Below the pieces are notes generated by a model. That model was not told where the DNA came from. It worked only from the letters and a program-made list of their open reading frames with translations, and did no database searches. 64,000 nucleotides of DNA from a virus, in the IMG/VR virus record IMGVR_UViG_3300031251_000003, positions 1 to 64,000 of that record; one strand, 5' to 3'. How positions within the stretch are numbered: the stretch's first letter is position 1; every line of letters begins with the position of its first letter. Shown piece by piece: positions 1 to 64,000 of the stretch. The translations under genes were made by a program, and so were the position numbers.

Positions 1-1
1 C

Positions 2-325
2 TCCCCCTTCTTACCTCCTAAGGGTGAAGCTGAAGAGGACAAGTTCACGGCTCTAACTGAACGTATCGAACGACTTGAGATCGATCTCTCTAAAGCTGAA
101 GAGATTATCAATAAGTTGCTCGAAAATGAGTTCAGGGTAATTCAGGGTGGTGGAACAGGTAACCTAGACGATGATTATAACGAACGCTATTTAGCTTGGT
201 GCGAGAGAGAAGGATATAAACCAGGAAAAGGATTGGTTGTTCATCCTAAAGATCAAGAAGCGTATGATTATGAAGAGATTGTGTATGATTATGATGATAA
301 TATTACTTATGATCTATTATCATGA
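2..325 (+). CDS. Partial hypothetical protein with N-terminal coiled coil (5' end outside window)
   Basis: The reading frame is open from the first bases of the window to the stop at 325, so the gene starts upstream; an internal TTG at 116 is not needed as a start. The visible part begins with a charged heptad-like helix (ERIERLEIDL then KAEEIINKLLENE), then a Tyr/Asp-rich acidic tail. The stop overlaps the next ATG in an ATGA junction, implying translational coupling. I do not recognise a family. Confidence 0.7.
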   Translation, partial: SPFLPPKGEAEEDKFTALTERIERLEIDLSKAEEIINKLLENEFRVIQGGGTGNLDDDYNERYLAWCEREGYKPGKGLVVHPKDQEAYDYEEIVYDYDDNITYDLLS

Positions 326-549
326 TCGAGCGCGGTAGAGCTAGTAAAGGGCGTCGTAAGAACGAACAAAGTCACCCCGCATGGGCTGGCGACGATGATA
401 TTTGGGAGTATCTAGAATTTCTCGAAGACACCATTATTGCCCAGGATGAACGTCTAGAGCGTCTTGAAGAAGATCTATATGCGGCTTTTGATAGGATAAA
501 CCGAAAACCTGTAACCTACGAGGATAAGGATGATCAACGAAGAAATTAG
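322..549 (+). CDS. Small acidic coiled-coil protein
   Basis: 75 residues. Basic N-terminus, a DDDIWEYLEFLEDT stretch, then a heptad-patterned helix (AQDERLERLEEDLYAAFDRI) typical of a short coiled coil. Starts in an ATGA overlap with the upstream gene and ends inside the start of thyX, so the three are probably one translational unit. No family recognised. Confidence 0.65.
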   Translation: MIERGRASKGRRKNEQSHPAWAGDDDIWEYLEFLEDTIIAQDERLERLEEDLYAAFDRINRKPVTYEDKDDQRRN

Positions 550-1210
550 AGTATTAGACCATGGTTTTATACGGTTAGATGGATTGATGGCCGATGATCT
601 CAGTGTAGTGAATTCGGCCCGTGTGTCGTTTGGTTCAAGGCATACAGAGATTGAAGAGGGTGACGAGAAACTTATTCAGTTTCTACTTCGGGAACGGCAC
701 GGAACCCCCGTAGAACACAATGCGTTCAGGTTCCACGTCAAGGCTCCTATCTTCGTGTTTCGTGAATGGCAGCGCCATAGGATTTCGAGCTACAACGAAC
801 TGAGCGGTCGTTACAAGGTCTTCGAGAACCCGGATTTCTATATTCCCAAGGAGTTCCGTACTCAAGTGGGTAAGCCGGGTCAGTATACGTTCGAGAAGTG
901 GCAGGGGAATACGCAGATGGCTCAGACTGTCTTTCTACGTCATTGTCAGGACGCCTACGACCTTTATAAGTGGGCAGTGGATTCAGGGATGGCCAAAGAA
1001 CAGGCACGTCTTGTACTGCCTCTGAACCTCTACAGTGAGATGTATTGGACAACGAACTTGCGATCAATCATGAACTTCCTGAGTCTTCGTAACGATAAGA
1101 ATGCTCAGTGGGAGATTCGTGAATATGCTAGAATAGTTGAAGAGATCGTAACCGAGCATATGCCTCTAACAATGGAGGCATTCCAGTTAGGAGGTAGAGT
1201 TGCTCCGTAA
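530..1210 (+). CDS. thyX: FAD-dependent thymidylate synthase (ThyX)
   Basis: 226 residues, normal length for ThyX. It methylates dUMP to dTMP using methylene-tetrahydrofolate, FAD and NADPH, acting in the host cytoplasm to supply thymidylate for phage DNA synthesis. The signature RHRxxSxxxxSxR is intact at residues 82-94 (RHRISSYNELSGR), with the preceding FREWQRHR segment. ATG at 530 overlaps the upstream gene. Thymidine kinase follows about 360 bases downstream, so the phage has both the de novo and the salvage route to dTMP. Confidence 0.96.
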   Translation: MINEEIRVLDHGFIRLDGLMADDLSVVNSARVSFGSRHTEIEEGDEKLIQFLLRERHGTPVEHNAFRFHVKAPIFVFREWQRHRISSYNELSGRYKVFENPDFYIPKEFRTQVGKPGQYTFEKWQGNTQMAQTVFLRHCQDAYDLYKWAVDSGMAKEQARLVLPLNLYSEMYWTTNLRSIMNFLSLRNDKNAQWEIREYARIVEEIVTEHMPLTMEAFQLGGRVAP

Positions 1211-1472
1211 ACCTCCTGTAGGGATCCGTCTTGCTGAAGATGAACTAGTGTATTTCGACGCCCCTACTAACTTTTCAAGTACACAGAGAAACAATAGTTA
1301 TGTTTCGGGATATCGGGATGGTAAAGGTAATATCGTAAAGGATCCAGAAGGTTATATTCGAAACGGGTGGAGTATTTATGATTATCTTTTGGGTTTTGAA
1401 GATGGTCAGGGAGATCGACTCAATATTAGACCAGATCCACCCCGAATCACTGGTAATAAAAGAAGTATATAG
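1200..1472 (+). CDS. GYxxG / DGxGD small-protein family, member 1
   Basis: 90 residues. TTG start at 1200, supported by a strong AGGAGGT Shine-Dalgarno just upstream inside the thyX 3' end. It has the two half-motifs of the family: SGYRDGKGN in the middle and LGFEDGQGDR near the C-terminus. At least twelve paralogues occur in this window. Function unknown; the paired Gly-Tyr/Trp-Gly pattern recalls ribosome modulation factor, but only distantly. Confidence 0.75.
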   Translation: MLRKPPVGIRLAEDELVYFDAPTNFSSTQRNNSYVSGYRDGKGNIVKDPEGYIRNGWSIYDYLLGFEDGQGDRLNIRPDPPRITGNKRSI

Positions 1473-1486
1473 ATGGGAGGTAAAAA

Positions 1487-1582
1487 TTGATTCTTAGACT
1501 TTTAGTATTGTGGTATAGGCTTAACTATTGGTGGTTACGCCAACGCCAACAGGCAAAATTTAACTGGACGCAACGTGGGTAA
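1487..1582 (+). CDS. 31-residue basic aromatic micro-protein
   Basis: TTG start at 1487 preceded by GGGAGGT at the right distance; stop at 1582 overlaps the thymidine kinase start by 8 bases, the same gene packing as its neighbours. The peptide is Leu/Trp/Tyr-rich at the N-terminus (MILRLLVLWYRLNYWW) and Arg/Gln-rich afterwards, so it may associate with membrane. It could instead be a coupling leader for tdk. No homologue recognised. Confidence 0.45.
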   Translation: MILRLLVLWYRLNYWWLRQRQQAKFNWTQRG

Positions 1583-2144
1583 GTTAACTGTTATCTGTGG
1601 CCCTATGTATTCGGGTAAGTCAGAAGAGCTTATGCGTCTGTTACGTCGATCCGAAATTGGTGGTAAATCCACCATTTTGTTACGTCCAGACTTCGATGAT
1701 CGATATGACAAGGAGAAACTTGTCTCTCATGCTGGTGCTGTCTATCGTTCTTTCTCGGTTGCGCCGATAGCTCCCAAGATCTGGGCCAATGGTCAGTTCT
1801 TTGATGTTGTGGGGATCGATGAAGTTCAATTCTTCAATAGAACAGATGATGGTACGACTGTCGAAGAGGTAATAGGTTGGCTCGTTGATAGAGGAAAGGA
1901 TGTAATTGTTTCTGGATTAGATATGACCTATCGCCGTGAACCATTCGGTTGTGTCCCTAATCTTATGGCTATGGCCGATACGGTGATCAAGCTCGATGCT
2001 GTATGCCATAAGTGTGGTGGAACTGCTACACTAACTCAGAGGCTCATCGATGACCAACCTGCACCGTTCACCGGGCCAACTGTGCAGGTTGGCGGTTTAG
2101 ATACCTACGAGGCTCGTTGTAAAGAGTGTTGGGAGAAAGGATGA
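1575..2144 (+). CDS. tdk: Type II thymidine kinase
   Basis: 189 residues. Phosphorylates thymidine to dTMP with ATP in the cytoplasm. Walker A GPMYSGKS is at residues 9-16, the Mg-binding/Walker B strand IDEVQFF is near residue 81-87, and the structural zinc ligands C144, C147, C182 and C185 are all present. Start GTG at 1575. Together with ThyX it raises the dTTP supply during infection. The family is very well defined and nothing looks broken. Confidence 0.96.
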   Translation: MGKLTVICGPMYSGKSEELMRLLRRSEIGGKSTILLRPDFDDRYDKEKLVSHAGAVYRSFSVAPIAPKIWANGQFFDVVGIDEVQFFNRTDDGTTVEEVIGWLVDRGKDVIVSGLDMTYRREPFGCVPNLMAMADTVIKLDAVCHKCGGTATLTQRLIDDQPAPFTGPTVQVGGLDTYEARCKECWEKG

Positions 2145-2380
2145 AATCAGAGAGTCTAAGAGTAAAAGTAGTTAGCAATCCAGCTATTGAAAAACGGCTA
2201 GATTGGATTACCAATATAATGCTTAATCTAGATGGTGATGATCTTGATTACTTCATCGGTTATTGGGATGGATTCGCCGGAAAGAGTAAAGATACCGATT
2301 GGAACAACATGGCCCCATATGAAATGGGTTATTTAGATGGGAAGGGAGATCGTGAAAACTACAAAGGTTTGGTTCCCTAG
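2141..2380 (+). CDS. GYxxG / DGxGD small-protein family, member 2
   Basis: 79 residues from the ATG at 2141, which overlaps the thymidine kinase stop; an in-frame TTG at 2126 is less likely because GGGAGAAAGG precedes the ATG. Half-motif one is IGYWDGFAGK, half-motif two is MGYLDGKGDREN. The end of the gene is nearly identical in DNA to the end of member 12 at 45539, so duplication is fairly recent or the sequence is constrained. Confidence 0.75.
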   Translation: MKSESLRVKVVSNPAIEKRLDWITNIMLNLDGDDLDYFIGYWDGFAGKSKDTDWNNMAPYEMGYLDGKGDRENYKGLVP

Positions 2381-2385
2381 CCCTT

Positions 2386-2394
2386 AATAGATGA
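2386..2394 (+). promoter_or_regulatory. AATAGATGA boundary motif
   Basis: Exact 9-mer between genes, directly before the ATG at 2396, with no Shine-Dalgarno. Same arrangement as at 46623 and, on the minus strand, 41077. Candidate phage-specific promoter element with a leaderless message; see findings. Confidence 0.4.
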
Positions 2395-2395
2395 A

Positions 2396-2587
2396 ATGAC
2401 GACACGGTTGCCATATCCATTGTGTAATATCAACCCCGCAACGGAGAAGCCATACCGCACCCATAAGTGGGTAGTATCGCCAGGAACAGACTATGTGGTT
2501 AAGAAATCTCCAACTGGCCCAATCACCTATTACCGCATTCGATGTTCTAGATGCGGAGTTAACGATCCTAATCCACCCCTACACTAA
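2396..2587 (+). CDS. Small putative zinc-binding protein
   Basis: 63 residues, ATG at 2396 immediately after an AATAGATGA motif. C-terminal RCSRCGV gives a CxxC pair; an upstream Cys (LCNINP) and His (THKWVV) could complete a zinc site. Stop overlaps the next ATG by one base (TAATG). Function unknown; the next two genes also look like zinc ribbons. Confidence 0.6.
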   Translation: MTTRLPYPLCNINPATEKPYRTHKWVVSPGTDYVVKKSPTGPITYYRIRCSRCGVNDPNPPLH

Positions 2588-2766
2588 TGCCAGCAGCAGA
2601 AGCACCAGAATGTAATTGTTGTATTGAGAAGCGGCTCAAGGGTGGCCTAGAACCTCTACAGATGATGACCTTGCCGGACAAAACTACTAAGCGCGACTTA
2701 GAGGTTTTTGTTTGTCCTGCCTGTGATGCTCCCGTTTTGGAACTGTTAAACAGGAGGCAAGGTTAA
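2587..2766 (+). CDS. 59-residue zinc-ribbon protein
   Basis: ATG at 2587 overlaps the preceding TAA, and its own TAA overlaps the next ATG at 2766. Cysteines are arranged as CNCC near residues 9-12 and CPAC near residues 43-46, the usual knuckle spacing of a small zinc ribbon. The codon-to-codon junctions at both ends support it. Role unknown, possibly nucleic-acid or protein binding. Confidence 0.65.
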   Translation: MPAAEAPECNCCIEKRLKGGLEPLQMMTLPDKTTKRDLEVFVCPACDAPVLELLNRRQG

Positions 2767-3107
2767 TGAGTAGAAGTACCGGTACTTTCCCGAGTTACAC
2801 CAGGATAGATCTAGATCCTGAACACTGGCCCGCCGACTATTGGGGATCGAGCCTAGTCTGTCAAGCTTGTGAGACTCGTTGGCCCTCACACGATCTATTT
2901 AAGAGATCTCCGTGTTGCGATATCGGAACACAGTTAGACGAGAACAATGCTCCTGATATGAGATGGCCTGATGCAATCAAGGCTCATTTGACTAGATCGT
3001 TTGAACAGTTCTACGAACAATACAACGAGGGGACTACAGACCAAGAGCTTTCTGTTTCAGACTTTGACTTTGAGATAACAGAGATCAAGGAGCCAGTAGC
3101 GCACTAA
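2766..3107 (+). CDS. Hypothetical zinc-binding protein with acidic C-terminus
   Basis: 113 residues. CQAC and SPCCD give a plausible zinc site in the first half; the C-terminal half is an acidic helical stretch (SFEQFYEQYN). Last gene of the nucleotide-metabolism run before a boundary motif and the peptidase/tail genes. No family recognised. Confidence 0.65.
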   Translation: MSRSTGTFPSYTRIDLDPEHWPADYWGSSLVCQACETRWPSHDLFKRSPCCDIGTQLDENNAPDMRWPDAIKAHLTRSFEQFYEQYNEGTTDQELSVSDFDFEITEIKEPVAH

Positions 3108-3129
3108 ACTCTCAATTTCCTATCTCCTA

Positions 3130-3138
3130 AATAGATGA
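3130..3138 (+). promoter_or_regulatory. AATAGATGA boundary motif upstream of tail/peptidase run
   Basis: Exact 9-mer in the 56-base gap before the gene at 3164, about 25 bases upstream of its ATG and upstream of a strong GGAGG Shine-Dalgarno. Its position at the head of a structural-gene run is what a middle or late promoter element would show. Confidence 0.4.
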
Positions 3139-3163
3139 GAAGATCTTTTCAAGGAGGTAAGAA

Positions 3164-4087
3164 ATGCCAGAGTCCATCGGCCCACATTTGCTTGGTAGAA
3201 TACCAAGCCCACCTGACGAGCGCGATTTCCGCGCTGAACATTTCGTAGGATTAGGTCAAGAGCAAACGGGTATAGATCCTGTTGCACTGGCCAAAACTGC
3301 AATGTCAGAGCTAGCTCTGACAAATTCTGTTTCTTATTCCAGATGGGCATCGACTAAGTATAAGGATGTAACATCAACGCACTGGTGGAAGGCTCTTGCG
3401 GCTCTTTCGCAGATTGCTTATCCTGCACCAAATCCTACCCCCACTCCTAGTCCTACGCCAAACCCTAGTCCAGCCCCCAGCGGCACGGATGTAGTTTGGT
3501 CAGATAAGGGCCAATTGGATCAGGGGCAATTCGGTACCTGTACCGGAAATGGCTGGGCACAATGGGGTAATACAGATCCTATTAATGATACCTTCACTGA
3601 AGGAATAGGGCAGCCCGCCACTAAGGGTGGCCCTTATGCTAGAGCAATCTATTATGAAGCTACAGTAATCGATGGTAAGCCGGATGATCCTGACGCGCCT
3701 GGTGGGGGACAGCAGGGCGCTACAGTGAGATCAGCAGCAAAGGCTATGCAGGCTCGTAATCGTCTCAGTTCTTATGCTAAGGCATCGGATATTGCCACCA
3801 TCAAGCAGTGGTTGCAGACCAAGGGGAGTGTTGTAGTCGGTACTAACTGGACAAAGGATATGTTCACCCCAGATAGCAAGGGGTATATTGCTCCCACAGG
3901 AGCAGTCGAAGGTGGACATTGTTACCTTTTGCTTGGAGATCTAGAGTCAGAAGGTGCATTCTATTTCCAGAATTCGTGGGGTAATGGATGGGGTTTGAAT
4001 GGCTACTTCAAGATGAAGTATGCAGATTTCGAGTCTCTTTTAAACAATGGTGGAGAGGCTTGGGTAGCGGTCGAGCTACCTATCTAA
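3164..4087 (+). CDS. Papain-family (C1-like) cysteine peptidase
   Basis: 307 residues. Catalytic residues are visible in family order: oxyanion Gln120, nucleophile Cys126 (QFGTCTGNGW, the papain Q-x5-C spacing), His252 (EGGHCYLL) and Asn270 (QNSWGNGWG). A Pro/Thr/Ser linker at about residues 87-106 separates an N-terminal helical segment from the catalytic domain. Strong Shine-Dalgarno AAGGAGG. It lies first in a run of tail genes, so it may be virion-associated and process a virion protein or a host surface target; a lysis role is possible. No signal peptide seen. Confidence 0.85.
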   Translation: MPESIGPHLLGRIPSPPDERDFRAEHFVGLGQEQTGIDPVALAKTAMSELALTNSVSYSRWASTKYKDVTSTHWWKALAALSQIAYPAPNPTPTPSPTPNPSPAPSGTDVVWSDKGQLDQGQFGTCTGNGWAQWGNTDPINDTFTEGIGQPATKGGPYARAIYYEATVIDGKPDDPDAPGGGQQGATVRSAAKAMQARNRLSSYAKASDIATIKQWLQTKGSVVVGTNWTKDMFTPDSKGYIAPTGAVEGGHCYLLLGDLESEGAFYFQNSWGNGWGLNGYFKMKYADFESLLNNGGEAWVAVELPI

Positions 4088-4104
4088 TTTCAAAAGGTGA
4101 ATAA

Positions 4105-4557
4105 ATGACAAACGGCAGTGAAGGATTAAGACGTGGAAGTCCAGTTAGTTTCTGGGGAACGATGTCGGGTGCAAACCCGCCAGTTCCTGTGGTAGAAGCA
4201 GTAGTGGCAGGAGCGGCATCTAGAGCAGTTCAGACAGGAAGAGGAACCAATATGTTCAGCTTCTTTATTAACTCAAGTGGTGCATCGACGTTCCAGTTGC
4301 AGGCGGCTCATGTGGGTCAGTTTACCACGCAGGGAGTTCTACCAGATCCAGACGATCAGACCTTTGCTTGGTATGATCTTTGGTATCTTGGTAATAGCGG
4401 TCTAGGTAACTCTACTCCCATTACTTTGACATTTACAGTCGCTGGAACTTTCGCCAGCATTGTACCTGATTTTGAAGTTGATTGGGTCAGACTAAAGAGA
4501 ACTGATGGTGGAACTTCCGTAAACGTCATTGCAGGCTTTGAAGCTTGGGGCGACTAA
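4105..4557 (+). CDS. Putative virion/tail-associated protein
   Basis: 150 residues, beta-rich with Gly/Ser/Thr-rich composition (for example NPPVPVVEAVVAG and SVNVIAGFEAWGD), lacking catalytic motifs. It sits between the cysteine peptidase and a clear tail fibre gene with short gaps and GGTG-type ribosome sites. Assignment as a structural appendage protein rests on context and composition only. Confidence 0.6.
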   Translation: MTNGSEGLRRGSPVSFWGTMSGANPPVPVVEAVVAGAASRAVQTGRGTNMFSFFINSSGASTFQLQAAHVGQFTTQGVLPDPDDQTFAWYDLWYLGNSGLGNSTPITLTFTVAGTFASIVPDFEVDWVRLKRTDGGTSVNVIAGFEAWGD

Positions 4558-4572
4558 TTTAGGGTGGTCTAA

Positions 4573-5340
4573 ATGGCAAGTACTTATCCCACCACATTAG
4601 ATTCTCTAAGCACGGCTCACGTCGATAATGTATCAGAAGTCGTTCACGCCGCAAGCGTGAACGACTTAGCTGATGCTGTGAATAAGATTGAAGCAGAATT
4701 GGGCACACTACCTAAAGGTAACTTTGCGACAGTCAAAGCTAAGTTACTTCAGCTTTATTATGGAAATGTAACTACTACTCAACGAAACGCTATTGCTTCA
4801 GGTCAGGCACCTAACGGCGTCTTGGTCTTCAATACAGATACGAATCAGTTTGAGTGGAACCAAGGTAACGATGGTGCTCGCAACTGGTTAGCTCTCGTGC
4901 CCACGATTGACCTAAGCCCCTATGCTCCATTGGCATCCCCGGCATTAACGGGTAACCCGACCGCTTCTACTCAGACGGCCGGTAACTCGACCACACGATT
5001 AGCTACAACAGCATTTGTGCAGGGAGAGAAGGTCACGGTCATCAATAACCAGACGGCTTCTTACACCGCTGTCCTCGGTGATGCGTTCAAGCTTGTTGAA
5101 ATGAACGTGGCGAGTGCGAATAACTTCACCGTACCACCTAATTCCAGTGTAGCTTTCGCTATAGGTACTAGTGTTTCTATTGGCCAGCTTGGAGCCGGTC
5201 AAACAACTATCGTAGCTGGTGGTGGAGTTACACTCAGATCCTACAACTCAAACCTAAAGCTAGCAGGCCAGTATGCCGTTGCTTCTATCATGAAGAGAGC
5301 AACGGATGAATGGTGGGTTGCTGGAAACCTTGTTCCATAA
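4573..5340 (+). CDS. Tail fibre protein
   Basis: 255 residues. The centre contains SPALTGNPTAST followed by TRLATTAFVQ, the hallmark repeat of phage tail fibres. The N-terminal half is helical (NDLADAVNKIEAELG) and the C-terminal third is a beta-rich domain ending DEWWVAGNLVP, likely the distal trimer tip. Stop overlaps the next ATG (TAATG). Confidence 0.82.
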   Translation: MASTYPTTLDSLSTAHVDNVSEVVHAASVNDLADAVNKIEAELGTLPKGNFATVKAKLLQLYYGNVTTTQRNAIASGQAPNGVLVFNTDTNQFEWNQGNDGARNWLALVPTIDLSPYAPLASPALTGNPTASTQTAGNSTTRLATTAFVQGEKVTVINNQTASYTAVLGDAFKLVEMNVASANNFTVPPNSSVAFAIGTSVSIGQLGAGQTTIVAGGGVTLRSYNSNLKLAGQYAVASIMKRATDEWWVAGNLVP

Positions 5341-6110
5341 TGTTACCTATTGGATTCTTCGCCACAACTGATCACATTCCTCCTTCGGGATCTCTCACTC
5401 CTACAGGGACTGCTTCGGCTACGATTACAATGGTCGCTACGGTGACGGATAACGACAAGGTAGCAGGAGTCCAGTTCAAGATTGATGGATCAAACTTTGG
5501 TGCAGAGGTAACTTCTTTCCCATTTCAGAGTTCTAGCTATGACACACACCTTCTCACGAATGCATCACACACATTTGCGGCTGTTGTCCGGGATCGTGTA
5601 GGAAATACTGTGACTCTAAGTAACTCTGTCACAATAGCTAACACTACTCCCGCCGCAGGAGATCTAACTTTTGATGAATATTTAGTCTCTGACGGTGGCG
5701 GTGGGTATGTTGGTGGCCGAACGATTGGCCCAGCCTTTAGTGATAGGTATACTAATGATTTCATTTGGGCATCTCACGGTGACAAGAATCCTAGAAACCT
5801 GCCCACTAATCCAGATCCAACACATTATCAAATGTCAGTTCAAATGGGCGTAAATTCTTCTGGTCGTATTGAAGGTGGTACAGCGGGGAATGTAATCCAC
5901 GTCATGATGACCGTAGATGGTACAGAGTACGACTCCTGGGCTAACGGCAGCGTGTTCACTCCGTCTCTCGACGGCCCTGTAGTGAACGTTGCTGGTGGGA
6001 ATGCTATTGATTTTTACAAATGGGAAACTATCCCTGGAACAAATACGAGCTTTACAGCGGGAGTTATCGCTCACTATACATTCTCAATCAAAGCGGGATA
6101 TCTTTCGTAG
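5340..6110 (+). CDS. Tail appendage protein with Ig-like domain
   Basis: 256 residues from the ATG at 5340, which overlaps the upstream stop; earlier in-frame starts lie inside the fibre gene. Residues about 15-100 resemble a bacterial Ig-like fold of the kind found in surface and tail proteins (TVTDNDKVAGVQFKIDG then VRDRVGNTVTLSNSVTI). The remainder is a Gly-rich beta domain. Likely a host-surface-binding or structural decoration of the tail. Confidence 0.7.
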   Translation: MLPIGFFATTDHIPPSGSLTPTGTASATITMVATVTDNDKVAGVQFKIDGSNFGAEVTSFPFQSSSYDTHLLTNASHTFAAVVRDRVGNTVTLSNSVTIANTTPAAGDLTFDEYLVSDGGGGYVGGRTIGPAFSDRYTNDFIWASHGDKNPRNLPTNPDPTHYQMSVQMGVNSSGRIEGGTAGNVIHVMMTVDGTEYDSWANGSVFTPSLDGPVVNVAGGNAIDFYKWETIPGTNTSFTAGVIAHYTFSIKAGYLS

Positions 6111-6118
6111 GAGAAATT

Positions 6119-6682
6119 ATGTGGACTCTAACAGCACAACTCGTTTCTGGTACTTACGTGGTTCAGGCCACCGATCAAATTTGGTGGACTTCTGGCGTCG
6201 ATAATTCGGCTCAGAACTACGTTGTGGTTAACAGTTACCAGGATAAGACCTTGGTGTATGATTCTGATGGTACGACACTCCAAACTGGATCACCTGTACA
6301 TAATACAAAATATCTATCATCTTCTACAGTGAGCCTAGACGGTGGAGGATCCGTAGCCCTTTCGACTTTAACTAATTCCAATGTAAGTTTCAAGTTCACA
6401 TTCGATACCAGTGACTTGGGTGGAGCGAGTGTTGCAACCTCTGGGGCGAAGTTCTACGCCTATGACGGTACAACAGACGTAAACCCCATGGCCGGGATCA
6501 ACTTCCAGGCTGCTATACCGGGTCAGTCTACTTGGGTAGCAGCAAACGGACTCAATGCTGCTTTGAATCTTGATCCTCAGAGCGCAGCCACGACTCATAA
6601 CTTCTATATAGCTACAAGCTCTAGCCCAACCAGTACAGGTGTGAAGTCAGGTAAGTTGAAGTTCTCATTAGCATATGTCTAA
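6119..6682 (+). CDS. Putative tail appendage protein
   Basis: 187 residues from the ATG at 6119, preceded by TAGGAGAAATT; upstream in-frame codons are inside the previous gene. Ser/Thr/Gly-rich, beta-predicted, no cysteine and no catalytic motif. Contains a SLDGGGSVALSTLTNSN segment typical of virion beta-sandwich proteins. Overlaps the following gene by 8 bases. Function assigned from neighbours only. Confidence 0.6.
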   Translation: MWTLTAQLVSGTYVVQATDQIWWTSGVDNSAQNYVVVNSYQDKTLVYDSDGTTLQTGSPVHNTKYLSSSTVSLDGGGSVALSTLTNSNVSFKFTFDTSDLGGASVATSGAKFYAYDGTTDVNPMAGINFQAAIPGQSTWVAANGLNAALNLDPQSAATTHNFYIATSSSPTSTGVKSGKLKFSLAYV

Positions 6683-7136
6683 GACAGTCGTTTGGGCCGC
6701 TACGTTGAGTAGCGGAGAAGAGGCAGTAGAAGAGATAGGGGAGTGGACGGTTCGACCAAATGAGAGATCTCCTTGGGTTAGATTGACTCAGTTTACTGCT
6801 CAAGAAGGATTGCATCTCGTTTCACTGAGAGTTAAGGTAGGGAATCGGATTGTTAATATGCCGTCCTTGAAGCCAGATAAGTTCCCTTATCTTAAGGATA
6901 TCAAACCTCTTTTCTATTCTCTGAATTACTATTTAGAGGTCGATGAGGTATTTGGTGCCAATAAAGAGAGCCATTACGTAGATCTGGTATCTCATTACCA
7001 GGACTTTGTTGTACATTTTATCCAGAATACCAACACTGAGGAAGAAGGCTGGATAGTCATAACGGATACGGCAGAGCCACCGTTGGCACCTTCACCCCTC
7101 AACCCTCAAAAAAATGGGCAAACAATACCCGAATAG
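6675..7136 (+). CDS. Hypothetical protein within tail gene run
   Basis: 153 residues, ATG at 6675. Mixed alpha/beta composition with several aromatic clusters (YSLNYYLEVDEVF) and a Pro-rich C-terminus (PPLAPSPLNP). Less repetitive than its neighbours, so it may be an accessory or chaperone-type protein rather than a fibre. Followed by an AATAGATGA motif that probably separates transcription units. Confidence 0.55.
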   Translation: MSKTVVWAATLSSGEEAVEEIGEWTVRPNERSPWVRLTQFTAQEGLHLVSLRVKVGNRIVNMPSLKPDKFPYLKDIKPLFYSLNYYLEVDEVFGANKESHYVDLVSHYQDFVVHFIQNTNTEEEGWIVITDTAEPPLAPSPLNPQKNGQTIPE

Positions 7137-7140
7137 ATGA
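7132..7140 (+). promoter_or_regulatory. AATAGATGA boundary motif
   Basis: Exact 9-mer overlapping the stop of the preceding gene and 53 bases upstream of the ATG at 7194. A local inverted pair TAGAT...ATCTA flanks a 10-base gap just after it, so this copy could also be an operator. Confidence 0.35.
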
Positions 7141-7193
7141 GGATAATTATCTACCCTTCCTGCCCAGGAAGAAAGAGAGAGTGAAAATAAATA

Positions 7194-7595
7194 ATGGCAA
7201 ATCAAGAACAGAGTTTTTATAGAGGCCGTTTGGCTAGTGATGGAGACGGGAATCTTCTGGCAGATGAAGGTGAGTACCAGGGTTATCCTGTAGCCTACCA
7301 TGAAGGTAATTTTGTCTTCGTACAACCAGGCGAGCTTTCTCACAATCAGCGCCACCACAAGAATTACGTACAGCCGAACCCGACAGTAGATACAAGTATG
7401 ACTGACGATGCTTCGTTAGTTAACGCTGATGAAAGTACCAATGCACATCACTTCGGTATCCAGTCCGATGATCTGCATTATGAGGAAGGAGCAACAGATT
7501 CACAGGGACGGGTCACTAATACTCGTATTCAGAATATACCTGATGCAATTGCTCCACGAGCTACAGGGCACACTGATGCCTACGTAGGAGACTAA
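7194..7595 (+). CDS. Hypothetical virion-region protein
   Basis: 133 residues, hydrophilic, with His/Asp/Asn-rich stretches (SHNQRHHKNY, NADESTNAHHFG). Two short repeats of DxDGNLLADEGEY-like turns near the N-terminus. First gene after a boundary motif and in line with tail genes downstream. No family recognised. Confidence 0.55.
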   Translation: MANQEQSFYRGRLASDGDGNLLADEGEYQGYPVAYHEGNFVFVQPGELSHNQRHHKNYVQPNPTVDTSMTDDASLVNADESTNAHHFGIQSDDLHYEEGATDSQGRVTNTRIQNIPDAIAPRATGHTDAYVGD

Positions 7596-7596
7596 C

Positions 7597-8214
7597 ATGA
7601 ATAACGCTATGGCATTCAGCCCACGACTAATTGTTCCCAATAGCCCTATTGTACCTTGTCCGGCTATTGAAGAAATCTTTCCTGATTTTGTAGATCAGGG
7701 CGCAAAGAGACTCAAGGAGTATTTTGGTGCATTGATCAACCAGCCTCTCCGCGAGCGCATTGGTGTTTTGATGTCGGGTTCTTTAGCTAACTCGCTCAGT
7801 AAGGCTATCGCAGATCTTCCGTTTGGAGCTACTGCATTCGGTCTTACCAATACGACCCTTTACTTCGGTTTGTGGGCGGCAACACTGGATGATACTCTTG
7901 CCGGTAATACTGGTTCCGAGAGCGCTTATACCAGCTATGCTCGATTGGCTCTAACGAATAATACTACAATCTTTGCTACTGGTTCAGGTACCACCACGTA
8001 CACCAAGACATTCCCATCGGATGCAACAAAGTCTTGGGCAACGAGTACAGGTACAGGAACGAACAACACTATCACCTTCCTTGGTATCCTTAACGGAAAT
8101 GCAGGTACTTCAGCAGACAAGGGTTACGCTTGGTGTTCGGTTACTTCGACTACGATCAACAACGGTGATACTCCGCAGCTTGCACAGAACGCCGTTACAC
8201 TCGTTCAGGATTAG
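7597..8214 (+). CDS. Putative tail/virion structural protein
   Basis: 205 residues. Hydrophobic/helical N-terminal part followed by a Ser/Thr/Asn-rich region (YTSYARLALTNNTTIF, GTGTNNTITFLG) typical of phage virion surface proteins. ATG at 7597 is two bases after the upstream stop. Structural role inferred from composition and position. Confidence 0.6.
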   Translation: MNNAMAFSPRLIVPNSPIVPCPAIEEIFPDFVDQGAKRLKEYFGALINQPLRERIGVLMSGSLANSLSKAIADLPFGATAFGLTNTTLYFGLWAATLDDTLAGNTGSESAYTSYARLALTNNTTIFATGSGTTTYTKTFPSDATKSWATSTGTGTNNTITFLGILNGNAGTSADKGYAWCSVTSTTINNGDTPQLAQNAVTLVQD

Positions 8215-8216
8215 TC

Positions 8217-8468
8217 ATGGGTATCGAATCAGAATCCACTGCTACTTGCGATAATCCGTCTTGCACTAGAGGTGATGGTGGTGTCCCAGCACAAGATAAA
8301 GTTGCAGGGTCTTCTACCCCCGGAGGGTGGGTTCAGTTCTCCGGTGCTGCTACCGTGAATTCATCTTCAGTGTCATCAGTACAGACCTTTTGCTCAGTAA
8401 AGTGTACCACGTCGTTCTTCGAGAACGTCACCGCACATGTTCTTACTGAGATGGGTGCTAGGGAGTAA
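8217..8468 (+). CDS. Small Cys-containing virion-region protein
   Basis: 83 residues. Cysteines at ATCDNPSCTRG and FCSVKCTTSFF form two CxnC pairs that could bind one zinc; the segment between is Ser/Val/Gly-rich. Embedded between tail genes with 2- and 5-base gaps, so co-translated with them. Similar CDNPxC...CSxxC architectures occur in small actinophage proteins, but I cannot assign a function. Confidence 0.55.
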   Translation: MGIESESTATCDNPSCTRGDGGVPAQDKVAGSSTPGGWVQFSGAATVNSSSVSSVQTFCSVKCTTSFFENVTAHVLTEMGARE

Positions 8469-8473
8469 AATCG

Positions 8474-9370
8474 ATGACGCTTTTAGCGTCAGTACAATAT
8501 GATCCGTCAGTAGCGGTAACTAAGAACACTACCGCTGCATTGGCGATGACGGCGTTAGACACGACGAACCTTCGCCTTACTTTCACTGCTCCCGCTTCTG
8601 GAAACGTGTTGGCAAGGGTGAGGGGGACTGTCCACGGAGCCACTACATTCCCTCAGATCCTTCTTGGGGTTCTTGATGGTTCAACGGTGATGATGCGTCA
8701 AGTTCCGATGGGTTCTCTAAAGACAACTGCTCTTGCAACATCGCAGTTGACACAGGAAGCTCTTGGCGTCATTTCCGGGCTAACACCAGGCAACTCCTAT
8801 ACGTGGGATGCTGCGTACGGTGTCGAGACTTTGATTGCAGCGACAGGTATCAAGTACGGAGGGCCGAATAACACAACGACGAATGATGCCTTTGGCGCGT
8901 TTGATTTCGAGATCTGGGACGCACCAACACTTCTCGATAATGCAAGCTACGATCCGTCAGTGGCAGTATCAAAGTCAACAGCGTCGCTCCTTGCTATGAC
9001 AGCACTGGATACAACTAATCTTAGAGCGTCATTCACTGCTCCTGTATCAGGCAATGTTCTTGTTCGTCTTCGCTGTTCAATCGAAGGTGCAACAACGATG
9101 CCGGGTATCCTCTTGGGAGTATTGAATGGAGCTTCAGTTGTGTTCCGTCAATCCCCTATTGGAGGTATTCTAGGAACGGCTGTGGCAACCACTAGAATCT
9201 GTCACGAAGCATCAGGGATAATCACAGGTCTTAGCGGATCAATTAACCTCGATGCGGCATATGGAGTTGAGATCGTCCTCGCGTCTACGAACATCAAATA
9301 TGGTGGCCCGAACAATTCCACTGCCGACGATGCGTGGGGCGCGTTTACCTTTGAGGCATACGCGGTCTAA
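8474..9370 (+). CDS. Tail protein made of two tandem ~145-residue repeats
   Basis: 298 residues. Copy one spans about residues 4-150 and copy two about 153-298. Shared landmarks in the same order are YDPSVAVTKNT / YDPSVAVSKST, AMTALDTTNLR in both, and IKYGGPNNTT / IKYGGPNNST. The DNA is also recognisably similar (GATCCGTCAGT in both). Each copy looks like an all-beta sandwich. The stop overlaps the ATG of the next gene by one base. Confidence 0.75.
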   Translation: MTLLASVQYDPSVAVTKNTTAALAMTALDTTNLRLTFTAPASGNVLARVRGTVHGATTFPQILLGVLDGSTVMMRQVPMGSLKTTALATSQLTQEALGVISGLTPGNSYTWDAAYGVETLIAATGIKYGGPNNTTTNDAFGAFDFEIWDAPTLLDNASYDPSVAVSKSTASLLAMTALDTTNLRASFTAPVSGNVLVRLRCSIEGATTMPGILLGVLNGASVVFRQSPIGGILGTAVATTRICHEASGIITGLSGSINLDAAYGVEIVLASTNIKYGGPNNSTADDAWGAFTFEAYAV

Positions 9371-12300
9371 TGCCAGCTTCGATTCTTCCTATCCTTGTTC
9401 AAGATCGAAGACCAAGGATAGTTCCCGCAACCATCAACGCGACAAGCACTCTTTCGGGTGCTGTTACTAAAGCGCTATTCTTCCCCAAGACTTCTGTTCT
9501 AGATCCATTCAACAGAACTGAAAACCCATTGACCGATGCAGGCCAATGGACAGTCGATATCGGAGGAATTGCTGGTGGTACCCCTCAGTGTGCCTCTGGC
9601 GTGGGTTGGAATGGTTCAGCAAAATGGAATCCGACTCAATGGCAGGCTGTCGAAGCATGGTCTAAAACTATTCCAGGGATGAGTAGTTTTACAAACACTA
9701 TCTATGCACGAATGTCGGGATCAAATAATTCCAATCTATGCGGATATGCTGTTCGTTATTCCGGGAATGGGTCACTTGTCCTTCTGCGTACTGACAACGG
9801 TACAGACACAACTCTTGCTTCTCTCCCTGCCGCAACATTTACATGGGGAACTGATGGTCTTAATGGTGTTGGTATTCGAGTCTATGGTTCAAATATTGAA
9901 GCATGGGTTGATGGAGTAAAGAAACTTTCGGCCACTGATAGCACATACTCTGCCGCTGGGTACGTTGCTTTTGATACCAATGGAACAGGAACCAGTAATG
10001 GTCTGAATACCTTTGGTGGTGGAGAATATATTGGTTCTATTCCCATCCCTGGTGCTTCGAACATCGCGGCTACTAGCACCCTTTCGGGTACGGTTGTAAG
10101 ACCACGTACATTCCCGACTGTTAGCGTTGTTGACATCTTTCATGATACTTCATCTCCAAGGAATCTGTCAACCTATGATGGTACCAATTGGGGTGCACTG
10201 CCGGGTGAGTTTAATGAAGCTCAGACGACTAGTGGCGTGGATTCAGCAGGAGCTACCAGTCCTAACTCCGGTGGTAACTACCGTAAGATTCTCTCTGCTG
10301 CTGATCTTGAAGTGTATGCGACTATGGCAGCCGCAAATACAAGTGGTGCTAATTATCTCTTTGCCCGACTCACTAATCCATCAGGGGCAATAACTGCATA
10401 TAGATTGCGTATTCTCGGTGGATCAACATGGGATTTATACGCAGAAGTTGCTGGAACTATAGGTAGCTCAATTGCAAATGTATCACAATCTGTTGCGGCA
10501 GGCGATGCAATTGGTATGTCTGTCATCGGCTCGTTGATCTCTCTCTATTACAAGTCATCGGGTGGATCTTGGACTCTGCTTACGTCAGTGATAAACACGA
10601 CAATCACAGGCGCTGGAACCACTGGTATTGGTTTCAATTCAAGCACAGCCGGTAAATACACAAGTTTTGGTACAGGACAGTCAGTAGCAATAGCTTCGAT
10701 TATTCCGAGCACGATCAGTGCTACTGGTACAGTTTCAGGTAAAGTAACTAAGCTTGCTAGAGTCGCTCCTGCTACAATTTCTGCAACCTCTACGATGTCC
10801 GGTACAGTTACTGCACAGAAGAGGATAGTACCAGCCCAGATAAGTGCTACGAGTACCATCAGCGGGCTTGTAACCGCTTCCAGAGCTATCAGACCGACTA
10901 CCATCAATGCGACAAGTACTGTTTCGGGTAGGGTTAACAAACTTGCCCGAATTTCAGGTAGTATTTCTGCTACTTCGACAGTTAGTGGCAGCGTCGTCGC
11001 TCTTAGACGGATTGCACCGGGAACGATCAACGCGACTTCTACAGTAAGCGGCTATGTTGGCAGGATATTCAAGTTCATTGGCATCGGGACGATCAATGCG
11101 ACCTCTACGGTAACAGGCTATGTTAGTAAGATTTTCAAGTTTACTGGCGTTGGTTCTATAGGAGCAACCTCCATCGTCTCAGGTAGAGTTAACAGGCTCG
11201 CGAAGATAACCGGTTCAATTTCTGCAACTTCTACCGTGACAGGTAGTATCGTTGCAGGACGAGCTATCCGATCTGGGCAAATCAATGCTACAAGCACTGT
11301 AACGGGTAATGTCGTTGTGCTCAAGCTTATAAAGCCTGCCGCAACTGTAAATGCTACTTCTACTCTTTCAGGTCTGGTCACGTCACTACGAGCGATCAGA
11401 CCTACGACTATCTCGGCTACATCTACTGTGTCAGGATCAATTGGTCGCCTACGACCAATAGTTCCTACTCAGATCTCAGCTACATCGACTGTATCGGGTA
11501 AGGTTGTAGCTCTTCGAAGAGTTCTTCCTACTCAAATTTCAGCTACTTCGACAGTATCAGGCTCAGTTGTAGCTTTCAGAAGGATTCTTCCGGCCCAGGT
11601 CAGTGCTACAAGCACGGTTAGTGGTTATGTTGGCAGGATTTTCAAGTTCGTCGTAGCACAGATCTCAGCGACTTCTACGGTCAGTGGTAAGGTGATTGTA
11701 TTCCACCTTATCAGTCCAATCTCTAGTATCTCGGCTACCTCCACTTTGAGCGGTAAGGTTATAACCCTGCACCGCATCGGTGGTACGATCAATGCCACAG
11801 CTACAGTCAGCGGTAATGTAACCAAGCTAGCTCATATTACTTCTGGGACTATCAGCGCAACAAGCACTGTTAGCGGTACAGTAACAACCCATCCAGTAGT
11901 TATCTTCACCGCACTCAACATTGCTGCTACTTCAACTCTCAGTGGTGCAATTCGGGTAGCTAGGACTATTGTACCGACGACGATCAATGCTGCTGCGACT
12001 GTAAGCGGGAAGGTGACTGCTCTTCGAGCTATCTTCTTTCAGCAGATTTCTGCAATCTCTACTCTTTCAGGAGCTATCAGAGTATTCCGAGCCATACTAC
12101 CGACAAACATCTCAGCTACTTCTACGGTGAGTGGTAAGATCCAGGCTCTTCGAAGATTGGTTATAGCCCAGATCAGTGCATTTGCTACAGTGAGCGGAGC
12201 TTTAACGGCTCTACGTCGTATCATACCTACTCAGATCTCTGCAACCTCGACTGTTTCGGGTAAGGTCGTAGCGATCAGAGCAATCAAGCCGACCACCATC

Positions 12301-12726
12301 TCGGCTACTTCAACGGTCGGCGGCTCGATCAAGATGAGTAGAGGAATTCTACCTACTCAGATCTCTGCAACAGCTAGTGTTTCGGGTAGAGTAGCAGTAC
12401 GTCGAGCTATCTTCCCGGCTATCATTCAAGCATTCAGTACCTTAGCCGGTGTCGTTCGTCGTCCTATTGCTGGGCATATCCAGGCTATCAGTACAATCTC
12501 AGGTCAGGTTTCAAGACTCGTTATTACCTCAGTGGCACAAGCCGTATTCATCGGTGGTACCATTACTGTACATACAGAAATTACACGAGGGATCAATATG
12601 GGTGGTAGAAAGGGTGGGTACCTCATCGATCATGTTCTCTACCCAATTAAGAAGATTGGTATCAAACAGTATCAATCCAGAACTAGCCTTGATCTTCCAT
12701 TGAGTGACACTCACATTAAGAAGTAG
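9370..12726 (+). CDS. Giant repetitive tail fibre/adhesin (about 31 copies of a 21-residue repeat)
   Basis: 1118 residues. The N-terminal third holds two beta jelly-roll-like regions (about residues 35-210 and 250-430) resembling concanavalin/LamG carbohydrate-binding folds. From about residue 440 to 1050 there is a regular repeat with core INATSTVSGxV or ISATSTVSGxV followed by a basic/hydrophobic linker (LRRIxPTQ). Two early repeat copies precede the jelly rolls. The regular 21-23 residue spacing suggests a long beta-solenoid shaft with the jelly rolls as binding heads. The C-terminus (about 60 residues) is non-repetitive. Confidence 0.85.
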   Translation: MPASILPILVQDRRPRIVPATINATSTLSGAVTKALFFPKTSVLDPFNRTENPLTDAGQWTVDIGGIAGGTPQCASGVGWNGSAKWNPTQWQAVEAWSKTIPGMSSFTNTIYARMSGSNNSNLCGYAVRYSGNGSLVLLRTDNGTDTTLASLPAATFTWGTDGLNGVGIRVYGSNIEAWVDGVKKLSATDSTYSAAGYVAFDTNGTGTSNGLNTFGGGEYIGSIPIPGASNIAATSTLSGTVVRPRTFPTVSVVDIFHDTSSPRNLSTYDGTNWGALPGEFNEAQTTSGVDSAGATSPNSGGNYRKILSAADLEVYATMAAANTSGANYLFARLTNPSGAITAYRLRILGGSTWDLYAEVAGTIGSSIANVSQSVAAGDAIGMSVIGSLISLYYKSSGGSWTLLTSVINTTITGAGTTGIGFNSSTAGKYTSFGTGQSVAIASIIPSTISATGTVSGKVTKLARVAPATISATSTMSGTVTAQKRIVPAQISATSTISGLVTASRAIRPTTINATSTVSGRVNKLARISGSISATSTVSGSVVALRRIAPGTINATSTVSGYVGRIFKFIGIGTINATSTVTGYVSKIFKFTGVGSIGATSIVSGRVNRLAKITGSISATSTVTGSIVAGRAIRSGQINATSTVTGNVVVLKLIKPAATVNATSTLSGLVTSLRAIRPTTISATSTVSGSIGRLRPIVPTQISATSTVSGKVVALRRVLPTQISATSTVSGSVVAFRRILPAQVSATSTVSGYVGRIFKFVVAQISATSTVSGKVIVFHLISPISSISATSTLSGKVITLHRIGGTINATATVSGNVTKLAHITSGTISATSTVSGTVTTHPVVIFTALNIAATSTLSGAIRVARTIVPTTINAAATVSGKVTALRAIFFQQISAISTLSGAIRVFRAILPTNISATSTVSGKIQALRRLVIAQISAFATVSGALTALRRIIPTQISATSTVSGKVVAIRAIKPTTISATSTVGGSIKMSRGILPTQISATASVSGRVAVRRAIFPAIIQAFSTLAGVVRRPIAGHIQAISTISGQVSRLVITSVAQAVFIGGTITVHTEITRGINMGGRKGGYLIDHVLYPIKKIGIKQYQSRTSLDLPLSDTHIKK
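10700..12530 (+). repeat. Tandem ~63-69 bp coding repeats
   Basis: DNA basis of the ATSTVSG protein repeats. Copies are diverged at third positions and in the linkers, but conserved around the Ala-Thr-Ser-Thr-Val-Ser-Gly core, so selection appears to act on the protein. Expansion or contraction by recombination would change fibre length. Confidence 0.8.
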
Positions 12727-12742
12727 TAAGAAACTCTCTACT

Positions 12743-12751
12743 AATAGATAG
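12743..12751 (+). promoter_or_regulatory. Variant boundary motif (AATAGATAG)
   Basis: One-mismatch-class copy of the AATAGATGA motif in the 51-base gap after the tail fibre gene, 26 bases before the TTG start at 12778. Spacing matches the copy at 3130. Confidence 0.3.
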
Positions 12752-12777
12752 AGTGTTCTAACATATAGGAGAGAAAG

Positions 12778-12984
12778 TTGAGTAATAACAGAAGTGAACG
12801 TTTAGGGATGCGGGTTAACCCGGAAGATAAGAAACGATGGAAGCAAGCAGCTTCGCATCAGAATTCTTCCCTATCGATGTGGATCGAGACAGTGTTGAAT
12901 ATCCTGTCAGATCAGATCCTTGGCCCACGTCCACCACAGGCTCCTAAGGGTCAGCTACAGATAGGTGAAAATGAAAATGACTAG
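12778..12984 (+). CDS. Ribbon-helix-helix-type DNA-binding protein
   Basis: 68 residues. TTG start with GGAGAGAAAG upstream. The pattern RLGMRVNPEDKKRWKQAA, then SSLSMWIETVLN, fits the ribbon-helix-helix fold: a short basic strand, helix, turn and second helix with the conserved S-L-S-x-W-I segment. Such proteins act as small dimeric transcription regulators. First gene after the tail run, so it may regulate the accessory region that follows. Confidence 0.7.
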   Translation: MSNNRSERLGMRVNPEDKKRWKQAASHQNSSLSMWIETVLNILSDQILGPRPPQAPKGQLQIGENEND

Positions 12985-13162
12985 ATCAATTGAGTTTGAG
13001 TGTGATTGGTGTCACGCTACGATCCATATGGATGAAGCCGTCAATGAGGATCCGTTAGAGATGGGGTGGATTTCTGTTGAGATGTATGATACAATAAAGG
13101 ACGAGCCGGTTACTTACGACTTTTGCTCACGAGATTGTGTCCTATCACACTTCATGGAATAG
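12971..13162 (+). CDS. Small treble-clef/zinc-finger protein
   Basis: 63 residues from the ATG at 12971, chosen because AGG lies 5-6 bases upstream; a GTG at 12965 and ATG at 12977 are alternatives. CDWCHATI near the N-terminus and CSRDCVLSHF near the C-terminus give a four-cysteine site like that of small MYM/treble-clef fingers. Overlaps the RHH gene, suggesting coupled expression. Confidence 0.65.
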   Translation: MKMTRSIEFECDWCHATIHMDEAVNEDPLEMGWISVEMYDTIKDEPVTYDFCSRDCVLSHFME

Positions 13163-13208
13163 TCTTCAATCGAAGTTAGGTGTTGAGGTAGATTATAACG
13201 ATATTACC

Positions 13209-13237
13209 TCGACACACGACGCAATTTCTGCTATACT
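13209..13237 (+). promoter_or_regulatory. Sigma70-like promoter for the MoxR gene
   Basis: -35 TCGACA (13209-13214), 17-base spacer, -10 TATACT (13232-13237). A transcript would start near 13244 and carry the GAAGGAG ribosome site before the ATG at 13260. It marks the start of the GC-rich pair. Confidence 0.65.
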
Positions 13238-13259
13238 TACAAAAACGGGAAGGAGCAAC

Positions 13260-14699
13260 ATGAACGACCAGGAGATTGGAGCTAAGGGGAATGAGCGGAT
13301 TGGGTCGATCAAGAACGTCATCGATGCCCAAGGCAATACCTCGATCTTCCGTAAGCAGAACAATGGTCGTTGGGCGCTCCTGGATAGCATGGCTGACAAA
13401 TACGACTTGACAGACACTGAGAAAGGTGATATACTTAGTCCTATGGAAACCGAGAAGAACACTTCAACCACTTCACTCATCCCGAACGCTGAGGCGTATC
13501 TGGATAACAACCTGAATGTCCTTCTTGTCGCCCTTCACGGTGTCGGCAAGACCGTCTCTATCGTTGAGCTTGCTCGCCAGCGTGGGATGAACTTCAAGTA
13601 CTACTCCTGTTCAACCCTCGACCCGTACACCGACCTTGTTGGTGTGCCTACGCCTCGTGACTACTGCCCCGAGTGCAAGCTGTACTTCAAGGATCAGGTC
13701 AAGTGCCCCGACTGTGGTGGCAAGACCGTCGAGTCCCTGAAGATGGTTCGCCCGCGTGAGGTCGATGAGGCTGAGATCATCTTCTTCGATGAGTTCAACC
13801 GCGCAGACTCGAAGACCCAGAACGCTCTCTTCGAGATCATGCAGTTCAAGTCGATCAACGGCGACCCGCTTCCGAATCTCAAGGCTTGCTGGGCAGCAAT
13901 CAACCCGCAGGACGATGAGCAGAACTATCAGGTCGAGCCGATGGATCCGGCTCTGCTTGACCGGTTTGATCTCTACATCGAGATCACTCCGAAGCCGTCT
14001 GTCGCTTACATGGCGACTCATATGCCCCGGCCTATCGCTGCTGCCCTCAAGGTCTTCTGGGATCAGCATCAGGAGGCAATCAAGTCGGGTGCAAAGGATT
14101 CGCACTCGGATTACATCTCTCCGCGTCGTCTTGAGAAGATCGGCCTGGTGTGGTGCGCGACCAAGAACACTCGTTCAGTCAGTGCAGCACTGCCGATGGG
14201 TGGTAACTTCGAGAAGCGCAAGCTGATCGACCTTCTCAAGCAGGCTCAGAAGGAAGTCGATAAGGATAACGGTCTGATCGATCCGACTCCTTACGACGAC
14301 GAAGACGAGATCACGCCTGACGGATCTGGCCTGGGTGATCGCCCTGCATCGCAGTTCACCTACCGGCTCGCCAACATGAGGCTTCAGCAGAACGAGCTTG
14401 CTGATTACCTTGAGCAGAATCCGCTTCACGCACCGACTCACGAGAAGGTCGTAGAGCAGCTTCGCCAGGGTGTCGGTGGAGAGGAAATGGTTCTCAAGTA
14501 TGGCAAGATCCTCAATGCTCTGAACCCTGCAAGCCTAGAGGCACTGGTTGTCGGATTCCCGCAGGCCAAGGTCAACGAGATGAGGAAGGGCTTCATTCGC
14601 CTCAACACCGATGATCAGCCGCTCGCTAAGGGTCTGAAGCGTCTCCACAAGGTTCTGGACAATGGGAACCAGCTTCCTAACTGGCCCAGCACGATCTAA
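13260..14699 (+). CDS. MoxR-family AAA+ ATPase with zinc-ribbon insertion
   Basis: 479 residues from the ATG at 13260, which follows GAAGGAG and a promoter; an in-frame ATG 123 bases upstream lies before the promoter and is rejected. Walker A GVGKT is at residues 94-98, Walker B IIFFDEF around 173-179, sensor-1 Asn215 (AAINP), and the arginine finger in DPALLDRFD (R235). Between Walker A and B is a zinc ribbon with C136, C139, C149 and C152, not part of the core MoxR fold. MoxR ATPases act as chaperone-like partners of VWA proteins, and a VWA gene follows directly. GC content is visibly higher than that of the flanking genes. Confidence 0.88.
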   Translation: MNDQEIGAKGNERIGSIKNVIDAQGNTSIFRKQNNGRWALLDSMADKYDLTDTEKGDILSPMETEKNTSTTSLIPNAEAYLDNNLNVLLVALHGVGKTVSIVELARQRGMNFKYYSCSTLDPYTDLVGVPTPRDYCPECKLYFKDQVKCPDCGGKTVESLKMVRPREVDEAEIIFFDEFNRADSKTQNALFEIMQFKSINGDPLPNLKACWAAINPQDDEQNYQVEPMDPALLDRFDLYIEITPKPSVAYMATHMPRPIAAALKVFWDQHQEAIKSGAKDSHSDYISPRRLEKIGLVWCATKNTRSVSAALPMGGNFEKRKLIDLLKQAQKEVDKDNGLIDPTPYDDEDEITPDGSGLGDRPASQFTYRLANMRLQQNELADYLEQNPLHAPTHEKVVEQLRQGVGGEEMVLKYGKILNALNPASLEALVVGFPQAKVNEMRKGFIRLNTDDQPLAKGLKRLHKVLDNGNQLPNWPSTI

Positions 14700-14713
14700 G
14701 AACCCCTCCGGAT

Positions 14714-14739
14714 GGGGAGGTAGGGAAACCTACCTCCCC
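14714..14739 (+). terminator. Rho-independent terminator after MoxR gene
   Basis: Perfect 11-bp stem GGGGAGGTAGG / CCTACCTCCCC with a GAAA tetraloop, followed by a T/C-rich run. It separates the MoxR transcript from the next promoter 5 bases later. Confidence 0.85.
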
Positions 14740-14743
14740 CTTC

Positions 14744-14772
14744 TTGATTTCTCTCTGTACTTCTGATATAAT
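14744..14772 (+). promoter_or_regulatory. Sigma70-like promoter, leaderless spacing
   Basis: -35 TTGATT (14744-14749), 17-base spacer, -10 TATAAT (14767-14772). The ATG at 14779 begins six bases after the -10, where transcription should start, so the message is either leaderless or nearly so, although an AGGAG sequence lies inside the gap. Confidence 0.75.
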
Positions 14773-14778
14773 AGGAGC

Positions 14779-16299
14779 ATGATGAAAAACCAGGATCTCA
14801 CGAAGCATTACAAGTCGGCCATGGATTACCTTGACCGGAACTATGCTTACTTCCTCACAAACGTCATTCGGATCGGTCATCCTAAGTGGACAAAGGCGAT
14901 CCCCACCGCAGCCGTTGCGCTACTTCAGGAGCAGGGTAAGCTCCCGCAGGCACAGGTGAGTGACCAGATCGATTTCGAGTTCATCTTCAACCCCGATTTC
15001 GCTGAGTCTCTTGATGTCAAGTCGATGGGCTTCGTTCTTGCTCACGAGACGATGCACATCGTTCTCAACCATCTCAAGCTCGTCAGCAACTTCATCGACA
15101 AGGATCGCTACAACGAGATCCGTGCTAAGATCGAGAAGGGCGAGCGCCTGACTAAGGGCGAGATTCGCGACTCAATCAAGATGCAGCAGACAGCCGCTAA
15201 ATTCAACATCGCGGCAGACTGTGTTATCAACGACTACCTGGCTCAGGCCGGTCTGGATGTCTGGAAGGATGCTTGCCGTGGACAGATGTTCATCGGTGAG
15301 GATGCCGCATTCCTGACCGTCACTGATGTCTTCGAGCGGCTTCCTGATAAGCCGCAGCAGGATCAGGATGACGACGATGGCGATGAAGTTGCTGACGGGG
15401 ATAGTGATGGAGAGGGCAAGGCTCGTGGTCTTGGCTCAGAGGATGGTCGTGGATCCGGTGCTGTCGATGGTCACGGCTGGATGTTCGATCCTGACTTCGC
15501 AGACAAGATCGCTGACGCCATCGACAAGATGAACGATGAGATCGAGAAGAAGGATAGCATCCCGGCTGACCTTCAGGATAAGCGTGTGGAAGAGAACGGT
15601 GGACAGACCGCCGCTCAGCAGGCTCTCAACCAGTCCATGCGGGCAGGTTCCGAAGAGGGTAACATGCGCCAGTTCACCGAAGTCAATGGACTGAATCTCG
15701 CTTGGGTCAAGCTGCTCAAGGAAGTCGATCCCAATATGTTTAAGGAGCCGGGTCTTGCACCACCGCCTCGTCCTGCTTGGCACAAGCGGCCTCGCAAGCT
15801 TGGAGCAGCAGCATTCGGTGACCTGAACCTCCCGGTCTACCAGAAGGATGTTCGCCGTGAGAAGCGGTCGAACGAGAAGCCCGCAATCGTGATGGCCCTC
15901 GACTACTCCGGTAGCATCGGCCCGCATGACGCCGATAGGTTCGCTACTCTGGCACGGTCGATCCCCACGGAGCGGATCAAGCTCTTCTGCTGCACCTTCA
16001 CCACCAGCTATAAGGTCTTCGATCCCGAGAACCCGCATGGTGGCGGTGGAGGCGGAACCAACTTCGATCCTATTGCAGACTTCATCAGTAAGGAAGTCGA
16101 GCCGCAACTCAAGGGTAAGTACCCCACCGCTGTCATCGTCATCACCGATGGTGAGGCACCGATGAGTAAGACCCCGACTGAGGATCAGGCTAAGGGTTGG
16201 CTGTGGCTCATCTCTCCGGTCGATAGAGCAGGTTCGTACTACCCCGCTTCTAAGAACATCGGGCGTCGGGCAATGCTGACCGAGTACATCGCTTCGTGA
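14779..16299 (+). CDS. VWA-like metallopeptidase-domain protein (DUF2201 type), MoxR partner
   Basis: 506 residues. N-terminal domain has a zinc metallopeptidase motif H89-E-T-M-H93. An acidic linker (about residues 195-230) follows. The C-terminal VWA-like domain has the MIDAS triad: D375-Y-S377-G-S379, T427 after a Gly run, and D457 in ITDGEA. The order HExxH domain plus VWA matches the DUF2201 family commonly paired with MoxR ATPases, as here. Probable role: ATPase-driven remodelling or proteolysis of an unknown host or phage target. GC-rich codons and its own promoter suggest strong, separately timed expression. Confidence 0.85.
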   Translation: MMKNQDLTKHYKSAMDYLDRNYAYFLTNVIRIGHPKWTKAIPTAAVALLQEQGKLPQAQVSDQIDFEFIFNPDFAESLDVKSMGFVLAHETMHIVLNHLKLVSNFIDKDRYNEIRAKIEKGERLTKGEIRDSIKMQQTAAKFNIAADCVINDYLAQAGLDVWKDACRGQMFIGEDAAFLTVTDVFERLPDKPQQDQDDDDGDEVADGDSDGEGKARGLGSEDGRGSGAVDGHGWMFDPDFADKIADAIDKMNDEIEKKDSIPADLQDKRVEENGGQTAAQQALNQSMRAGSEEGNMRQFTEVNGLNLAWVKLLKEVDPNMFKEPGLAPPPRPAWHKRPRKLGAAAFGDLNLPVYQKDVRREKRSNEKPAIVMALDYSGSIGPHDADRFATLARSIPTERIKLFCCTFTTSYKVFDPENPHGGGGGGTNFDPIADFISKEVEPQLKGKYPTAVIVITDGEAPMSKTPTEDQAKGWLWLISPVDRAGSYYPASKNIGRRAMLTEYIAS

Positions 16300-16300
16300 G

Positions 16301-16387
16301 ATGACTTACCTGGGCCTAGAACATGCATTGCGGCAGGAGATTGGTTCTATCAAACATGATATCGAGCATGTGGAAGATTACTCTTGA
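16301..16387 (+). CDS. 28-residue micro-ORF
   Basis: ATG one base after the VWA stop; peptide MTYLGLEHALRQEIGSIKHD then a short acidic end. Amphipathic-helix composition and tight junction make it plausible, but there is no clear ribosome site and it overlaps the next ORF by 20 bases. Confidence 0.3.
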   Translation: MTYLGLEHALRQEIGSIKHDIEHVEDYS

Positions 16388-16520
16388 GAAGTGTCAGACT
16401 GAAAGAGAAAATCTTGACAACAAAGAACACGCTCACCTGAAGAATCTGCTAGATTTAGAGTCTGCTCTAGCTGAATGTGAAGAGGCGCTAGAACCATTCA
16501 AAGATAAGGAAGAGAATTAA
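16368..16520 (+). CDS. Small helical (coiled-coil) protein
   Basis: 50 residues from the ATG at 16368; in-frame ATGs at 16356 and 16323 are possible because no start has a convincing Shine-Dalgarno. Composition is charged and heptad-like (LKNLLDLESALAECEEALEP). No family recognised. Confidence 0.5.
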   Translation: MWKITLEKCQTERENLDNKEHAHLKNLLDLESALAECEEALEPFKDKEEN

Positions 16521-16546
16521 ATAAAACTGAACACGGAGAGGTTGAT

Positions 16547-16798
16547 ATGTCAGAGACAGAGATCAGAAAGATAGCCAATGTAGAGTTCGACGCTGAAGAG
16601 CAGAAAGCCAACAGTGCGCTCATTGAAGCGATGCAGATCATCATCCATGATTGGAACCTCTACGAGGGTAATCGTTCCGAAGTAGCGGCGGCTATTCATA
16701 CTCTTCAGTTGTTCATCATCCAGCACATGCTACAGCGGGTTGGAGCCAACGGCTTCAACCCTTGGTATGGAAGGGATGCTGAGGATGTTCAAACGTAA
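16547..16798 (+). CDS. Hypothetical helical protein
   Basis: 83 residues, ATG with GGAGAGG upstream. All-alpha composition (SALIEAMQIIIHDW, AAIHTLQLFIIQHMLQ). Overlaps the next gene by 14 bases. Unknown function. Confidence 0.6.
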   Translation: MSETEIRKIANVEFDAEEQKANSALIEAMQIIIHDWNLYEGNRSEVAAAIHTLQLFIIQHMLQRVGANGFNPWYGRDAEDVQT

Positions 16799-17048
16799 GA
16801 AAAGATGTAGTGTCTGTGGAAATTCAAATTCTTACATCTTTAGCCCTAATGATGATGTTTGCCATCAATGCAAGTGGAATAAGATAGAATCATCTCTATT
16901 TGACGACCAGAATCAAGATTACTTCTATAACATGGGATATAAAGTTGGTCGTGGAGAACATCTTCCGATGATTAACGTTCCGACCCCTTTCAAGTCTCAG
17001 TATGAGATGGGGTTGAAGGACGGCGAAGGAGATCTATATAGCTTATGA
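16785..17048 (+). CDS. GYxxG / DGxGD family, member 3, with N-terminal zinc ribbon
   Basis: 87 residues from the ATG at 16785 (earlier in-frame ATGs lie deeper in the upstream gene). Residues 6-30 hold CSVCGNSN and CHQCKW, a zinc ribbon; the rest has the family half-motifs MGYKVGRGEH and MGLKDGEGD. The zinc ribbon is an added domain, also seen at the opposite end of member 5, which suggests the DGxGD unit is a module used with nucleic-acid-binding partners. Confidence 0.7.
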   Translation: MFKRKKRCSVCGNSNSYIFSPNDDVCHQCKWNKIESSLFDDQNQDYFYNMGYKVGRGEHLPMINVPTPFKSQYEMGLKDGEGDLYSL

Positions 17049-17758
17049 GAGAACTAACACCATATGAGAAAGAGAAGTGGTTCGATGAGTACAAACGGTT
17101 TAAGATGGAGTCCTCCGATGGTGCTCCGTGGTTCCTGGGTTATGGGGACGAGCTAGGCGAAGCATTTGACGGTGCGTTGTATTGCACCGATAAAGAATCG
17201 TATGGGCTATCGGAAGAGTTCGTACTAGCGGCCCAGATCGAAGTACTGGATATGTACTATTACCAGATTCATTATTACACAGGCGAGTACGGTGGCTATG
17301 AGACACCCGAGACTCTAGGACTTCCGCCTGTGGATGACTTTATCGCCAAGGCTAAAGAATTGGGATGTGAGGATTTACGTCCTTGGGTTGAGTTCAGTGA
17401 TAACAATCGACGCTTGTGGGATTGGGCGATGGACTGGCGGGGTGAGCAGTGGCAGCGGATCGAGTCGCTGCTCGATGGCGCGAGTCTGATCGCGTCCGAG
17501 CGTCTGCGCCAGATCGAGGTCGAAGATTGGTCATCCGACCACGACGACGAACACAACGACGGTGACCTGTCGCGGGCTGCCGCCTGTTATGCCCTCGAAG
17601 AAGTTGATCGGGACGGCTTCCTTGATCTCGATGACGTGTGGCCCTGGGCGGCGAAGTGGTGGAAGCCGACCCCAGAGGATCGCGTGCGCGAACTAGTGAA
17701 GGCCGGGGCGCTGATCGCTGCCGAGATCGACCGCTTGCAGAGGAATCCCGGTGCCTGA
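17045..17758 (+). CDS. Chimeric hypothetical protein: phage-like N-terminus, GC-rich WPWxxxWWKP C-terminal domain
   Basis: 237 residues, ATGA overlap with member 3. The first half has local GC content (27 of 60 bases at 17161-17220), while the second half is strongly GC-rich (40 of 60 at 17461-17520). The C-terminal ~100 residues match a widespread phage/bacterial hypothetical family marked by IASERLRQIEVEDW, HDDEHNDGDLSRAAACYA, VWPWAAKWWKP and VKAGALIAAEIDRLQR. Function of that family is unknown to me. The composition break near 17410 suggests fusion of an acquired segment to a resident gene. Confidence 0.7.
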   Translation: MRELTPYEKEKWFDEYKRFKMESSDGAPWFLGYGDELGEAFDGALYCTDKESYGLSEEFVLAAQIEVLDMYYYQIHYYTGEYGGYETPETLGLPPVDDFIAKAKELGCEDLRPWVEFSDNNRRLWDWAMDWRGEQWQRIESLLDGASLIASERLRQIEVEDWSSDHDDEHNDGDLSRAAACYALEEVDRDGFLDLDDVWPWAAKWWKPTPEDRVRELVKAGALIAAEIDRLQRNPGA

Positions 17759-18000
17759 CTTCTCCCGCCGAGCAACGCCCGGGGAGTCGCCGCTTATGCT
17801 CAAGTGGACATGCCAGGCGTGCGGCTGGACGACGACGGTGGCCGCACCTGGATTCGCTGGTGACGGCCGCGACCACTTTCCCGACGGTCGAACGCCTTGC
17901 GGGCCTCTGACCGCTCAGCGTGACGTGAGGTATCCGTCGTGACCGGGCTGCCCAAGAATGGCACCCCAGGGCGCGTAGACGGATGGAGAACGCGGCAACG
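17410..18000 (+). other. GC-rich island, probable recent acquisition
   Basis: About 590 bases with markedly higher GC than either flank, covering the 3' half of the gene at 17045, the small zinc-binding ORF at 17751 and the spacer up to the 18016 promoter. No transposase, inverted repeat or target duplication is visible at its edges. Confidence 0.6.
17751..17942 (+). CDS. Small GC-rich zinc-binding protein
   Basis: 63 residues, GTG start with AGAGGAA six bases upstream, overlapping the preceding stop. CQACGW plus a later Cys (DGRTPCGPL) and His suggest a zinc knuckle. High GC and Gly/Arg/Pro-rich composition match the island and differ from the phage background. Confidence 0.5.
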   Translation: MPDFSRRATPGESPLMLKWTCQACGWTTTVAAPGFAGDGRDHFPDGRTPCGPLTAQRDVRYPS

Positions 18001-18015
18001 ATCTCGCAGGATTTG

Positions 18016-18024
18016 TGGTATAAT
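18016..18024 (+). promoter_or_regulatory. Extended -10 promoter, leaderless spacing
   Basis: TGG followed by TATAAT (18019-18024), then six bases and ATG at 18031. The -35 region is poor, but the extended -10 is perfect. Transcription starting 7 bases after the -10 would begin on the A of the start codon; there is no Shine-Dalgarno. Confidence 0.7.
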
Positions 18025-18030
18025 AGTACA

Positions 18031-18762
18031 ATGAAGATAATTGCAACCTCTGATTTCCACGGTACTCTCCCCGAGATCCCTGAGTGTGATCTCCTGTTGA
18101 TCGGTGGAGATGTTTGTCCTGTGTGGGATCATGATCGTCAGTTCCAGGCCGATTGGCTTAGGTCTACATTCACAGAATGGATGCGGAACCAGCCTGCAAG
18201 GATGACGGTATGGATTGGAGGCAACCACGACTTCGTTCTACAGGACTGGCGGAACAATCCACGGAAGATCAAAGAACTTCCAGGGATTTACCTGGATAAC
18301 TCAATGGTTGAGATCCCTACGATCATCGACGGTGAACCCGATTACGGAAGAATGTTGAAGATCTGGGGTTCACCATATTCAAATCAGTTCGGTAATTGGG
18401 CATTTATGAAAAAGGAGCACGATCTTAGCTCTATATGGCGTAAGATCCCTCGTGACATCGATATCCTGATGGTTCACGGCCCGATGCATGGGTTGGGTGA
18501 CTTCGTTGGTGCGATGACGTGGAGTGCCGAGAAGCGTGGATGGGACAACATGGAAACCTCCGGGGTTCATACTGGCTCAACCTCCTTGTACAACCAACTC
18601 AACTATGATGAGTGGCCGAATCTGAAGCTGTTCGTCTCTGGTCATATCCATGGTGCTCACGGTAAGTATCGTCTCAAGGAAATAGACGTGCATAGCGTGG
18701 CCCACCTTGACGATCAGTACAACCCTACGAATCCATTGGTGGAGATTGACTATGCCGTTTAA
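18031..18762 (+). CDS. Calcineurin-like metallophosphoesterase
   Basis: 243 residues, start fixed by the promoter six bases upstream. All metal-ligand motifs are present in order: D8-x-H10 (TSDFHG), GGD27, G-N65-H66-D67, a later His in VHGPMH and the final GHIHG. The family hydrolyses phosphomono- or diesters (nucleotides, nucleic-acid ends or phosphoproteins) with two metal ions; the substrate cannot be told from sequence. Higher GC than its neighbours downstream. Related phage enzymes are often annotated as Icc- or MPE-family proteins. Confidence 0.9.
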   Translation: MKIIATSDFHGTLPEIPECDLLLIGGDVCPVWDHDRQFQADWLRSTFTEWMRNQPARMTVWIGGNHDFVLQDWRNNPRKIKELPGIYLDNSMVEIPTIIDGEPDYGRMLKIWGSPYSNQFGNWAFMKKEHDLSSIWRKIPRDIDILMVHGPMHGLGDFVGAMTWSAEKRGWDNMETSGVHTGSTSLYNQLNYDEWPNLKLFVSGHIHGAHGKYRLKEIDVHSVAHLDDQYNPTNPLVEIDYAV

Positions 18763-18913
18763 AGGTTTATTCATAGGGGCAGCACTGGTCGGTGTATTAT
18801 CCGCTCTAATGGCACTAGCTCTTGGATTCAACGTCTGGTCTTGGCAGTGGTGGCTCATCTGGTTTGTTTCGACCGCGTTTTATGAACTTGGTTACTTCAT
18901 CGACAGGGACTAA
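18752..18913 (+). CDS. Small membrane protein, two transmembrane segments
   Basis: 53 residues from the ATG at 18752, with GGTGGAG eight bases upstream. Two hydrophobic helices: LFIGAALVGVLSALMALALG and WWLIWFVSTAFYELGYF. No charged pore motif. It could be an inner-membrane accessory protein such as a lysis or superinfection-exclusion factor; the sequence does not decide. Confidence 0.6.
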   Translation: MPFKGLFIGAALVGVLSALMALALGFNVWSWQWWLIWFVSTAFYELGYFIDRD

Positions 18914-19137
18914 TGCATTCCATAGAGTGGATCTCACGTCCTGCGTTTCCTTCTGGTAAAAGATCTTGGAAGCAAGATCTTAAAGATGATATCTATGTTG
19001 CGGGGTATAACGACGGTCGTAATGGAATTGATATGAGGCAGGATTATTACAAGTACCCTGTTATTCAAGCTATTTTTGAAATGGGATGGGAAGATGGTTG
19101 TGGTGATCTTGAGCTTTACAGAGATATCGATATGTGA
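18913..19137 (+). CDS. GYxxG / DGxGD family, member 4
   Basis: 74 residues, TAATG junction with the membrane protein. Half-motifs AGYNDGRNG and MGWEDGCGDLE. This is the member closest to the ribosome modulation factor pattern (GYxxGxxG ... GWxxxxxD), although the CPY residues of that family are absent. The 3' end contains the promoter of the next gene. Confidence 0.7.
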   Translation: MHSIEWISRPAFPSGKRSWKQDLKDDIYVAGYNDGRNGIDMRQDYYKYPVIQAIFEMGWEDGCGDLELYRDIDM

Positions 19138-19143
19138 TATAAT
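19115..19143 (+). promoter_or_regulatory. Sigma70-like promoter, leaderless spacing
   Basis: -35 TTTACA (19115-19120), 17-base spacer ending TGA (extended -10), -10 TATAAT (19138-19143), then six bases and GTG at 19150. One of the best promoters in the window, embedded in the end of member 4. Confidence 0.75.
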
Positions 19144-19149
19144 ACATCT

Positions 19150-20022
19150 GTGAGCGACGAAAGGACAGAGATGAGCACCACCGCCGTTTATACCCATGAC
19201 TCCAAGGGTCACCGTGTTGATGTCCATGCCCCGAGCAATATCGTTCCGGGTGACTACGAGTATCGTGGCGTCAAGGTCAACCGCAAGGATCCCGTCAAGG
19301 GTGGCCCTGCTGGTACCTGCCATCATTGTGGCAAGGCCATCGTGTGGGAAGTCCTCTGGCTTCATCGTCCCTCTGGCAATCTCGTCACCTTCGGAGAGAT
19401 TTGCACCCAGATCCTGGGCATGAGTGACAGCCGTATCGAACACGAGATGGTGCTTCTGAAGCGCCGTGCCGAGAACGAGCGGGCTGCTGAGCGGGCCAAG
19501 ATGGAGAAGCAGGAGAAGATTGACGCATTCAAGGCTGAGCAGCCTGAGGTTGTCAAGTTCCTGACTGACCTGGACGCCAACGATAGCTTCTACTTCCTGG
19601 TTGAGATGAAGCGCTCGCTGGATCATTGGGGTGGGCTGACTGAGCGCCAGGTTGCTTCTGTCAAGAAGTGCATGGTTGCTCGTGAGTCCTACAATGCCCG
19701 CAAGATTCAGGAGGCTATCGATCAGAGCATCGCTGGCCCTACTCCTGAGCTTCAGGAGGGTCGCCGGGTAATCGAGGGCGAGGTTGCCTCTCACAAGTGG
19801 CAGGAGAGCATGTACGGCGACACCCACAAGATGCTGGTCAAGCAGGATGACGGCAACAAGGTGTGGGTCACGGTTCCTCGTGAGATCAGTGACTACGTTC
19901 ATGAGAACGATGTCGAGCTTAAGGGTCTTCGCGTCCGCTTCACCGCTACGGTTGAGCGCAGCAAGACCGATGACAACTTCGGATTCGGCTCGCGGCCCAG
20001 CAAGGCATCGGTGGTCGTATGA
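19150..20022 (+). CDS. Zinc-binding, coiled-coil and beta-barrel protein, GC-rich
   Basis: 290 residues from the GTG six bases after the -10; an in-frame ATG at 19171 behind AAAGGAC is the alternative. N-terminal zinc site CHHCGK with a later Cys (EICTQI), a long charged helix in the middle (RRAENERAAERAKMEKQEK), and a C-terminal beta-rich domain (RVIEGEVASHKW, RVRFTATVERS) resembling an OB-like barrel. Could be a nucleic-acid-binding protein. Codon use is GC-rich like the MoxR pair, suggesting high early expression. Confidence 0.7.
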   Translation: MSDERTEMSTTAVYTHDSKGHRVDVHAPSNIVPGDYEYRGVKVNRKDPVKGGPAGTCHHCGKAIVWEVLWLHRPSGNLVTFGEICTQILGMSDSRIEHEMVLLKRRAENERAAERAKMEKQEKIDAFKAEQPEVVKFLTDLDANDSFYFLVEMKRSLDHWGGLTERQVASVKKCMVARESYNARKIQEAIDQSIAGPTPELQEGRRVIEGEVASHKWQESMYGDTHKMLVKQDDGNKVWVTVPREISDYVHENDVELKGLRVRFTATVERSKTDDNFGFGSRPSKASVVV

Positions 20023-20180
20023 GTGATCAAGAACTAGAACGTCTTAGAGCACAGCGCGATTACTATCGCCGCCGTTGGATCATTCATGGACTTCACTATC
20101 GCCTTTCAAGTAATTGGCGAGCAGAGAGAATAGCTAGGCTCAAAGCTAGGCAGAAGGATGATGATGAAACAAGTTCTTAA
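20019..20180 (+). CDS. 53-residue Arg-rich helical protein
   Basis: ATGA overlap with the upstream gene. Peptide is rich in Arg and Tyr (LRAQRDYYRRRW, WRAERIARLKARQK) and ends with an acidic tail. Likely nucleic-acid or phospholipid binding by charge; no family recognised. Confidence 0.6.
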   Translation: MSDQELERLRAQRDYYRRRWIIHGLHYRLSSNWRAERIARLKARQKDDDETSS

Positions 20181-20364
20181 GGGAATATGGGAAGGGTATT
20201 TTGTGACATTTCTCCATCTCTGGCCACTATTCTGTATCCTTCTACTCGTAATCCAGACTCCTGTTCCTATACTTGGTAAGGAGTGGTGGCCGTTATGGTT
20301 TATAAGTCTAGGTCTTAGTATCTTTTGTCTATACGGATATTGGAAAGAGAGGAAGAGTAAATGA
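20158..20364 (+). CDS. Small membrane protein, two transmembrane segments
   Basis: 68 residues. Hydrophobic segments FLHLWPLFCILLLVIQTPV and PLWFISLGLSIFCLYGYW separated by a short Gly/Lys loop, basic C-terminus (KERKSK). Overlaps both neighbours. Similar in design to the protein at 18752; a holin-like or exclusion role is possible but not shown. Confidence 0.6.
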   Translation: MMMKQVLKGIWEGYFVTFLHLWPLFCILLLVIQTPVPILGKEWWPLWFISLGLSIFCLYGYWKERKSK

Positions 20365-20450
20365 AACGTTTCTTGCGATTTCTACTGCGTCGTCCAAAGC
20401 CAGTTCCCTATCCAGAGAAGTTCTGGCCAGATAGCTTCGGGGATCTCTAG
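20361..20450 (+). CDS. 29-residue micro-protein
   Basis: ATGA overlap with the membrane protein and one-base overlap with the next GTG. Peptide MKRFLRFLLRRPKPVPYPEK then an acidic end. Compact start/stop junctions on both sides are the main support. Confidence 0.4.
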   Translation: MKRFLRFLLRRPKPVPYPEKFWPDSFGDL

Positions 20451-20848
20451 TGATCATCTACCAACACAGAATCTACCGGGTTGATCTACAGAACAACCCC
20501 GATGTTCTCTATCTCTTCGGTGATAACCTGGATAGAGTAGGGCTAGGTGGTCAGGCTGGGGAGATGAGAGGCGAACCTAATGCTATCGGAATTGCAACTA
20601 AGATTCATCCTGGAATGAGTGAGGATGACTTCTTCACCGATGATGCGTTCGCATACAACATGAATAGCATCAGGACGGATCTTAAGCCCGTAGGCGAGCA
20701 CATCATTGGTGGCGGGATCGTAGTGATTCCCTCTGATGGACTTGGAACCGGTTTGTCTCAACTACCCGAACGAGCACCACGTACCTATGCGTTCCTGGAA
20801 GAGGCATTGAGGATTCTCAAAGGAGAGCCTAAGACAGATCTTCTATAA
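20450..20848 (+). CDS. Macro-domain-like phage protein (tentative)
   Basis: 132 residues, GTG start. VLYLFGDNLDRVGLGGQAG with GEPNAIGIATK resembles a phage family whose Gly-rich GGQAG loop and N-terminal strand recall macro (ADP-ribose-binding) domains. If so it may bind or hydrolyse ADP-ribose derivatives, a reaction relevant to NAD-based defence. The later loop (GGGIVVIPSDGLGTGLSQL) is compatible. I hold the family call loosely. Confidence 0.5.
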   Translation: MIIYQHRIYRVDLQNNPDVLYLFGDNLDRVGLGGQAGEMRGEPNAIGIATKIHPGMSEDDFFTDDAFAYNMNSIRTDLKPVGEHIIGGGIVVIPSDGLGTGLSQLPERAPRTYAFLEEALRILKGEPKTDLL

Positions 20849-20896
20849 TGAAAATGCGAAAGTATAGACCCACGATGAAGTTAGCTGAACGTTCTT

Positions 20897-21022
20897 GTGT
20901 GGGCAGAAGAAAAGCAATATAGTCTTAGGATTCACAATGGTACCTTACAGATGTACATCAACGATGGTTGGTATTATCTAGCAGGGCCACAAATGAGAGA
21001 GGATTATGATGAGAAGACGTAA
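20897..21022 (+). CDS. 41-residue hypothetical protein
   Basis: GTG start at 20897; peptide begins MWAEEKQYSLRIHNGTLQMY and continues with a Gly/Trp/Tyr segment. Protein-like composition, overlap with the next start by 14 bases, but no good Shine-Dalgarno. A different-frame 24-residue ORF at 20848 is an alternative for part of the interval. Confidence 0.4.
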   Translation: MWAEEKQYSLRIHNGTLQMYINDGWYYLAGPQMREDYDEKT

Positions 21023-21152
21023 GAGACGTTTATCCGACAAACTAAGAACACTAGCGGACAAAGCGTGGGCGCGTGGCAGCAGAGAGGTATCCACAAGCAT
21101 CCACGAGGCCGCGAGAAGGGCTGAGACGGAGAGGGCAAGGTATGAAGGTTAA
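21009..21152 (+). CDS. 47-residue highly basic protein
   Basis: ATG at 21009 with AGAGAGG upstream, 11-base overlap with the next gene. MRRRKRRLSDKLRTLADKAW then an Arg/Glu helix. Probably binds nucleic acid by charge; function unknown. Confidence 0.5.
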   Translation: MRRRKRRLSDKLRTLADKAWARGSREVSTSIHEAARRAETERARYEG

Positions 21153-21474
21153 GACACAGTACGAGTACTCTCACAAGGTTCCGTACGAGTTTGAGAAGTT
21201 CTGTCTAGAGAATGGGATCACTATCAGTGTTAAGACAAGACCCAAGAAGTACGGATTGCCTAGATGGTACGCTTCGTCTGATAACTTGGTTGAGGTTGTA
21301 GGCAATGGTGTTCTCACTAGCGTTCGTGGCGATGGTGACACCAGAGAAGAGGCTATCGACAACTATGTCAAGGCGCTCGCTGGTCAGATTGTTAGGTTCC
21401 TCTTGAATGGATCAGAGAAGAGAGTCCAAACACCCAGAGTGTGGGGAGATAAAGAAGATGAGTGGGAAGACTAA
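21142..21474 (+). CDS. Hypothetical alpha/beta protein
   Basis: 110 residues from the ATG at 21142, preceded by GAGGGCAAGG. Contains a conserved-looking RGDGDTREEAIDNYVKAL segment, as in small phage proteins that have a beta sheet followed by a helix (compare HicB/RNase H-like small folds). No catalytic motif. Confidence 0.55.
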   Translation: MKVKTQYEYSHKVPYEFEKFCLENGITISVKTRPKKYGLPRWYASSDNLVEVVGNGVLTSVRGDGDTREEAIDNYVKALAGQIVRFLLNGSEKRVQTPRVWGDKEDEWED

Positions 21475-21895
21475 TATCCAAGAGATACGAGATTGGATCA
21501 ATTGGGCTTGTGAGGCTGTAGAGACTTATGGCCAAACAGGTGTTGAACCAGTTCTTGAAGCTCTTACCGAAGTTGAGACTCAACTCAGAGAGTATGAACA
21601 CGCTCTCGGTACAAGGTCGCACTTGCTTCCCGATGATATGGTCTGTGAATGTTTTGACCTAACGGGTAGCCGTCAGGTTCGTGTCTACGAGATGTGTACA
21701 AGATGCCAAGCTCTAATGCTATCAGATGATAGCCTAGAACTGCGTACAAGGCTGTCTAACGCCGCCCAAGATTCTTTCCATAAGATGACTCAATCAAAGG
21801 GGAATCAAGAGTATCAGGCCCGCCATTGGGGACGTTACCATGCATTCCATGATGCTATCAGAATGTTGGATGGCAACGAGGTAGAGAATGTCTGA
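21458..21895 (+). CDS. Helical protein with zinc-binding centre
   Basis: 145 residues from the ATG at 21458. The first 55 residues are helical (EIRDWINWACEAVETYG), the middle has CECFDL and CTRCQAL giving a probable zinc knuckle, and the C-terminus is helical with His residues (HWGRYHAFHDAI). Overlaps member 5 by 8 bases. Function unknown. Confidence 0.6.
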   Translation: MSGKTNIQEIRDWINWACEAVETYGQTGVEPVLEALTEVETQLREYEHALGTRSHLLPDDMVCECFDLTGSRQVRVYEMCTRCQALMLSDDSLELRTRLSNAAQDSFHKMTQSKGNQEYQARHWGRYHAFHDAIRMLDGNEVENV

Positions 21896-22229
21896 TAACT
21901 GGCCCATCCAAAGTATAGGTGGAGAGCGCCTGCCTTTGAATGTACCCGAGTACTGGACTCCAGATGGTCTATATCAACAGGGGTATCTTGAGGGCAAGAA
22001 GGGCCGTTTCGCTGGTGCTACAGATCTTCGGGGTGTACCCGAGGAATTCCTCATGGGACTCGAAGATGGTCATGGTGATTGGCTCGCAGAGTTTGATGGA
22101 ACAGTAAATGTAAATGACAATCAATTGCAATCCAAACGTGTAGAGAACTTCATGGCCAAGTGTAATCCTGGTCAGCACAGCTACGATGCTAAAGACACCT
22201 GTACTAAATGCGGCTGGGAGTTTAGATGA
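21888..22229 (+). CDS. GYxxG / DGxGD family, member 5, with C-terminal zinc ribbon
   Basis: 113 residues. Half-motifs QGYLEGKKGR and MGLEDGHGDW, then a linker and a C-terminal CNPGQHSY ... CTKCGWEF finger. It mirrors member 3, where the zinc unit is N-terminal. ATGA overlap with the following gene. Confidence 0.7.
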   Translation: MSDNWPIQSIGGERLPLNVPEYWTPDGLYQQGYLEGKKGRFAGATDLRGVPEEFLMGLEDGHGDWLAEFDGTVNVNDNQLQSKRVENFMAKCNPGQHSYDAKDTCTKCGWEFR

Positions 22230-22471
22230 TCGAGGATTATAGCCGCAGTACAGTTCTATTAGTGGCTGACGCTCTTAGGTTTACCAAGAGGATAACTACC
22301 AAACGTCGGGATATTATGGCCGACATATTGACAGATGTAGTACGTGGCCCGATAACGCTGGAACAGTCTAGACAACATCTCAAGACAATGTTAGAGGCAG
22401 GTTGTAGTATCACTGCTCCATTTGTATGGGATAGATGGCTGGATAACTTTATAAAGGAGGAAGATGGATAA
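22226..22471 (+). CDS. Hypothetical helical protein
   Basis: 81 residues. Helical throughout (TVLLVADALRFTKRI, LEQSRQHLKTMLEAG) with a basic middle. Followed by GGAGGAAGATGG, the ribosome site of the next gene, inside its own 3' end. No family recognised. Confidence 0.55.
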   Translation: MIEDYSRSTVLLVADALRFTKRITTKRRDIMADILTDVVRGPITLEQSRQHLKTMLEAGCSITAPFVWDRWLDNFIKEEDG

Positions 22472-22844
22472 GATACCAGAAATGGCACCACCGGGTTGTA
22501 CGTGTGGATACCCACGGTTCGAGAATGGAAGAGTTCGATTCCACACATTTGAGTGTCAGCTTCGTACTGGTATGAATACAGGTCAAGCTATTGCGTGGGT
22601 ACTAAGAGAGATCGACTTCGCTACTCGTAAGTTTGGGGAATATCGTTCTGTTCACGAAGGTTATGCTATAATTCGTGAAGAACTAGAACATGAATTGTGG
22701 GAACACGTATGTAAGAACACCGGCACTACCGATGCAGCTTTCGAGGAAGCTATTCAGGTAGCTGCCACTGCTCTGAAGTACGTAATCAATCTCAGTGAGG
22801 GTCGGCCTGTACATGCTGGTCGTCCTGTACCTCTAAAGGACTAA
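22464..22844 (+). CDS. MazG-like / all-alpha NTP-PPase-like helical protein (tentative)
   Basis: 126 residues. An N-terminal CTCGYP with a later Cys may bind metal. The rest fits a common phage family: KFGEYRSVHEGYAIIREELE followed by HELWEHV, and EAIQVAATALKYVINL. Those acidic helix pairs resemble all-alpha NTP pyrophosphohydrolases, which would sanitise or degrade nucleotides, but the full metal-binding motif is not certain. Not an obvious dUTPase. Confidence 0.5.
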   Translation: MDKIPEMAPPGCTCGYPRFENGRVRFHTFECQLRTGMNTGQAIAWVLREIDFATRKFGEYRSVHEGYAIIREELEHELWEHVCKNTGTTDAAFEEAIQVAATALKYVINLSEGRPVHAGRPVPLKD

Positions 22845-22847
22845 TCT

Positions 22848-23180
22848 ATGTGGGATGACGAATTCAGAGACATCGTGTACAATTTCATTGTGGCCCTAGA
22901 GAATGGGGAGATGGTTACCCTCGTCCAGGGTTCTGATGATGAAGAGTTCACTTACGGTGCGCTCTGTGTTGCTTTGAATGAACTTCGTCGTCTCAGTATC
23001 GAGAGGCGTAAAACCACGCACTTCTCTACGTATATTGAACGTCAGACTAGTTACTTTAGGTACCAAGCTAATCTAGACAAGTGGCGAGAGTGTAACTGGA
23101 TTTTGTCTTGTGCATTCGGCACTTCGTACGTGGTCAGACACATCGATAACGCGCTCTCTACGGGCGACTATGTTGTATAA
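22848..23180 (+). CDS. Hypothetical protein
   Basis: 110 residues, mixed alpha/beta, starts WDDEFRDIVYNFIVALENG and has a central basic helix (ELRRLSIERRKTTH). Three bases separate it from the upstream stop. No recognised motif. Confidence 0.55.
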   Translation: MWDDEFRDIVYNFIVALENGEMVTLVQGSDDEEFTYGALCVALNELRRLSIERRKTTHFSTYIERQTSYFRYQANLDKWRECNWILSCAFGTSYVVRHIDNALSTGDYVV

Positions 23181-23205
23181 AACTAATAGAATTGGAGACT
23201 AGAGT

Positions 23206-23490
23206 ATGAAGGTGAGGCTTGATCTATTCCCGCAGGTTTTGATCTCCTGGGTAGCAATTGTTTACTTGCTGCTTCAGGATAATATCGGCTGGCTTCTTTG
23301 GATCCTGGTGGCCTTCGTCATCCTTGAGCGCATTCTGGTCAAGCTCATGGTCACGATCCAGCAAATGTACATCCAGGCCATGGCCAAGAAAGCTTACGAA
23401 GAACTAGGTAAGCAGATGAAACAGGAGAAGGAAGTTCCGAATCCTTTTTCTGATACATCACCATTCGAAGATCCCTTTCCCGACGCTTAA
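23206..23490 (+). CDS. Membrane protein with two transmembrane segments and cytoplasmic tail
   Basis: 94 residues. Hydrophobic helices VLISWVAIVYLLLQ and IGWLLWILVAFVILERILV, then a charged amphipathic helix and a Pro/Asp/Phe-rich tail. Size and two-helix topology are compatible with a class II holin, and another membrane protein follows, but no endolysin is adjacent. Preceded by GGAGACTAGAG. Confidence 0.6.
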   Translation: MKVRLDLFPQVLISWVAIVYLLLQDNIGWLLWILVAFVILERILVKLMVTIQQMYIQAMAKKAYEELGKQMKQEKEVPNPFSDTSPFEDPFPDA

Positions 23491-23500
23491 TATATAGACC

Positions 23501-23947
23501 ATGACACTAATCATCATATTGTGGATTGCAGTTTTGGTTGTTCATACAATCCCTAAATATCTTAGCTTCAAAGACTTCCCCCTCGATCACTTTATCGAGC
23601 TACCGAAGTCTACTAAACCAGTCGAGACTAAGAAGACCGTCATCCATCTCTACAGTGGCCCTAATGATGGTGAAGTACACGAGGTACCGTCTGCACCTGA
23701 AGACCTTCCTCACTTCTTCATTACTCCTTACATGCCGAAGGATGAGAATGGGATGCCAGATCCAAGCGAAGAGAATATCGTTCAGGCTGGTGGCATGATC
23801 TATGTCAGACCTAACCTGGCTTATTACCAACAGATCACTGAAGAGGATTACTTCTATGTTCGTGATGTAGATCACACTGAAGTACAGAAGATCCAACTTA
23901 CAGGCGAGCTACCGTCTATGCAGAAGAAAGATAAGGGCGAAGAGTAA
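23501..23947 (+). CDS. Membrane-anchored protein with soluble C-terminal domain
   Basis: 148 residues. One N-terminal transmembrane segment (LIIILWIAVLVVHTI), a short linker, then a soluble beta-rich domain (VIHLYSGPNDGEVHEV) resembling small phage beta-barrel domains seen in other genomes next to HLYxGPxDG motifs. Highly charged end. Possibly works with the preceding membrane protein. Confidence 0.6.
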   Translation: MTLIIILWIAVLVVHTIPKYLSFKDFPLDHFIELPKSTKPVETKKTVIHLYSGPNDGEVHEVPSAPEDLPHFFITPYMPKDENGMPDPSEENIVQAGGMIYVRPNLAYYQQITEEDYFYVRDVDHTEVQKIQLTGELPSMQKKDKGEE

Positions 23948-23967
23948 TACTATCGAAGGGAGTTCTA

Positions 23968-24276
23968 ATGCGCTACAGCTTTGTGGAGTTGGAGTCTGGT
24001 GATCAAGAATATTTCGATGATGCCTACTCAGCATTTAGATTCGCCAAGGATCAAGAGCATAAGAAGAGAAACTCTGTATCATTGGTCGCTGTTGGGAAAG
24101 AGTATGACCCCGACACTATCGATGAATCTGAGTGGATTAACCTAGCAAGCGATATGACTGTCTATAGGGGTCAGATGCTTCGTCATATGATCCGCAGTTT
24201 AGACAACACAGTGGCTTGGCTAAGAACACAAATTGAAGAGCAGAGAAATGCAGCAGAAGAAGCAGGCGATTCATGA
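23968..24276 (+). CDS. Hypothetical alpha/beta protein
   Basis: 102 residues, AAGGGAG ribosome site. N-terminal beta-alpha unit (YFDDAYSAFRFAKDQE) resembling small phage proteins that read as a single-domain fold, then helices. Ends 28 bases inside the giant gene that follows, so the two are coupled. Confidence 0.6.
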   Translation: MRYSFVELESGDQEYFDDAYSAFRFAKDQEHKKRNSVSLVAVGKEYDPDTIDESEWINLASDMTVYRGQMLRHMIRSLDNTVAWLRTQIEEQRNAAEEAGDS

Positions 24277-27200
24277 AGATCTAATCAATCAGATACGAGA
24301 TAATCTCACTCCTGATTTACTAAAACCTGAGTTTCGTGACCAACCTTTCCCGGTTGGTCATTGCTATGTTAGCAGTGAAGCACTTTACCACCTACTTGGT
24401 GGCAGAGAGAGCGGCTTACGTCCAATGCGATTGCGTATGCCTGATGGTGTTGTACACTGGTGGTTGGAGACTCCCGAGGGTGAAGTAATCGATCCTACCC
24501 ATGATCAGTTCGGTGAGTCAGTCCCTTATGAGCAAGGTAAGAGCGGTGGCTTTCTAACAAGAGAGCCATCTCGTCGTGCTACGGAGCTAATGAATCGAAT
24601 TAGCTCTACTGAGTCTGATGAGCTAGCTCATAATCTCATGGACGAATTAGCCTGGGTTTCTAAAGAACGTGGTGGTCTAGATAAGTCTAACTTCTTGGGT
24701 GATGATTCTCCTGAAAGAGCAACTCCTTATGTAATTCTAAACAATCAAATGTATGTAGCTCCTAGACAATATCATTATGATCTTGCGGATTATTTAGAGA
24801 AGAAGAATGGATTTACTAGAGAACAATTGAGAGATGGCTATTGGGGATGGATTAGACCAAATGAAAATACATCTTTTGAACATTCAGATATGCTCAAGGA
24901 TAATAACTGGCATGATCCTGAGATGGTCAAGCGACTATACCCGAGTGCTATAGATATCACCAAGGCTCCGGTCGATGATGCTCCTTCCGATCCTCTAAAG
25001 GGATATGAGCAGCGTCGTAGCTCTTCCTGGAAGGAATCAGTGAATGCTCAAGGATGGATCTATGATCCGGCCACAGATAAGTTCATAACCGGTAACACAT
25101 GGCATGGTGGGCTATTAGAACAACTATTCGATAAGCCTTGGCCCTATATAGACAGAAGCGAACTAGACAAATTAGTTTATGGCTGGTTCGGACATCCGGC
25201 TAGTGGTAAAGACCCTGTAGCTATCTATTCCGATAACTTTGGATCCACTGCGACCGAAGAACAAAAACAGAGAGGATTGCAGCTAGCTAAAGAGTATTAC
25301 GAAGAAAATGCCGCTCAAAATATAGAATCTAAGGTAGCCTTCGAGACAGAACCAGATCCTCCCGATCCTGGTCATTACGTAGTGACATTCGTATACTATG
25401 CCGATGGTACACTGGAAACGGAAGTAGATCGTAGTCATGCTCACATGATCAATGAGTACATTGCACAACATGGATATGATCGTCGGGAGTTCATGTTGAA
25501 CATGATGCCCGTACTTGGATGGGTATTCTCCATAGACAACCAACTTTATGCCGTTTTCGCCTCTCAGGGATACAATGTCCAGAATAATACTCTTGAATCA
25601 GAGAGGGAAGAGACGCTAGTAGCATTGTCAAAGAGGTTCGATAAGCCTGTTCGTGAGACTGACTATCAAGAATGGATGGCTAACCAACAATGGGAAGCTA
25701 TTGTTGGTGAGTCTAGCGTTCAGAAGACGGCATTCGATCAGGCTTTCGTGTATGCTAACGATCATCTCTACGTGGCTAATAAGCCTCATCCAGCTATCAT
25801 GCGAGCTAACGGGATCGATCCAAGCACACCATTGGTAGCTGGTATCATTAAGGATACTCCAACTGGCGATGGCCCGCTCTGGATGACATTCTTCTCATGG
25901 TCACAGAACTTTGATGACCCTGAATTACAGGATCGTGCTCGTCAGGCTATAGAACATGAGTATGGTAAATTCCCCACAGAGGTAAGTTACGACGATATGG
26001 TGAAGATCGACAACGAGATCGGCCAACATCGTAATGAGATGCGTCCTCAGGCAGATAATCGTATGAATGAACGCTGGGATGACCATGAAAAAGCTTGTCC
26101 TTTCGTGTGGATGAATGGTATGGTATGGATTGGTGATGAGTTATCAGGTCATAATGGATTCGCTACAGATAGACCAGATATGTATGCCGAATGGTCAAGA
26201 CTAATGAATGAATCCGAACACACAACTTGGAGCAGGGATCAACGAGACGCTTTAATGTGGTTTGGTCGTGTCTTCCCCGATGGTGAGGTCGTAGCATGGA
26301 ATGACCAGCCGGTACCCGAAAACATACAGAATGATATTAGAAATGAAGCTCAGAAGCAAGGATTCGAGATGATGTCGGCAGCGCTTCCACACATCTATGT
26401 TGTGAATACGGGTGACAGCTACCATCAGTCTGGATTGCCCTTCATCTATGTGCCAGATAACGATGCAATTTACCTGGGCGAAACCATGGCTCCGCATATA
26501 GAGTTGATCAAGAACAATGAAGATCTCAATGGTTATGTGCGTCCTGAGGAATACACAACAGGCAACGGATACCTAGCCGGTCGAATAGATCGTAACGGTG
26601 ATGTATTGTTCTTCAACGTTCCTGGTTCGGTGTATAATCCTCAGACTGAACAGACAGTTTTGACTACACTCAAGAGTCAGTGGCCCGCGATTCAGGATCT
26701 AGATGGATTACAAGAAGAGGATGACGATCCGATCAATAACTGGCCCGGTTCTCATACATATCCAGTTCATAGTATCATCTCTAAGCTTGCTAATGAGGAA
26801 CCCGAGATCATTGTAGATCCAAGTGTGAATAATTCACATATCCCTGACTTCAATCAGATGGAAGTGATCTACATCTATGATCCGGGAACCAACAAGCTTG
26901 TCATTAGTCGTGGTCTTCATGCCGCCGCTATCCAGCAGTACTTTGGTGGGCCACGACCAGAGGATCGACAGTACGGCAACATGATAGCGGGTTACGGATC
27001 CTTGGATGCTGGTTGGGTATGTGTAACCGGCGATCTCTTGCGTAACGATTGGGTAACTGAACAGGTTGACAGAGTATTGGAGAACATAAGTTCTTCTGAT
27101 CATGTTGCCTCTGTACGGCTCATTGATATCCCTGTGACTGGACAGCAGTACGATTGGGCATGGAACAATGGTCAGCGTCCAATCCTATACCATGCACCAT

Positions 27201-30200
27201 CCGACACGCTCTACGTAGGGACACGCAATAGACACCATGGAGAGCTAATCCGTCAGATCTACAATCAAGGGCAGGCCGAGGCAGACGATTGGGATACGTT
27301 ACAGAATAACAAGGATTACCTTCTCGGCTCTGGATTGCCTTCGGGTGAAACCAAGTGGTTCACTATGAGAGATAGCGAACGCAATGCTCTGATCCCACAG
27401 GCTAACCAACAGTGGCAGGACTATTTCACTCACAGAACGGCAGAAGTTCAAGTACAAAACCCTGTGTCATACAATTACGTTCCTCTTACACCGAACGAAC
27501 TTACGGCTTTTGATTCATTGGACGAACGAAAACAAACGACATACTATCGACAGGCTCAAAGACTTAACGCTAGAGCAGAGAAAGCAGGAGTACCTGGCAA
27601 GATAAGGGGTAGAGATCTTGCGGCCCTTATGTATCGATACGATGGTCGTTGTGCTTATGATGGCACTCCTGGCGCAGATAGCTTTGATCATGTAATCCCA
27701 TTGAGCCGTGGCGGTTCTAATACAGTAGATAACCTCTTGCCTGCTCATACTCAGTGTAATGCCGAGCTAAACGATTGGGATCAGAAACTCACACCTATTC
27801 CTACAGCAATAACTCTGTCACCTGACTGGTTGAATGTACCCGCTGTAGCCAAGGTAGCTACTGTAGTTAAGGAACTGTTGTTCACTGACGATGATGTTGA
27901 CGAACGGGACGGGGACAGACATTGGGCTAAATGGTTCTACTACGCTCCAACCGATACATTGTACTGGTGGCCCACAACGAGTGAGAACGATGGTATGCCA
28001 AGTCATGCACAAGGTATTAAAGAGGCGTTCCCAGAGGAAGATTGGCTTGAGATGTGGGATTCAGGAGATCTTACCTTCGGTTACAAGACGCCAGATCAAT
28101 TATATGCATATGATTTCAATGATAGATACCCAGAGAAAGATATCCACGCTGCACAAATAGCATCAGAGTTCTTTGATATGCCCACTAATCTATCCCCAGA
28201 GAGATTCGCAAGCTCCAATAACATTCAGTTCGTTGATACCGAGGGTGGAATGTATCATGGAATGGGTTTCCCATTCCTTTACGATATTCGGGATGATATC
28301 CTCTACTTTGGTACCACTTCAACTTATCATGTACAATTGCTACAGGATATGCAAGCAAACGACCAAGATTATTACGATGATTACAAGGGGAATACTAAGC
28401 CATTGGTGGGTGGTCGCTACAATCCCGAAGAGAATCCACCAGACAGGATATATCTCTACAATTACCGCAATGATCCGATAGTATCTAATAGAATTCGTGA
28501 ATTGGTCAATGAGGCTATTCAGACTCCTGAATTTCAGCAAATCTATGAAAATGACTCCCATCATATGTCAGCTTGGAATCCTGGTGATACAGCTTGGGTA
28601 TACGATCCTGAGACAAAGCAGCTTCACTCTGGTCAATACCACGGAGAAATCATCCGTTCGATGAACCTACCGAGAGATTACAATTGGGATCAGTTTGTGT
28701 ATGGTTGGTATCCACGTACCGATGAAGAGTTTACTGACAGCTACATCGCACCTGAGTCTGTTGATCATCCTGATGAGCAGGAAGCACTCGTTGCTGCTCA
28801 AAGAGAATTCGCTAATAGAACAGCAAGGACGGCTGGTGTAGTGTATCTTGATGTACCGAGTACAGGCTTCGGTGGTATGAACCCAGAAGATACTTATCCC
28901 GCAATATATGATCCTGAGGTTGATACTTTGTATGTCGGTACTCTACCCGAGACTTCTCACGCCGAGTTGATCAGGAATAGTCCATTGGGTCACATGATGA
29001 ATGATAAGGGACACGGGTACAATATGGATCATCTAGGATTTGCATGGATCTATCCGACACAGGATCCACATGATCCTGGTTATGAGGCTGTATCATGGAC
29101 AGCAGCAATCCCGAGTAAACTATTACAAGAAGCCGTTAAAGGACTCAGAACAGGCAAGACATCTGAACGAAAGGAGGATGAAGCTCATGAACAACTACAG
29201 TTGGATACCAAGGTAGCTGAATCACAGTGGATTATGAGTGGATTCTACTGGCCCGATAACAATGCGGTTGATATATCGATGCCTGGTCAGGGTCATACTG
29301 GACTGATGGCAGAACAAGAATATACCTCCGAGTTTATGAGAAAGCAGAATTGGGTTCCGTTCCAGGTGTTCCACGATTCTCGTGACAAGTTTTACTATGT
29401 GGTCGTTGGTTCTGATTGGGTCAACGGTGGTAGTTATGATCTACCACCCGAGGGCGAAGAAGCTATCCGTGAACAGATACAGGTGAACACAGATGAACCT
29501 GTGTACTTCGAAGGAGATATGGTAACGAGCAAGGTAGCTTCTAGTGTCGAGTATGTTCATGTTCCTGAGGATCTACGTCGAGAGTGGGAACCAGATAGTA
29601 TCCGAGGAAATGCTCGTCCTTGGTTGTTAGTCAATGATACATACTATATAGGATCATTAGGAACTGGCCATGCTGAATTAGTTTATGCGGGTAATCTTCG
29701 AGATGAATCTATTGACTATAGTGACACCGGTGTTATTACAGACGCTTCTGAGCTTCTAGATATCTATGGTTATCGAAGCTATCCGATTCAAGGATCAAAG
29801 TTCTTCGTGATTCCTTTCAATGATGAAGCCCTAGCAGAAGAGTTAGCCCGACTTATGATTGACCACACAGATGAGATGATCAAGAGCACCAAGACCGCAT
29901 TACAAAATCATATTCCAAATCCCGGTTACACCGAATGGGATTCTCGTGCTGGTCGTTATGCTTGGGTTCTTCTATCTGATGGTCGAATCCTCTTTAGCAA
30001 GGAGGGTGGAAGTCATCAGTCTATTGCTGTTGATCATGAATTTGGTCGAGAATACGATTCATTTGGAAAGGGAACTACTTATGGTCAATTATTCGACAAG
30101 AATGGAGAAATTGAGGTTGAGATATTTACATTCACAGGCGGCGGGAGTAATCAGCCACCTGAAGAAATTAAGGAGAAAGTCAAAGCAGCATTCATGGATC

Positions 30201-33200
30201 ACAAGGACGACTCGTGGTATGGTAAAGTAGCTATGCCAGGTGGAGGCTATTGTTATCTCTGTTACAATGATCCAAAGATAAAGAATAAGCAAGGTATGCA
30301 TCCCGTCACTCATTGGGATTGGGTCATCGATGAACTTCACCCAGATCCTAAGCCGTCTCAGATCGGTCTATGTGATATGCATCACTGGATTCTACAGACC
30401 GAAGGTATCGATGGGTGGAAGCAGATCTTCCCTCTACGTAGACAGCCTGTTATGTCGAGCACTATCGTTGAGGTTCGCACATTAGGTAGTGCCGAGGAAG
30501 ATGTAGCTGATTCGCGGCCTATCATCTACGATCCAGAGACTGACACAATCTACATCGGCGGATATGGTGGCTATCATAGCGAACTAATGGATAGTGAAGA
30601 GATGGGCGGCAAGAACTGGCGAGGTATGGCCTTTGGTAGATTCTCTGGGTTTGATCATTTCAAGTGGTACATGAATCAGGATAGAATTCCTGATCTAGCT
30701 AACGTTGAGGAACAGATCCAGGCAGAGGCTCGTGTTCATTCTAATCTAGCGGAACAAATGGGATGGACGATTGAGGATTTAGGGCCAAGCGACCATAGCC
30801 ACGAATTACTACAATGGGATGTCGATCAAGACAGACTGGCTTGGGTCGCAGATCTAACTACCAAAACGATCTATATCGGTGAAGGTTGGATGCACCGGGA
30901 GATCTTCAAGCGAATGCTTAACATGAATATTGAACACGCCGGTGATATGAGTTTCAGCGGACTTGATGTGGATGATATCGCCGCTGGTTCCACAATGGAA
31001 GACGATCCTTCTAAGATGGAGTTCTATGAATGGGGAAAGAATTGGGATCAGTATGAACTCAATGAATTACGTGAGATCCTTCAAGATTACATAACTGATG
31101 ATCATATCAAGACAGCCGTGGAATTAGACAAGACTGAAGCTGGATGGCCCTCTGGATATGAGTGGTACACTAGCTGGTTGTATGTTCCCGATACTGGTCA
31201 GCTACTCATTAAGAACAAGCGTGATGTCAATCACACTATGTTGATTGTAGAAGAACCACAGTTAATGCAGGAGATTCGCGAAGGAGTGGAGATTGTACCT
31301 GGCTTGATTCTTAAAAACAATCATAATCAGTATGGGATACTATCGATGTACTCGGATAAATGGGATGGAAGTAATATCTTACATCCTGGGGCCAATGAGG
31401 AAGCAGTCAAGGCTGTTCAGGATTGGGCAGCAGCGAATACTCATTGGGGTGATTTACCTGTCGTAAACACCGAGGATTCACGCATTAGCTCATTCAATCA
31501 TATCAACTATGTCAATGTACCAGAATTCAATTACCACGGTGATGGAGTCCCCTGGATTCTATTGAATAATGGTGATATCTACATGGCTACCGAATCATGT
31601 TTTCACAGAGAATTGATTTGGGCAATAGACCCAGATGATAACTATAAAAATATAAGTTCAAATATAGCAGCGGCTGGTCGTGTAGAGAATGGGGTAGTGA
31701 AGACCTATTGGGGGCCGGATAGAGCCAATGTAAGTAATGAGGTATTACGTGCGCTCAAAGAAGGAGCATTGAATGAAGATGAACGAGGTAAGATAGCTAC
31801 AGTGGTAGATGACTTGAGTAGTCAATTCCCGGCGTCGGCATCAGAAGCTGAAGAACCATGGTCATACTGGAAGTATATTTATGACAATGATACAGATACC
31901 CTGCACGTATGGAAAACCAAGTATGAGGATGGTGATCCTATACATGCGGCAGCCTTCCGTGAGATCTTTGGCCCGGATACTTACAATCATAATTTCAGAA
32001 ATAGTGAAGCACGCTTTGCATGGGGGCATGGTTATGAAAATGGTTATGAGCTTTATGGTCATCACAGTACTCCCGATGTAAACGCTCATGCTGAAGCAGC
32101 CCTAGCTTACTTCATCAATAGTTTTCAGCAAGAGACTAGCAAGACGGCTGGTGAGTATACTCCCATGGTCAAGGGTATCCGTGGTCGATGGATCTTACTC
32201 CACGATGGAACTGTGTTGAGTGACGATGATCCAGGGACGATACACGCTCAGATTCTATTAGACAATGGAGCAACACCGGATCAGATAAAGGATATTGGAT
32301 TCGATGATGTCAGTCTGCGGAAGTACATTGATAACTATTACACATTCTATAACAATGTAAAGCAGGATCAAGAGCGCCAGCGTAATAGCTCAACTGATCA
32401 GTGGGACAACATCCAGCCTGTCGATGATTCTTGTTACCTCGTTGCTGCTGATCTCTCTCATGAGTACCCAGAATTGCATTATGAAGCTGGTCAATATGGT
32501 GATCAGGGCGAACATGCGTGGCTACGAATGGATGATGGAACAATCATTGATCCTACTCACGGTCAGTATGATGAGAGCAAGCCGATGAATATTGTCAAGC
32601 CCAATGATCCAGCCCAGAAACTGTATAAGTCGTGGGCTACTAATCCTAACATGACTACTGATTGGAATAATTACCCAGAAGAGTTTATGGATGATCCCGA
32701 TGATCCATTACACTGGTTATTTAGAGGAAAGCCAGGTCATCCTCATTCTGGCCCCGATGAGTTTGATGGAGCAATGGCTCCCAAGACGGCAGGCTGGGAA
32801 CAACAGCAGCTTAACCCCGACGCTCAGTATATATGGGTAAGAGGTAATAAAACCACAGTAGCGGCACCAACATGGTACTCTCATGGCTCATTGATCCAGT
32901 GGCTTCGAGATCATAATGAAGAACCATTATCCACGGGCAATATGTCATTGGGTAAGGACTTACCCGCTAATACTGTCGTGCTTCTATGGGAGGATGATGA
33001 GACAGGTGATAAATACTCAAAGGCAAGCTCAACTGTCACGGTACGAGATGATCCTCATCCCAAGAGCTTTATCTGGACATACGATGTGAACAAGGATCAT
33101 TTCACGGTAGGCAATCGTGACTGGTATCACACACGCTACTGGCCATCTACTGATGGTGGTGTAGTGTGCGGTGGTGTGAATCCCGATGGAGTGTGGAGCT

Positions 33201-36200
33201 ATGATGACTCCACCAATAAGACTACACCATCCGAAGCGAAAGCATTGATGCAGAATCTATTGGATCAAGGACTTCAAGAACAACTAACCAACAAAACGAG
33301 CGCTGTGGTTCCCAATCCTACAGAACCGTGGAATGATCCAGCATGGTTGAAGCAATGGCAGGATAGAGAGGACGAAGGAGGATTCTATGGTGATCATCGT
33401 GAGATCGCTAATCCTTATATCCCGTTCTTGGTCATGGAAGATGGCAGAACCTGGATAGGCTGGGACTATGCTTCACATGCATATGAATGGATGGTCGATG
33501 AAGCAGAAGAAGAGTTGAATATTGATTACAATGCAATGAAGGATTCACAAGGATCTATCAACTTCGCGGATCAAGAGTATGAAGTTCACTGGCCCAATCA
33601 TGGATTGCATAGAGAGCTAGAACAACAGATCGTAACCGAGATAGTCAATGATGTAGAGGATGAACGCAAGCGGGCATTCGAACGGGGTAGATTGGATGAC
33701 AAGACAGCATGGGTAAAGACGGCGACACGAGTGGACGTATCTAATCCCGAGGATCTAACACAATGGCGCTGTGGTTTATGGGTATACGATGAGAAACAGG
33801 ATCACTTGGTCTTGGCCCCGTATTTCTCACACTATCCGTTTCATGCCAAGCTGATCCGAGACTACATGTGGGACTTCGAACCCAATGATCGAGACTATGA
33901 GGCTCTAGTAGCTGGACAATGGTGGCTCAGAAACAACGACTTGGTTGTGGCCGAAATATACCCGGATGATAATGAAATTGAAGGGCCAATGAAAGATATG
34001 ATCGAGGGCTACATTAGTGAACATCTACAGACAGAGACAACGGCTGGATTGAATGGTGATCTACCCGACAACCTGCGGAACATTCCTTTAACAGAGAACG
34101 AAGGATGGTGGGGAACATACATCACCGATGTACCCGTGAGTACCGATAGACTGAGTAGAGATGTACTAACGACTTCCCCCACTCCACTCTCCAGACGTGA
34201 TGAGCAACTGACTCACAGGAATTCGGCATATATAAACACACATGAAAGTCAAGGCTTGACATACACTTCAAGTTATGCATCGGATCCAACAACCCCGCAT
34301 GAATACACAAGTAATATAACATCTGCCCTAGGGCTAGACACCATGCGGCACACTAACACCCCTATAGGCAAGTACCCCCACCAAGGTTGCCCCTCTAGGG
34401 TACCCCCGTGGCATAAAAGAGAGTACCTTTCCGCAAATGGAGAGGTTCCAGAGGTCGAGGACACAGGGGCAAGAACCGCAAGTGATACCCCTTGGTGGGT
34501 AGTGGCAGAGCCAGGGGAGGAACCGAACCAAATAGCATGGGTGGCGGATCTGAACACAAGAACGGTCTATGTAGGCGAATGGCATGGAGAGATCTTCAAG
34601 TCCCTCATGGGCCTCAACTACGATCACACAACGGATGAACAAGCGGAAGAAACACCCAATCTTGCCACGGGAAGAAGCTGGACACAGTTCTACGGAACCG
34701 AAATGAGCAGGGAACAAATAAAAGAGATGCTTCAAGCCATCCACGATTACTACGAACAAAGAGCCTACCATTTTTCTACAGATATTTTCCCCAGGGTTGA
34801 GGACATCCAGGCTTCCCCTAACAGCAAGTTAACGGCTCTATTCGAGGATATCAACGGTACGACGGCCTTTGCATGGAGTCCCGAACAACTCATTCAGGGC
34901 CACAATCATCGTTTCATTATCATGAAGATCCGAGATCAGGGGCTGGATCCCAATGACTTCACCTACGGATGGAAGAATGGAGATCACTTCTATATCCATT
35001 CATGGGATCATCAGGACTTCCAGGCCGAACATCAGATACTTGAGTGCAAGAAGGCTTTAGAGGCGATGGGACTCCACGATGAGGATGGGCCTTCCTTCCA
35101 GGACACTGGTAAGGTCACCGGTACACTTGAGCAACAGATTCACCCAGGTTGGGGAGGACAATCGCTTATCTATTTCCGGGGAAAACAGTATAGCGCCCCG
35201 ACTCATGCCCAGAATTTCAGAAAGCTTATTGGCGATGGAGCCTCATCGGAAGAGATCCTCCATGAAGGTATCCCCGGTGCCCGTTACTTGGATCCAGGTG
35301 CACAGAGACGTATAGGGAAAGTGGCGGCAATAAACGAAATTCCAGTAGAAACAGCGGGGATGCATCCATGGGGAGATGAACCCTTTATCTACTATGCACC
35401 GACCAATACTGTGTATGTTGCAACAAAATCGGGAAGGCATGGAGACATCATGCGCTGGATACAGGATCACGACCCGGAAACGTTCGCCCTGATTACCGAT
35501 AGGAGCACGGGATTGGACGCTTTCAAGAATATCTTCTATGGAGAATTCGTTCCTTTACATGAATGGAGGGGAGAAGTGGAGTCCGGGGAGATAGATTACT
35601 TCACCGCGAGCGGTTCAAGGTTGACATCCGATGAGGTACCGGAGGAACTCAAGCAATGGGCCGAAGCCCGTTGGGGCAATGTCACATCCAAAGTAATAGA
35701 GTCTCATCCGAGTCTCCATATCGTGGACGTAGATAACTACAGTAGTAGGATTGAAGGGCTTGAGCGTCCTGTATTACAACGGGAAGGCGATTCTAATCTC
35801 TATGTTGGACTGTATGGTGGAGGGCATTGGGATCTAGCTAGTGTCGCTGGTATTCCTTTTGATAATATTTTAACACAAGGATGGATCGATGAAAGTGGAG
35901 AGTTTAACGCTTATTCGATAACCACAGAGGCTTACGATACACTGGAAAATGCAGGATATAACCCAGTCAGTAAAAATTGGGAAAGAACAATCGAAGATAA
36001 AGTAGAGTCTCATTTATCGGGTATCCAACTCACCCAACCCAATGAACCAAGGGATATTGATAATCCCGGTGTTAGGTGGATAAAGACCCAGGATGGAACC
36101 TACTACACCGATGAAGAGGAACCGGTCATGACTCATGCCCATCTAGTTCACCGCTACAAGATTCCCTTGGATAAGATAGTCGATGTAGGCGTGGACGATG

Positions 36201-38386
36201 ATAGCCTCTGGAAATACTATAGCGGTTGGTATCAGAACCATCTACCCACAGACTTTATAGAGTCTCATAAAACAGCTACTCAACTAATACCCATTGATTT
36301 GGACGATTCATCTTGGCATTCCGAACCCGCTTGGATCTATGATCCTAATAAGGATCTTCTTTACGTTTCTACCGGAGCCAGTCACCACGCAAGACTTTTC
36401 CATAGTATCCTTGGAGATGACTACGGAGACACAGATGCGATGAAGACCGGTTGGATCGATCTGGATAACAACTATGTAGCCTTTGTTGACGAGGATGAAG
36501 AATCGGCATTCGCGAACAATATCACGGCCATATTCTCTCGTTATTACGATAGGGAAATGAAGCCCATTGATGGAAATACTTGGATGGCCAAGTATGGATC
36601 AATAGAGTCTCATAAACAGGGTGCCAACATAGGGGAACCTGACCCGAACAATCAAGGGAAGTTCATGGAAGGCAGTCAGCCATTTATTTACTACAATGGC
36701 GATTTCTATTGGGGTAAGGGCGCTGAACACCATCCCGATATTCTACGAACTAACATGCTTTATGGTAAGACTCCATTATTAGCTGGTTGGGTTAACTTTC
36801 GCAAGAAAGAAATCGGTCTATGGTCGGGGAACGTTACACAGGATCGTACCATCGAAGATGAGGTAGCCCGACAACTACAAGAGCAGTTCCCGGATTTCGC
36901 TATAGATAAAGGCTTTCGTTTAGGGGCGGTAACCTCTTGGAAGATCGAGGTTCTCCCCGAATCGACTGGACGGAGAATAGATGACAGAGTAGCCTGGGTA
37001 GCAGATCAGGATTCTCATACAATCTATATCGGGGATGGTTGGTTCCATGGAGATATCTTCAAGCAGATTGGAGAATTAAATGTTGATCATGCCGGAGATT
37101 TACATTGGAGACAAGACAAAACATCAGCATTATTGGCAGGAAGTATCTGGAAGAATAACATCTTACTCTACGGAAAATCGGGTGAATGGAACCCGTCTGA
37201 TGAGGCAGAAGTCTACGACACTATAAAGGACTGGTATCGGGAAGAAAGGAGCGAAGATGTGTCCACCCATCAGCTTCCAAATGTCCACGCAATGTACCAA
37301 CAAAGTCGAGTGATGGATATCGATGATCCGATCAACGGTAGACCACAAGAAAAGCCCTTCAGTTTCATCTACTACAACGGCGATGTATTCGTTGGATACC
37401 TCCACACTCACCCGATGCTTGTCTCCGATATGGCGGGTATGGGAATTAAGATATTAGATAAAGCCAACACAGCGGCGGGTTGGGTAGATACAGCTAATCG
37501 AGTAGGTATGTTCTACTCCTTTGAACAGCAATGGCTAAATCGTAGTAGTGAAGAAATCCAGCAGATTCAAGCCAACGAAGAAGATGCCAAGAGGCAGTTG
37601 GAGTCATGGGTACCGGGATTGGAATGGGTAAACCCCAATGATTATCTCAGACGAACCACAGCAACAGAGTGGAACTACCAGAGTGCTTTCTGGTATAGCC
37701 CTAGAACGGGACTACTCACAGGTAAAGCTGCCCACTGGCAGCTAATCGGGGATGCTCTAGCTAATCTCCCCTACGAAGAACGAGAAACTATAATGCAGCA
37801 TTCTTACTTGGGTTGGATCTTCGAGTCCGAGGGAGGCAAAGAGAAGGTAGCCGTTCCTGCATCAGTGGAACACAACCTTGACCCTACTCTTGAAGAAGAG
37901 GCTAGAGAGGCTTTGAAACAAGAGGGAATCACCCTAGGTGATCCACAACCGGGGATGTTCCAGTTCGATAGCGAAGATTATCCCGCTGAAGACTATCATC
38001 TTGGACGTTTAGCAACTGAAGTAGTCGATATTCCCGAAGTTGAAGAGGAAGACTATCAAGAAAGAACCCGTAGGAAGCCTTTTGTCTACAGTCCGAGGGA
38101 AGATAAGCTCTATATTGGCCCTTATGGGAGTCATCATGTGGAATTAATCTGGAAAGCATTCGGAATGAATGATGATCCTTCGACCCCTGGTTTCGACGCC
38201 AGAGAGGAAATAGCGATGAATATCGAGGACGATCCGGGCAATCTTGGGGTTATTTTGGTAGATCAGGTCACAAATGCACCATATTTAGTACATTGTTTCG
38301 GTGATCCGAGCGATAAATGCCTCGAAGCCTTGCGTTCTACCTTCCCCGGTGTTAGAATAGAAGACGAGAACTGTGAGGTTATCTAA
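24248..38386 (+). CDS. Giant modular protein (~4,700 residues) with ~37 copies of a novel module, HNH nuclease and peptidase-like domains
   Basis: 4712 residues from the ATG at 24248; a TTG at 24233 is an alternative start. N-terminal domain (residues about 30-110) has GHCYVSSEALYHLLGG, VHWWLE and IDPTHDQF, a Cys/His/Asp arrangement like a papain/transglutaminase-type peptidase (Cys39); a shorter second copy has Cys2729. An HNH nuclease lies at about residues 1080-1180 (C1135, D1147-H1148, N1162, H1167). A cysteine-rich zinc domain is near residue 2000. The rest is about 37 repeats of a ~100-residue unit centred on a strand-turn-strand-helix: hydrophobic Y, DTLYIG, 3-8 residues, H-x-E-L-I. 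K-T-A or K-V-A linkers separate many units. Located between accessory and capsid genes; a packaged, injected polyvalent protein is my best inference. Function unknown. Confidence 0.85.
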   Translation: MQQKKQAIHEDLINQIRDNLTPDLLKPEFRDQPFPVGHCYVSSEALYHLLGGRESGLRPMRLRMPDGVVHWWLETPEGEVIDPTHDQFGESVPYEQGKSGGFLTREPSRRATELMNRISSTESDELAHNLMDELAWVSKERGGLDKSNFLGDDSPERATPYVILNNQMYVAPRQYHYDLADYLEKKNGFTREQLRDGYWGWIRPNENTSFEHSDMLKDNNWHDPEMVKRLYPSAIDITKAPVDDAPSDPLKGYEQRRSSSWKESVNAQGWIYDPATDKFITGNTWHGGLLEQLFDKPWPYIDRSELDKLVYGWFGHPASGKDPVAIYSDNFGSTATEEQKQRGLQLAKEYYEENAAQNIESKVAFETEPDPPDPGHYVVTFVYYADGTLETEVDRSHAHMINEYIAQHGYDRREFMLNMMPVLGWVFSIDNQLYAVFASQGYNVQNNTLESEREETLVALSKRFDKPVRETDYQEWMANQQWEAIVGESSVQKTAFDQAFVYANDHLYVANKPHPAIMRANGIDPSTPLVAGIIKDTPTGDGPLWMTFFSWSQNFDDPELQDRARQAIEHEYGKFPTEVSYDDMVKIDNEIGQHRNEMRPQADNRMNERWDDHEKACPFVWMNGMVWIGDELSGHNGFATDRPDMYAEWSRLMNESEHTTWSRDQRDALMWFGRVFPDGEVVAWNDQPVPENIQNDIRNEAQKQGFEMMSAALPHIYVVNTGDSYHQSGLPFIYVPDNDAIYLGETMAPHIELIKNNEDLNGYVRPEEYTTGNGYLAGRIDRNGDVLFFNVPGSVYNPQTEQTVLTTLKSQWPAIQDLDGLQEEDDDPINNWPGSHTYPVHSIISKLANEEPEIIVDPSVNNSHIPDFNQMEVIYIYDPGTNKLVISRGLHAAAIQQYFGGPRPEDRQYGNMIAGYGSLDAGWVCVTGDLLRNDWVTEQVDRVLENISSSDHVASVRLIDIPVTGQQYDWAWNNGQRPILYHAPSDTLYVGTRNRHHGELIRQIYNQGQAEADDWDTLQNNKDYLLGSGLPSGETKWFTMRDSERNALIPQANQQWQDYFTHRTAEVQVQNPVSYNYVPLTPNELTAFDSLDERKQTTYYRQAQRLNARAEKAGVPGKIRGRDLAALMYRYDGRCAYDGTPGADSFDHVIPLSRGGSNTVDNLLPAHTQCNAELNDWDQKLTPIPTAITLSPDWLNVPAVAKVATVVKELLFTDDDVDERDGDRHWAKWFYYAPTDTLYWWPTTSENDGMPSHAQGIKEAFPEEDWLEMWDSGDLTFGYKTPDQLYAYDFNDRYPEKDIHAAQIASEFFDMPTNLSPERFASSNNIQFVDTEGGMYHGMGFPFLYDIRDDILYFGTTSTYHVQLLQDMQANDQDYYDDYKGNTKPLVGGRYNPEENPPDRIYLYNYRNDPIVSNRIRELVNEAIQTPEFQQIYENDSHHMSAWNPGDTAWVYDPETKQLHSGQYHGEIIRSMNLPRDYNWDQFVYGWYPRTDEEFTDSYIAPESVDHPDEQEALVAAQREFANRTARTAGVVYLDVPSTGFGGMNPEDTYPAIYDPEVDTLYVGTLPETSHAELIRNSPLGHMMNDKGHGYNMDHLGFAWIYPTQDPHDPGYEAVSWTAAIPSKLLQEAVKGLRTGKTSERKEDEAHEQLQLDTKVAESQWIMSGFYWPDNNAVDISMPGQGHTGLMAEQEYTSEFMRKQNWVPFQVFHDSRDKFYYVVVGSDWVNGGSYDLPPEGEEAIREQIQVNTDEPVYFEGDMVTSKVASSVEYVHVPEDLRREWEPDSIRGNARPWLLVNDTYYIGSLGTGHAELVYAGNLRDESIDYSDTGVITDASELLDIYGYRSYPIQGSKFFVIPFNDEALAEELARLMIDHTDEMIKSTKTALQNHIPNPGYTEWDSRAGRYAWVLLSDGRILFSKEGGSHQSIAVDHEFGREYDSFGKGTTYGQLFDKNGEIEVEIFTFTGGGSNQPPEEIKEKVKAAFMDHKDDSWYGKVAMPGGGYCYLCYNDPKIKNKQGMHPVTHWDWVIDELHPDPKPSQIGLCDMHHWILQTEGIDGWKQIFPLRRQPVMSSTIVEVRTLGSAEEDVADSRPIIYDPETDTIYIGGYGGYHSELMDSEEMGGKNWRGMAFGRFSGFDHFKWYMNQDRIPDLANVEEQIQAEARVHSNLAEQMGWTIEDLGPSDHSHELLQWDVDQDRLAWVADLTTKTIYIGEGWMHREIFKRMLNMNIEHAGDMSFSGLDVDDIAAGSTMEDDPSKMEFYEWGKNWDQYELNELREILQDYITDDHIKTAVELDKTEAGWPSGYEWYTSWLYVPDTGQLLIKNKRDVNHTMLIVEEPQLMQEIREGVEIVPGLILKNNHNQYGILSMYSDKWDGSNILHPGANEEAVKAVQDWAAANTHWGDLPVVNTEDSRISSFNHINYVNVPEFNYHGDGVPWILLNNGDIYMATESCFHRELIWAIDPDDNYKNISSNIAAAGRVENGVVKTYWGPDRANVSNEVLRALKEGALNEDERGKIATVVDDLSSQFPASASEAEEPWSYWKYIYDNDTDTLHVWKTKYEDGDPIHAAAFREIFGPDTYNHNFRNSEARFAWGHGYENGYELYGHHSTPDVNAHAEAALAYFINSFQQETSKTAGEYTPMVKGIRGRWILLHDGTVLSDDDPGTIHAQILLDNGATPDQIKDIGFDDVSLRKYIDNYYTFYNNVKQDQERQRNSSTDQWDNIQPVDDSCYLVAADLSHEYPELHYEAGQYGDQGEHAWLRMDDGTIIDPTHGQYDESKPMNIVKPNDPAQKLYKSWATNPNMTTDWNNYPEEFMDDPDDPLHWLFRGKPGHPHSGPDEFDGAMAPKTAGWEQQQLNPDAQYIWVRGNKTTVAAPTWYSHGSLIQWLRDHNEEPLSTGNMSLGKDLPANTVVLLWEDDETGDKYSKASSTVTVRDDPHPKSFIWTYDVNKDHFTVGNRDWYHTRYWPSTDGGVVCGGVNPDGVWSYDDSTNKTTPSEAKALMQNLLDQGLQEQLTNKTSAVVPNPTEPWNDPAWLKQWQDREDEGGFYGDHREIANPYIPFLVMEDGRTWIGWDYASHAYEWMVDEAEEELNIDYNAMKDSQGSINFADQEYEVHWPNHGLHRELEQQIVTEIVNDVEDERKRAFERGRLDDKTAWVKTATRVDVSNPEDLTQWRCGLWVYDEKQDHLVLAPYFSHYPFHAKLIRDYMWDFEPNDRDYEALVAGQWWLRNNDLVVAEIYPDDNEIEGPMKDMIEGYISEHLQTETTAGLNGDLPDNLRNIPLTENEGWWGTYITDVPVSTDRLSRDVLTTSPTPLSRRDEQLTHRNSAYINTHESQGLTYTSSYASDPTTPHEYTSNITSALGLDTMRHTNTPIGKYPHQGCPSRVPPWHKREYLSANGEVPEVEDTGARTASDTPWWVVAEPGEEPNQIAWVADLNTRTVYVGEWHGEIFKSLMGLNYDHTTDEQAEETPNLATGRSWTQFYGTEMSREQIKEMLQAIHDYYEQRAYHFSTDIFPRVEDIQASPNSKLTALFEDINGTTAFAWSPEQLIQGHNHRFIIMKIRDQGLDPNDFTYGWKNGDHFYIHSWDHQDFQAEHQILECKKALEAMGLHDEDGPSFQDTGKVTGTLEQQIHPGWGGQSLIYFRGKQYSAPTHAQNFRKLIGDGASSEEILHEGIPGARYLDPGAQRRIGKVAAINEIPVETAGMHPWGDEPFIYYAPTNTVYVATKSGRHGDIMRWIQDHDPETFALITDRSTGLDAFKNIFYGEFVPLHEWRGEVESGEIDYFTASGSRLTSDEVPEELKQWAEARWGNVTSKVIESHPSLHIVDVDNYSSRIEGLERPVLQREGDSNLYVGLYGGGHWDLASVAGIPFDNILTQGWIDESGEFNAYSITTEAYDTLENAGYNPVSKNWERTIEDKVESHLSGIQLTQPNEPRDIDNPGVRWIKTQDGTYYTDEEEPVMTHAHLVHRYKIPLDKIVDVGVDDDSLWKYYSGWYQNHLPTDFIESHKTATQLIPIDLDDSSWHSEPAWIYDPNKDLLYVSTGASHHARLFHSILGDDYGDTDAMKTGWIDLDNNYVAFVDEDEESAFANNITAIFSRYYDREMKPIDGNTWMAKYGSIESHKQGANIGEPDPNNQGKFMEGSQPFIYYNGDFYWGKGAEHHPDILRTNMLYGKTPLLAGWVNFRKKEIGLWSGNVTQDRTIEDEVARQLQEQFPDFAIDKGFRLGAVTSWKIEVLPESTGRRIDDRVAWVADQDSHTIYIGDGWFHGDIFKQIGELNVDHAGDLHWRQDKTSALLAGSIWKNNILLYGKSGEWNPSDEAEVYDTIKDWYREERSEDVSTHQLPNVHAMYQQSRVMDIDDPINGRPQEKPFSFIYYNGDVFVGYLHTHPMLVSDMAGMGIKILDKANTAAGWVDTANRVGMFYSFEQQWLNRSSEEIQQIQANEEDAKRQLESWVPGLEWVNPNDYLRRTTATEWNYQSAFWYSPRTGLLTGKAAHWQLIGDALANLPYEERETIMQHSYLGWIFESEGGKEKVAVPASVEHNLDPTLEEEAREALKQEGITLGDPQPGMFQFDSEDYPAEDYHLGRLATEVVDIPEVEEEDYQERTRRKPFVYSPREDKLYIGPYGSHHVELIWKAFGMNDDPSTPGFDAREEIAMNIEDDPGNLGVILVDQVTNAPYLVHCFGDPSDKCLEALRSTFPGVRIEDENCEVI
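24721..38170 (+). repeat. Protein-level module array of the giant gene (about 37 units)
   Basis: Approximate core starts: 24721, 25058, 25372, 25738, 26098, 26434, 26866, 27178, 27929, 28268, 28590, 28898, 29237, 29615, 29960, 30517, 30838, 31171, 31547, 31872, 32189, 32826, 33064, 33420, 33773, 34530, 34862, 35161, 35380, 35767, 36073, 36328, 36680, 36988, 37358, 37682 and 38075. Spacing is mostly 300-380 bases. Units are too diverged at DNA level for recent slippage. Most similar pair: 30838, 34530 and 36988, which share VAWVAD, then T-I/V-Y-I/V-G, then H-x-E/D-I-F-K. Confidence 0.8.
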
Positions 38387-40233
38387 TGTTGACGACACGT
38401 AGGCCAGTAATCCCACCTAAAGGCGGTGTAGCTTATTGCTACCTCGATGGGAACATTTACTATGAGACAGAAGGATCTCATATGGAACTCGTACGACAGA
38501 TGCTTGACCAGGGGATTCCTAGATCAGCACTCGATGCATACGATCCGGGGTACAGCGCCATCTTTGGTTATATCTGGAATACAAGTGATACAGAAGAACC
38601 AAAATATGTAAATGATCAATACTCTGATATCTACTCTAACACGAAGGATCCACAGAAGACAGCGGAACTGAATTCTAAGTTACGTGCTTTATTTCCAGAC
38701 ATCACAACAGACACCAGTGGCCCTTACTTCGAGCCAGTAAAATGGACATTGAGCCACATTTCTGATACAATAGATCCAATGTCCGATATGACACCTATTG
38801 AGACGGCTATCCAAGGAGAACCTGCGGCTTCCATGGCTATTCGTGCGCTGAATCAAGCAGGCGGACGGGTATTTGTCGTTGGTGGTGCAGTTCGCGATGC
38901 CATCCTGGGTCACGCACCCAAGGACGTAGATCTCATGGTTCAAGGTCTGGATGGCGATGCTATCGAGAATGCGCTTAAGGGTCTGGGTAGACTGGACTTT
39001 ACGGGCAAGCAGTTCGGTGTGTATCGCTTCAAGAGTGGAACCTCTGAGGTAGAGATTGCTCTGCCCAGGACTGAGGTTTCTACTGGCCCTGGCCACCAGG
39101 ATTTTCAGGTTACCACAGATCCTAACTTGGATCCCGAGCAGGATCTGGCCAGGAGAGATTTCACCGGTAACGCTATGGCATATGAGCCTGCAACCGGTCA
39201 ACTCATCGACCCTTACGGCGGTGCAGAGGATCTTAAGAATGGTACTTTGTCACTTGTAAATGACAAGGCATTCGAGGATGACCCTCTCCGTGTCGTTCGT
39301 GCATTGGTTGCTAATGCGCGGTTCGGCCTTGAGCCGGATGAGCAGCTTAAGCAATCACTGGCCGATAACGCTCAGAAGATCAAGCATCTTCCGGGTGAGA
39401 GAATTCAGGCAGAGCTTGATAAGCTCCTGTCTGCCCCTGACCCTGCTAAGACGATCAGCCTTGCGGAGCAGAGTGGTCTGATCCCGTATCTGTTCCCTGA
39501 GCTAGAGGCGGCTGTTGGATTCGATCAGCACAATCCTCACCACGATATGAACGTCTTCGATCACACTTTGTCGGTGCTGAAGAAGATGTCTACACTTAGC
39601 AACGATCCTGATATGAGACTCGCTGCGCTGTTCCACGACTCCGGTAAGCCCGAGTCGTACTGGAATGACGAAAATCACGGTGGCAACGGTGGTGGCCACT
39701 TCTACAAGAAGGTACTCCACGACGGAACTGTCATTGGTGCCGACCACGAGGATGTGGGCGCACGTAACGTTCGGGCATTCATGACGAGGATGCGTTACCC
39801 TAAGGATCGTATCGACCGTGTAGAGAAGCTGATCAAGTTCCATATGTGGAACTACTTCAACTCCGAGAAGGGAGCGAGGAAGTTCCTCCGTGCTCTGGAC
39901 GGCGATACCAAGATGGCCTTTGATCTTCTGGCTATCCGCGAAGCCGATTCAAGTGGTAAAAGAGACGGAGAGCCGAACAACTACGATAGAGAGATGATCG
40001 ACAAGGATCGTCAACTACTCCAAGATGTAATTGCTGGTCATGATGCCGGTGAACAGCACGCATTCACGATTAAAGATCTGGCCGTCAATGGTCACGATCT
40101 GATCTCTCTTGGTCTAAAAGGCCCGGAAATTGGTAAAACTCTGAACTATCTGCTCGATCTGGTCATTGATCATCCTGCTCTGAATGAGAAGGAAACACTC
40201 ATGAAAGTAGTCGATGAGGGTGTCCGGGTATAA
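38386..40233 (+). CDS. CCA-adding-type tRNA nucleotidyltransferase with HD domain, fused to one novel module
   Basis: 615 residues, TAATG overlap with the giant gene. Residues about 10-135 are one more copy of the repeated module (YLDGNIYYETEGSHMEL). Then a complete class II nucleotidyltransferase: GGAVRD at 166-171, catalytic D180 and D182 in KDVDL, RRDFTGNA from 256, PLRVVRA near 300 and GERIQAEL at 337-344. An HD phosphohydrolase domain follows (H417-D418 in ALFHDSGKP). The enzyme adds or repairs the 3' CCA of tRNA using CTP and ATP; the HD domain may remove 2',3'-cyclic phosphates. Repair of tRNAs cut by host defences is a plausible purpose. GC is higher over the enzyme part. Confidence 0.9.
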   Translation: MLTTRRPVIPPKGGVAYCYLDGNIYYETEGSHMELVRQMLDQGIPRSALDAYDPGYSAIFGYIWNTSDTEEPKYVNDQYSDIYSNTKDPQKTAELNSKLRALFPDITTDTSGPYFEPVKWTLSHISDTIDPMSDMTPIETAIQGEPAASMAIRALNQAGGRVFVVGGAVRDAILGHAPKDVDLMVQGLDGDAIENALKGLGRLDFTGKQFGVYRFKSGTSEVEIALPRTEVSTGPGHQDFQVTTDPNLDPEQDLARRDFTGNAMAYEPATGQLIDPYGGAEDLKNGTLSLVNDKAFEDDPLRVVRALVANARFGLEPDEQLKQSLADNAQKIKHLPGERIQAELDKLLSAPDPAKTISLAEQSGLIPYLFPELEAAVGFDQHNPHHDMNVFDHTLSVLKKMSTLSNDPDMRLAALFHDSGKPESYWNDENHGGNGGGHFYKKVLHDGTVIGADHEDVGARNVRAFMTRMRYPKDRIDRVEKLIKFHMWNYFNSEKGARKFLRALDGDTKMAFDLLAIREADSSGKRDGEPNNYDREMIDKDRQLLQDVIAGHDAGEQHAFTIKDLAVNGHDLISLGLKGPEIGKTLNYLLDLVIDHPALNEKETLMKVVDEGVRV

Positions 40234-40417
40234 TATACACGACATTTTAGTTCGCCGTGGTGCTCACTTTGCAAATCCAGAGGACTGGTGGTATTGGGCC
40301 GGATGGCTCGATGTTCTCTATGGTAAATGTACAATCAATTACCCAAAGCAACTATCCTACGCCAGGGCATATGAAATGGGTATGGCTGATGCTAAAGGTG
40401 AATTATGTATAACTTAG
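40214..40417 (+). CDS. GYxxG / DGxGD family, member 6
   Basis: 67 residues. Half-motifs WYWAGWLDVLYGK and MGMADAKGEL (Asp-Gly replaced by Asp-Ala). Start ATG at 40214 overlaps the CCA gene by 20 bases; GTG at 40220 is an alternative. First of three tandem copies. Confidence 0.65.
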   Translation: MRVSGYNIHDILVRRGAHFANPEDWWYWAGWLDVLYGKCTINYPKQLSYARAYEMGMADAKGELCIT

Positions 40418-40590
40418 ATCAAGTTTCCATGTTTAGACAACTTTACACAGGCCCAGACTTCTGGTATTGGACTGGTTGGATGGACTATATTAGTTATGGG
40501 AATGTTCATCGACCCAAAGAACCTGAGAATCTTACGGCTTATCTGATGGGATATGCCGACGCGAAGGGTGAAGACTATGGCTGCACCTAA
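40405..40590 (+). CDS. GYxxG / DGxGD family, member 7
   Basis: 61 residues, AAGGTG ribosome site, overlaps members 6 and 8. Half-motifs WYWTGWMDYI and MGYADAKGED. Nearly the same spacing as member 6, consistent with tandem duplication. Confidence 0.65.
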   Translation: MYNLDQVSMFRQLYTGPDFWYWTGWMDYISYGNVHRPKEPENLTAYLMGYADAKGEDYGCT

Positions 40591-40846
40591 TCCATGGCGG
40601 AAGAGTCTCGAAGAGATTGGTCAACTTCAACCTATAACCACAAACAAAGACCCTAATCTGCTGAATGATTGGTGGTATTGGGAGGGGTGGAAAGATGTTC
40701 TTAACGGAAGGAAGGATTGGTTTACCAGTCCTCAGAACAAGGGGGACTATAAGGCTTACGATGATATCTTGGTTAGCTATCGATTAGGTCGCGCTGATGC
40801 TTCAAGAGACGAGCTATGTGAAGCAGACGATGCTAACTACACTTAA
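40577..40846 (+). CDS. GYxxG / DGxGD family, member 8
   Basis: 89 residues from the ATG at 40577, with GGGTGAAG upstream. Half-motifs WYWEGWKDVLNGR and LGRADASRDEL. The second half-motif is the most degraded of the tandem trio. It ends four bases into a convergent minus-strand relative. Confidence 0.65.
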   Translation: MAAPNPWRKSLEEIGQLQPITTNKDPNLLNDWWYWEGWKDVLNGRKDWFTSPQNKGDYKAYDDILVSYRLGRADASRDELCEADDANYT

Positions 40847-41067
40847 GGTCGAGGATCGACTAGATATGTCTTCATATATGCACCATGATCAAATCCATCA
40901 TCATACGCTTGCTGAAAGACATCCCACGGTGCTGGGAGTGCTCTCTTCACGAATCCTTCTTGACCGTCCGTGACTCCGTAGTTATACCATGTTGAAGGTA
41001 ATGGCATCGGTGTGTCGGCGGCGAATTCTAAGTCTGAAGTGTTCGGATCGAATAGAGGTTGTCCCAT
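40843..41067 (-). CDS. GYxxG / DGxGD family, member 9, on the minus strand
   Basis: 74 residues, opposite to its neighbours; the plus strand has no gene here. Contains YGVTDGQEGF and YDDGFDHGAY, recognisable half-motifs with altered spacing. Its ATG is two bases after a minus-strand AATAGATGA motif, the same arrangement as the plus-strand genes at 2396 and 46633. It is therefore probably a real inverted paralogue with its own promoter. Confidence 0.6.
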   Translation of the reverse strand: MGQPLFDPNTSDLEFAADTPMPLPSTWYNYGVTDGQEGFVKRALPAPWDVFQQAYDDGFDHGAYMKTYLVDPRP

Positions 41068-41068
41068 A

Positions 41069-41077
41069 TCATCTATT
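41069..41077 (-). promoter_or_regulatory. AATAGATGA boundary motif, minus strand
   Basis: Exact 9-mer in the 24-base divergent gap between the minus-strand gene at 41067 and the plus-strand gene at 41092. Orientation follows the minus-strand gene, the best single argument that the motif is directional. Confidence 0.45.
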
Positions 41078-41091
41078 AGGGTGCGGTAGAG

Positions 41092-41526
41092 ATGCTTAAC
41101 ATGGAAACTCCCGAAGAAAGATATGACAGAATGACTCAGGGAATCGATTTTGACCCCGCAGATCCATCAAATGATGCTTTTTATGTTGGTGGGTATTACA
41201 TAGGATACCGAAGAACTGATTGGCATCCTTCATGGGATACGTCGCCATCTCTTCCCCAATATAGGGCTGCGTGGGAAATGGGGCAAGAAGACGGGAAGGG
41301 AGATAGGCAGCTTGCGGAAGAGGAAGAGTTGTGTTATACTGTGGAGAGATATGCAACGGATGACGAAATGAAGGAAGGTCTTCCTTTGGGGTACCATATC
41401 GTAGATTGGGGCACCGGTACACATGGACTCTACATGAATGGGTTCACAAACCCTAAAACCGGTTCGTCTCTAGCTGCTACTGGTGATAAAAATGCACTTG
41501 AAGCTCTGGTGAGGAAGTTTTCATGA
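41092..41526 (+). CDS. GYxxG / DGxGD family, member 10, with extra C-terminal domain
   Basis: 144 residues. First 70 residues carry VGGYYIGYRR and MGQEDGKGDRQ; the remaining 70 form an added domain (GYHIVDWGTGTHGLYMNGF, then a terminal helix NALEALVRKF). Divergent from the minus-strand paralogue. Start could also be ATG at 41101. Confidence 0.65.
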   Translation: MLNMETPEERYDRMTQGIDFDPADPSNDAFYVGGYYIGYRRTDWHPSWDTSPSLPQYRAAWEMGQEDGKGDRQLAEEEELCYTVERYATDDEMKEGLPLGYHIVDWGTGTHGLYMNGFTNPKTGSSLAATGDKNALEALVRKFS

Positions 41527-41747
41527 GTAAGAATAAGAAATTAAAGAAAGCTCGCATCGAGGAAGCCAAGATCGTCATTGAATTACTCAATGAGATTAGA
41601 TACGATCTTTCTCGATGCAAAGGATATATCTCAGCCGTCGCTAAAGGACGGCAGGATGGTCACCATATCCTACTTGAAGATATACAGAGTGATATAGATT
41701 GCCTTTATGCGCTAAAAGAGCGGCTGCTAAGGGGTATTCGTGATTAA
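41523..41747 (+). CDS. Small helical protein
   Basis: 74 residues, ATGA overlap, GAGGAAG ribosome site. Basic start (MSKNKKLKKARIEEAK) then helices with acidic faces (LLEDIQSDIDCLYALKERLL). Unknown function. Confidence 0.6.
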   Translation: MSKNKKLKKARIEEAKIVIELLNEIRYDLSRCKGYISAVAKGRQDGHHILLEDIQSDIDCLYALKERLLRGIRD

Positions 41748-41997
41748 GCAGATCATCATTATCGATGAAGACGATAGAGCCAAGATCATTCAGGGTGATG
41801 ATCTAATCACTGGTGGCTTCAGAATCACCGATGTCAACCAAATATCTTCCATTGTCACGCTCGAAGATGACTATGAATCTCCCCTGAGTGACGGTAGTAC
41901 CGATTGTACAGTTACGATGATTTGGGAATATAGATCATCGATGAAAATTGGAGATGAAGTTGGCACTTCGTTCAACATGATCATGTGGGAGGACTAA
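41740..41997 (+). CDS. Small beta-rich protein
   Basis: 85 residues, GTG start behind AAGGGG. Strands dominate (IKQIIIIDEDDRAKI, SIVTLEDDYESP), ending in an aromatic strand. Could be a small beta-barrel; no family recognised. Confidence 0.55.
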   Translation: MIKQIIIIDEDDRAKIIQGDDLITGGFRITDVNQISSIVTLEDDYESPLSDGSTDCTVTMIWEYRSSMKIGDEVGTSFNMIMWED

Positions 41998-42723
41998 ATG
42001 GGTATTAGAGTAACCAAGGTTCTAGGTTATGGACTCACTGATGTAAAGATCCGAAAGTACAATATCGCTGACGGGCGCATCAATACAAAGAGTCCACTCT
42101 TAGACTACAGTAGCAAGAAAACTCTTGATGACTACATCGATTGGCTCAATACCAAACAACAACAGGATCAAGAAAAATTCTATTTCAACATGGATGGATA
42201 TCTATTCAAGGAACGAGAAGAAGAGGGATTCAAGTGGAACGATAGAACAGGTGCCTTTAGCCCTCAAGATCTCTGCCATCATGGAATCGAGTACATGATG
42301 AAGAATGTACTGCTAATTCGTCCTCTTTCATGTAAGGATTGGAATAGACACGACGATATCATGGATTATATAGAGGAAACCTCTTTTAAGGACGTTGGTG
42401 ATACCGATTACAGTGCCAATTGGGTTAAAGAGATCCCCGGTGGTATCTTTCCTTATAGCGGCTCATTCATGGATGCTAGAACGGGTGAGAGAGTCAAAGA
42501 CGGTATCACACTCTATAGGTATCTAACCTGGCCCTCATATAGTTCTTATCTCCGAGATGAAGCCTGTCAAGAGTATGGATTCAACGATATCGCTGACGCT
42601 TATAAGAATCTAGTTCCCATCGTCCCCGATGAGGTTCGGGATCTATGTGAATGGGGTAAACTGTTCATCGATGATGATGTCTGGAAGCAGCTTCGCCCAC
42701 TATTGTACTGCTACTGGTCATAA
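41998..42723 (+). CDS. Hypothetical protein
   Basis: 241 residues, start directly after the upstream stop. Mixed alpha/beta with abundant Asp, Tyr and Trp (DDYIDWLNTKQQQDQ; LTWPSYSSYLRDEA). No zinc, Walker or nuclease motif is visible. TAATG junction with member 11. I do not recognise a family. Confidence 0.6.
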   Translation: MGIRVTKVLGYGLTDVKIRKYNIADGRINTKSPLLDYSSKKTLDDYIDWLNTKQQQDQEKFYFNMDGYLFKEREEEGFKWNDRTGAFSPQDLCHHGIEYMMKNVLLIRPLSCKDWNRHDDIMDYIEETSFKDVGDTDYSANWVKEIPGGIFPYSGSFMDARTGERVKDGITLYRYLTWPSYSSYLRDEACQEYGFNDIADAYKNLVPIVPDEVRDLCEWGKLFIDDDVWKQLRPLLYCYWS

Positions 42724-42980
42724 TGGGTACGACTTATAGCGAAGTTCTACAGACTTTGACCGATACGTCTCTTAGAGATGCTGACTCAAGGTACTATCTC
42801 CATGGATATATCCGTGGTAGATGGGGAGATGTTCAGATTGTGATGTTCCCGCCAGATAATCATAAAGCTGCATGGGAAATGGGCTTGAAAGATGGCGAAG
42901 CTGATGCCCATCCTATATACGAATACATTGCTATATATGAAGATAATGAAGCTTACTCACATACACAGAGGATAGGATAG
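42723..42980 (+). CDS. GYxxG / DGxGD family, member 11
   Basis: 85 residues. Half-motifs HGYIRGRWGD and MGLKDGEADA. The C-terminal extension is acidic and Tyr-rich. Shares the YxxGYxRGRW segment with member 13. Confidence 0.7.
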   Translation: MGTTYSEVLQTLTDTSLRDADSRYYLHGYIRGRWGDVQIVMFPPDNHKAAWEMGLKDGEADAHPIYEYIAIYEDNEAYSHTQRIG

Positions 42981-43262
42981 ATGCGTAGATTCAGAGAAAT
43001 CAAGATCTGGAAGTTCCATATCCGTCATTGGTATTCTATATGTTCCAGGCACTACCATGGAAAGGACGATTGCCCTGCATGTAATACAGGGTCTAGTCGT
43101 TGGTTCTTCAGTGTGTGGATTTCTAGATTCTTCTATGGGCCAAGTCCTAGTAAGGGTGGCCCATTAGGTAAGACTGGACGAGAGATCTGGCTATGGTATG
43201 TAAACAGGCCGAATAGCAAGGCTAAGCGGGAGTTGAAGAAGTGGTTCCCAAGACTAAAATAA
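42981..43262 (+). CDS. Basic aromatic protein with possible zinc site
   Basis: 93 residues, GAGGATAG upstream. CSRHYHGKDDCPAC supplies Cys and His residues spaced for a zinc knuckle; the rest is Arg/Lys/Trp-rich (REIWLWYVNRPNSKAKREL). Likely nucleic-acid binding. Followed by a TAATG junction. Confidence 0.55.
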   Translation: MRRFREIKIWKFHIRHWYSICSRHYHGKDDCPACNTGSSRWFFSVWISRFFYGPSPSKGGPLGKTGREIWLWYVNRPNSKAKRELKKWFPRLK

Positions 43263-43372
43263 TGTGGAGATACAGGTTGGCGATGCTGCCGCCTCAATGG
43301 TTATTGAGGCGTTTACCTATGAAGCTTCGCCTATGGTTCTATTGGTGGGCAATACAGGATCTGCTTAGATGA
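43262..43372 (+). CDS. 36-residue basic aromatic micro-protein
   Basis: TAATG overlap with the upstream stop. MWRYRLAMLPPQWLLRRLPM continues with Trp/Tyr-rich residues. Similar in character to the micro-proteins at 1487 and 20361 (short, basic, Leu/Trp/Arg), possibly membrane-active. Confidence 0.4.
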   Translation: MWRYRLAMLPPQWLLRRLPMKLRLWFYWWAIQDLLR

Positions 43373-43398
43373 GATGCAGTTCCGCATGGTAATATGTG

Positions 43399-45546
43399 AT
43401 GAATTCAGTAAAGAGCAACGTCTTTGATCCCATCCAACCTAACTTAGATCAAGTTATATTTAATGGCACGGATCTTAGGCCAAGTGTAAACAAATTTGTC
43501 CAAAAGATCTACTATCATGCCCTGAATCGTAAGCTTGGTGTGACGGGTAGGGATTGGGCACACCTGTATCTCACTGGCAGCCTAACAACTTACCAGTATT
43601 CGGCTACTTCTGATGCCGACCATAGTGTTTTCCCTGACTATGACAGAATTTGGAAGCATCTCAATATAGATCCGCATGATGCTCGTGTCATGTTGGTAGA
43701 GATGTCTATCGATTACCTAGATGGTATCTTCATTCCCGGAACCCTTCATCCTATCCAGTTCTTTGTCGAGAGTCCAGGGGTTGTACCGACTGATAAGTTT
43801 CGCCCAGGACTCAGATCTGCATATGATCTTTTGGATCGAGAGTGGTTTGTAAAACCAGAAAAGGAACGAGCACACAGCGTACAGGATGAATGGCCGGATG
43901 TCTATGAACGAGCTTCAGAGATAGCCGACAAGATGACTACTATGCTTGATTCTGGTAACTACGATGCGGCTCAGAACCTGTGGATTACAGTACACAAGAA
44001 GCGACAATTGGATCAGCAGGCCGATCTAGGAGATTTCTCTGAAGGCAACATCACCCTCAAGCTACTCTTGAATCGTGGCCTTATTGATCGTCTCAGAAAT
44101 GAAGTTGGATTGAAAATCCAGACTAAGGTAGGAACTCTCTATAATCCTTTGGATTCAAATAGGTTTAAGGCGGTGTTTGCCTTTGGTTATGATCCTGAGT
44201 CTGATACATTAGTGGCTGACAGAACTCATTACAGTGTCGTAAAAGAACTTATAGGGAAACTTGGTGCTCCCAAAGAAGATACTCGTGGTTTTGCAATGAG
44301 GATAAAACCCGTGCTAGGCTGGGTCTATCAGGACTACAATACAGGAGATCATGCACCAGATTGGAAAGTTGAGTTTGCCTCAGATCTCTATGACCAACAG
44401 GCTGGCTGGTCTGAAGCAAGGAATCAGCAGGCTCTAGAAGCCCTCCAACGAGAGAACCCTAACGCTAACATCACGTATGCGGGCCAGAGCGATTACAAGA
44501 ACCCAGATGATACCTATGAGTATCACGAAGCTACTCTCCACACAAGTATGCCGCCGTGTTGGCAGGCACCACAGTTCTTCGAGGATTATCAGAAGAGCTA
44601 TACACCTGAAGTAGGGGAAACTACAGAGGTTAGAGGCTATGATTGGGAAGTTGATTATGCCCGACTCTTCAAGCTTATTCACATGAAGACCTGGCCGCTA
44701 AAGAACATCGACGTAAGATTACTAACCCCGGAACACAAGGACTGGAACCAAATTTATGGGTATTACGAAAACGGCAAGATCTGGATCCATCCGTTCCTAA
44801 CTGCTGCTGAGGCTAGTGAAACTCTCTGGCACGAGATCCAGCATCAGTATCAGGATCAAGAAAAACGAAGACAATACTACAACTACAACGTCCCAAGGCG
44901 TAATTTCGATTATGATGTATCTGAGGAAGAACATGATCCTAGTCAATATGAAGAGCATCCCGACGAGATAGACGCAAATATGTTTGCTCAATTCATGAAT
45001 ATGGGAGAGCAAGCTTCTACGTTCTTGGTTGTGCCTATGCCGCCCAAGTACGATCCAACCTGGGTTCCCAGAGAACTACACCTGGATCGAGGCGAGTGGG
45101 ATGAACAGAACGAACTCTATGCCTTAACCCCGGAACAACTCAAGTCCGAAGAAGACGCACAGGTAAAGCTCTTCCGTACCGACTACAGTTTTTGGCAAGA
45201 GACTTGGGTTTCCGAAGAGAACTTTAGATGGAGTATCGTTGCTGCATTACCAGAGCTTTGGGAAGATCGAGTAACGACCAAGGTTATCTGGGATTGGGAC
45301 AAGGATCGTATCATCCTTGGGACAATGGCTTCATTGCCACAACTGCCTAACTCCAAGATAGTAGGAGAATACCATGACGGCAGGGTCACCTTGTTTGAAG
45401 CCGAGAAGCAATGGATCTCTCCTGTGTATTTCCGACGGCTCTGGCATAGTTCTTATCCTGATAAGGAACTGAAGGATGTTTACTTCCGTCGAGGTACGGG
45501 AGATGAGTATAAGTTGAGAAGTCTACCAAGGAAGCGAAATGTCTAA
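43399..45546 (+). CDS. Nucleotidyltransferase-like and HExxH metallopeptidase protein carrying the novel module
   Basis: 715 residues from the ATG at 43399 (GTG at 43396 possible; no clear ribosome site). Residues about 55-80 have LTGSLTTYQYSATSDADHS, the GS...SDxD signature of minimal nucleotidyltransferases, followed by a helical region. Around residues 250-350 is one repeat module (GYDPESDTLVADRTHYSVV). Near 478 is a zinc metallopeptidase helix H-E-I-Q-H with a downstream acidic helix (PDEIDANMF, about residue 520) that could give the third ligand, as in peptidases of polyvalent phage proteins. Near 625 a strand pair IWDWDKDRIILG again resembles the module core. The target is unknown. Confidence 0.75.
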   Translation: MNSVKSNVFDPIQPNLDQVIFNGTDLRPSVNKFVQKIYYHALNRKLGVTGRDWAHLYLTGSLTTYQYSATSDADHSVFPDYDRIWKHLNIDPHDARVMLVEMSIDYLDGIFIPGTLHPIQFFVESPGVVPTDKFRPGLRSAYDLLDREWFVKPEKERAHSVQDEWPDVYERASEIADKMTTMLDSGNYDAAQNLWITVHKKRQLDQQADLGDFSEGNITLKLLLNRGLIDRLRNEVGLKIQTKVGTLYNPLDSNRFKAVFAFGYDPESDTLVADRTHYSVVKELIGKLGAPKEDTRGFAMRIKPVLGWVYQDYNTGDHAPDWKVEFASDLYDQQAGWSEARNQQALEALQRENPNANITYAGQSDYKNPDDTYEYHEATLHTSMPPCWQAPQFFEDYQKSYTPEVGETTEVRGYDWEVDYARLFKLIHMKTWPLKNIDVRLLTPEHKDWNQIYGYYENGKIWIHPFLTAAEASETLWHEIQHQYQDQEKRRQYYNYNVPRRNFDYDVSEEEHDPSQYEEHPDEIDANMFAQFMNMGEQASTFLVVPMPPKYDPTWVPRELHLDRGEWDEQNELYALTPEQLKSEEDAQVKLFRTDYSFWQETWVSEENFRWSIVAALPELWEDRVTTKVIWDWDKDRIILGTMASLPQLPNSKIVGEYHDGRVTLFEAEKQWISPVYFRRLWHSSYPDKELKDVYFRRGTGDEYKLRSLPRKRNV

Positions 45547-45724
45547 AGTACCAGACATTCTGGCTCAGGATACTAGATCTTATCATTATGCGGTAGGCTA
45601 TTCTTGGGGTTATGGGAATGACCATACTTCTGAGATGTTGGTAAGCTACTTACAGACAGCAACTAAAGATTGGTTAATGGGTTACGCAGATGGGAAGGGG
45701 GATCGTGAAAACTCCCAATTTTAA
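45539..45724 (+). CDS. GYxxG / DGxGD family, member 12
   Basis: 61 residues, 8-base overlap with the upstream gene. Half-motifs VGYSWGYGND and MGYADGKGDREN. The DNA encoding the last half-motif is almost the same as in member 2. Confidence 0.7.
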   Translation: MSKVPDILAQDTRSYHYAVGYSWGYGNDHTSEMLVSYLQTATKDWLMGYADGKGDRENSQF

Positions 45725-45896
45725 CCTAGATTACTATTGGACAGTCAAAGGAGATTTCTATTCGACTAGTTACGTTGCAGGATATATGAGGGGTCGTTGG
45801 GACTGCGCACTTCCTGATGAAATTGAACCGCTGATACATAGTCCTTTTGGAGTGATGGGTCTTGCCGATGGACGTGGAGATAAAGAATATGACTAG
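45705..45896 (+). CDS. GYxxG / DGxGD family, member 13
   Basis: 63 residues from the GTG at 45705 behind AAGGGGG; ATG at 45690 is an alternative because the spacing is short. Half-motifs AGYMRGRWDC and MGLADGRGDKE. Overlaps members on both sides in the usual way. Confidence 0.65.
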   Translation: MKTPNFNLDYYWTVKGDFYSTSYVAGYMRGRWDCALPDEIEPLIHSPFGVMGLADGRGDKEYD

Positions 45897-46611
45897 TGGG
45901 ATATGGACATTCTCAGTAGGTGATAACCGAGGCCAGTTCAATCGTGCCCAGGCTTTCATGGCCATGCAGTATCCGAACGAGGTTCATGGCCTTGGTGGTC
46001 ATTGCATCAATCCAAAGTGTGATCACGTATGGGACGCTAACGATGAGAAGGAGATATCCCAGAACGACGGCTACATCGAGTGCCCAAATTGTGGATGGTC
46101 ACAGAACGTGTACGCTGAGGGTGTGAATCGTGTTGGTCTAACTAATGATCAGATGGGTCAAATAGGAGAGGATATCGTCTCAGGAATGAAGAACATTCCT
46201 TATCTAGGCGAGATCACCTGGGTATCGGGCTACAAGAACTTCCCCATAGACCTGATAGCTGGCCCCTTTGGTGTAGAAGTAAAGACAAATCATTCAGAAT
46301 CGCAACCCCGATTCAAACTTGGGGGTGGTAATAACCCCCAAGGTGGAGCATACACTCTTAAATCAAAATTGCAATATGTTCAGAGCGAGAACCTACGTCC
46401 TGCTCTGGTAGGTGTTCGACTCAACTTCTACACTGATAAGGCTGATGTGTTCGTTCGGCCAGATAGTTTCTCAGATACCTGGATCGGAGCGCCATCCCTG
46501 AATCACATAGCCACGATAGACTTCTCTAACCTGAATCCCTTTAAGGATCCGTCTCAAGTGCCGCCGCCAAGTCAGTTACCTGACGACGATGACTCAGATA
46601 TTCCGTTCTAA
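45889..46611 (+). CDS. PD-(D/E)XK nuclease-like protein with zinc ribbon and SSB-like acidic C-terminal tip
   Basis: 240 residues from the ATG at 45889 behind GTGGAG. Residues about 38-67 hold a zinc ribbon (CINPKC ... CPNCGW). The core then has GEDIVSGM on a helix and PIDLIAGPFGVEVKT, giving D121 ... E130-x-K132, the PD-(D/E)XK nuclease pattern. The protein ends in a Pro-rich linker and DDDDSDIPF, which closely resembles the C-terminal tip of bacterial SSB (DDDIPF class). A DNA-end-processing or modified-DNA nuclease that binds SSB partners, or mimics SSB, is a reasonable inference. Not an SSB itself: no OB-fold is visible. Confidence 0.7.
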   Translation: MTSGIWTFSVGDNRGQFNRAQAFMAMQYPNEVHGLGGHCINPKCDHVWDANDEKEISQNDGYIECPNCGWSQNVYAEGVNRVGLTNDQMGQIGEDIVSGMKNIPYLGEITWVSGYKNFPIDLIAGPFGVEVKTNHSESQPRFKLGGGNNPQGGAYTLKSKLQYVQSENLRPALVGVRLNFYTDKADVFVRPDSFSDTWIGAPSLNHIATIDFSNLNPFKDPSQVPPPSQLPDDDDSDIPF

Positions 46612-46622
46612 ACCTAACACGT

Positions 46623-46631
46623 AATAGATGA
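46623..46631 (+). promoter_or_regulatory. AATAGATGA boundary motif
   Basis: Exact 9-mer one base before the ATG at 46633, with no Shine-Dalgarno. The sequence AATAGATGATATG is identical to that before the minus-strand gene at 41067. Confidence 0.4.
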
Positions 46632-46632
46632 T

Positions 46633-49614
46633 ATGGATCTAAAGTTCGTGTGGGCCGATGGAAAGCTAGGGTTTGGTAGTGCATACAGCAAGGTTCACCA
46701 TAAAGACATTCTTCAGCAGATGATCGACAATGGACAGGTTCAATTTCCTGTCCAAAACTACGTTGCAGGCCAGTTCATCCAGGACGATTTTCATGGGCCA
46801 CAATTAGATCAGATCCGCATAGTATGGCAGGGTGGTAAGCATCCTACAACAGGAGAGCTACGTTATCAGATTCAACAAGAGTTGAATCGAACTAGCCGGT
46901 TGTCCATGTACTCTAAGGTATCTTACACTTCAGAGTTAGAGAAGTGGGTTTACGTTCGTGGTTATGGTGGAAATGTGTGGGAAGATTTGGAGTTTAGCCA
47001 GAGCGCACAAGACGACTGGTATAGAGAGAATTGGGCAGAGGATGAAGAAGATCCTCCTGATTACAGTGACGCCCTTGTGTCCCATCTTGAAACGCTTGGT
47101 TCACTTGTAGGTTTAAATTTGGATTACAAAAAGCCAGAAGATTGGCAGAAGTTAAAGGCCATGTTAGCAACTACTCCTTATGCGATGGGGTTATATGATT
47201 CGTATAAAAAGGTATTCAGTGGTGACTACTTTAATGGATGTACTCCACAAGAGGTTAACGAAGAATTGTTCTATGACGAAGCAACACCCGAAGGTGGCGA
47301 CCTAAGAGATTCTTATGGGAAGGTGGGTGCTGATGTAGAAGATACCGAACCCGCTGGCGTCAATGTAGGATTCTTACACGATCCTCACAAGGAACTCTAT
47401 CCTAATCTATTTCGTGGTGGAAAGGTGATCCCCAAGGATGTCCGTGATATCCTAAAGAACCATGTATTAGAGCCACTTTCACAGGAATTCGATAACCCGG
47501 ATAGCTTCATCTACTTTACCATCTATGGTTCAGGGATCTCGTACAATTGGGATGAGAGTGGAGACTTGGATCTTCAGTTATGGGTTGACCTTGAGAAATA
47601 TAGCGCGACTGCTAACGATCCTCTCCCGGTCGATGATCTCTTAGCAGATATCCGCCGCATCGTTCAAATGGTCAACTTCCCATCCTTCAATGAACTAGGA
47701 TTGACCGATACAGGAACGGCTACTGAGGATACAACGGGAGTAATGTTGATCCAATACTATCCGAAGCCCGGTAAAGGAACCAAAGAAGAGAACCTAGCCT
47801 CACAACCGTACGCTTGTTACGATCTAGAGACAGACAAGTGGCTCGTGAAGCCAAAGCCCATTAGACCTAAGTTCTATGGCGAAAACTTCCTACTCCTAAT
47901 GCCCAAGGCTAAAGATATCGCTCTACAGACCGAGGCACTTCTAGGAGAGTACCAGCGTAATATCCTTAACTGGCAGTTTTGGTACGCGATGTGGTCGAGG
48001 TACAAGAAGAAGGAATACAAGGATCAGTACAAAGAGGCCATGGATGATGCCACGCAAGAGAAGGAAGGGATCAAAGTTCTTTTCCAGGGTGTCTTCGGTG
48101 GACGTGCTGAAGCATATTCTCCTGAAGGTCAGGGGATCATGGACGAACGTGATATGCTACAGAAGCTTTTAGAAGTCTGGGGAATCTTCCAGGATCTTAA
48201 GCATTTCGCTCGTGCTCCGTTGCCTTGGGAAGAGCAAGATATGCCGTTACCTACATCCTCAGTCAATTTGCAATTGATCCCCGGTGGTGGAGATTCAGAC
48301 CGGCCCAGATTCAAGAAAGACGACCAAGTTACTGGTGCTCCTGGGTCTGATCGAGAAGGTATTCGAGGCTACATCATCTATGGCCCTGACGAGGATGGGA
48401 GTTATGGAGTCCAATGGTATCCTATAGATTCAGATATGGAGTTACGTAGAGATAACGAATTGATACCTTACGGTTATACAGGGCCAAGGAGAATGGCCGC
48501 TACTCATGAGGATATCCTCTATCACGGCGGCGGTACCTTCTATGGAGTCTTCGACCCTGATCTCAAACCTTCCACGAAGGATCATGGATATTGGGTTTCA
48601 GTACAGGGCCAAGAGTACATCATTCCCAAGGATGATCTCAATATGGATGTCGTTCTCAACTATGCTGATCATGCTATTACAGAAGTTGGAGAATACATCG
48701 GGGCCTGGATTGATCAGGCTAAAGTATACCTGGACGTAACGAAATGGTTCCCTGATTTACAGGAAGCAATACAGTTTGGGGAACAGAACCATCAGCTAGC
48801 CATCTGGGATATTGCTAACCAAACAGAGATTCCTTTGGCCACAACACCACGCACAGCGGCGTTACGCAAGCTTGCGGTATGGTCTGACATCATGGAAAAG
48901 GCTAAGAGACTCCGAGATACCGGTAAAGTACAGATTACTAACAACCTTTCCAACCATGTTGTAGGTCAGGTCGAAGGAGATCATGGAACCTACAACACAG
49001 AGATATGGCGAGATGATCCTAATAGTGGTACCATTAGTCTGTGGAATTGTGATTGTCCATGGAGTCAATACTCTTGGGGTAGAACGAGACAATGGAAGAA
49101 GTACGAAGGTAGACCTTGCGCTCACACTCTAGCCCTTTATTGGACAGCGTTGGCGACACCAGTTGCCGATGAGAACCAGCAGACTCTTCCTGGAACCACA
49201 GCACCAGGGCAGTCACCGCAACAGCCCAGCCCATTGGATCTTCCAAATGCTCTTCAACAGACCATTCCTCCACAGATGCCTCAATCCCAGCCTGTGGTTC
49301 CGAGCAAGGAGAACGAACAGCTAACTATTTCATTCCCCGGTGCTCTATCGAAGTGGAGAAAGGAAGGTGCATTTATGAACGGAGATATCGTTAGGGTCAA
49401 CCAGAAAGTTGAAGGTTGGGATGATCGAGAAACGATGCATTCTATTCAAAGGAACACCATTGGTGAAGTTATCTGGTCTGACGATGAGGAAACAATTTGT
49501 ATCTTCTCACTCAATTCTGGGATGCTTGGGCCACATAATGTACGAGTCACAGCACCAACTTCGGCATTTACTCTGATGCCCCGAACTAGAGGGGTTGCAC
49601 CACGGAGACAATAG
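46633..49614 (+). CDS. Nucleotidyltransferase-like, SWIM zinc-finger and beta-barrel protein carrying the novel module
   Basis: 993 residues. It opens with a module copy (FVWADGKLGFGSAYSKVHHKD). Near residue 298 is a nucleotidyltransferase signature YGSGISYNWDESGDLDLQLW, followed by a helical region. A small SH3/KOW-like beta-barrel (about 555-620) starts KKDDQVTG. Near residue 807 a SWIM zinc finger has CDC, a 20-odd residue loop, then C-A-H. A Pro/Gln-rich linker and a second small beta-barrel (GDIVRVNQKVEGW) end the protein. The mixture of nucleotide transfer and nucleic-acid/protein-binding domains fits a packaged multi-domain effector rather than a simple virion brick. Exact reaction unknown. 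Confidence 0.7.
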   Translation: MDLKFVWADGKLGFGSAYSKVHHKDILQQMIDNGQVQFPVQNYVAGQFIQDDFHGPQLDQIRIVWQGGKHPTTGELRYQIQQELNRTSRLSMYSKVSYTSELEKWVYVRGYGGNVWEDLEFSQSAQDDWYRENWAEDEEDPPDYSDALVSHLETLGSLVGLNLDYKKPEDWQKLKAMLATTPYAMGLYDSYKKVFSGDYFNGCTPQEVNEELFYDEATPEGGDLRDSYGKVGADVEDTEPAGVNVGFLHDPHKELYPNLFRGGKVIPKDVRDILKNHVLEPLSQEFDNPDSFIYFTIYGSGISYNWDESGDLDLQLWVDLEKYSATANDPLPVDDLLADIRRIVQMVNFPSFNELGLTDTGTATEDTTGVMLIQYYPKPGKGTKEENLASQPYACYDLETDKWLVKPKPIRPKFYGENFLLLMPKAKDIALQTEALLGEYQRNILNWQFWYAMWSRYKKKEYKDQYKEAMDDATQEKEGIKVLFQGVFGGRAEAYSPEGQGIMDERDMLQKLLEVWGIFQDLKHFARAPLPWEEQDMPLPTSSVNLQLIPGGGDSDRPRFKKDDQVTGAPGSDREGIRGYIIYGPDEDGSYGVQWYPIDSDMELRRDNELIPYGYTGPRRMAATHEDILYHGGGTFYGVFDPDLKPSTKDHGYWVSVQGQEYIIPKDDLNMDVVLNYADHAITEVGEYIGAWIDQAKVYLDVTKWFPDLQEAIQFGEQNHQLAIWDIANQTEIPLATTPRTAALRKLAVWSDIMEKAKRLRDTGKVQITNNLSNHVVGQVEGDHGTYNTEIWRDDPNSGTISLWNCDCPWSQYSWGRTRQWKKYEGRPCAHTLALYWTALATPVADENQQTLPGTTAPGQSPQQPSPLDLPNALQQTIPPQMPQSQPVVPSKENEQLTISFPGALSKWRKEGAFMNGDIVRVNQKVEGWDDRETMHSIQRNTIGEVIWSDDEETICIFSLNSGMLGPHNVRVTAPTSAFTLMPRTRGVAPRRQ

Positions 49615-49866
49615 ATGAAGAAGCAGCACAAGGAGTCTAAATGGTGGAGAGCTTGTCCATCTTGTCATCAATTAGTCTATACAACAGGGTTTGGAATAGG
49701 GAACCATGCTTGTCCTCCCAAGGCTGTAGCGAAGCGAGATGCTGAGCTAGATATGGTTGTTGAGGAAGAACTCTCCACTTGGAATGCTGACCTAGAAAGG
49801 TTTTGGAATTCTTCGGATGTAAAATTTATGGAATATATAATTCAGGAAAAGAAAGATGGCAATTAA
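49615..49866 (+). CDS. Small zinc-finger protein
   Basis: 83 residues, ATG immediately after the upstream stop; the stop/start junction contains another AATAGATGA (49610-49618). CPSCHQL and HACPPK give C-x2-C plus H-x-C ligands. The C-terminal half is an acidic helix. It overlaps the next gene by 11 bases. Confidence 0.6.
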   Translation: MKKQHKESKWWRACPSCHQLVYTTGFGIGNHACPPKAVAKRDAELDMVVEEELSTWNADLERFWNSSDVKFMEYIIQEKKDGN

Positions 49867-52096
49867 TCTTCCCGACTTCGGTGGGGCACAGCAGTATGAT
49901 CTCATGGCCGCTCATATCATGGAAACCTTCCCTGAATCCGAGTGGCCATTGTGGGTTAAGAACCGTTCTCGTGCCAAGCAATCAGAGCCATTAGACCAGG
50001 GAACCACCCCGTTTCAACCTGAATGGTTGACCAACGAAGGTAAGTGGAAGATTGCGGCAATGAATCTGGGTATCCCAGCCGACTACACGCCTGCTGATCC
50101 TTATGATATCCACGGTAAGATGCCGTTGATCAATGCTATGGAAGTCAAGTGGTGGGAGATGCCACCCGATCAGGCCAAGCAGGTTATTGTCAATGCGTTC
50201 CGAGCCACGATGTTGAGTCCTCGAATGAACCTCAAGAGTAACGCGATCCTGTATCAGTCTCTCATGGATATCCCAGCAGACGAATCTGACCCAACTGTAT
50301 TTGAAAATCGTATTAGAGATCTAAAGGCTAAGTGGGATACGCAGGGTCAGATGGAACTTGGTCAGCAGCCCGATACTGTAATAGATCCTAATGAGATTTT
50401 ACCCGGCAAATTAATGCCTGGGTTCTGGGGTAACCTACGAAGGCTAGCAGGGCTAGGGCCGTTTGTCAATGATCTCTATCGTGCTGCTATGGATGACATA
50501 GAACACGGCGGCAAGGGTCAGATCTTCCGCAACGAGATTCTACACTTAGATATTCCCGGTGTTCAGTCCAAGGTTGCGTCTTTCGCTTGGTTGGCGTTAT
50601 CGCCAAACACGTCCGAATTAGCAACTCTTGATGTTCACATGATGCGTCATCTCAATGAGGCAGACGAGTCACCCAAGAACGCTAAGCATTATCTTGATCT
50701 AGAGGATCGACTAAGGAATGAACGGGATGAAATCTACGGAACAGAGGTTCCGCTCAGTCATTATCAGTGGGGAGTCTGGGATTCACGACGTACACCGGGA
50801 TACCATCAGGATCATACGCCGCTCAGAGCTTACCAACCTACACCATTCACAGATATAGCGTGGCCTAATACATATAGGCCACCAAGACCACAGAGGTTAG
50901 AAGAGATGCACCCGGAACAACAGAGTTTATTAGGTAAATGGAACAAGTTGCCACGGTGGTCAATGGTCAAACTAGCAGATAGTTACTCTCTTCAGGGAGA
51001 GACTATCGCCGGATTACCTAACTTGCAGGGTCAGGGAATCGCAGTCAGACCAGACCGTCAAAGTCAAGCAGAGATTGAATCGATCATCGAAGGACTTTCG
51101 ACACACAAGGATGATCAGCTAAAGCAGAAGAAGTTGATTCCTGATTGGGCTATCAATCGTGGTGGGAAGGTTGCTATGCGTGGATATCCTGATAAACAGA
51201 CTGCATTTGAGATATTTGTGAGAGACATTCTGAATGCAGCCGGTATTACACGCTTGAATGAATCAACCAATGTCTTCATTTACAATTGGGTTCTGGAACA
51301 AACACAAGGCGTAATCCCTAAGTATCCAGGGATAGATTACAATAGTACAAGACAATATCAAAACACTGTTCAAGACTTGGCTAAGAAGTTAGAGAATACC
51401 TCATTAGCTCTTCAGAATAAGATACCCGGAAAAGATTATCGACAAGACCAAGTTGATCGATATTTCAATGGTATCGTTCCTAAGCAAGCTCTTGACAATC
51501 CTCCAACTGCTCCGAGTGGGTTCACCTTAGGGCCAGATTCTGGATTCACTTATGCGCCAGGAGTTATCTGTGTAGCTGAGTGGGTTACTACAGATTTGGC
51601 ATGGTTATTACTCAATGATGCTTGTCTTGGAATTGTCGCAGAAAAGGGTGGGGCGGCTAGTCACGCCGTTGTCGTTGCCCGTACTCGAAATATACCGGTA
51701 ATTGTCAATGTACCCGAGGCTTCCAGAATTCAGCCTGGGGATCATTTGCAAATAGATTCTGGGCGTGCTATAATAGATGTTAATGGTGGACAGGTAGGAG
51801 ATTTTGGTGAAGCCAAGCAAGCCGAACTTCCCATCATCCGATTTGTTTGGTCGAATGGCCAGGGTAAGTCAACACCAGTTCCACAAGATGACCCCGAAAG
51901 TGGGGTTCTGCATCAGCATATCATCATGGAAATGATGCAGGCAGGGCAGTTTGACAGAAACAACTTTGCTATGGGCGTAATCTACCCGGACGGAAAGGTT
52001 CAGATGACAGGCAATCCAACCGACGAACCGCAGATGGAGCAATGGCTACAGACGATTCACCCGATTCAGGGCATTCAGCACGGCTTCGAGCTATAG
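49856..52096 (+). CDS. HhH-GPD-like and PEP-utiliser swivel-domain protein with terminal novel module
   Basis: 746 residues. Residues about 175-275 resemble an HhH-GPD DNA glycosylase core: IPGVQSKVASFAWLAL (K239) and LATLDVHMMRHL with D259, spaced like the catalytic Lys/Asp pair of that superfamily. Residues about 565-640 are a classic PEP-utilising swivel domain with GGAASHAVVVARTRNIPVIV (phosphohistidine candidate H603) and a following GDHLQIDSG barrel. No ATP-grasp or PEP-binding barrel is attached. The C-terminus is another module copy (IRFVWSNGQ ... HQHIIMEMM). A phosphotransfer step on DNA or nucleotides is possible; I cannot name a substrate. Confidence 0.7.
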   Translation: MAINLPDFGGAQQYDLMAAHIMETFPESEWPLWVKNRSRAKQSEPLDQGTTPFQPEWLTNEGKWKIAAMNLGIPADYTPADPYDIHGKMPLINAMEVKWWEMPPDQAKQVIVNAFRATMLSPRMNLKSNAILYQSLMDIPADESDPTVFENRIRDLKAKWDTQGQMELGQQPDTVIDPNEILPGKLMPGFWGNLRRLAGLGPFVNDLYRAAMDDIEHGGKGQIFRNEILHLDIPGVQSKVASFAWLALSPNTSELATLDVHMMRHLNEADESPKNAKHYLDLEDRLRNERDEIYGTEVPLSHYQWGVWDSRRTPGYHQDHTPLRAYQPTPFTDIAWPNTYRPPRPQRLEEMHPEQQSLLGKWNKLPRWSMVKLADSYSLQGETIAGLPNLQGQGIAVRPDRQSQAEIESIIEGLSTHKDDQLKQKKLIPDWAINRGGKVAMRGYPDKQTAFEIFVRDILNAAGITRLNESTNVFIYNWVLEQTQGVIPKYPGIDYNSTRQYQNTVQDLAKKLENTSLALQNKIPGKDYRQDQVDRYFNGIVPKQALDNPPTAPSGFTLGPDSGFTYAPGVICVAEWVTTDLAWLLLNDACLGIVAEKGGAASHAVVVARTRNIPVIVNVPEASRIQPGDHLQIDSGRAIIDVNGGQVGDFGEAKQAELPIIRFVWSNGQGKSTPVPQDDPESGVLHQHIIMEMMQAGQFDRNNFAMGVIYPDGKVQMTGNPTDEPQMEQWLQTIHPIQGIQHGFEL
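51746..51774 (+). promoter_or_regulatory. Internal sigma70-like promoter candidate
   Basis: -35 TTGCAA (51746-51751), 17-base spacer ending TGC, -10 TATAAT (51769-51774), inside the swivel-domain gene. It could serve the small gene at 52042. It lies in coding sequence, so chance is possible. Confidence 0.35.
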
Positions 52097-52248
52097 AGAG
52101 ACTATTAGAGAAGGAGCGAAGCGGTCTTATTACGCATCGTCCATATCCGACTCATGCCGAACGTGTTGCCAAAATTAGACTCAAGGAACAACTCGAAGTC
52201 CAAAGAAAGATTGAAGAGTTGCGTGAAGCTGAGTCTAAAACAGAGTAA
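52042..52248 (+). CDS. Small helical, charged protein
   Basis: 68 residues, ATG inside the 3' end of the previous gene (55-base overlap, longer than usual here). The C-terminal half is a charged helix (RLKEQLEVQRKIEELREAES). Convergent with the minus-strand gene that follows. The start is uncertain. Confidence 0.45.
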   Translation: MATDDSPDSGHSARLRAIERLLEKERSGLITHRPYPTHAERVAKIRLKEQLEVQRKIEELREAESKTE

Positions 52249-52426
52249 GCTGGTTCCAGACTTCGAAGTCCTTATTGGTCGCCCAAACCTGGGTACCATC
52301 TTCGAATTCTAGAATATAGATCTCAAAATGATTCTGGGGAGGTAAGGCGAGAGTCTTCACGACATCTGCCTTTTGACCTTTCTTCCAGTCATTGTGACGA
52401 GAATCTGATAGGAACCGTACTCTCAT
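52235..52426 (-). CDS. Minus-strand small beta-barrel protein
   Basis: 63 residues from the ATG at 52426, fixed by a promoter with six bases between -10 and ATG. Sequence begins MRVRFLSDSRHNDWKKGQK and continues with strands (FEIYILEFEDGTQVWA), like a KOW/SH3-type small barrel. The plus strand has no gene in most of this interval. Probably an independently transcribed accessory gene. Confidence 0.6.
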   Translation of the reverse strand: MRVRFLSDSRHNDWKKGQKADVVKTLALPPQNHFEIYILEFEDGTQVWATNKDFEVWNQLTLF

Positions 52427-52432
52427 CTCATA

Positions 52433-52461
52433 AGTGTAGCACAAATAAGTATATTCTGCAA
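52433..52461 (-). promoter_or_regulatory. Minus-strand sigma70-like promoter, leaderless spacing
   Basis: On the minus strand: TTGCAG (52461-52456), 17-base spacer ending TGC, TACACT (52438-52433), then six bases and ATG at 52426. Confidence 0.6.
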
Positions 52462-52522
52462 GCTTCCTAGCTCTAATAAGTAGAGTACTTCAACTAGAGG
52501 TTTAACGGAGTAGGAATAACTG

Positions 52523-55045
52523 ATGACACAGTTTGCATACGGGCAGCTTGAGAGCGCCTATCTTAATGTTAAGGAAGCAGCAAATGAACCATGGAGAGGA
52601 ATCACAGCTTGGGTTCAGGGAATGCCTTATCTCATCATCGACAAGAACGGTGAGAGTTTCGTATTAGAGGGCGAAGATGGTAACACCATCGAGCTAGAAA
52701 GATTTGAGAGTTGGGAACCCGCGACTGACGAGAGTAGTCTAGTCGCAGCAAGTCGTCTTGAAGGTTCTCCGTTTACTCGTGGAGTGAAGGTCGGTACGTT
52801 CACCGTAGGAAACCTTGTTTACTTTGAAAAAGAGTGGCAGGTTCGTGTGGGCGATACTGGTTTTACATTGCCACTTGAGAGATTAGTATCCAGATATGAT
52901 CAGGCACGGTGGGACAAGAGCGCCGATCTAATGCCCGCAATGGATTATCATTGCCCTGAATGCAAATCTCAAGACGTTATCCCTGATGCGGGAATGATGG
53001 TCTGTAAAGATTGTGGTTACTCTGGCCCAGAACAAGACTTTGAAAATGAACAACCTGATTATGATCCCACATTCGATGATCGAGCATGGTACGAAGATTG
53101 GAGTGGCCCGGAAGATCACGATGGTTACACTACTTCGGTAAAGCAGGCAGACTTTGAAGACGAACATCTATCACCTTCAGTACCTACGGGTGACGGTGGA
53201 GAGAACTGGAACACATTCGAGTACAATCTCCCGCCTCATGGTATCCACTTCAGAACCCACGCAGCTATGCAGGCCGCAAACATGCAGGCTAGAGTCCATT
53301 ATCCTCCTGGGGTAACAGATCATCATCCTGAAGGATTCACTAGCACCGTTCCTGGCCCTACGGCTATGGACGATATGATGATCCCAATGGATTATACGAT
53401 GAAGCACGGTGGTAGTCCTGAGGATATCGTTGTTCAGGTCGAGACTCCTAATGATCCAGAGCAGGTAAGACAGCTTATGGATCAGGTTGGTGGCCGTAGG
53501 AGTGCTAAAACAGCGGAAGTTGAAGAACCGATGAACGATCCTACCGTCGATACCCAGAAGGGATTGAAGTGCCCGAAGTGTGGATCCCATACTTTGCGAG
53601 CTTATTCACCCGAAGGTAACGAGGCAACTATCGTATGTCTGACTTGTGGTAATGAGTTCAAGAGAGACGTTCATTTTAATCCACAGTCATCCGTACGTCA
53701 GGCAACAATGCCCGTAGATCCTAACCTACACGCTCAGATTCTAGGACTCACTCAGCAGATACAGCAGGCTTATGAGCAGGGGAATACATCCCTGGCTCAG
53801 CAGTTGAATGCACAGCTTCAGCAGTTGCTCAATAACCCCAACGCGCCTATCAATCCTAATCAGTCTGTCATGACTTCTGGATGGAAGGTTGCTAATCAGT
53901 GGATTAGAAAGCGAGGGGATCAATGGTGCATCATTCAGAAGGGCACGGGTAAGGAACTATCTTGCCACGACTCCGAAGAGAAAGCTAACGCATCCTTCCG
54001 TGCTATGGAAATGCATAAGCATATGGGCGGTGAGTTCAAACCGGGTTGCTCTTGTGGTGGTAACTGTGGTTGTGGCAAAGGTGACAAGAAAACAGCAGTA
54101 GTCGATAATAGTCAATTGACTGACACTACTGAGAGGTTCTTCCTCGAATCTATGACTTTTGAAGCGACTGGTTTAGAAGAAGGAGATCGCTCAATTTGTC
54201 CGAGATGCAATGGACAATTAGCTCTTGATCCTTCTAGTCAGACTTTGAAGTGTCAGAATTGTGGTTATAATGGTGGCCCTTCGGGACAAAGGAATATGGA
54301 TTATGGCCCATTGAATCACACACAAATTCAGAGTTGGTACGATGGTGCCGATGATCCGTATCCTCCTGGCCCGGATCAAGTGAATCTAGATGACTATCAG
54401 GCCGAAGATCCTCAGGACTTCGATGATCGCAACATCGACTTCGCTCATTGCCCTGCTTGTGATGGCCCTGGTGTATTACTAGGCCAGCTTGGTTCTAGAA
54501 TTCATTACCGATGTCGTAACTGTGGTGTAGATTTTAGCCACAACACCGAGGGTAGTGATCATCAGACTCCTGGATTCACTAACGAAGCACCAGATCAATC
54601 ACCTGGAACCACCTACATGGGTAGTTACGAGGAAGTCAAAGAGGTTAACCAGAACACTCTAAAGGCATTCAAAGACTCAAGTGGAAATCCTTTGGAAGCT
54701 GGGAGACTCTACGTGCTCCATCATCCAGAATACAAGGTTCCCGATATTGTAAAGATCCTTAATCTAGAGGACAATCGTATCGAGGCAGCCATTGCATCGG
54801 ATGAGCATGGTTCATTCCCAATTCATATTACGCATGATGATGTTTTCACCCTAGATCCTTACGAGGATAAGAAGACGAGTAGCTGGAAGATCTCCCGCAA
54901 CAACATCAGTGCTCAGGAACAGGAAGACTTGATCAAAGAGAACATGGAAGGTAAGGCTCGCAACTTTGACAAGTTGAATCTAAGCAACACTCACTACCAA
55001 GTGAAAGAAGAATCAACTGATCCTTATTTCCTCCTAGGTATTTAA
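52523..55045 (+). CDS. Multi-zinc-ribbon protein upstream of the head genes
   Basis: 840 residues. Four zinc ribbons are visible: CPECKSQD/CKDCGYSG, CPKCGSHT/CLTCGNEF, CPRCNGQL/CQNCGYNG and CPACDGPG/CRNCGVDF, plus a Cys/Gly knot CSCGGNCGCGKGDKK. Beta-barrel-like segments flank them at both ends (GMPYLIIDKNGESFVLEG; RLYVLHHPEYKVPDIVKIL). A WIRKRGDQWCIIQKGTGKEL unit near residue 455 is of a type met in actinophage head proteins. K-T-A/K-T-S linkers occur here too. Likely a DNA-binding virion or packaged protein; function inferred. Confidence 0.65.
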   Translation: MTQFAYGQLESAYLNVKEAANEPWRGITAWVQGMPYLIIDKNGESFVLEGEDGNTIELERFESWEPATDESSLVAASRLEGSPFTRGVKVGTFTVGNLVYFEKEWQVRVGDTGFTLPLERLVSRYDQARWDKSADLMPAMDYHCPECKSQDVIPDAGMMVCKDCGYSGPEQDFENEQPDYDPTFDDRAWYEDWSGPEDHDGYTTSVKQADFEDEHLSPSVPTGDGGENWNTFEYNLPPHGIHFRTHAAMQAANMQARVHYPPGVTDHHPEGFTSTVPGPTAMDDMMIPMDYTMKHGGSPEDIVVQVETPNDPEQVRQLMDQVGGRRSAKTAEVEEPMNDPTVDTQKGLKCPKCGSHTLRAYSPEGNEATIVCLTCGNEFKRDVHFNPQSSVRQATMPVDPNLHAQILGLTQQIQQAYEQGNTSLAQQLNAQLQQLLNNPNAPINPNQSVMTSGWKVANQWIRKRGDQWCIIQKGTGKELSCHDSEEKANASFRAMEMHKHMGGEFKPGCSCGGNCGCGKGDKKTAVVDNSQLTDTTERFFLESMTFEATGLEEGDRSICPRCNGQLALDPSSQTLKCQNCGYNGGPSGQRNMDYGPLNHTQIQSWYDGADDPYPPGPDQVNLDDYQAEDPQDFDDRNIDFAHCPACDGPGVLLGQLGSRIHYRCRNCGVDFSHNTEGSDHQTPGFTNEAPDQSPGTTYMGSYEEVKEVNQNTLKAFKDSSGNPLEAGRLYVLHHPEYKVPDIVKILNLEDNRIEAAIASDEHGSFPIHITHDDVFTLDPYEDKKTSSWKISRNNISAQEQEDLIKENMEGKARNFDKLNLSNTHYQVKEESTDPYFLLGI

Positions 55046-55057
55046 GAGGTTTAGTCT

Positions 55058-55627
55058 ATGCGTACCACGACTAATATCGGATTAACGGTATGGAATTTAT
55101 CCACGGATGCATTTGATCATACAATGCTTTCGGGCAATTGGGATCTTATTGATGCAATCGCCAATGCACCAGCGAATTCAATTTATCAGAGTTTAACTCT
55201 ACCAGTAAGTAGTAACTTCGTAGGGCGTATGGTTCTTCTTACTGGTGTCGATGGTGGATTTCAGCCCGGTACATTAGTCCGTTACGACGGAGCCAATTGG
55301 CAACCCGTTAATCGTATGGAAATCCAGCCTGCTATTCCTACTTTGGGAAACTTTCCAGGCCGTGTAATTATCTTATCGGCAACAAATGGTGGGTTCGCTG
55401 CTTGGTCTGTTATTAGATACGATGGAACTGCATGGAACATCGTTGGTGGATGGAATACCGTCAACACTGGTGCCGGAAGTACTAATATCAAAGGACTCAA
55501 GGTTGATAGCAGTGATGTCTATATCACAGATATCAACAGAGGATTAGTTCTATCTGATAGAACTAATGGTAACTTCTACCGCTTGTTTTTCACAGGCGGT
55601 AATCTAGTATTTGAACAGGTGACATAA
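55058..55627 (+). CDS. Tail/head-fibre protein with duplicated beta unit
   Basis: 189 residues. The N-terminal LTVWNLSTDAFDHTMLSGNW segment is typical of phage fibre N-termini. A short unit is duplicated: FVGRMVLLTGVDGGFQPGTL with LVRYDGANWQPV, then FPGRVIILSATNGGFAAWSV with IRYDGTAWNIV. Forms a pair with the collar protein that follows at once. Confidence 0.7.
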   Translation: MRTTTNIGLTVWNLSTDAFDHTMLSGNWDLIDAIANAPANSIYQSLTLPVSSNFVGRMVLLTGVDGGFQPGTLVRYDGANWQPVNRMEIQPAIPTLGNFPGRVIILSATNGGFAAWSVIRYDGTAWNIVGGWNTVNTGAGSTNIKGLKVDSSDVYITDINRGLVLSDRTNGNFYRLFFTGGNLVFEQVT

Positions 55628-56191
55628 ATGGCTACATTCATTGGGGATCCTCCCGGAACAGTTAAGCAGTTTGCAGGTTCAGTAGCCCCTACGGGCTATC
55701 TGATTTGTGATGGATCTACAGTTTCAAGAGCAACCTACGCTGCTTTGTTCACTGCTATCGGAATAGCCTATGGTGCTGGTGATGGATCAACAACCTTTGG
55801 CCTTCCAGATGGTCGTGGTCGAGTGTTAGTAGGTTTAGGTACTCATGCCGACGTGGGAACATTAGCCAATAACGAAGGTGCTTCATTAGGTGCTCGCCGC
55901 GTTAAGCACAAGCATACTAGTTCGTTCAGTGTCAATGATCCTGGACATAACCATGGTGGTGTCACGAGTGGCCCTAGTATTGGTATCCAGGAGCACAGTG
56001 TAGGTAACAACTCAACTTGGGGTGTATACTCTGGTGGGAATTGGGATCCTACACCGACATCTGCTCACACTCACACGATACCTTCTTCGGGAACATCGAT
56101 CAGTGTAACGGGGAATGTTGGGCCGCAAACTGGTAACGAACCAACCGATAGCGCAGCCTATTTGGTTATAACCCATATTATCAAAACGTAA
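55628..56191 (+). CDS. Phage tail collar-domain protein
   Basis: 187 residues. Matches the tail collar family: GTVKQFAGSVAPTGYLICDG near the N-terminus, then YAALFTAIGIAYGAGDGSTT and FGLPDGRGRVLVGLG. The C-terminal His/Gly-rich part (HKHTSSFSVNDPGHNH) is characteristic of fibre tips that may bind metal. Probably a short fibre or collar component. Confidence 0.88.
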   Translation: MATFIGDPPGTVKQFAGSVAPTGYLICDGSTVSRATYAALFTAIGIAYGAGDGSTTFGLPDGRGRVLVGLGTHADVGTLANNEGASLGARRVKHKHTSSFSVNDPGHNHGGVTSGPSIGIQEHSVGNNSTWGVYSGGNWDPTPTSAHTHTIPSSGTSISVTGNVGPQTGNEPTDSAAYLVITHIIKT

Positions 56192-56242
56192 AACTACTAG
56201 CAAGCGCGTGATAACTCAATAAGGAATTAATAGGAGAATAAA

Positions 56243-57016
56243 ATGATTTTTGAAATAGTCTCAGCACCTAAGTCCGATCTTCCAACTGAAGAGGCTCTAA
56301 TTGCAGCCCTAAGCAGAGAGAAGAAGGGATTTAAGGTCGAAAATATACATAGTGAGGGAGATAATTGGGTTGTACGCCTTGCGGCAGATGACAATCTACC
56401 TCCGTTTATGAAGAAGGATGAAGAGGATGAAAGCAAGGACGAAGCAGACGCGGACGATCCTGATGCAGATTCCGATGATGATTCCGAAGATAGCAAGGAT
56501 GACACAGACGACGACAAGGGTGGGGATAAGGGCGACAAACCTGCTAAGAATCCTGCCGCTGAAGTCAAGGGTGTTATCGACCAGCTAACAAAGCTATTCA
56601 CCGATCTTGGTGGTAAGGTTGACGAGCTACAGGCAGCACACGATGAGAAGGCAGATAAGCTCAAGGATATCGGTGACACCGTTGGCCCGGATGGTCATGA
56701 TGGCCCGCCTCCTGGTGACGTAGCTGACATTGGCCCGACTCCTGGTGGCCCTCCTGCACCGCCAATGCCCGACAAGGGATTTGACGGACGCAAGAAGCCA
56801 ATTCCTGGCTCGCCCGGTGGTGGACTTCCTACATTCACGAACTATCAGGTAGCTACTCATCCTGGCGTGGATGTTAATGGGAATAAGCTCACCCTCGTAG
56901 CTGCTTCTTCAGCACTTCAGGAAGATCCTGAGTTCGTCAACTACGATGTAGTTGGTGTTACTGAGAATTCTGATGGTACTTTCAGTGCCAAGCTTAAGCT
57001 GAAGACAACGGAGTAA
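56243..57016 (+). CDS. Acidic head-region protein (scaffold or decoration-like)
   Basis: 257 residues, strong ribosome site TAGGAGAATAAA. Residues about 58-95 are an extremely Asp/Glu/Lys-rich stretch, followed by a helix (VKGVIDQLTKLFTDLGGKVDEL), a Pro/Gly-rich linker and a small beta domain at the C-terminus. Position before the protease and capsid genes suggests a head assembly role. Not a recognised family. Confidence 0.6.
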   Translation: MIFEIVSAPKSDLPTEEALIAALSREKKGFKVENIHSEGDNWVVRLAADDNLPPFMKKDEEDESKDEADADDPDADSDDDSEDSKDDTDDDKGGDKGDKPAKNPAAEVKGVIDQLTKLFTDLGGKVDELQAAHDEKADKLKDIGDTVGPDGHDGPPPGDVADIGPTPGGPPAPPMPDKGFDGRKKPIPGSPGGGLPTFTNYQVATHPGVDVNGNKLTLVAASSALQEDPEFVNYDVVGVTENSDGTFSAKLKLKTTE

Positions 57017-57018
57017 GT

Positions 57019-57294
57019 ATGGAAGCTCTGGAAGCCAGAGAGATTGCTATTAGAGAATTGAACAGTTTGAGGGGAAGACTCTGCACGGTCATTGAATCGG
57101 CAGGGCTTCCCCAAAAACAAGAGAGAGCGATAGTTACATTGATCAAAAATGCTAGCTACCAGTCTCAAGCAGTGATTAGCGAGCTATTAGAAAAGCTCGA
57201 CAGTGGAGATATCAAATTCACTTACACAGAAAAATTGGATGGCCCATTAAATGATAACGAAATACGCGAACCTCGAACGTATATTAGAAGTTAG
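57019..57294 (+). CDS. Small helical head-region protein
   Basis: 91 residues, helical (AREIAIRELNSLRGRLC, ERAIVTLIKNASYQSQAVISEL). It overlaps the protease gene by 44 bases, so the two are probably co-translated. Unknown function. Confidence 0.55.
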   Translation: MEALEAREIAIRELNSLRGRLCTVIESAGLPQKQERAIVTLIKNASYQSQAVISELLEKLDSGDIKFTYTEKLDGPLNDNEIREPRTYIRS

Positions 57295-59539
57295 AAGCAG
57301 TAAGAGCCGATTAGGTTTTACCGAATCTGAATCTGATAACCAGCGATTTGCAAAGTTCGCTGGATTGAATAAGGGAATTCGTGAAGAGGATGGTTATCTC
57401 TACGTTAGATGTCGGGCTATCTCATCTCGTGTAAACAAGAACAACGACGGATGGCCGTCCGAAGAACTATCGAAGTCGTATAAGACCTTTGAGAATCGTC
57501 CTATCTTTGTCGATCACAATAATGACAATCCGAATAGGACTCGTGGGATCATTGTAGCATCCGATCTACACGTAGAAGACAAGGAGAAGGTGTCTGCACT
57601 TGACCAGTATTACTCAAGTGCTCCTGATAACCATCTACCTCCTACTTGGATCGAATTACTTCTAGAAGTAGATGCTAAAACATTCCCGAAGTTGGCCAAG
57701 GCTGTCAAGGAGAAGCGAGTAGATGCTGTGTCGATGGGTGCTAATATCGATACGAGTATTTGTTCTGTATGTGCCCATGAAGCAGCTACTCCTTCGGAGT
57801 ATTGTTCTCACGTAAAGAAGAAGGGATCTACCTTCGAGATTACATCCGACAATGGAGAGAAGGTACACAAAAAAGCATACGAAGATTGTTATGGGATTAA
57901 CTTCTTTGAAATCTCATTCGTCTTCGATCCGGCTGATCCTACCGCTGACGTTCTAGACAAGCAGGCCACAACTAAATCTAGTTCTGAAGAATGTGAGCAC
58001 TGTAGCCATTCTAAATATGATCATCAAGACGGAAGAGGCCCCTGTGAAGAGGCAGGCTGCCACTGTGAAAGATTCAGTGAGTCCCGAGAATCTAGTTTTC
58101 AATTGGCAGAAATGGTGGGTCAAACTCTTTCACCTGAGCGTCTAGCTCAACTAAAGCAGTCTATTCCTTCAGCAGAGCAGTTCATGGCACCGAAGGGACA
58201 AGGACAGAATGATCAACCGAAGAATCGTAACTACATTCCTCAAGAAGATCTAGTAACTGCACCCCAGCATGTGGATACACTTCGCAACGATGAAGTGTGT
58301 CCAGTTTGTCATGCTTCCGAAATGGAAACAGGGGCAGATGGAATTATGACGTGCCCTATTTGTGGTCACGTACAAGAACCAGAACCTCTTAATAACCCTG
58401 ATCTTTCCTTAGCTCAAGACAATCAATTGCGCGAAGATCAGGCACAACCAGGCCAGCCTGTCACTCCTGTCAATGCAGATCCATTGGATGCTGTTGAATT
58501 CGATCATGAACAAAGTCAGATAAGCCAGCCTACTAGTACTACTAAAAGAAAGTATACTCCAAAGGGAATAAGTGATAACGCTATGTTTGAAACCAAATTA
58601 CGAACCACATCAAAAGAGGAAGCTGATAAGATGTTACCCGCAAAGGTAGCTCGAATCGAAACCAAATTAGGTAGTGGTATCCATCGTGGAATTTATGACG
58701 CTGCTCGTGAGGCTGGACTTAAGGTTAAGGTTGCTTATCCTGCGGTTAAATCATCCTCTGAAAATACAGTTGAAGTCCCTGGCGACAACGGAATCTTCAA
58801 CTTGTTTTATGCAGAAGAGTCTGCGATGAATCTAAATGTACCGATGAAGGATGTGCCTGTAGTAATTGAGGCCGCTTCAGAGAAGGATGCTCAGGCATTC
58901 TTGAAGATTTTGACTGAGACTGCATTACCGACTCGGAAGGTTCGTGCTGGTAATGACAAGCAGCCAATTCTACCGGGATCCAAGCCGACCGATGAGCCTA
59001 AGAAGGAGAAGATCATCTCTAATCCGACTCAGCCCGTCGAGGCAGCACTCAAGGAAGCTATTGAGCTTTCTGATGGTGTAGTTGAGATCGATGGTAATAA
59101 GTACAAGTTGAATCTAGTCACTGACGAGGTTGAGGACGATGAGGTCAAGGAAGTAGAGGCCGACGAGTCCAAGGAAGATGAGAAGGAAGATACCTCCAAG
59201 GAAGTAGAGGATACCAAGGAAGAAGAGAAGGATGACGAAGACCGCGAAAGCCGACTGTTGGCAGCATTCAAGCTTGCTGATATGTCAGTCGAGATGGGAC
59301 TAGTTACTCCTGAAAACAAGATGACATTGATTGCTGAACTTGAAGATGAAAATCTGGGTCAGCTAGATGTTCGTGAGAAGACTTTGATCGCTGTAAAGAA
59401 TGCTGGTCTATCCAAGCGCACAGCATCATCGGTACATGGCATTAAGCGAGTTCCAAGATTAAGTCACGCTGTTCCAGCGCTAAATGGCAGTACGAGTACG
59501 CCGAAGGAAGATGTCCCCTTAGAGGCGCTTTTCCTCTAA
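57251..59539 (+). CDS. Prohead (capsid maturation) protease fused to scaffold-like region
   Basis: 762 residues. The protease domain (about 1-230) has FVDHNNDNPNRTRG supplying the catalytic His and VDAVSMGANID supplying the nucleophilic Ser, the arrangement of herpes/T4-type prohead proteases. Two Cys-rich insertions follow (CEHCSHSKYDHQ with CHCERF, and CPVCHASE/CPICGHVQ). The C-terminal region is very acidic (DDEVKEVEADESKEDEKEDT) and then helical, like a scaffold removed during maturation. It should cleave scaffold, capsid and packaged proteins inside the prohead; whether it also cuts the module proteins is open. Confidence 0.8.
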   Translation: MITKYANLERILEVRSSKSRLGFTESESDNQRFAKFAGLNKGIREEDGYLYVRCRAISSRVNKNNDGWPSEELSKSYKTFENRPIFVDHNNDNPNRTRGIIVASDLHVEDKEKVSALDQYYSSAPDNHLPPTWIELLLEVDAKTFPKLAKAVKEKRVDAVSMGANIDTSICSVCAHEAATPSEYCSHVKKKGSTFEITSDNGEKVHKKAYEDCYGINFFEISFVFDPADPTADVLDKQATTKSSSEECEHCSHSKYDHQDGRGPCEEAGCHCERFSESRESSFQLAEMVGQTLSPERLAQLKQSIPSAEQFMAPKGQGQNDQPKNRNYIPQEDLVTAPQHVDTLRNDEVCPVCHASEMETGADGIMTCPICGHVQEPEPLNNPDLSLAQDNQLREDQAQPGQPVTPVNADPLDAVEFDHEQSQISQPTSTTKRKYTPKGISDNAMFETKLRTTSKEEADKMLPAKVARIETKLGSGIHRGIYDAAREAGLKVKVAYPAVKSSSENTVEVPGDNGIFNLFYAEESAMNLNVPMKDVPVVIEAASEKDAQAFLKILTETALPTRKVRAGNDKQPILPGSKPTDEPKKEKIISNPTQPVEAALKEAIELSDGVVEIDGNKYKLNLVTDEVEDDEVKEVEADESKEDEKEDTSKEVEDTKEEEKDDEDRESRLLAAFKLADMSVEMGLVTPENKMTLIAELEDENLGQLDVREKTLIAVKNAGLSKRTASSVHGIKRVPRLSHAVPALNGSTSTPKEDVPLEALFL

Positions 59540-59602
59540 AGGACAGATAATACTAATATTTATTATTCTACATAAGGGATAATGATTGAGGGAGAAATTT
59601 AA

Positions 59603-60157
59603 ATGATTAGAGCTAATAACGCAACCAGGGCATTCCAGAAGCGAACCATTCGCCCGCTATACGCATGGCACAGTGCTGTTCCTTATGCAGCCTTCCTTGA
59701 TACGGCAGCAGTTGGAACCGCAATCGTTTACCCTGGTCAAGTAGCAGTAAAGACCACAGGAGAGCAGATGACCGTTGCTAACGCAAAGGCCGCTGGTCTA
59801 TCTGGACTAGGATCTGATGCACCGAACTACGCAGATGTTCCGTTCGGTCTGTTTAACAACTTTATCAATGGTACCATGGATGAACTTCACGGTGGTACTG
59901 AAATTGGTGTCTGGGTTGGTGCCCGAGACGCAGTATTCGAAATTCTCGCTGGGTACAGTTCTACTGAGACTCCGCTTGATTCCGCTGTAACATGGACTTC
60001 ACTTAATGCTACTCGTGGTGGTGTCGCACTTTACGCAGGACAGGATACAGGTCGTCTTTCTAACACGCAGCCCGCAAGCGGTATCCAGGTCGCTCGATTG
60101 ATCGAAGCCGTCAGTAACACCAAGATTGTCGTCCAGCTTGTTCTCGCGGTAGCATAA
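59603..60157 (+). CDS. Putative capsid decoration protein
   Basis: 184 residues, placed directly before the major capsid gene with GAGGGAGAAATT upstream. Beta/Ala/Gly-rich (FLDTAAVGTAIVYPGQVAVK; GGTEIGVWVGARDAVFEI), codon use is similar to the capsid gene, so high expression is likely. Identity as a decoration or head-stabilising protein rests on position and composition. Confidence 0.65.
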   Translation: MIRANNATRAFQKRTIRPLYAWHSAVPYAAFLDTAAVGTAIVYPGQVAVKTTGEQMTVANAKAAGLSGLGSDAPNYADVPFGLFNNFINGTMDELHGGTEIGVWVGARDAVFEILAGYSSTETPLDSAVTWTSLNATRGGVALYAGQDTGRLSNTQPASGIQVARLIEAVSNTKIVVQLVLAVA

Positions 60158-60170
60158 GGAGATTTGAATA

Positions 60171-61139
60171 ATGTTTAATCCAAATAGAAAAGCCGTCAAG
60201 AGTGAAGACTTTGCAGCAAAGCTAGCAGGAATTCCTAAGCTATCTGACGAGCAGAAGACAAGTAAGTTACAGCAGGTTTGGGCAGCAGATACCGACCCCG
60301 GTAAGCGTGGAGCATTCCAGCGTATCGGTGAGGGTATGATTGGGCCTATCCAGATCAAGCTGAAGTATGAAGGTATCGGTCGTAACGTCCTAGTGGAAGA
60401 CCCCCTAGAGAAGGGTTACCCGACACCATATGAGGTATTCGATGATCTTGGTCAGGCTTACGTCCTTAACCAGACTGACGCCGAAGTCAAGACCACACCG
60501 TTTGAAGGTAAGTGGGTTCCGCCCACACTATTCCGTATCGCTTCATTCCCGTTCGTGCGAAAGGAAGATCAGTACTTCCTCAAGGCTAACCTTGTAGAGC
60601 ACGCACAGAACATGACGCGAGAGGCAATCATGAAGCAGGAAGATGGTCGTCTTCTAACCCTTCTAGCTTCTGCAATTACCGATTACGCAGCAAACCCGGA
60701 TCACACGATTACTCCTGACCACATCGTTGAGATTGGTGCAGGTAACCCGCTTGATCTTGTAGACTTCTACGATGCAGTCAGCCGAGTTCAGCTTCACGAA
60801 CTTGCAGTCAACAGAGTTCTACTTAACCCGGTAGATCTTCGAGATCTCTACCTCTGGGATGTTAACCAGACAGGTTGGGGCTTCAAGGATCGAGTGGTTC
60901 AGGGTGATACGATTACTGAGTTCGGTGAGTTCTCATTCCAGACTTCGATTATGGTTCCGCAGGGAACGATCTTCCTAGTCCCGGATGCCACCTTCCTCGG
61001 TGTCATGCCTATCATGTATAGTCTTGATGTCGAAGAGAACAACCAGATCGAGCAGTTCAGACGAGGTTGGGTATTCGATGAGCTTATCGGAATGATGGTT
61101 CTAAACCCCCGTGGTCTAGCAGCAATCAAGAAGGTATAG
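60171..61139 (+). CDS. Major capsid protein (HK97-fold type)
   Basis: 322 residues. AAGGAG ribosome site, strongly biased codons and a very strong terminator after the gene fit the most expressed virion protein. A charged N-terminal ~40 residues may be a delta-like segment; the rest has a long spine helix (HAQNMTREAIMKQEDGRLL), a P-domain helix (DLVDFYDAVSRVQLHELAV), and a C-terminal SLDVEENNQIEQFRRGW followed by MMVLNPRGLAAIKK, as in capsid proteins of large phages. Forms the icosahedral shell after protease processing. Confidence 0.85.
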   Translation: MFNPNRKAVKSEDFAAKLAGIPKLSDEQKTSKLQQVWAADTDPGKRGAFQRIGEGMIGPIQIKLKYEGIGRNVLVEDPLEKGYPTPYEVFDDLGQAYVLNQTDAEVKTTPFEGKWVPPTLFRIASFPFVRKEDQYFLKANLVEHAQNMTREAIMKQEDGRLLTLLASAITDYAANPDHTITPDHIVEIGAGNPLDLVDFYDAVSRVQLHELAVNRVLLNPVDLRDLYLWDVNQTGWGFKDRVVQGDTITEFGEFSFQTSIMVPQGTIFLVPDATFLGVMPIMYSLDVEENNQIEQFRRGWVFDELIGMMVLNPRGLAAIKKV

Positions 61140-61162
61140 TTACCGCACATCTTAGGATGGAG

Positions 61163-61190
61163 AAAAGGCCCAGGATATCCTGGGCCTTTT
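61163..61190 (+). terminator. Strong bidirectional terminator after the capsid gene
   Basis: 28-base perfect palindrome with A-run on the left and T-run on the right: AAAAGGCCCAGGA paired with TCCTGGGCCTTTT. It can stop both the plus-strand capsid transcript and the minus-strand HNH operon. Confidence 0.92.
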
Positions 61191-61215
61191 CTGTTTGTGG
61201 ATCTATTGGTTTGAT

Positions 61216-61422
61216 TTAGATATTTTCGTCGTAGTACGGATAAAGATCCGCAGCTACTTCGATCAACTTCTTGACCTGAGCGAGAGTCACATCAGCCTCT
61301 CCTTCAATGTCTGGGCCGAAATTGATGACGTGATGGAAGGTACGAATCTCTTCTTCGAGTTCTACCAACTTACGGCCCAATTCAGCACCACGTAGGTCTA
61401 GAGCTTCTGCTTCTATTGTCAT
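61216..61422 (-). CDS. Minus-strand small helical protein
   Basis: 68 residues, second gene of a two-gene minus-strand operon (ATGA overlap with the HNH gene; AGAGGAAA ribosome site). Helical at both ends (RGAELGRKLVELEEEIR; LAQVKKLIEVAADLY). Function unknown; it may be a partner or regulator of the nuclease-like gene. Confidence 0.6.
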   Translation of the reverse strand: MTIEAEALDLRGAELGRKLVELEEEIRTFHHVINFGPDIEGEADVTLAQVKKLIEVAADLYPYYDENI

Positions 61423-61790
61423 TTTCCTCTTTTCTTCTTTCGGGTTTCTTTGCCTTTTTCGAGAGCCTCAAGAGAATTCTCAAGCTGAGTTACCCAAGCG
61501 ATATTATCGAGTAGGTATCCTCTTGAAGAATCAATGCGGTGAACCGAAGGAGCACTACGACGAGCGTAGTTATCTGTCTCCCACTGTCTGAAAAGACGCA
61601 GGTAGTCAGGATGGTTGGTAGCCCATTTCAAGAATGAATCTCTGTCGAGACAAGGCAAACCCAACCAGGGGCAGGTCTTTCGATCTCCCGAGAGTTTACC
61701 TCGTACGCGCCTGGACATATCATCGTATCTCTTACTGAGTAGCCCCTTCGGAGTACGATAATGTGCCTTAGCCCTGTCTTGAGTTGTCAT
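61419..61790 (-). CDS. HNH homing-endonuclease-like protein (free-standing, minus strand)
   Basis: 123 residues from the ATG at 61790, fixed by a promoter seven bases upstream; a longer in-frame start lies inside the promoter. Contains a Cys pair (TCPWLGLPC) and the segment PSVHRIDSSRGYLLDNIAWV followed by QLENSLEA, diagnostic of a phage HNH-related family (xRIDxxxGYxxDNIxWVT). The usual PSVDRID aspartate is His here, so activity is uncertain. It lies between head genes on the opposite strand, as expected for a mobile free-standing endonuclease or moron. Confidence 0.75.
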   Translation of the reverse strand: MTTQDRAKAHYRTPKGLLSKRYDDMSRRVRGKLSGDRKTCPWLGLPCLDRDSFLKWATNHPDYLRLFRQWETDNYARRSAPSVHRIDSSRGYLLDNIAWVTQLENSLEALEKGKETRKKKRGK

Positions 61791-61797
61791 GAGTAGA

Positions 61798-61826
61798 AGT
61801 ATAGCAAACACTACAAAGGATGTCAA
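61798..61826 (-). promoter_or_regulatory. Near-consensus minus-strand sigma70 promoter
   Basis: On the minus strand: -35 TTGACA (61826-61821), 17-base spacer ending TGC, -10 TATACT (61803-61798), then seven bases and ATG at 61790. The strongest promoter match in the window. Confidence 0.85.
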
Positions 61827-61836
61827 CACACGGCCT

Positions 61837-61845
61837 AATAGATGA
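61837..61845 (+). promoter_or_regulatory. AATAGATGA boundary motif
   Basis: Exact 9-mer 29 bases upstream of the ATG at 61875, just after the minus-strand promoter. It restarts plus-strand head-gene expression after the capsid terminator, as a phage promoter element would. Confidence 0.45.
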
Positions 61846-61874
61846 ATCGATTCACTAATTTAGAGGTAAAACCA

Positions 61875-62114
61875 ATGGCAGATACAAGAAGTGGTGTAGG
61901 TGATGCAGGTACACGAGACACTCGTGTAGACCGTCCTGATGAGGGACTTCCTGGTATCGCAACAGTTGAAAACCCAACGGCTAACCCGCCTTCCCGTGGT
62001 ACGTTTGACACCAACAAGGCTACAGGGTTTAGACTTGCTCCGAAGCCTGGTGTCATTGACACTACTTGGACGCAGGGTGGCCCAACTGACGCTGAAGTAG
62101 CAAAGCGTAGTTAA
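61875..62114 (+). CDS. Small head-region protein
   Basis: 79 residues from the ATG at 61875 behind AGAGGTAAAA; an in-frame ATG at 61842 lies within the boundary motif. Gly/Pro/Asp-rich and probably unstructured (SGVGDAGTRDTRVDRPDEG). Context suggests a virion assembly protein. Confidence 0.55.
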   Translation: MADTRSGVGDAGTRDTRVDRPDEGLPGIATVENPTANPPSRGTFDTNKATGFRLAPKPGVIDTTWTQGGPTDAEVAKRS

Positions 62115-62136
62115 GTAAGAATAAAAGGAGGAAATT

Positions 62137-62673
62137 ATGAGTGATGTAAATCTAGAGGACAAGAACAAGGAAGAGCTACTTGAGATTGCTCGTGAACAGG
62201 ATCTAGAAGGTCGTTCCAGCATGAACAAGGCAGATCTTGTCGAAGCACTTGGTAATCAAGGAGATGGGAGTGTAAGTGAAGGCGGCACCGAAGTACGTGA
62301 TGCCGAAGATCTTCTTACTCCTACTGGCCCTGGAACGGAAAATGATCAAGCAGAAAGCGAAGGTGCTCAAGAACGATTAGACACTGTTAAAGAAGTTTCG
62401 CCTGTAGCTGCCGATTTAGTGGCAGAAGAATTAGATTTCCAAGGCCCACTTCATATCCAGGATCCTCGTGAAAGAGTTATGACCGGCGCTGTTAGCGAAG
62501 AGCAGGCTAAGGAACAGGAAGAGTTGCTAGCTAACAAACCCGATGATTTTATTGGTGATACCACTGAGGCTGGTTTCGATACCGAGGGGAATCACATTAC
62601 AGCAAAGCGTTTGCCTGAAGTTGTTTCTGAAGAGTCTGATGAAGACTCAGTTGACTCAGAAGATCAGGACTAA
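62137..62673 (+). CDS. Acidic protein with N-terminal SAP/Rho-N-like domain (copy 1)
   Basis: 178 residues, AAAGGAGG ribosome site. Residues 5-40 match a SAP/Rho-N-type helix pair: KNKEELLEIAREQDLEGRSS then MNKADLVEAL. The remainder is very acidic and disordered. Gene at 63415 has the same N-terminal unit. In head regions such proteins may connect DNA, capsid or neck components. Confidence 0.65.
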   Translation: MSDVNLEDKNKEELLEIAREQDLEGRSSMNKADLVEALGNQGDGSVSEGGTEVRDAEDLLTPTGPGTENDQAESEGAQERLDTVKEVSPVAADLVAEELDFQGPLHIQDPRERVMTGAVSEEQAKEQEELLANKPDDFIGDTTEAGFDTEGNHITAKRLPEVVSEESDEDSVDSEDQD

Positions 62674-62704
62674 AACCGCCTAACAAACACGGGTGTTCTT
62701 CTAA

Positions 62705-62740
62705 ACGAAACCTCCCCTTTAGGGAGGTTTCGTCTTTCTG
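62705..62740 (+). terminator. Rho-independent terminator, usable from both strands
   Basis: 12-bp stem ACGAAACCTCCC / GGGAGGTTTCGT with a 5-base loop, followed by a T-rich run on the plus strand and by TTTAG on the minus strand. Confidence 0.85.
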
Positions 62741-62796
62741 TTAGTTTGTTTTGTACCCCGGCTCGGCCAGCAGGTACCTATCTCACTTCATCATAT
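62705..62796 (-). ncRNA. Candidate small RNA on the minus strand
   Basis: A minus-strand sigma70-like promoter (62830-62803) points into 90 bases without a credible ORF (only ATG-ATG-AAG-TGA) and ends at the terminator at 62705-62740. The interval contains a GTACC/GGTAC pair enclosing GGC/GCC, so some structure is possible. Promoter plus terminator with no ORF is the sole evidence. Confidence 0.4.
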
Positions 62797-62802
62797 GGTG
62801 AT

Positions 62803-62830
62803 AGTATAGCAGATCCTCATAAAGTGTCAA
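62803..62830 (-). promoter_or_regulatory. Minus-strand sigma70-like promoter for the candidate small RNA
   Basis: On the minus strand: TTGACA (62830-62825), 16-base spacer ending TGC, TATACT (62808-62803). Nearly identical boxes to the HNH promoter at 61798. Confidence 0.7.
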
Positions 62831-62847
62831 GACCGATGAGGTAATCA

Positions 62848-63414
62848 TTGAAGGATACCACCGCCCTTCTTTTACAACAGGTGGAGTCAGGGAAACAAAT
62901 AATGAGCAATGCAAGTACAGCGTATTTAAGAAACGGTCGTCCTAACTCAGTCGTATTCCATTTTCAGGGGGTACGTTATAAGCTTGAGCATCGTGGGCAC
63001 CGACAAGATTCCGTAGCAGTACCCGCTGAGGCACTGAACGATGGTAACATTTCTCGCTGGATCAAGATTGGCCAGCTTGAGAAGATCACTCGTGATTCCT
63101 TTATGACATTGGGAGCACGTACAGTTGATATTTTGCCGAATGAGTTCTTGGCCCAGCCGATGCGAACCAGTCGTAACGGTGGCGCAGGCGCAGTTCCGAT
63201 GGAAAAGGCTGAAGCAGATACAGCCGGTACTTTGACACAGATCAAGGATGCCGACGTATTCAAGACTGTTCGTGAAGGAGTTTCGCCCAAGTGGGGTGGA
63301 GATCTACTTTCCACTGAAGAGGAACTTGAATCTTCCGAATTCGTCAATGCACAGACGACAACAAACAACTATCCTTCCAAGAACCGAGAAGATACTCGTG
63401 AGAGGGGATTCTAA
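62848..63414 (+). CDS. Head-region structural/assembly protein
   Basis: 188 residues if TTG at 62848 is used (GATGAGGT upstream); ATG at 62902 would give 170. A beta-rich N-terminal domain (SVVFHFQGVRYKLEHRGHR) is followed by a less ordered C-terminus (SKNREDTRERGF). Adjacent to the SAP/Rho-N proteins and stop-to-start with the next gene. Possibly a neck or adaptor component. Confidence 0.6.
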   Translation: MKDTTALLLQQVESGKQIMSNASTAYLRNGRPNSVVFHFQGVRYKLEHRGHRQDSVAVPAEALNDGNISRWIKIGQLEKITRDSFMTLGARTVDILPNEFLAQPMRTSRNGGAGAVPMEKAEADTAGTLTQIKDADVFKTVREGVSPKWGGDLLSTEEELESSEFVNAQTTTNNYPSKNREDTRERGF

Positions 63415-63957
63415 ATGTCAGAAGAGAACCTATTAGATATGAGCCGTGCAGAGCTAGTACATATTGCGGCTGAACAAAAGATTGACGGCGCTAACAAGAT
63501 GAACAAGGTAGAACTTCTTGCCGCTCTAACGCCCTCTACCACAGAGGCTGAAGCAGTAGCAACTCAGGTTGCGGAAGACGTAGCTGAGGCTCCTGAGGCT
63601 CCTGTGGAGCCTACAGAGGCATCTCAGGAACCATGGATCCCTTCTCCTGAAGAGGTTCAGGCTGCTCGCGATTCTGTTGAGGCTGATGAAGAAGAGAAGG
63701 ATGAGCCTTTGCCCGCTGTTTTCTATGGCGCTCCAACAGGTCGCTGGGTACAGCAGAAAGCAGTCCTCTATACAGATGGTGTATCTGGGGTCGCTGATCT
63801 CAATCATGAAAGGGCTTATGAGTACAACGAGCGCTTTCAGTCTAGCGATTCCAACGAGCGTATCACCGGGGATGTTTCTTTAAGTGAAGCAGCTAAAGAA
63901 CAGAAGGAAGATATTGATCGACGTAGAGCAGAATACGTCAAAAGACAGAATAACTAA
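63415..63957 (+). CDS. Acidic protein with N-terminal SAP/Rho-N-like domain (copy 2)
   Basis: 180 residues. N-terminal MSRAELVHIAAEQKIDGANK then MNKVELLAAL parallels copy 1 at 62137. An Ala/Glu/Pro-rich linker follows, then a small domain (PAVFYGAPTGRWVQQKAVLY) and a charged helix at the C-terminus. The last 43 bases of the window hold only an apparent ribosome site (GGAG) for the next gene. Confidence 0.65.
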   Translation: MSEENLLDMSRAELVHIAAEQKIDGANKMNKVELLAALTPSTTEAEAVATQVAEDVAEAPEAPVEPTEASQEPWIPSPEEVQAARDSVEADEEEKDEPLPAVFYGAPTGRWVQQKAVLYTDGVSGVADLNHERAYEYNERFQSSDSNERITGDVSLSEAAKEQKEDIDRRRAEYVKRQNN

Positions 63958-64000
63958 CAAAGAATAACTAGAAGTGGATATCCGGCCAATAACGGAGACG

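Follow-up and report, generated by a model that had tools for sequence, protein, structure and literature searches.

What is the role of a phage protein of 4,712 amino acids that is built around many copies of one domain? The gene that raises this question lies in a 64,000-nucleotide stretch (the window) of a 158,106-base virus record, and the original prediction had read it as an array of about 37 copies of an unfamiliar module, expanded long ago and serving as a binding array or a polyprotein.

Organization of the giant gene and its surroundings

The single long reading frame that had been claimed is open throughout, with an in-frame TTG at 24233 (Table 1). The protein has a mass of 540 kDa, a pI of 4.6, a net charge of -396 and no transmembrane segments. 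We placed 37 unit starts in it, with a spacing of typically 102-126 residues where no other domain intervenes, and no tandem repetition at the DNA level was found within the gene.

The major capsid protein (MCP) of the source phage shares ~50% identity with its counterparts in Gordonia phage Skog and in Mycobacterium phages, Myrna and Phabba among them. Genes in the record are ordered as TerL and portal (144-151 kb), ThyX (0.5 kb), the giant, a SWIM protein, a protease fusion and MCP, placing the giant between the portal on one side and the prohead protease and MCP on the other. Myrna and Skog show the same head-cluster order without the giant, and a virus record carrying a head cluster in this order bears out the phage origin that had been assumed for the DNA. 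Further units lie downstream of the giant gene; the 716-aa gene that contains one of them is weakly similar to a metallo-protease family of phages (phrog_87, 0.0083) and includes the residues HEIQH.

Table 1. Coordinates of the giant gene, its parts and related features in the window
Feature	Position	Strand	Remarks
Giant ORF	24248..38386	+	ATG start; 4,712 codons open
N-terminal YunG-like domain	24287..24622	+	residues 14-125; PHROG 12251, 2.4e-26
Units 1-8	24710..27487	+	24710-25030, 25031-25357, 25358-25687, 25721-26050, 26078-26407, 26420-26749, 26846-27157, 27158-27487
20 [KR][TV]A tripeptides	25331..37852	+	residues 362, 493, 1063, 1202, 1524, 1527, 1655, 1762, 1882, 1993, 2288, 2632, 2846, 3152, 3157, 3409, 3691, 4008, 4247, 4533
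HNH endonuclease domain	27530..27832	+	residues ~1095-1195; PF01844 3.7e-6; several PHROG HNH families
Units 9-15	27908..30268	+	27908-28237, 28250-28570, 28571-28876, 28877-29206, 29219-29548 (unit 13, weak), 29597-29926, 29939-30268
Cys/His-rich insert	30233..30457	+	CYLC...CDMHH, read from sequence
Units 16-21	30494..32494	+	30494-30814, 30815-31144, 31151-31480, 31529-31846, 31847-32164, 32165-32494 (unit 21, weak)
Second YunG-like segment (HAWLRMDDGTIIDPTHGQYDESKP)	32348..32803	+	BLASTP 1e-6 to N-terminal domain; PF24585 0.051
Units 22-25	32804..34081	+	32804-33043, 33044-33373, 33404-33733 (unit 24, fails leave-one-out), 33752-34081
Ser/Thr/Pro-rich spacer	34028..34480	+	codon usage atypical
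Units 26-37	34514..38371	+	34514-34843, 34847-35140, 35141-35359 (unsupported), 35360-35689, 35750-36055, 36056-36307, 36308-36637, 36659-36967, 36968-37297, 37337-37663, 37664-37993, 38057-38371
Next gene	38386..40233	+	start overlaps giant stop (TAATG); unit 38413-38715 plus tRNA nucleotidyltransferase
Single unit	44176..44460	+	E=5e-5; inside 716-aa gene 43396-45546
Partial unit	51905..52042	+	C terminus of PEP-utilizers mobile-domain protein 49856-52096; protein E=8e-4
Head maturation protease domain plus long tail	57251..59539	+	phrog_18299 5.8e-19; candidate processing enzyme
MCP	60171..61139	+	used for placing the phage

Homology, fold and turnover of the repeated unit

Each unit was scored against a profile built from the other units, which could be done for 36 units. 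All but one (35/36) outscored every one of 10 shuffles, and E<0.01 was reached by 29 of the 36. The exception was the unit at residue 3057, and the units at residues 1662, 2644, 2937, 3538, 3839 and 3941 were weak; for two of these, 2937 and 3941, the giant of a related phage contains partners. The short unit at residue 3636 was unsupported. The relative, IMGVR_UViG_3300045996_004585, is a single partial contig of 81,563 bases whose MCP is 87% identical to that of the source phage, and its giant counterpart has 3,514 codons and ~22 units. A profile made from the relative alone detected 17 domains at E<=0.01 in the giant studied here and gave no match to a reversed and three shuffled versions of it, while the converse test detected 15 domains in the relative. 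Thus, the array of ~37 modules that had been proposed consists of a repeated domain validated by profiles, but it is not a pure array: other elements interrupt it, namely two YunG-like segments, an HNH domain, a Ser/Thr-rich spacer and a Cys/His-rich stretch.

When the units of both phages were pooled, the histidine that had been said to be kept in nearly all units was present in 58/58 aligned units, although it served as an anchor in unit placement, so that in the weakest units its invariance follows in part from the way they were placed. A later glycine was present in 54 of the 58. Mean column identity among units was 13-18%, the only polar residue constant across them was the histidine, and the units were acidic, with a mean net charge of -7.

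The domains that interrupt or precede the array were considered individually. The N-terminal domain matched PF24585 (YunG) at 1.5e-5, slightly below the gathering score, and has a Cys...His...Asp pattern (GHCY / HWWL / DPTHDQ); domains of the PHROG 12251 type also occur free-standing in Caulobacter phiCbK-like phages. This family is related to the end domain of the giant and not to the repeated unit. Unit 21, as nominally delimited, runs into the second YunG-like segment. Matches to PADLOC, as well as to NCBIfam, were confined to the HNH domain. The Cys/His-rich insert, judged by its residues, is a possible zinc site, and had no match in Pfam. A Ser/Thr-rich spacer comparable to that of the giant is present in the relative (residues ~2190-2370), with codon usage that is likewise atypical. 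An intron or other RNA in the spacer was considered and rejected, since there was no Rfam match and the annotated frame scored best. In the relative's giant, residues ~1090-1410 contain, by eye, an HELGH stretch and a stretch that looks like an ADP-ribosyltransferase, neither of which was found with Pfam.

AlphaFold models were obtained for one unit of this giant (pLDDT 77, pTM 0.70) and one unit of the relative (pLDDT 86, pTM 0.80). Both models have the order strand-strand-strand-helix-strand-strand-helix, with the histidine at the beginning of the first helix, and are not fully independent, since the two input alignments have sequences in common. The predicted elements, occurring in one order in both units, are in agreement with one compact fold, which by the original prediction would support the module. 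Foldseek searches with both models against the PDB, and with the first model (from this giant) against BFVD, returned nothing at E<=0.001. Structure matches to photosystem PsaD and a cofilin-type protein had TM values below 0.4 and were not meaningful. Sequence and profile searches of Pfam, PHROGs, NCBIfam and the PDB gave no consistent match to the unit; the best matches of single members had E values of at least 0.001 and differed between members, and the best PDB profile match had E=0.2. The absence of a named family, as anticipated, therefore held in Pfam, PHROGs, NCBIfam, PDB sequences and Foldseek, with no credible match in any of them, and the repeated domain is new in that none of the libraries searched names it.

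Comparison of the two giants gave no support to an old and stably kept expansion, as the relative, in spite of its 87% MCP identity, differs in both the number and the order of units. The N-terminal domains are 72% identical in their aligned part and the HNH regions ~51%, whereas the best-matching units are only 26-43% identical. Most neighbouring genes are ~45-62% identical between the two phages, so that the units diverge faster than the bulk of their surroundings. We found only 8 reciprocal best unit pairs, whose order was not kept, most units of the relative having no one-to-one partner, and together with the difference in unit number and order this suggests that the array turns over quickly.

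The unit profile found no match in 45 other records (42 MCP relatives, many of them partial, with Myrna and Skog included), and its positive controls, the source record and the relative, gave 34 and 18 matches, respectively. It also found none in a set of 396 genomes from a single bacterial phylum, with no positive control inside that set. Myrna, Skog and eight siblings whose MCPs are ~55% identical yielded no counterpart of the giant. A tblastn search of 50,697 phage records with the unit consensus gave one match, judged to be due to chance; three viral contigs picked up with the consensus encode unrelated proteins, and matches to a Paraburkholderia plasmid gave nothing by unit profile. The unit is thus known so far from two phages.

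A tripeptide motif in the linkers

The tripeptide [KR][TV]A occurs 20 times in the giant, against 2.7 expected (~7-fold), a count reached in 0/500 shuffles, which keep no control of local linker composition. Sixteen of the 20 lie within 27 residues before a unit, in stretches that together account for 21% of the residues (p=3e-8). Other stretches of the giant are free of the motif, and up to five units would stay in one piece there.

The motif is also enriched in Skog gp150 (9 vs 1.2 expected) and gp158 (9 vs 2.1), encoded at 5730-8618 and 16119-19367, and in Myrna gp97 (9 vs 2.0; encoded at 15743-19378) and gp96 (5 vs 1.2). No enrichment was seen in the MCP, portal, sheath or tape measure of Skog and Myrna; RNA ligase and RecA of Skog, together with a few further proteins, passed as well, with small counts. 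In the relative, the protease fusion (6 vs 1.2), 66352 (5 vs 1.0) and 57239 (3 vs 0.6) were enriched, and its own giant more weakly so (9 vs 3.1). The eight more distant siblings gave a mixed picture, with enrichment in some head proteins only, and we therefore regard [KR][TV]A as a candidate prohead-protease site rather than an established one. The polyprotein reading of the original prediction is supported in tendency only, because tripeptides resembling protease sites fall in the linkers.

The proteins most comparable in position are Myrna gp87, gp96 and gp97 and Skog gp150, gp157 and gp158, which belong to the same gene cluster as the giant and several of which carry [KR][TV]A linkers. Myrna gp97 and Skog gp158 have a protease domain in common with gene 57251, and Myrna gp96 and Skog gp157 a SWIM region in common with 46633. 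In contrast to the giant, these large proteins contain no unit domain that the profile could detect, and they are three to five times shorter. The recurrence of a linker motif that is common to other head proteins is a feature of prohead-protease substrates which the giant displays. Head proteins of T4 and SPN3US/phiKZ likewise contain recurring short motifs (PMC10052503, PMC5694885), and in SPN3US the prohead protease cuts long head-protein propeptides several times (PMC10052503) and many internal proteins are ejected (PMC10052503, PMC5694885). The giant differs from these substrates in its motif, and its cleavage is predicted from sequence; moreover, cleavage in T4 and SPN3US/phiKZ removes propeptides, whereas that of the giant would free dozens of homologous domains.

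Possible roles of the giant protein

In the literature, the giant comes closest to the polyvalent proteins that phages and conjugative elements encode. It has been proposed that these very long chains of disparate domains are injected along with the DNA and that peptidases often process them (Iyer et al., 2017; PMC5512222). Like these, the giant is phage-encoded and unites several kinds of domain (unit, YunG-like and HNH) within one polypeptide. It departs from polyvalent proteins, which have 2-15 differing domains (PMC5512222), in repeating one new domain ~37 times alongside few enzymes. In addition, the peptidases embedded in polyvalent proteins are mostly zincins, whereas the giant embeds only YunG-like Cys segments and has a prohead protease encoded downstream.

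The position among head genes and the reshuffling between close relatives lead us to the view that the giant is probably not an ordinary structural protein but a kit of several effector parts that is packaged. Our leading, though tentative, interpretation is that of a polyvalent-type head polyprotein, cut in its linkers, whose pieces are delivered to the host; packaging, cutting and delivery are steps that we infer. The chain would be made late and enter the prohead, where the head maturation protease encoded downstream might cut at [KR][TV]A within the linkers and so release pieces that mostly comprise one to three units. These pieces would then enter the host along with the DNA, and the many acidic unit variants with their constant histidine could bind or modify factors of the host or of defence systems. 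Points counted in favour were the place in the head cluster, the domain validated across two phages with one predicted fold, the motif enrichment, the fusions of units to enzymes, the reshuffled array and the published concept of polyvalent proteins; those counted against were the mixed motif enrichment, the runs of units free of the motif, the histidine being the sole constant polar residue, and that no fold match points to a function. A polyprotein strategy in the strict sense, in which a packaged 540-kDa precursor is cut by the capsid protease into ~20 pieces, delivering dozens of variants of the new histidine-containing domain as a fast-changing library of effectors against defence or host targets, appears doubtful.

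Acidic, variable units with a constant histidine suggest a common binding or catalytic site for different partners, and our preferred guess is that the unit is a ligand-binding or counter-defence domain. The giant may possibly be a binding array, and the fast change between close relatives would fit a role in an arms race.

The protein could also be a polyvalent-type internal protein that works unprocessed as one intact chain, a scaffold or sponge in the host or the head. We consider this possible but rather unlikely: the single uninterrupted reading frame, the uniform domain, the acidic and soluble character without a membrane segment, and several neighbouring units with no [KR][TV]A between them are in line with it, but the motif lies in linkers far above chance and is common to other head proteins of the family, and a folded protein of 540 kDa would presumably pass a tail with difficulty if it were neither unfolded nor cut.

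It is improbable that the giant is a structural part of the virion, be it a head decoration, a fibre or an internal scaffold core, in which the repeats serve as mechanical blocks. Although the head-cluster position and the long repeated architecture would suit such a part, a constant histidine amid otherwise ~15%-identical units is unusual for a building block, enzyme-like domains lie within the chain, copy number and order vary in a close relative, and siblings with ~55% MCP identity, as well as Myrna and Skog, have no counterpart. A protein that acts inside the producing cell, for example in late inhibition of defence, and is never packaged would account for the fusions of units to tRNA nucleotidyltransferase and other enzymes and for the fast turnover; the placement in the head cluster and the motif common to head proteins make this, too, an unlikely explanation. 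Only its length would recommend the giant as a tape measure, a match that the original prediction had named as one that would refute it, or as another of the known long proteins of the tail; this reading is hardly credible, since a separate 767-aa Gln/Ala-rich candidate (weak Skog match, E=0.011) stands at the expected tail position, and the giant is strand-rich, Trp/Tyr-rich and placed with head genes rather than a helical chain among tail genes after those for tail tube and chaperone.

As for the proposed head polyprotein, the phage would, should the array be packaged, deliver a library of many effectors whose make-up changes fast from one relative to another. A domain present ~37-fold with a constant histidine, in kin of well-studied mycobacteriophages, should be easily expressed, and its ligand can be sought. 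The linker motif common to Skog and Myrna head proteins predicts a prohead-protease specificity that is testable in those laboratory-grown phages.

Several other genes of the window were noted. A 1,118-aa protein (9370-12726), possibly a fibre or solenoid, repeats a motif of ~20 residues, similar to TISATSTVSGKVxxLRRI, dozens of times; its repeats are partly visible at the DNA level, and it had no PHROG match. A papain-family cysteine protease is encoded at 3164-4087 (PF00112, 6.2e-8; PHROG peptidase, 4.8e-32), with KTA near its N terminus. At 13137-16299, an ATPase (PHROG 1297) is followed by a 506-aa protein, resembling a MoxR/vWA pair; PHROG 1314 labels the latter an HNH endonuclease, possibly a misnomer. 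Finally, an HNH-like reading frame on the minus strand (61419-61829) adjoins the MCP gene and may be mobile, as its best match lies elsewhere in the contig of the relative.
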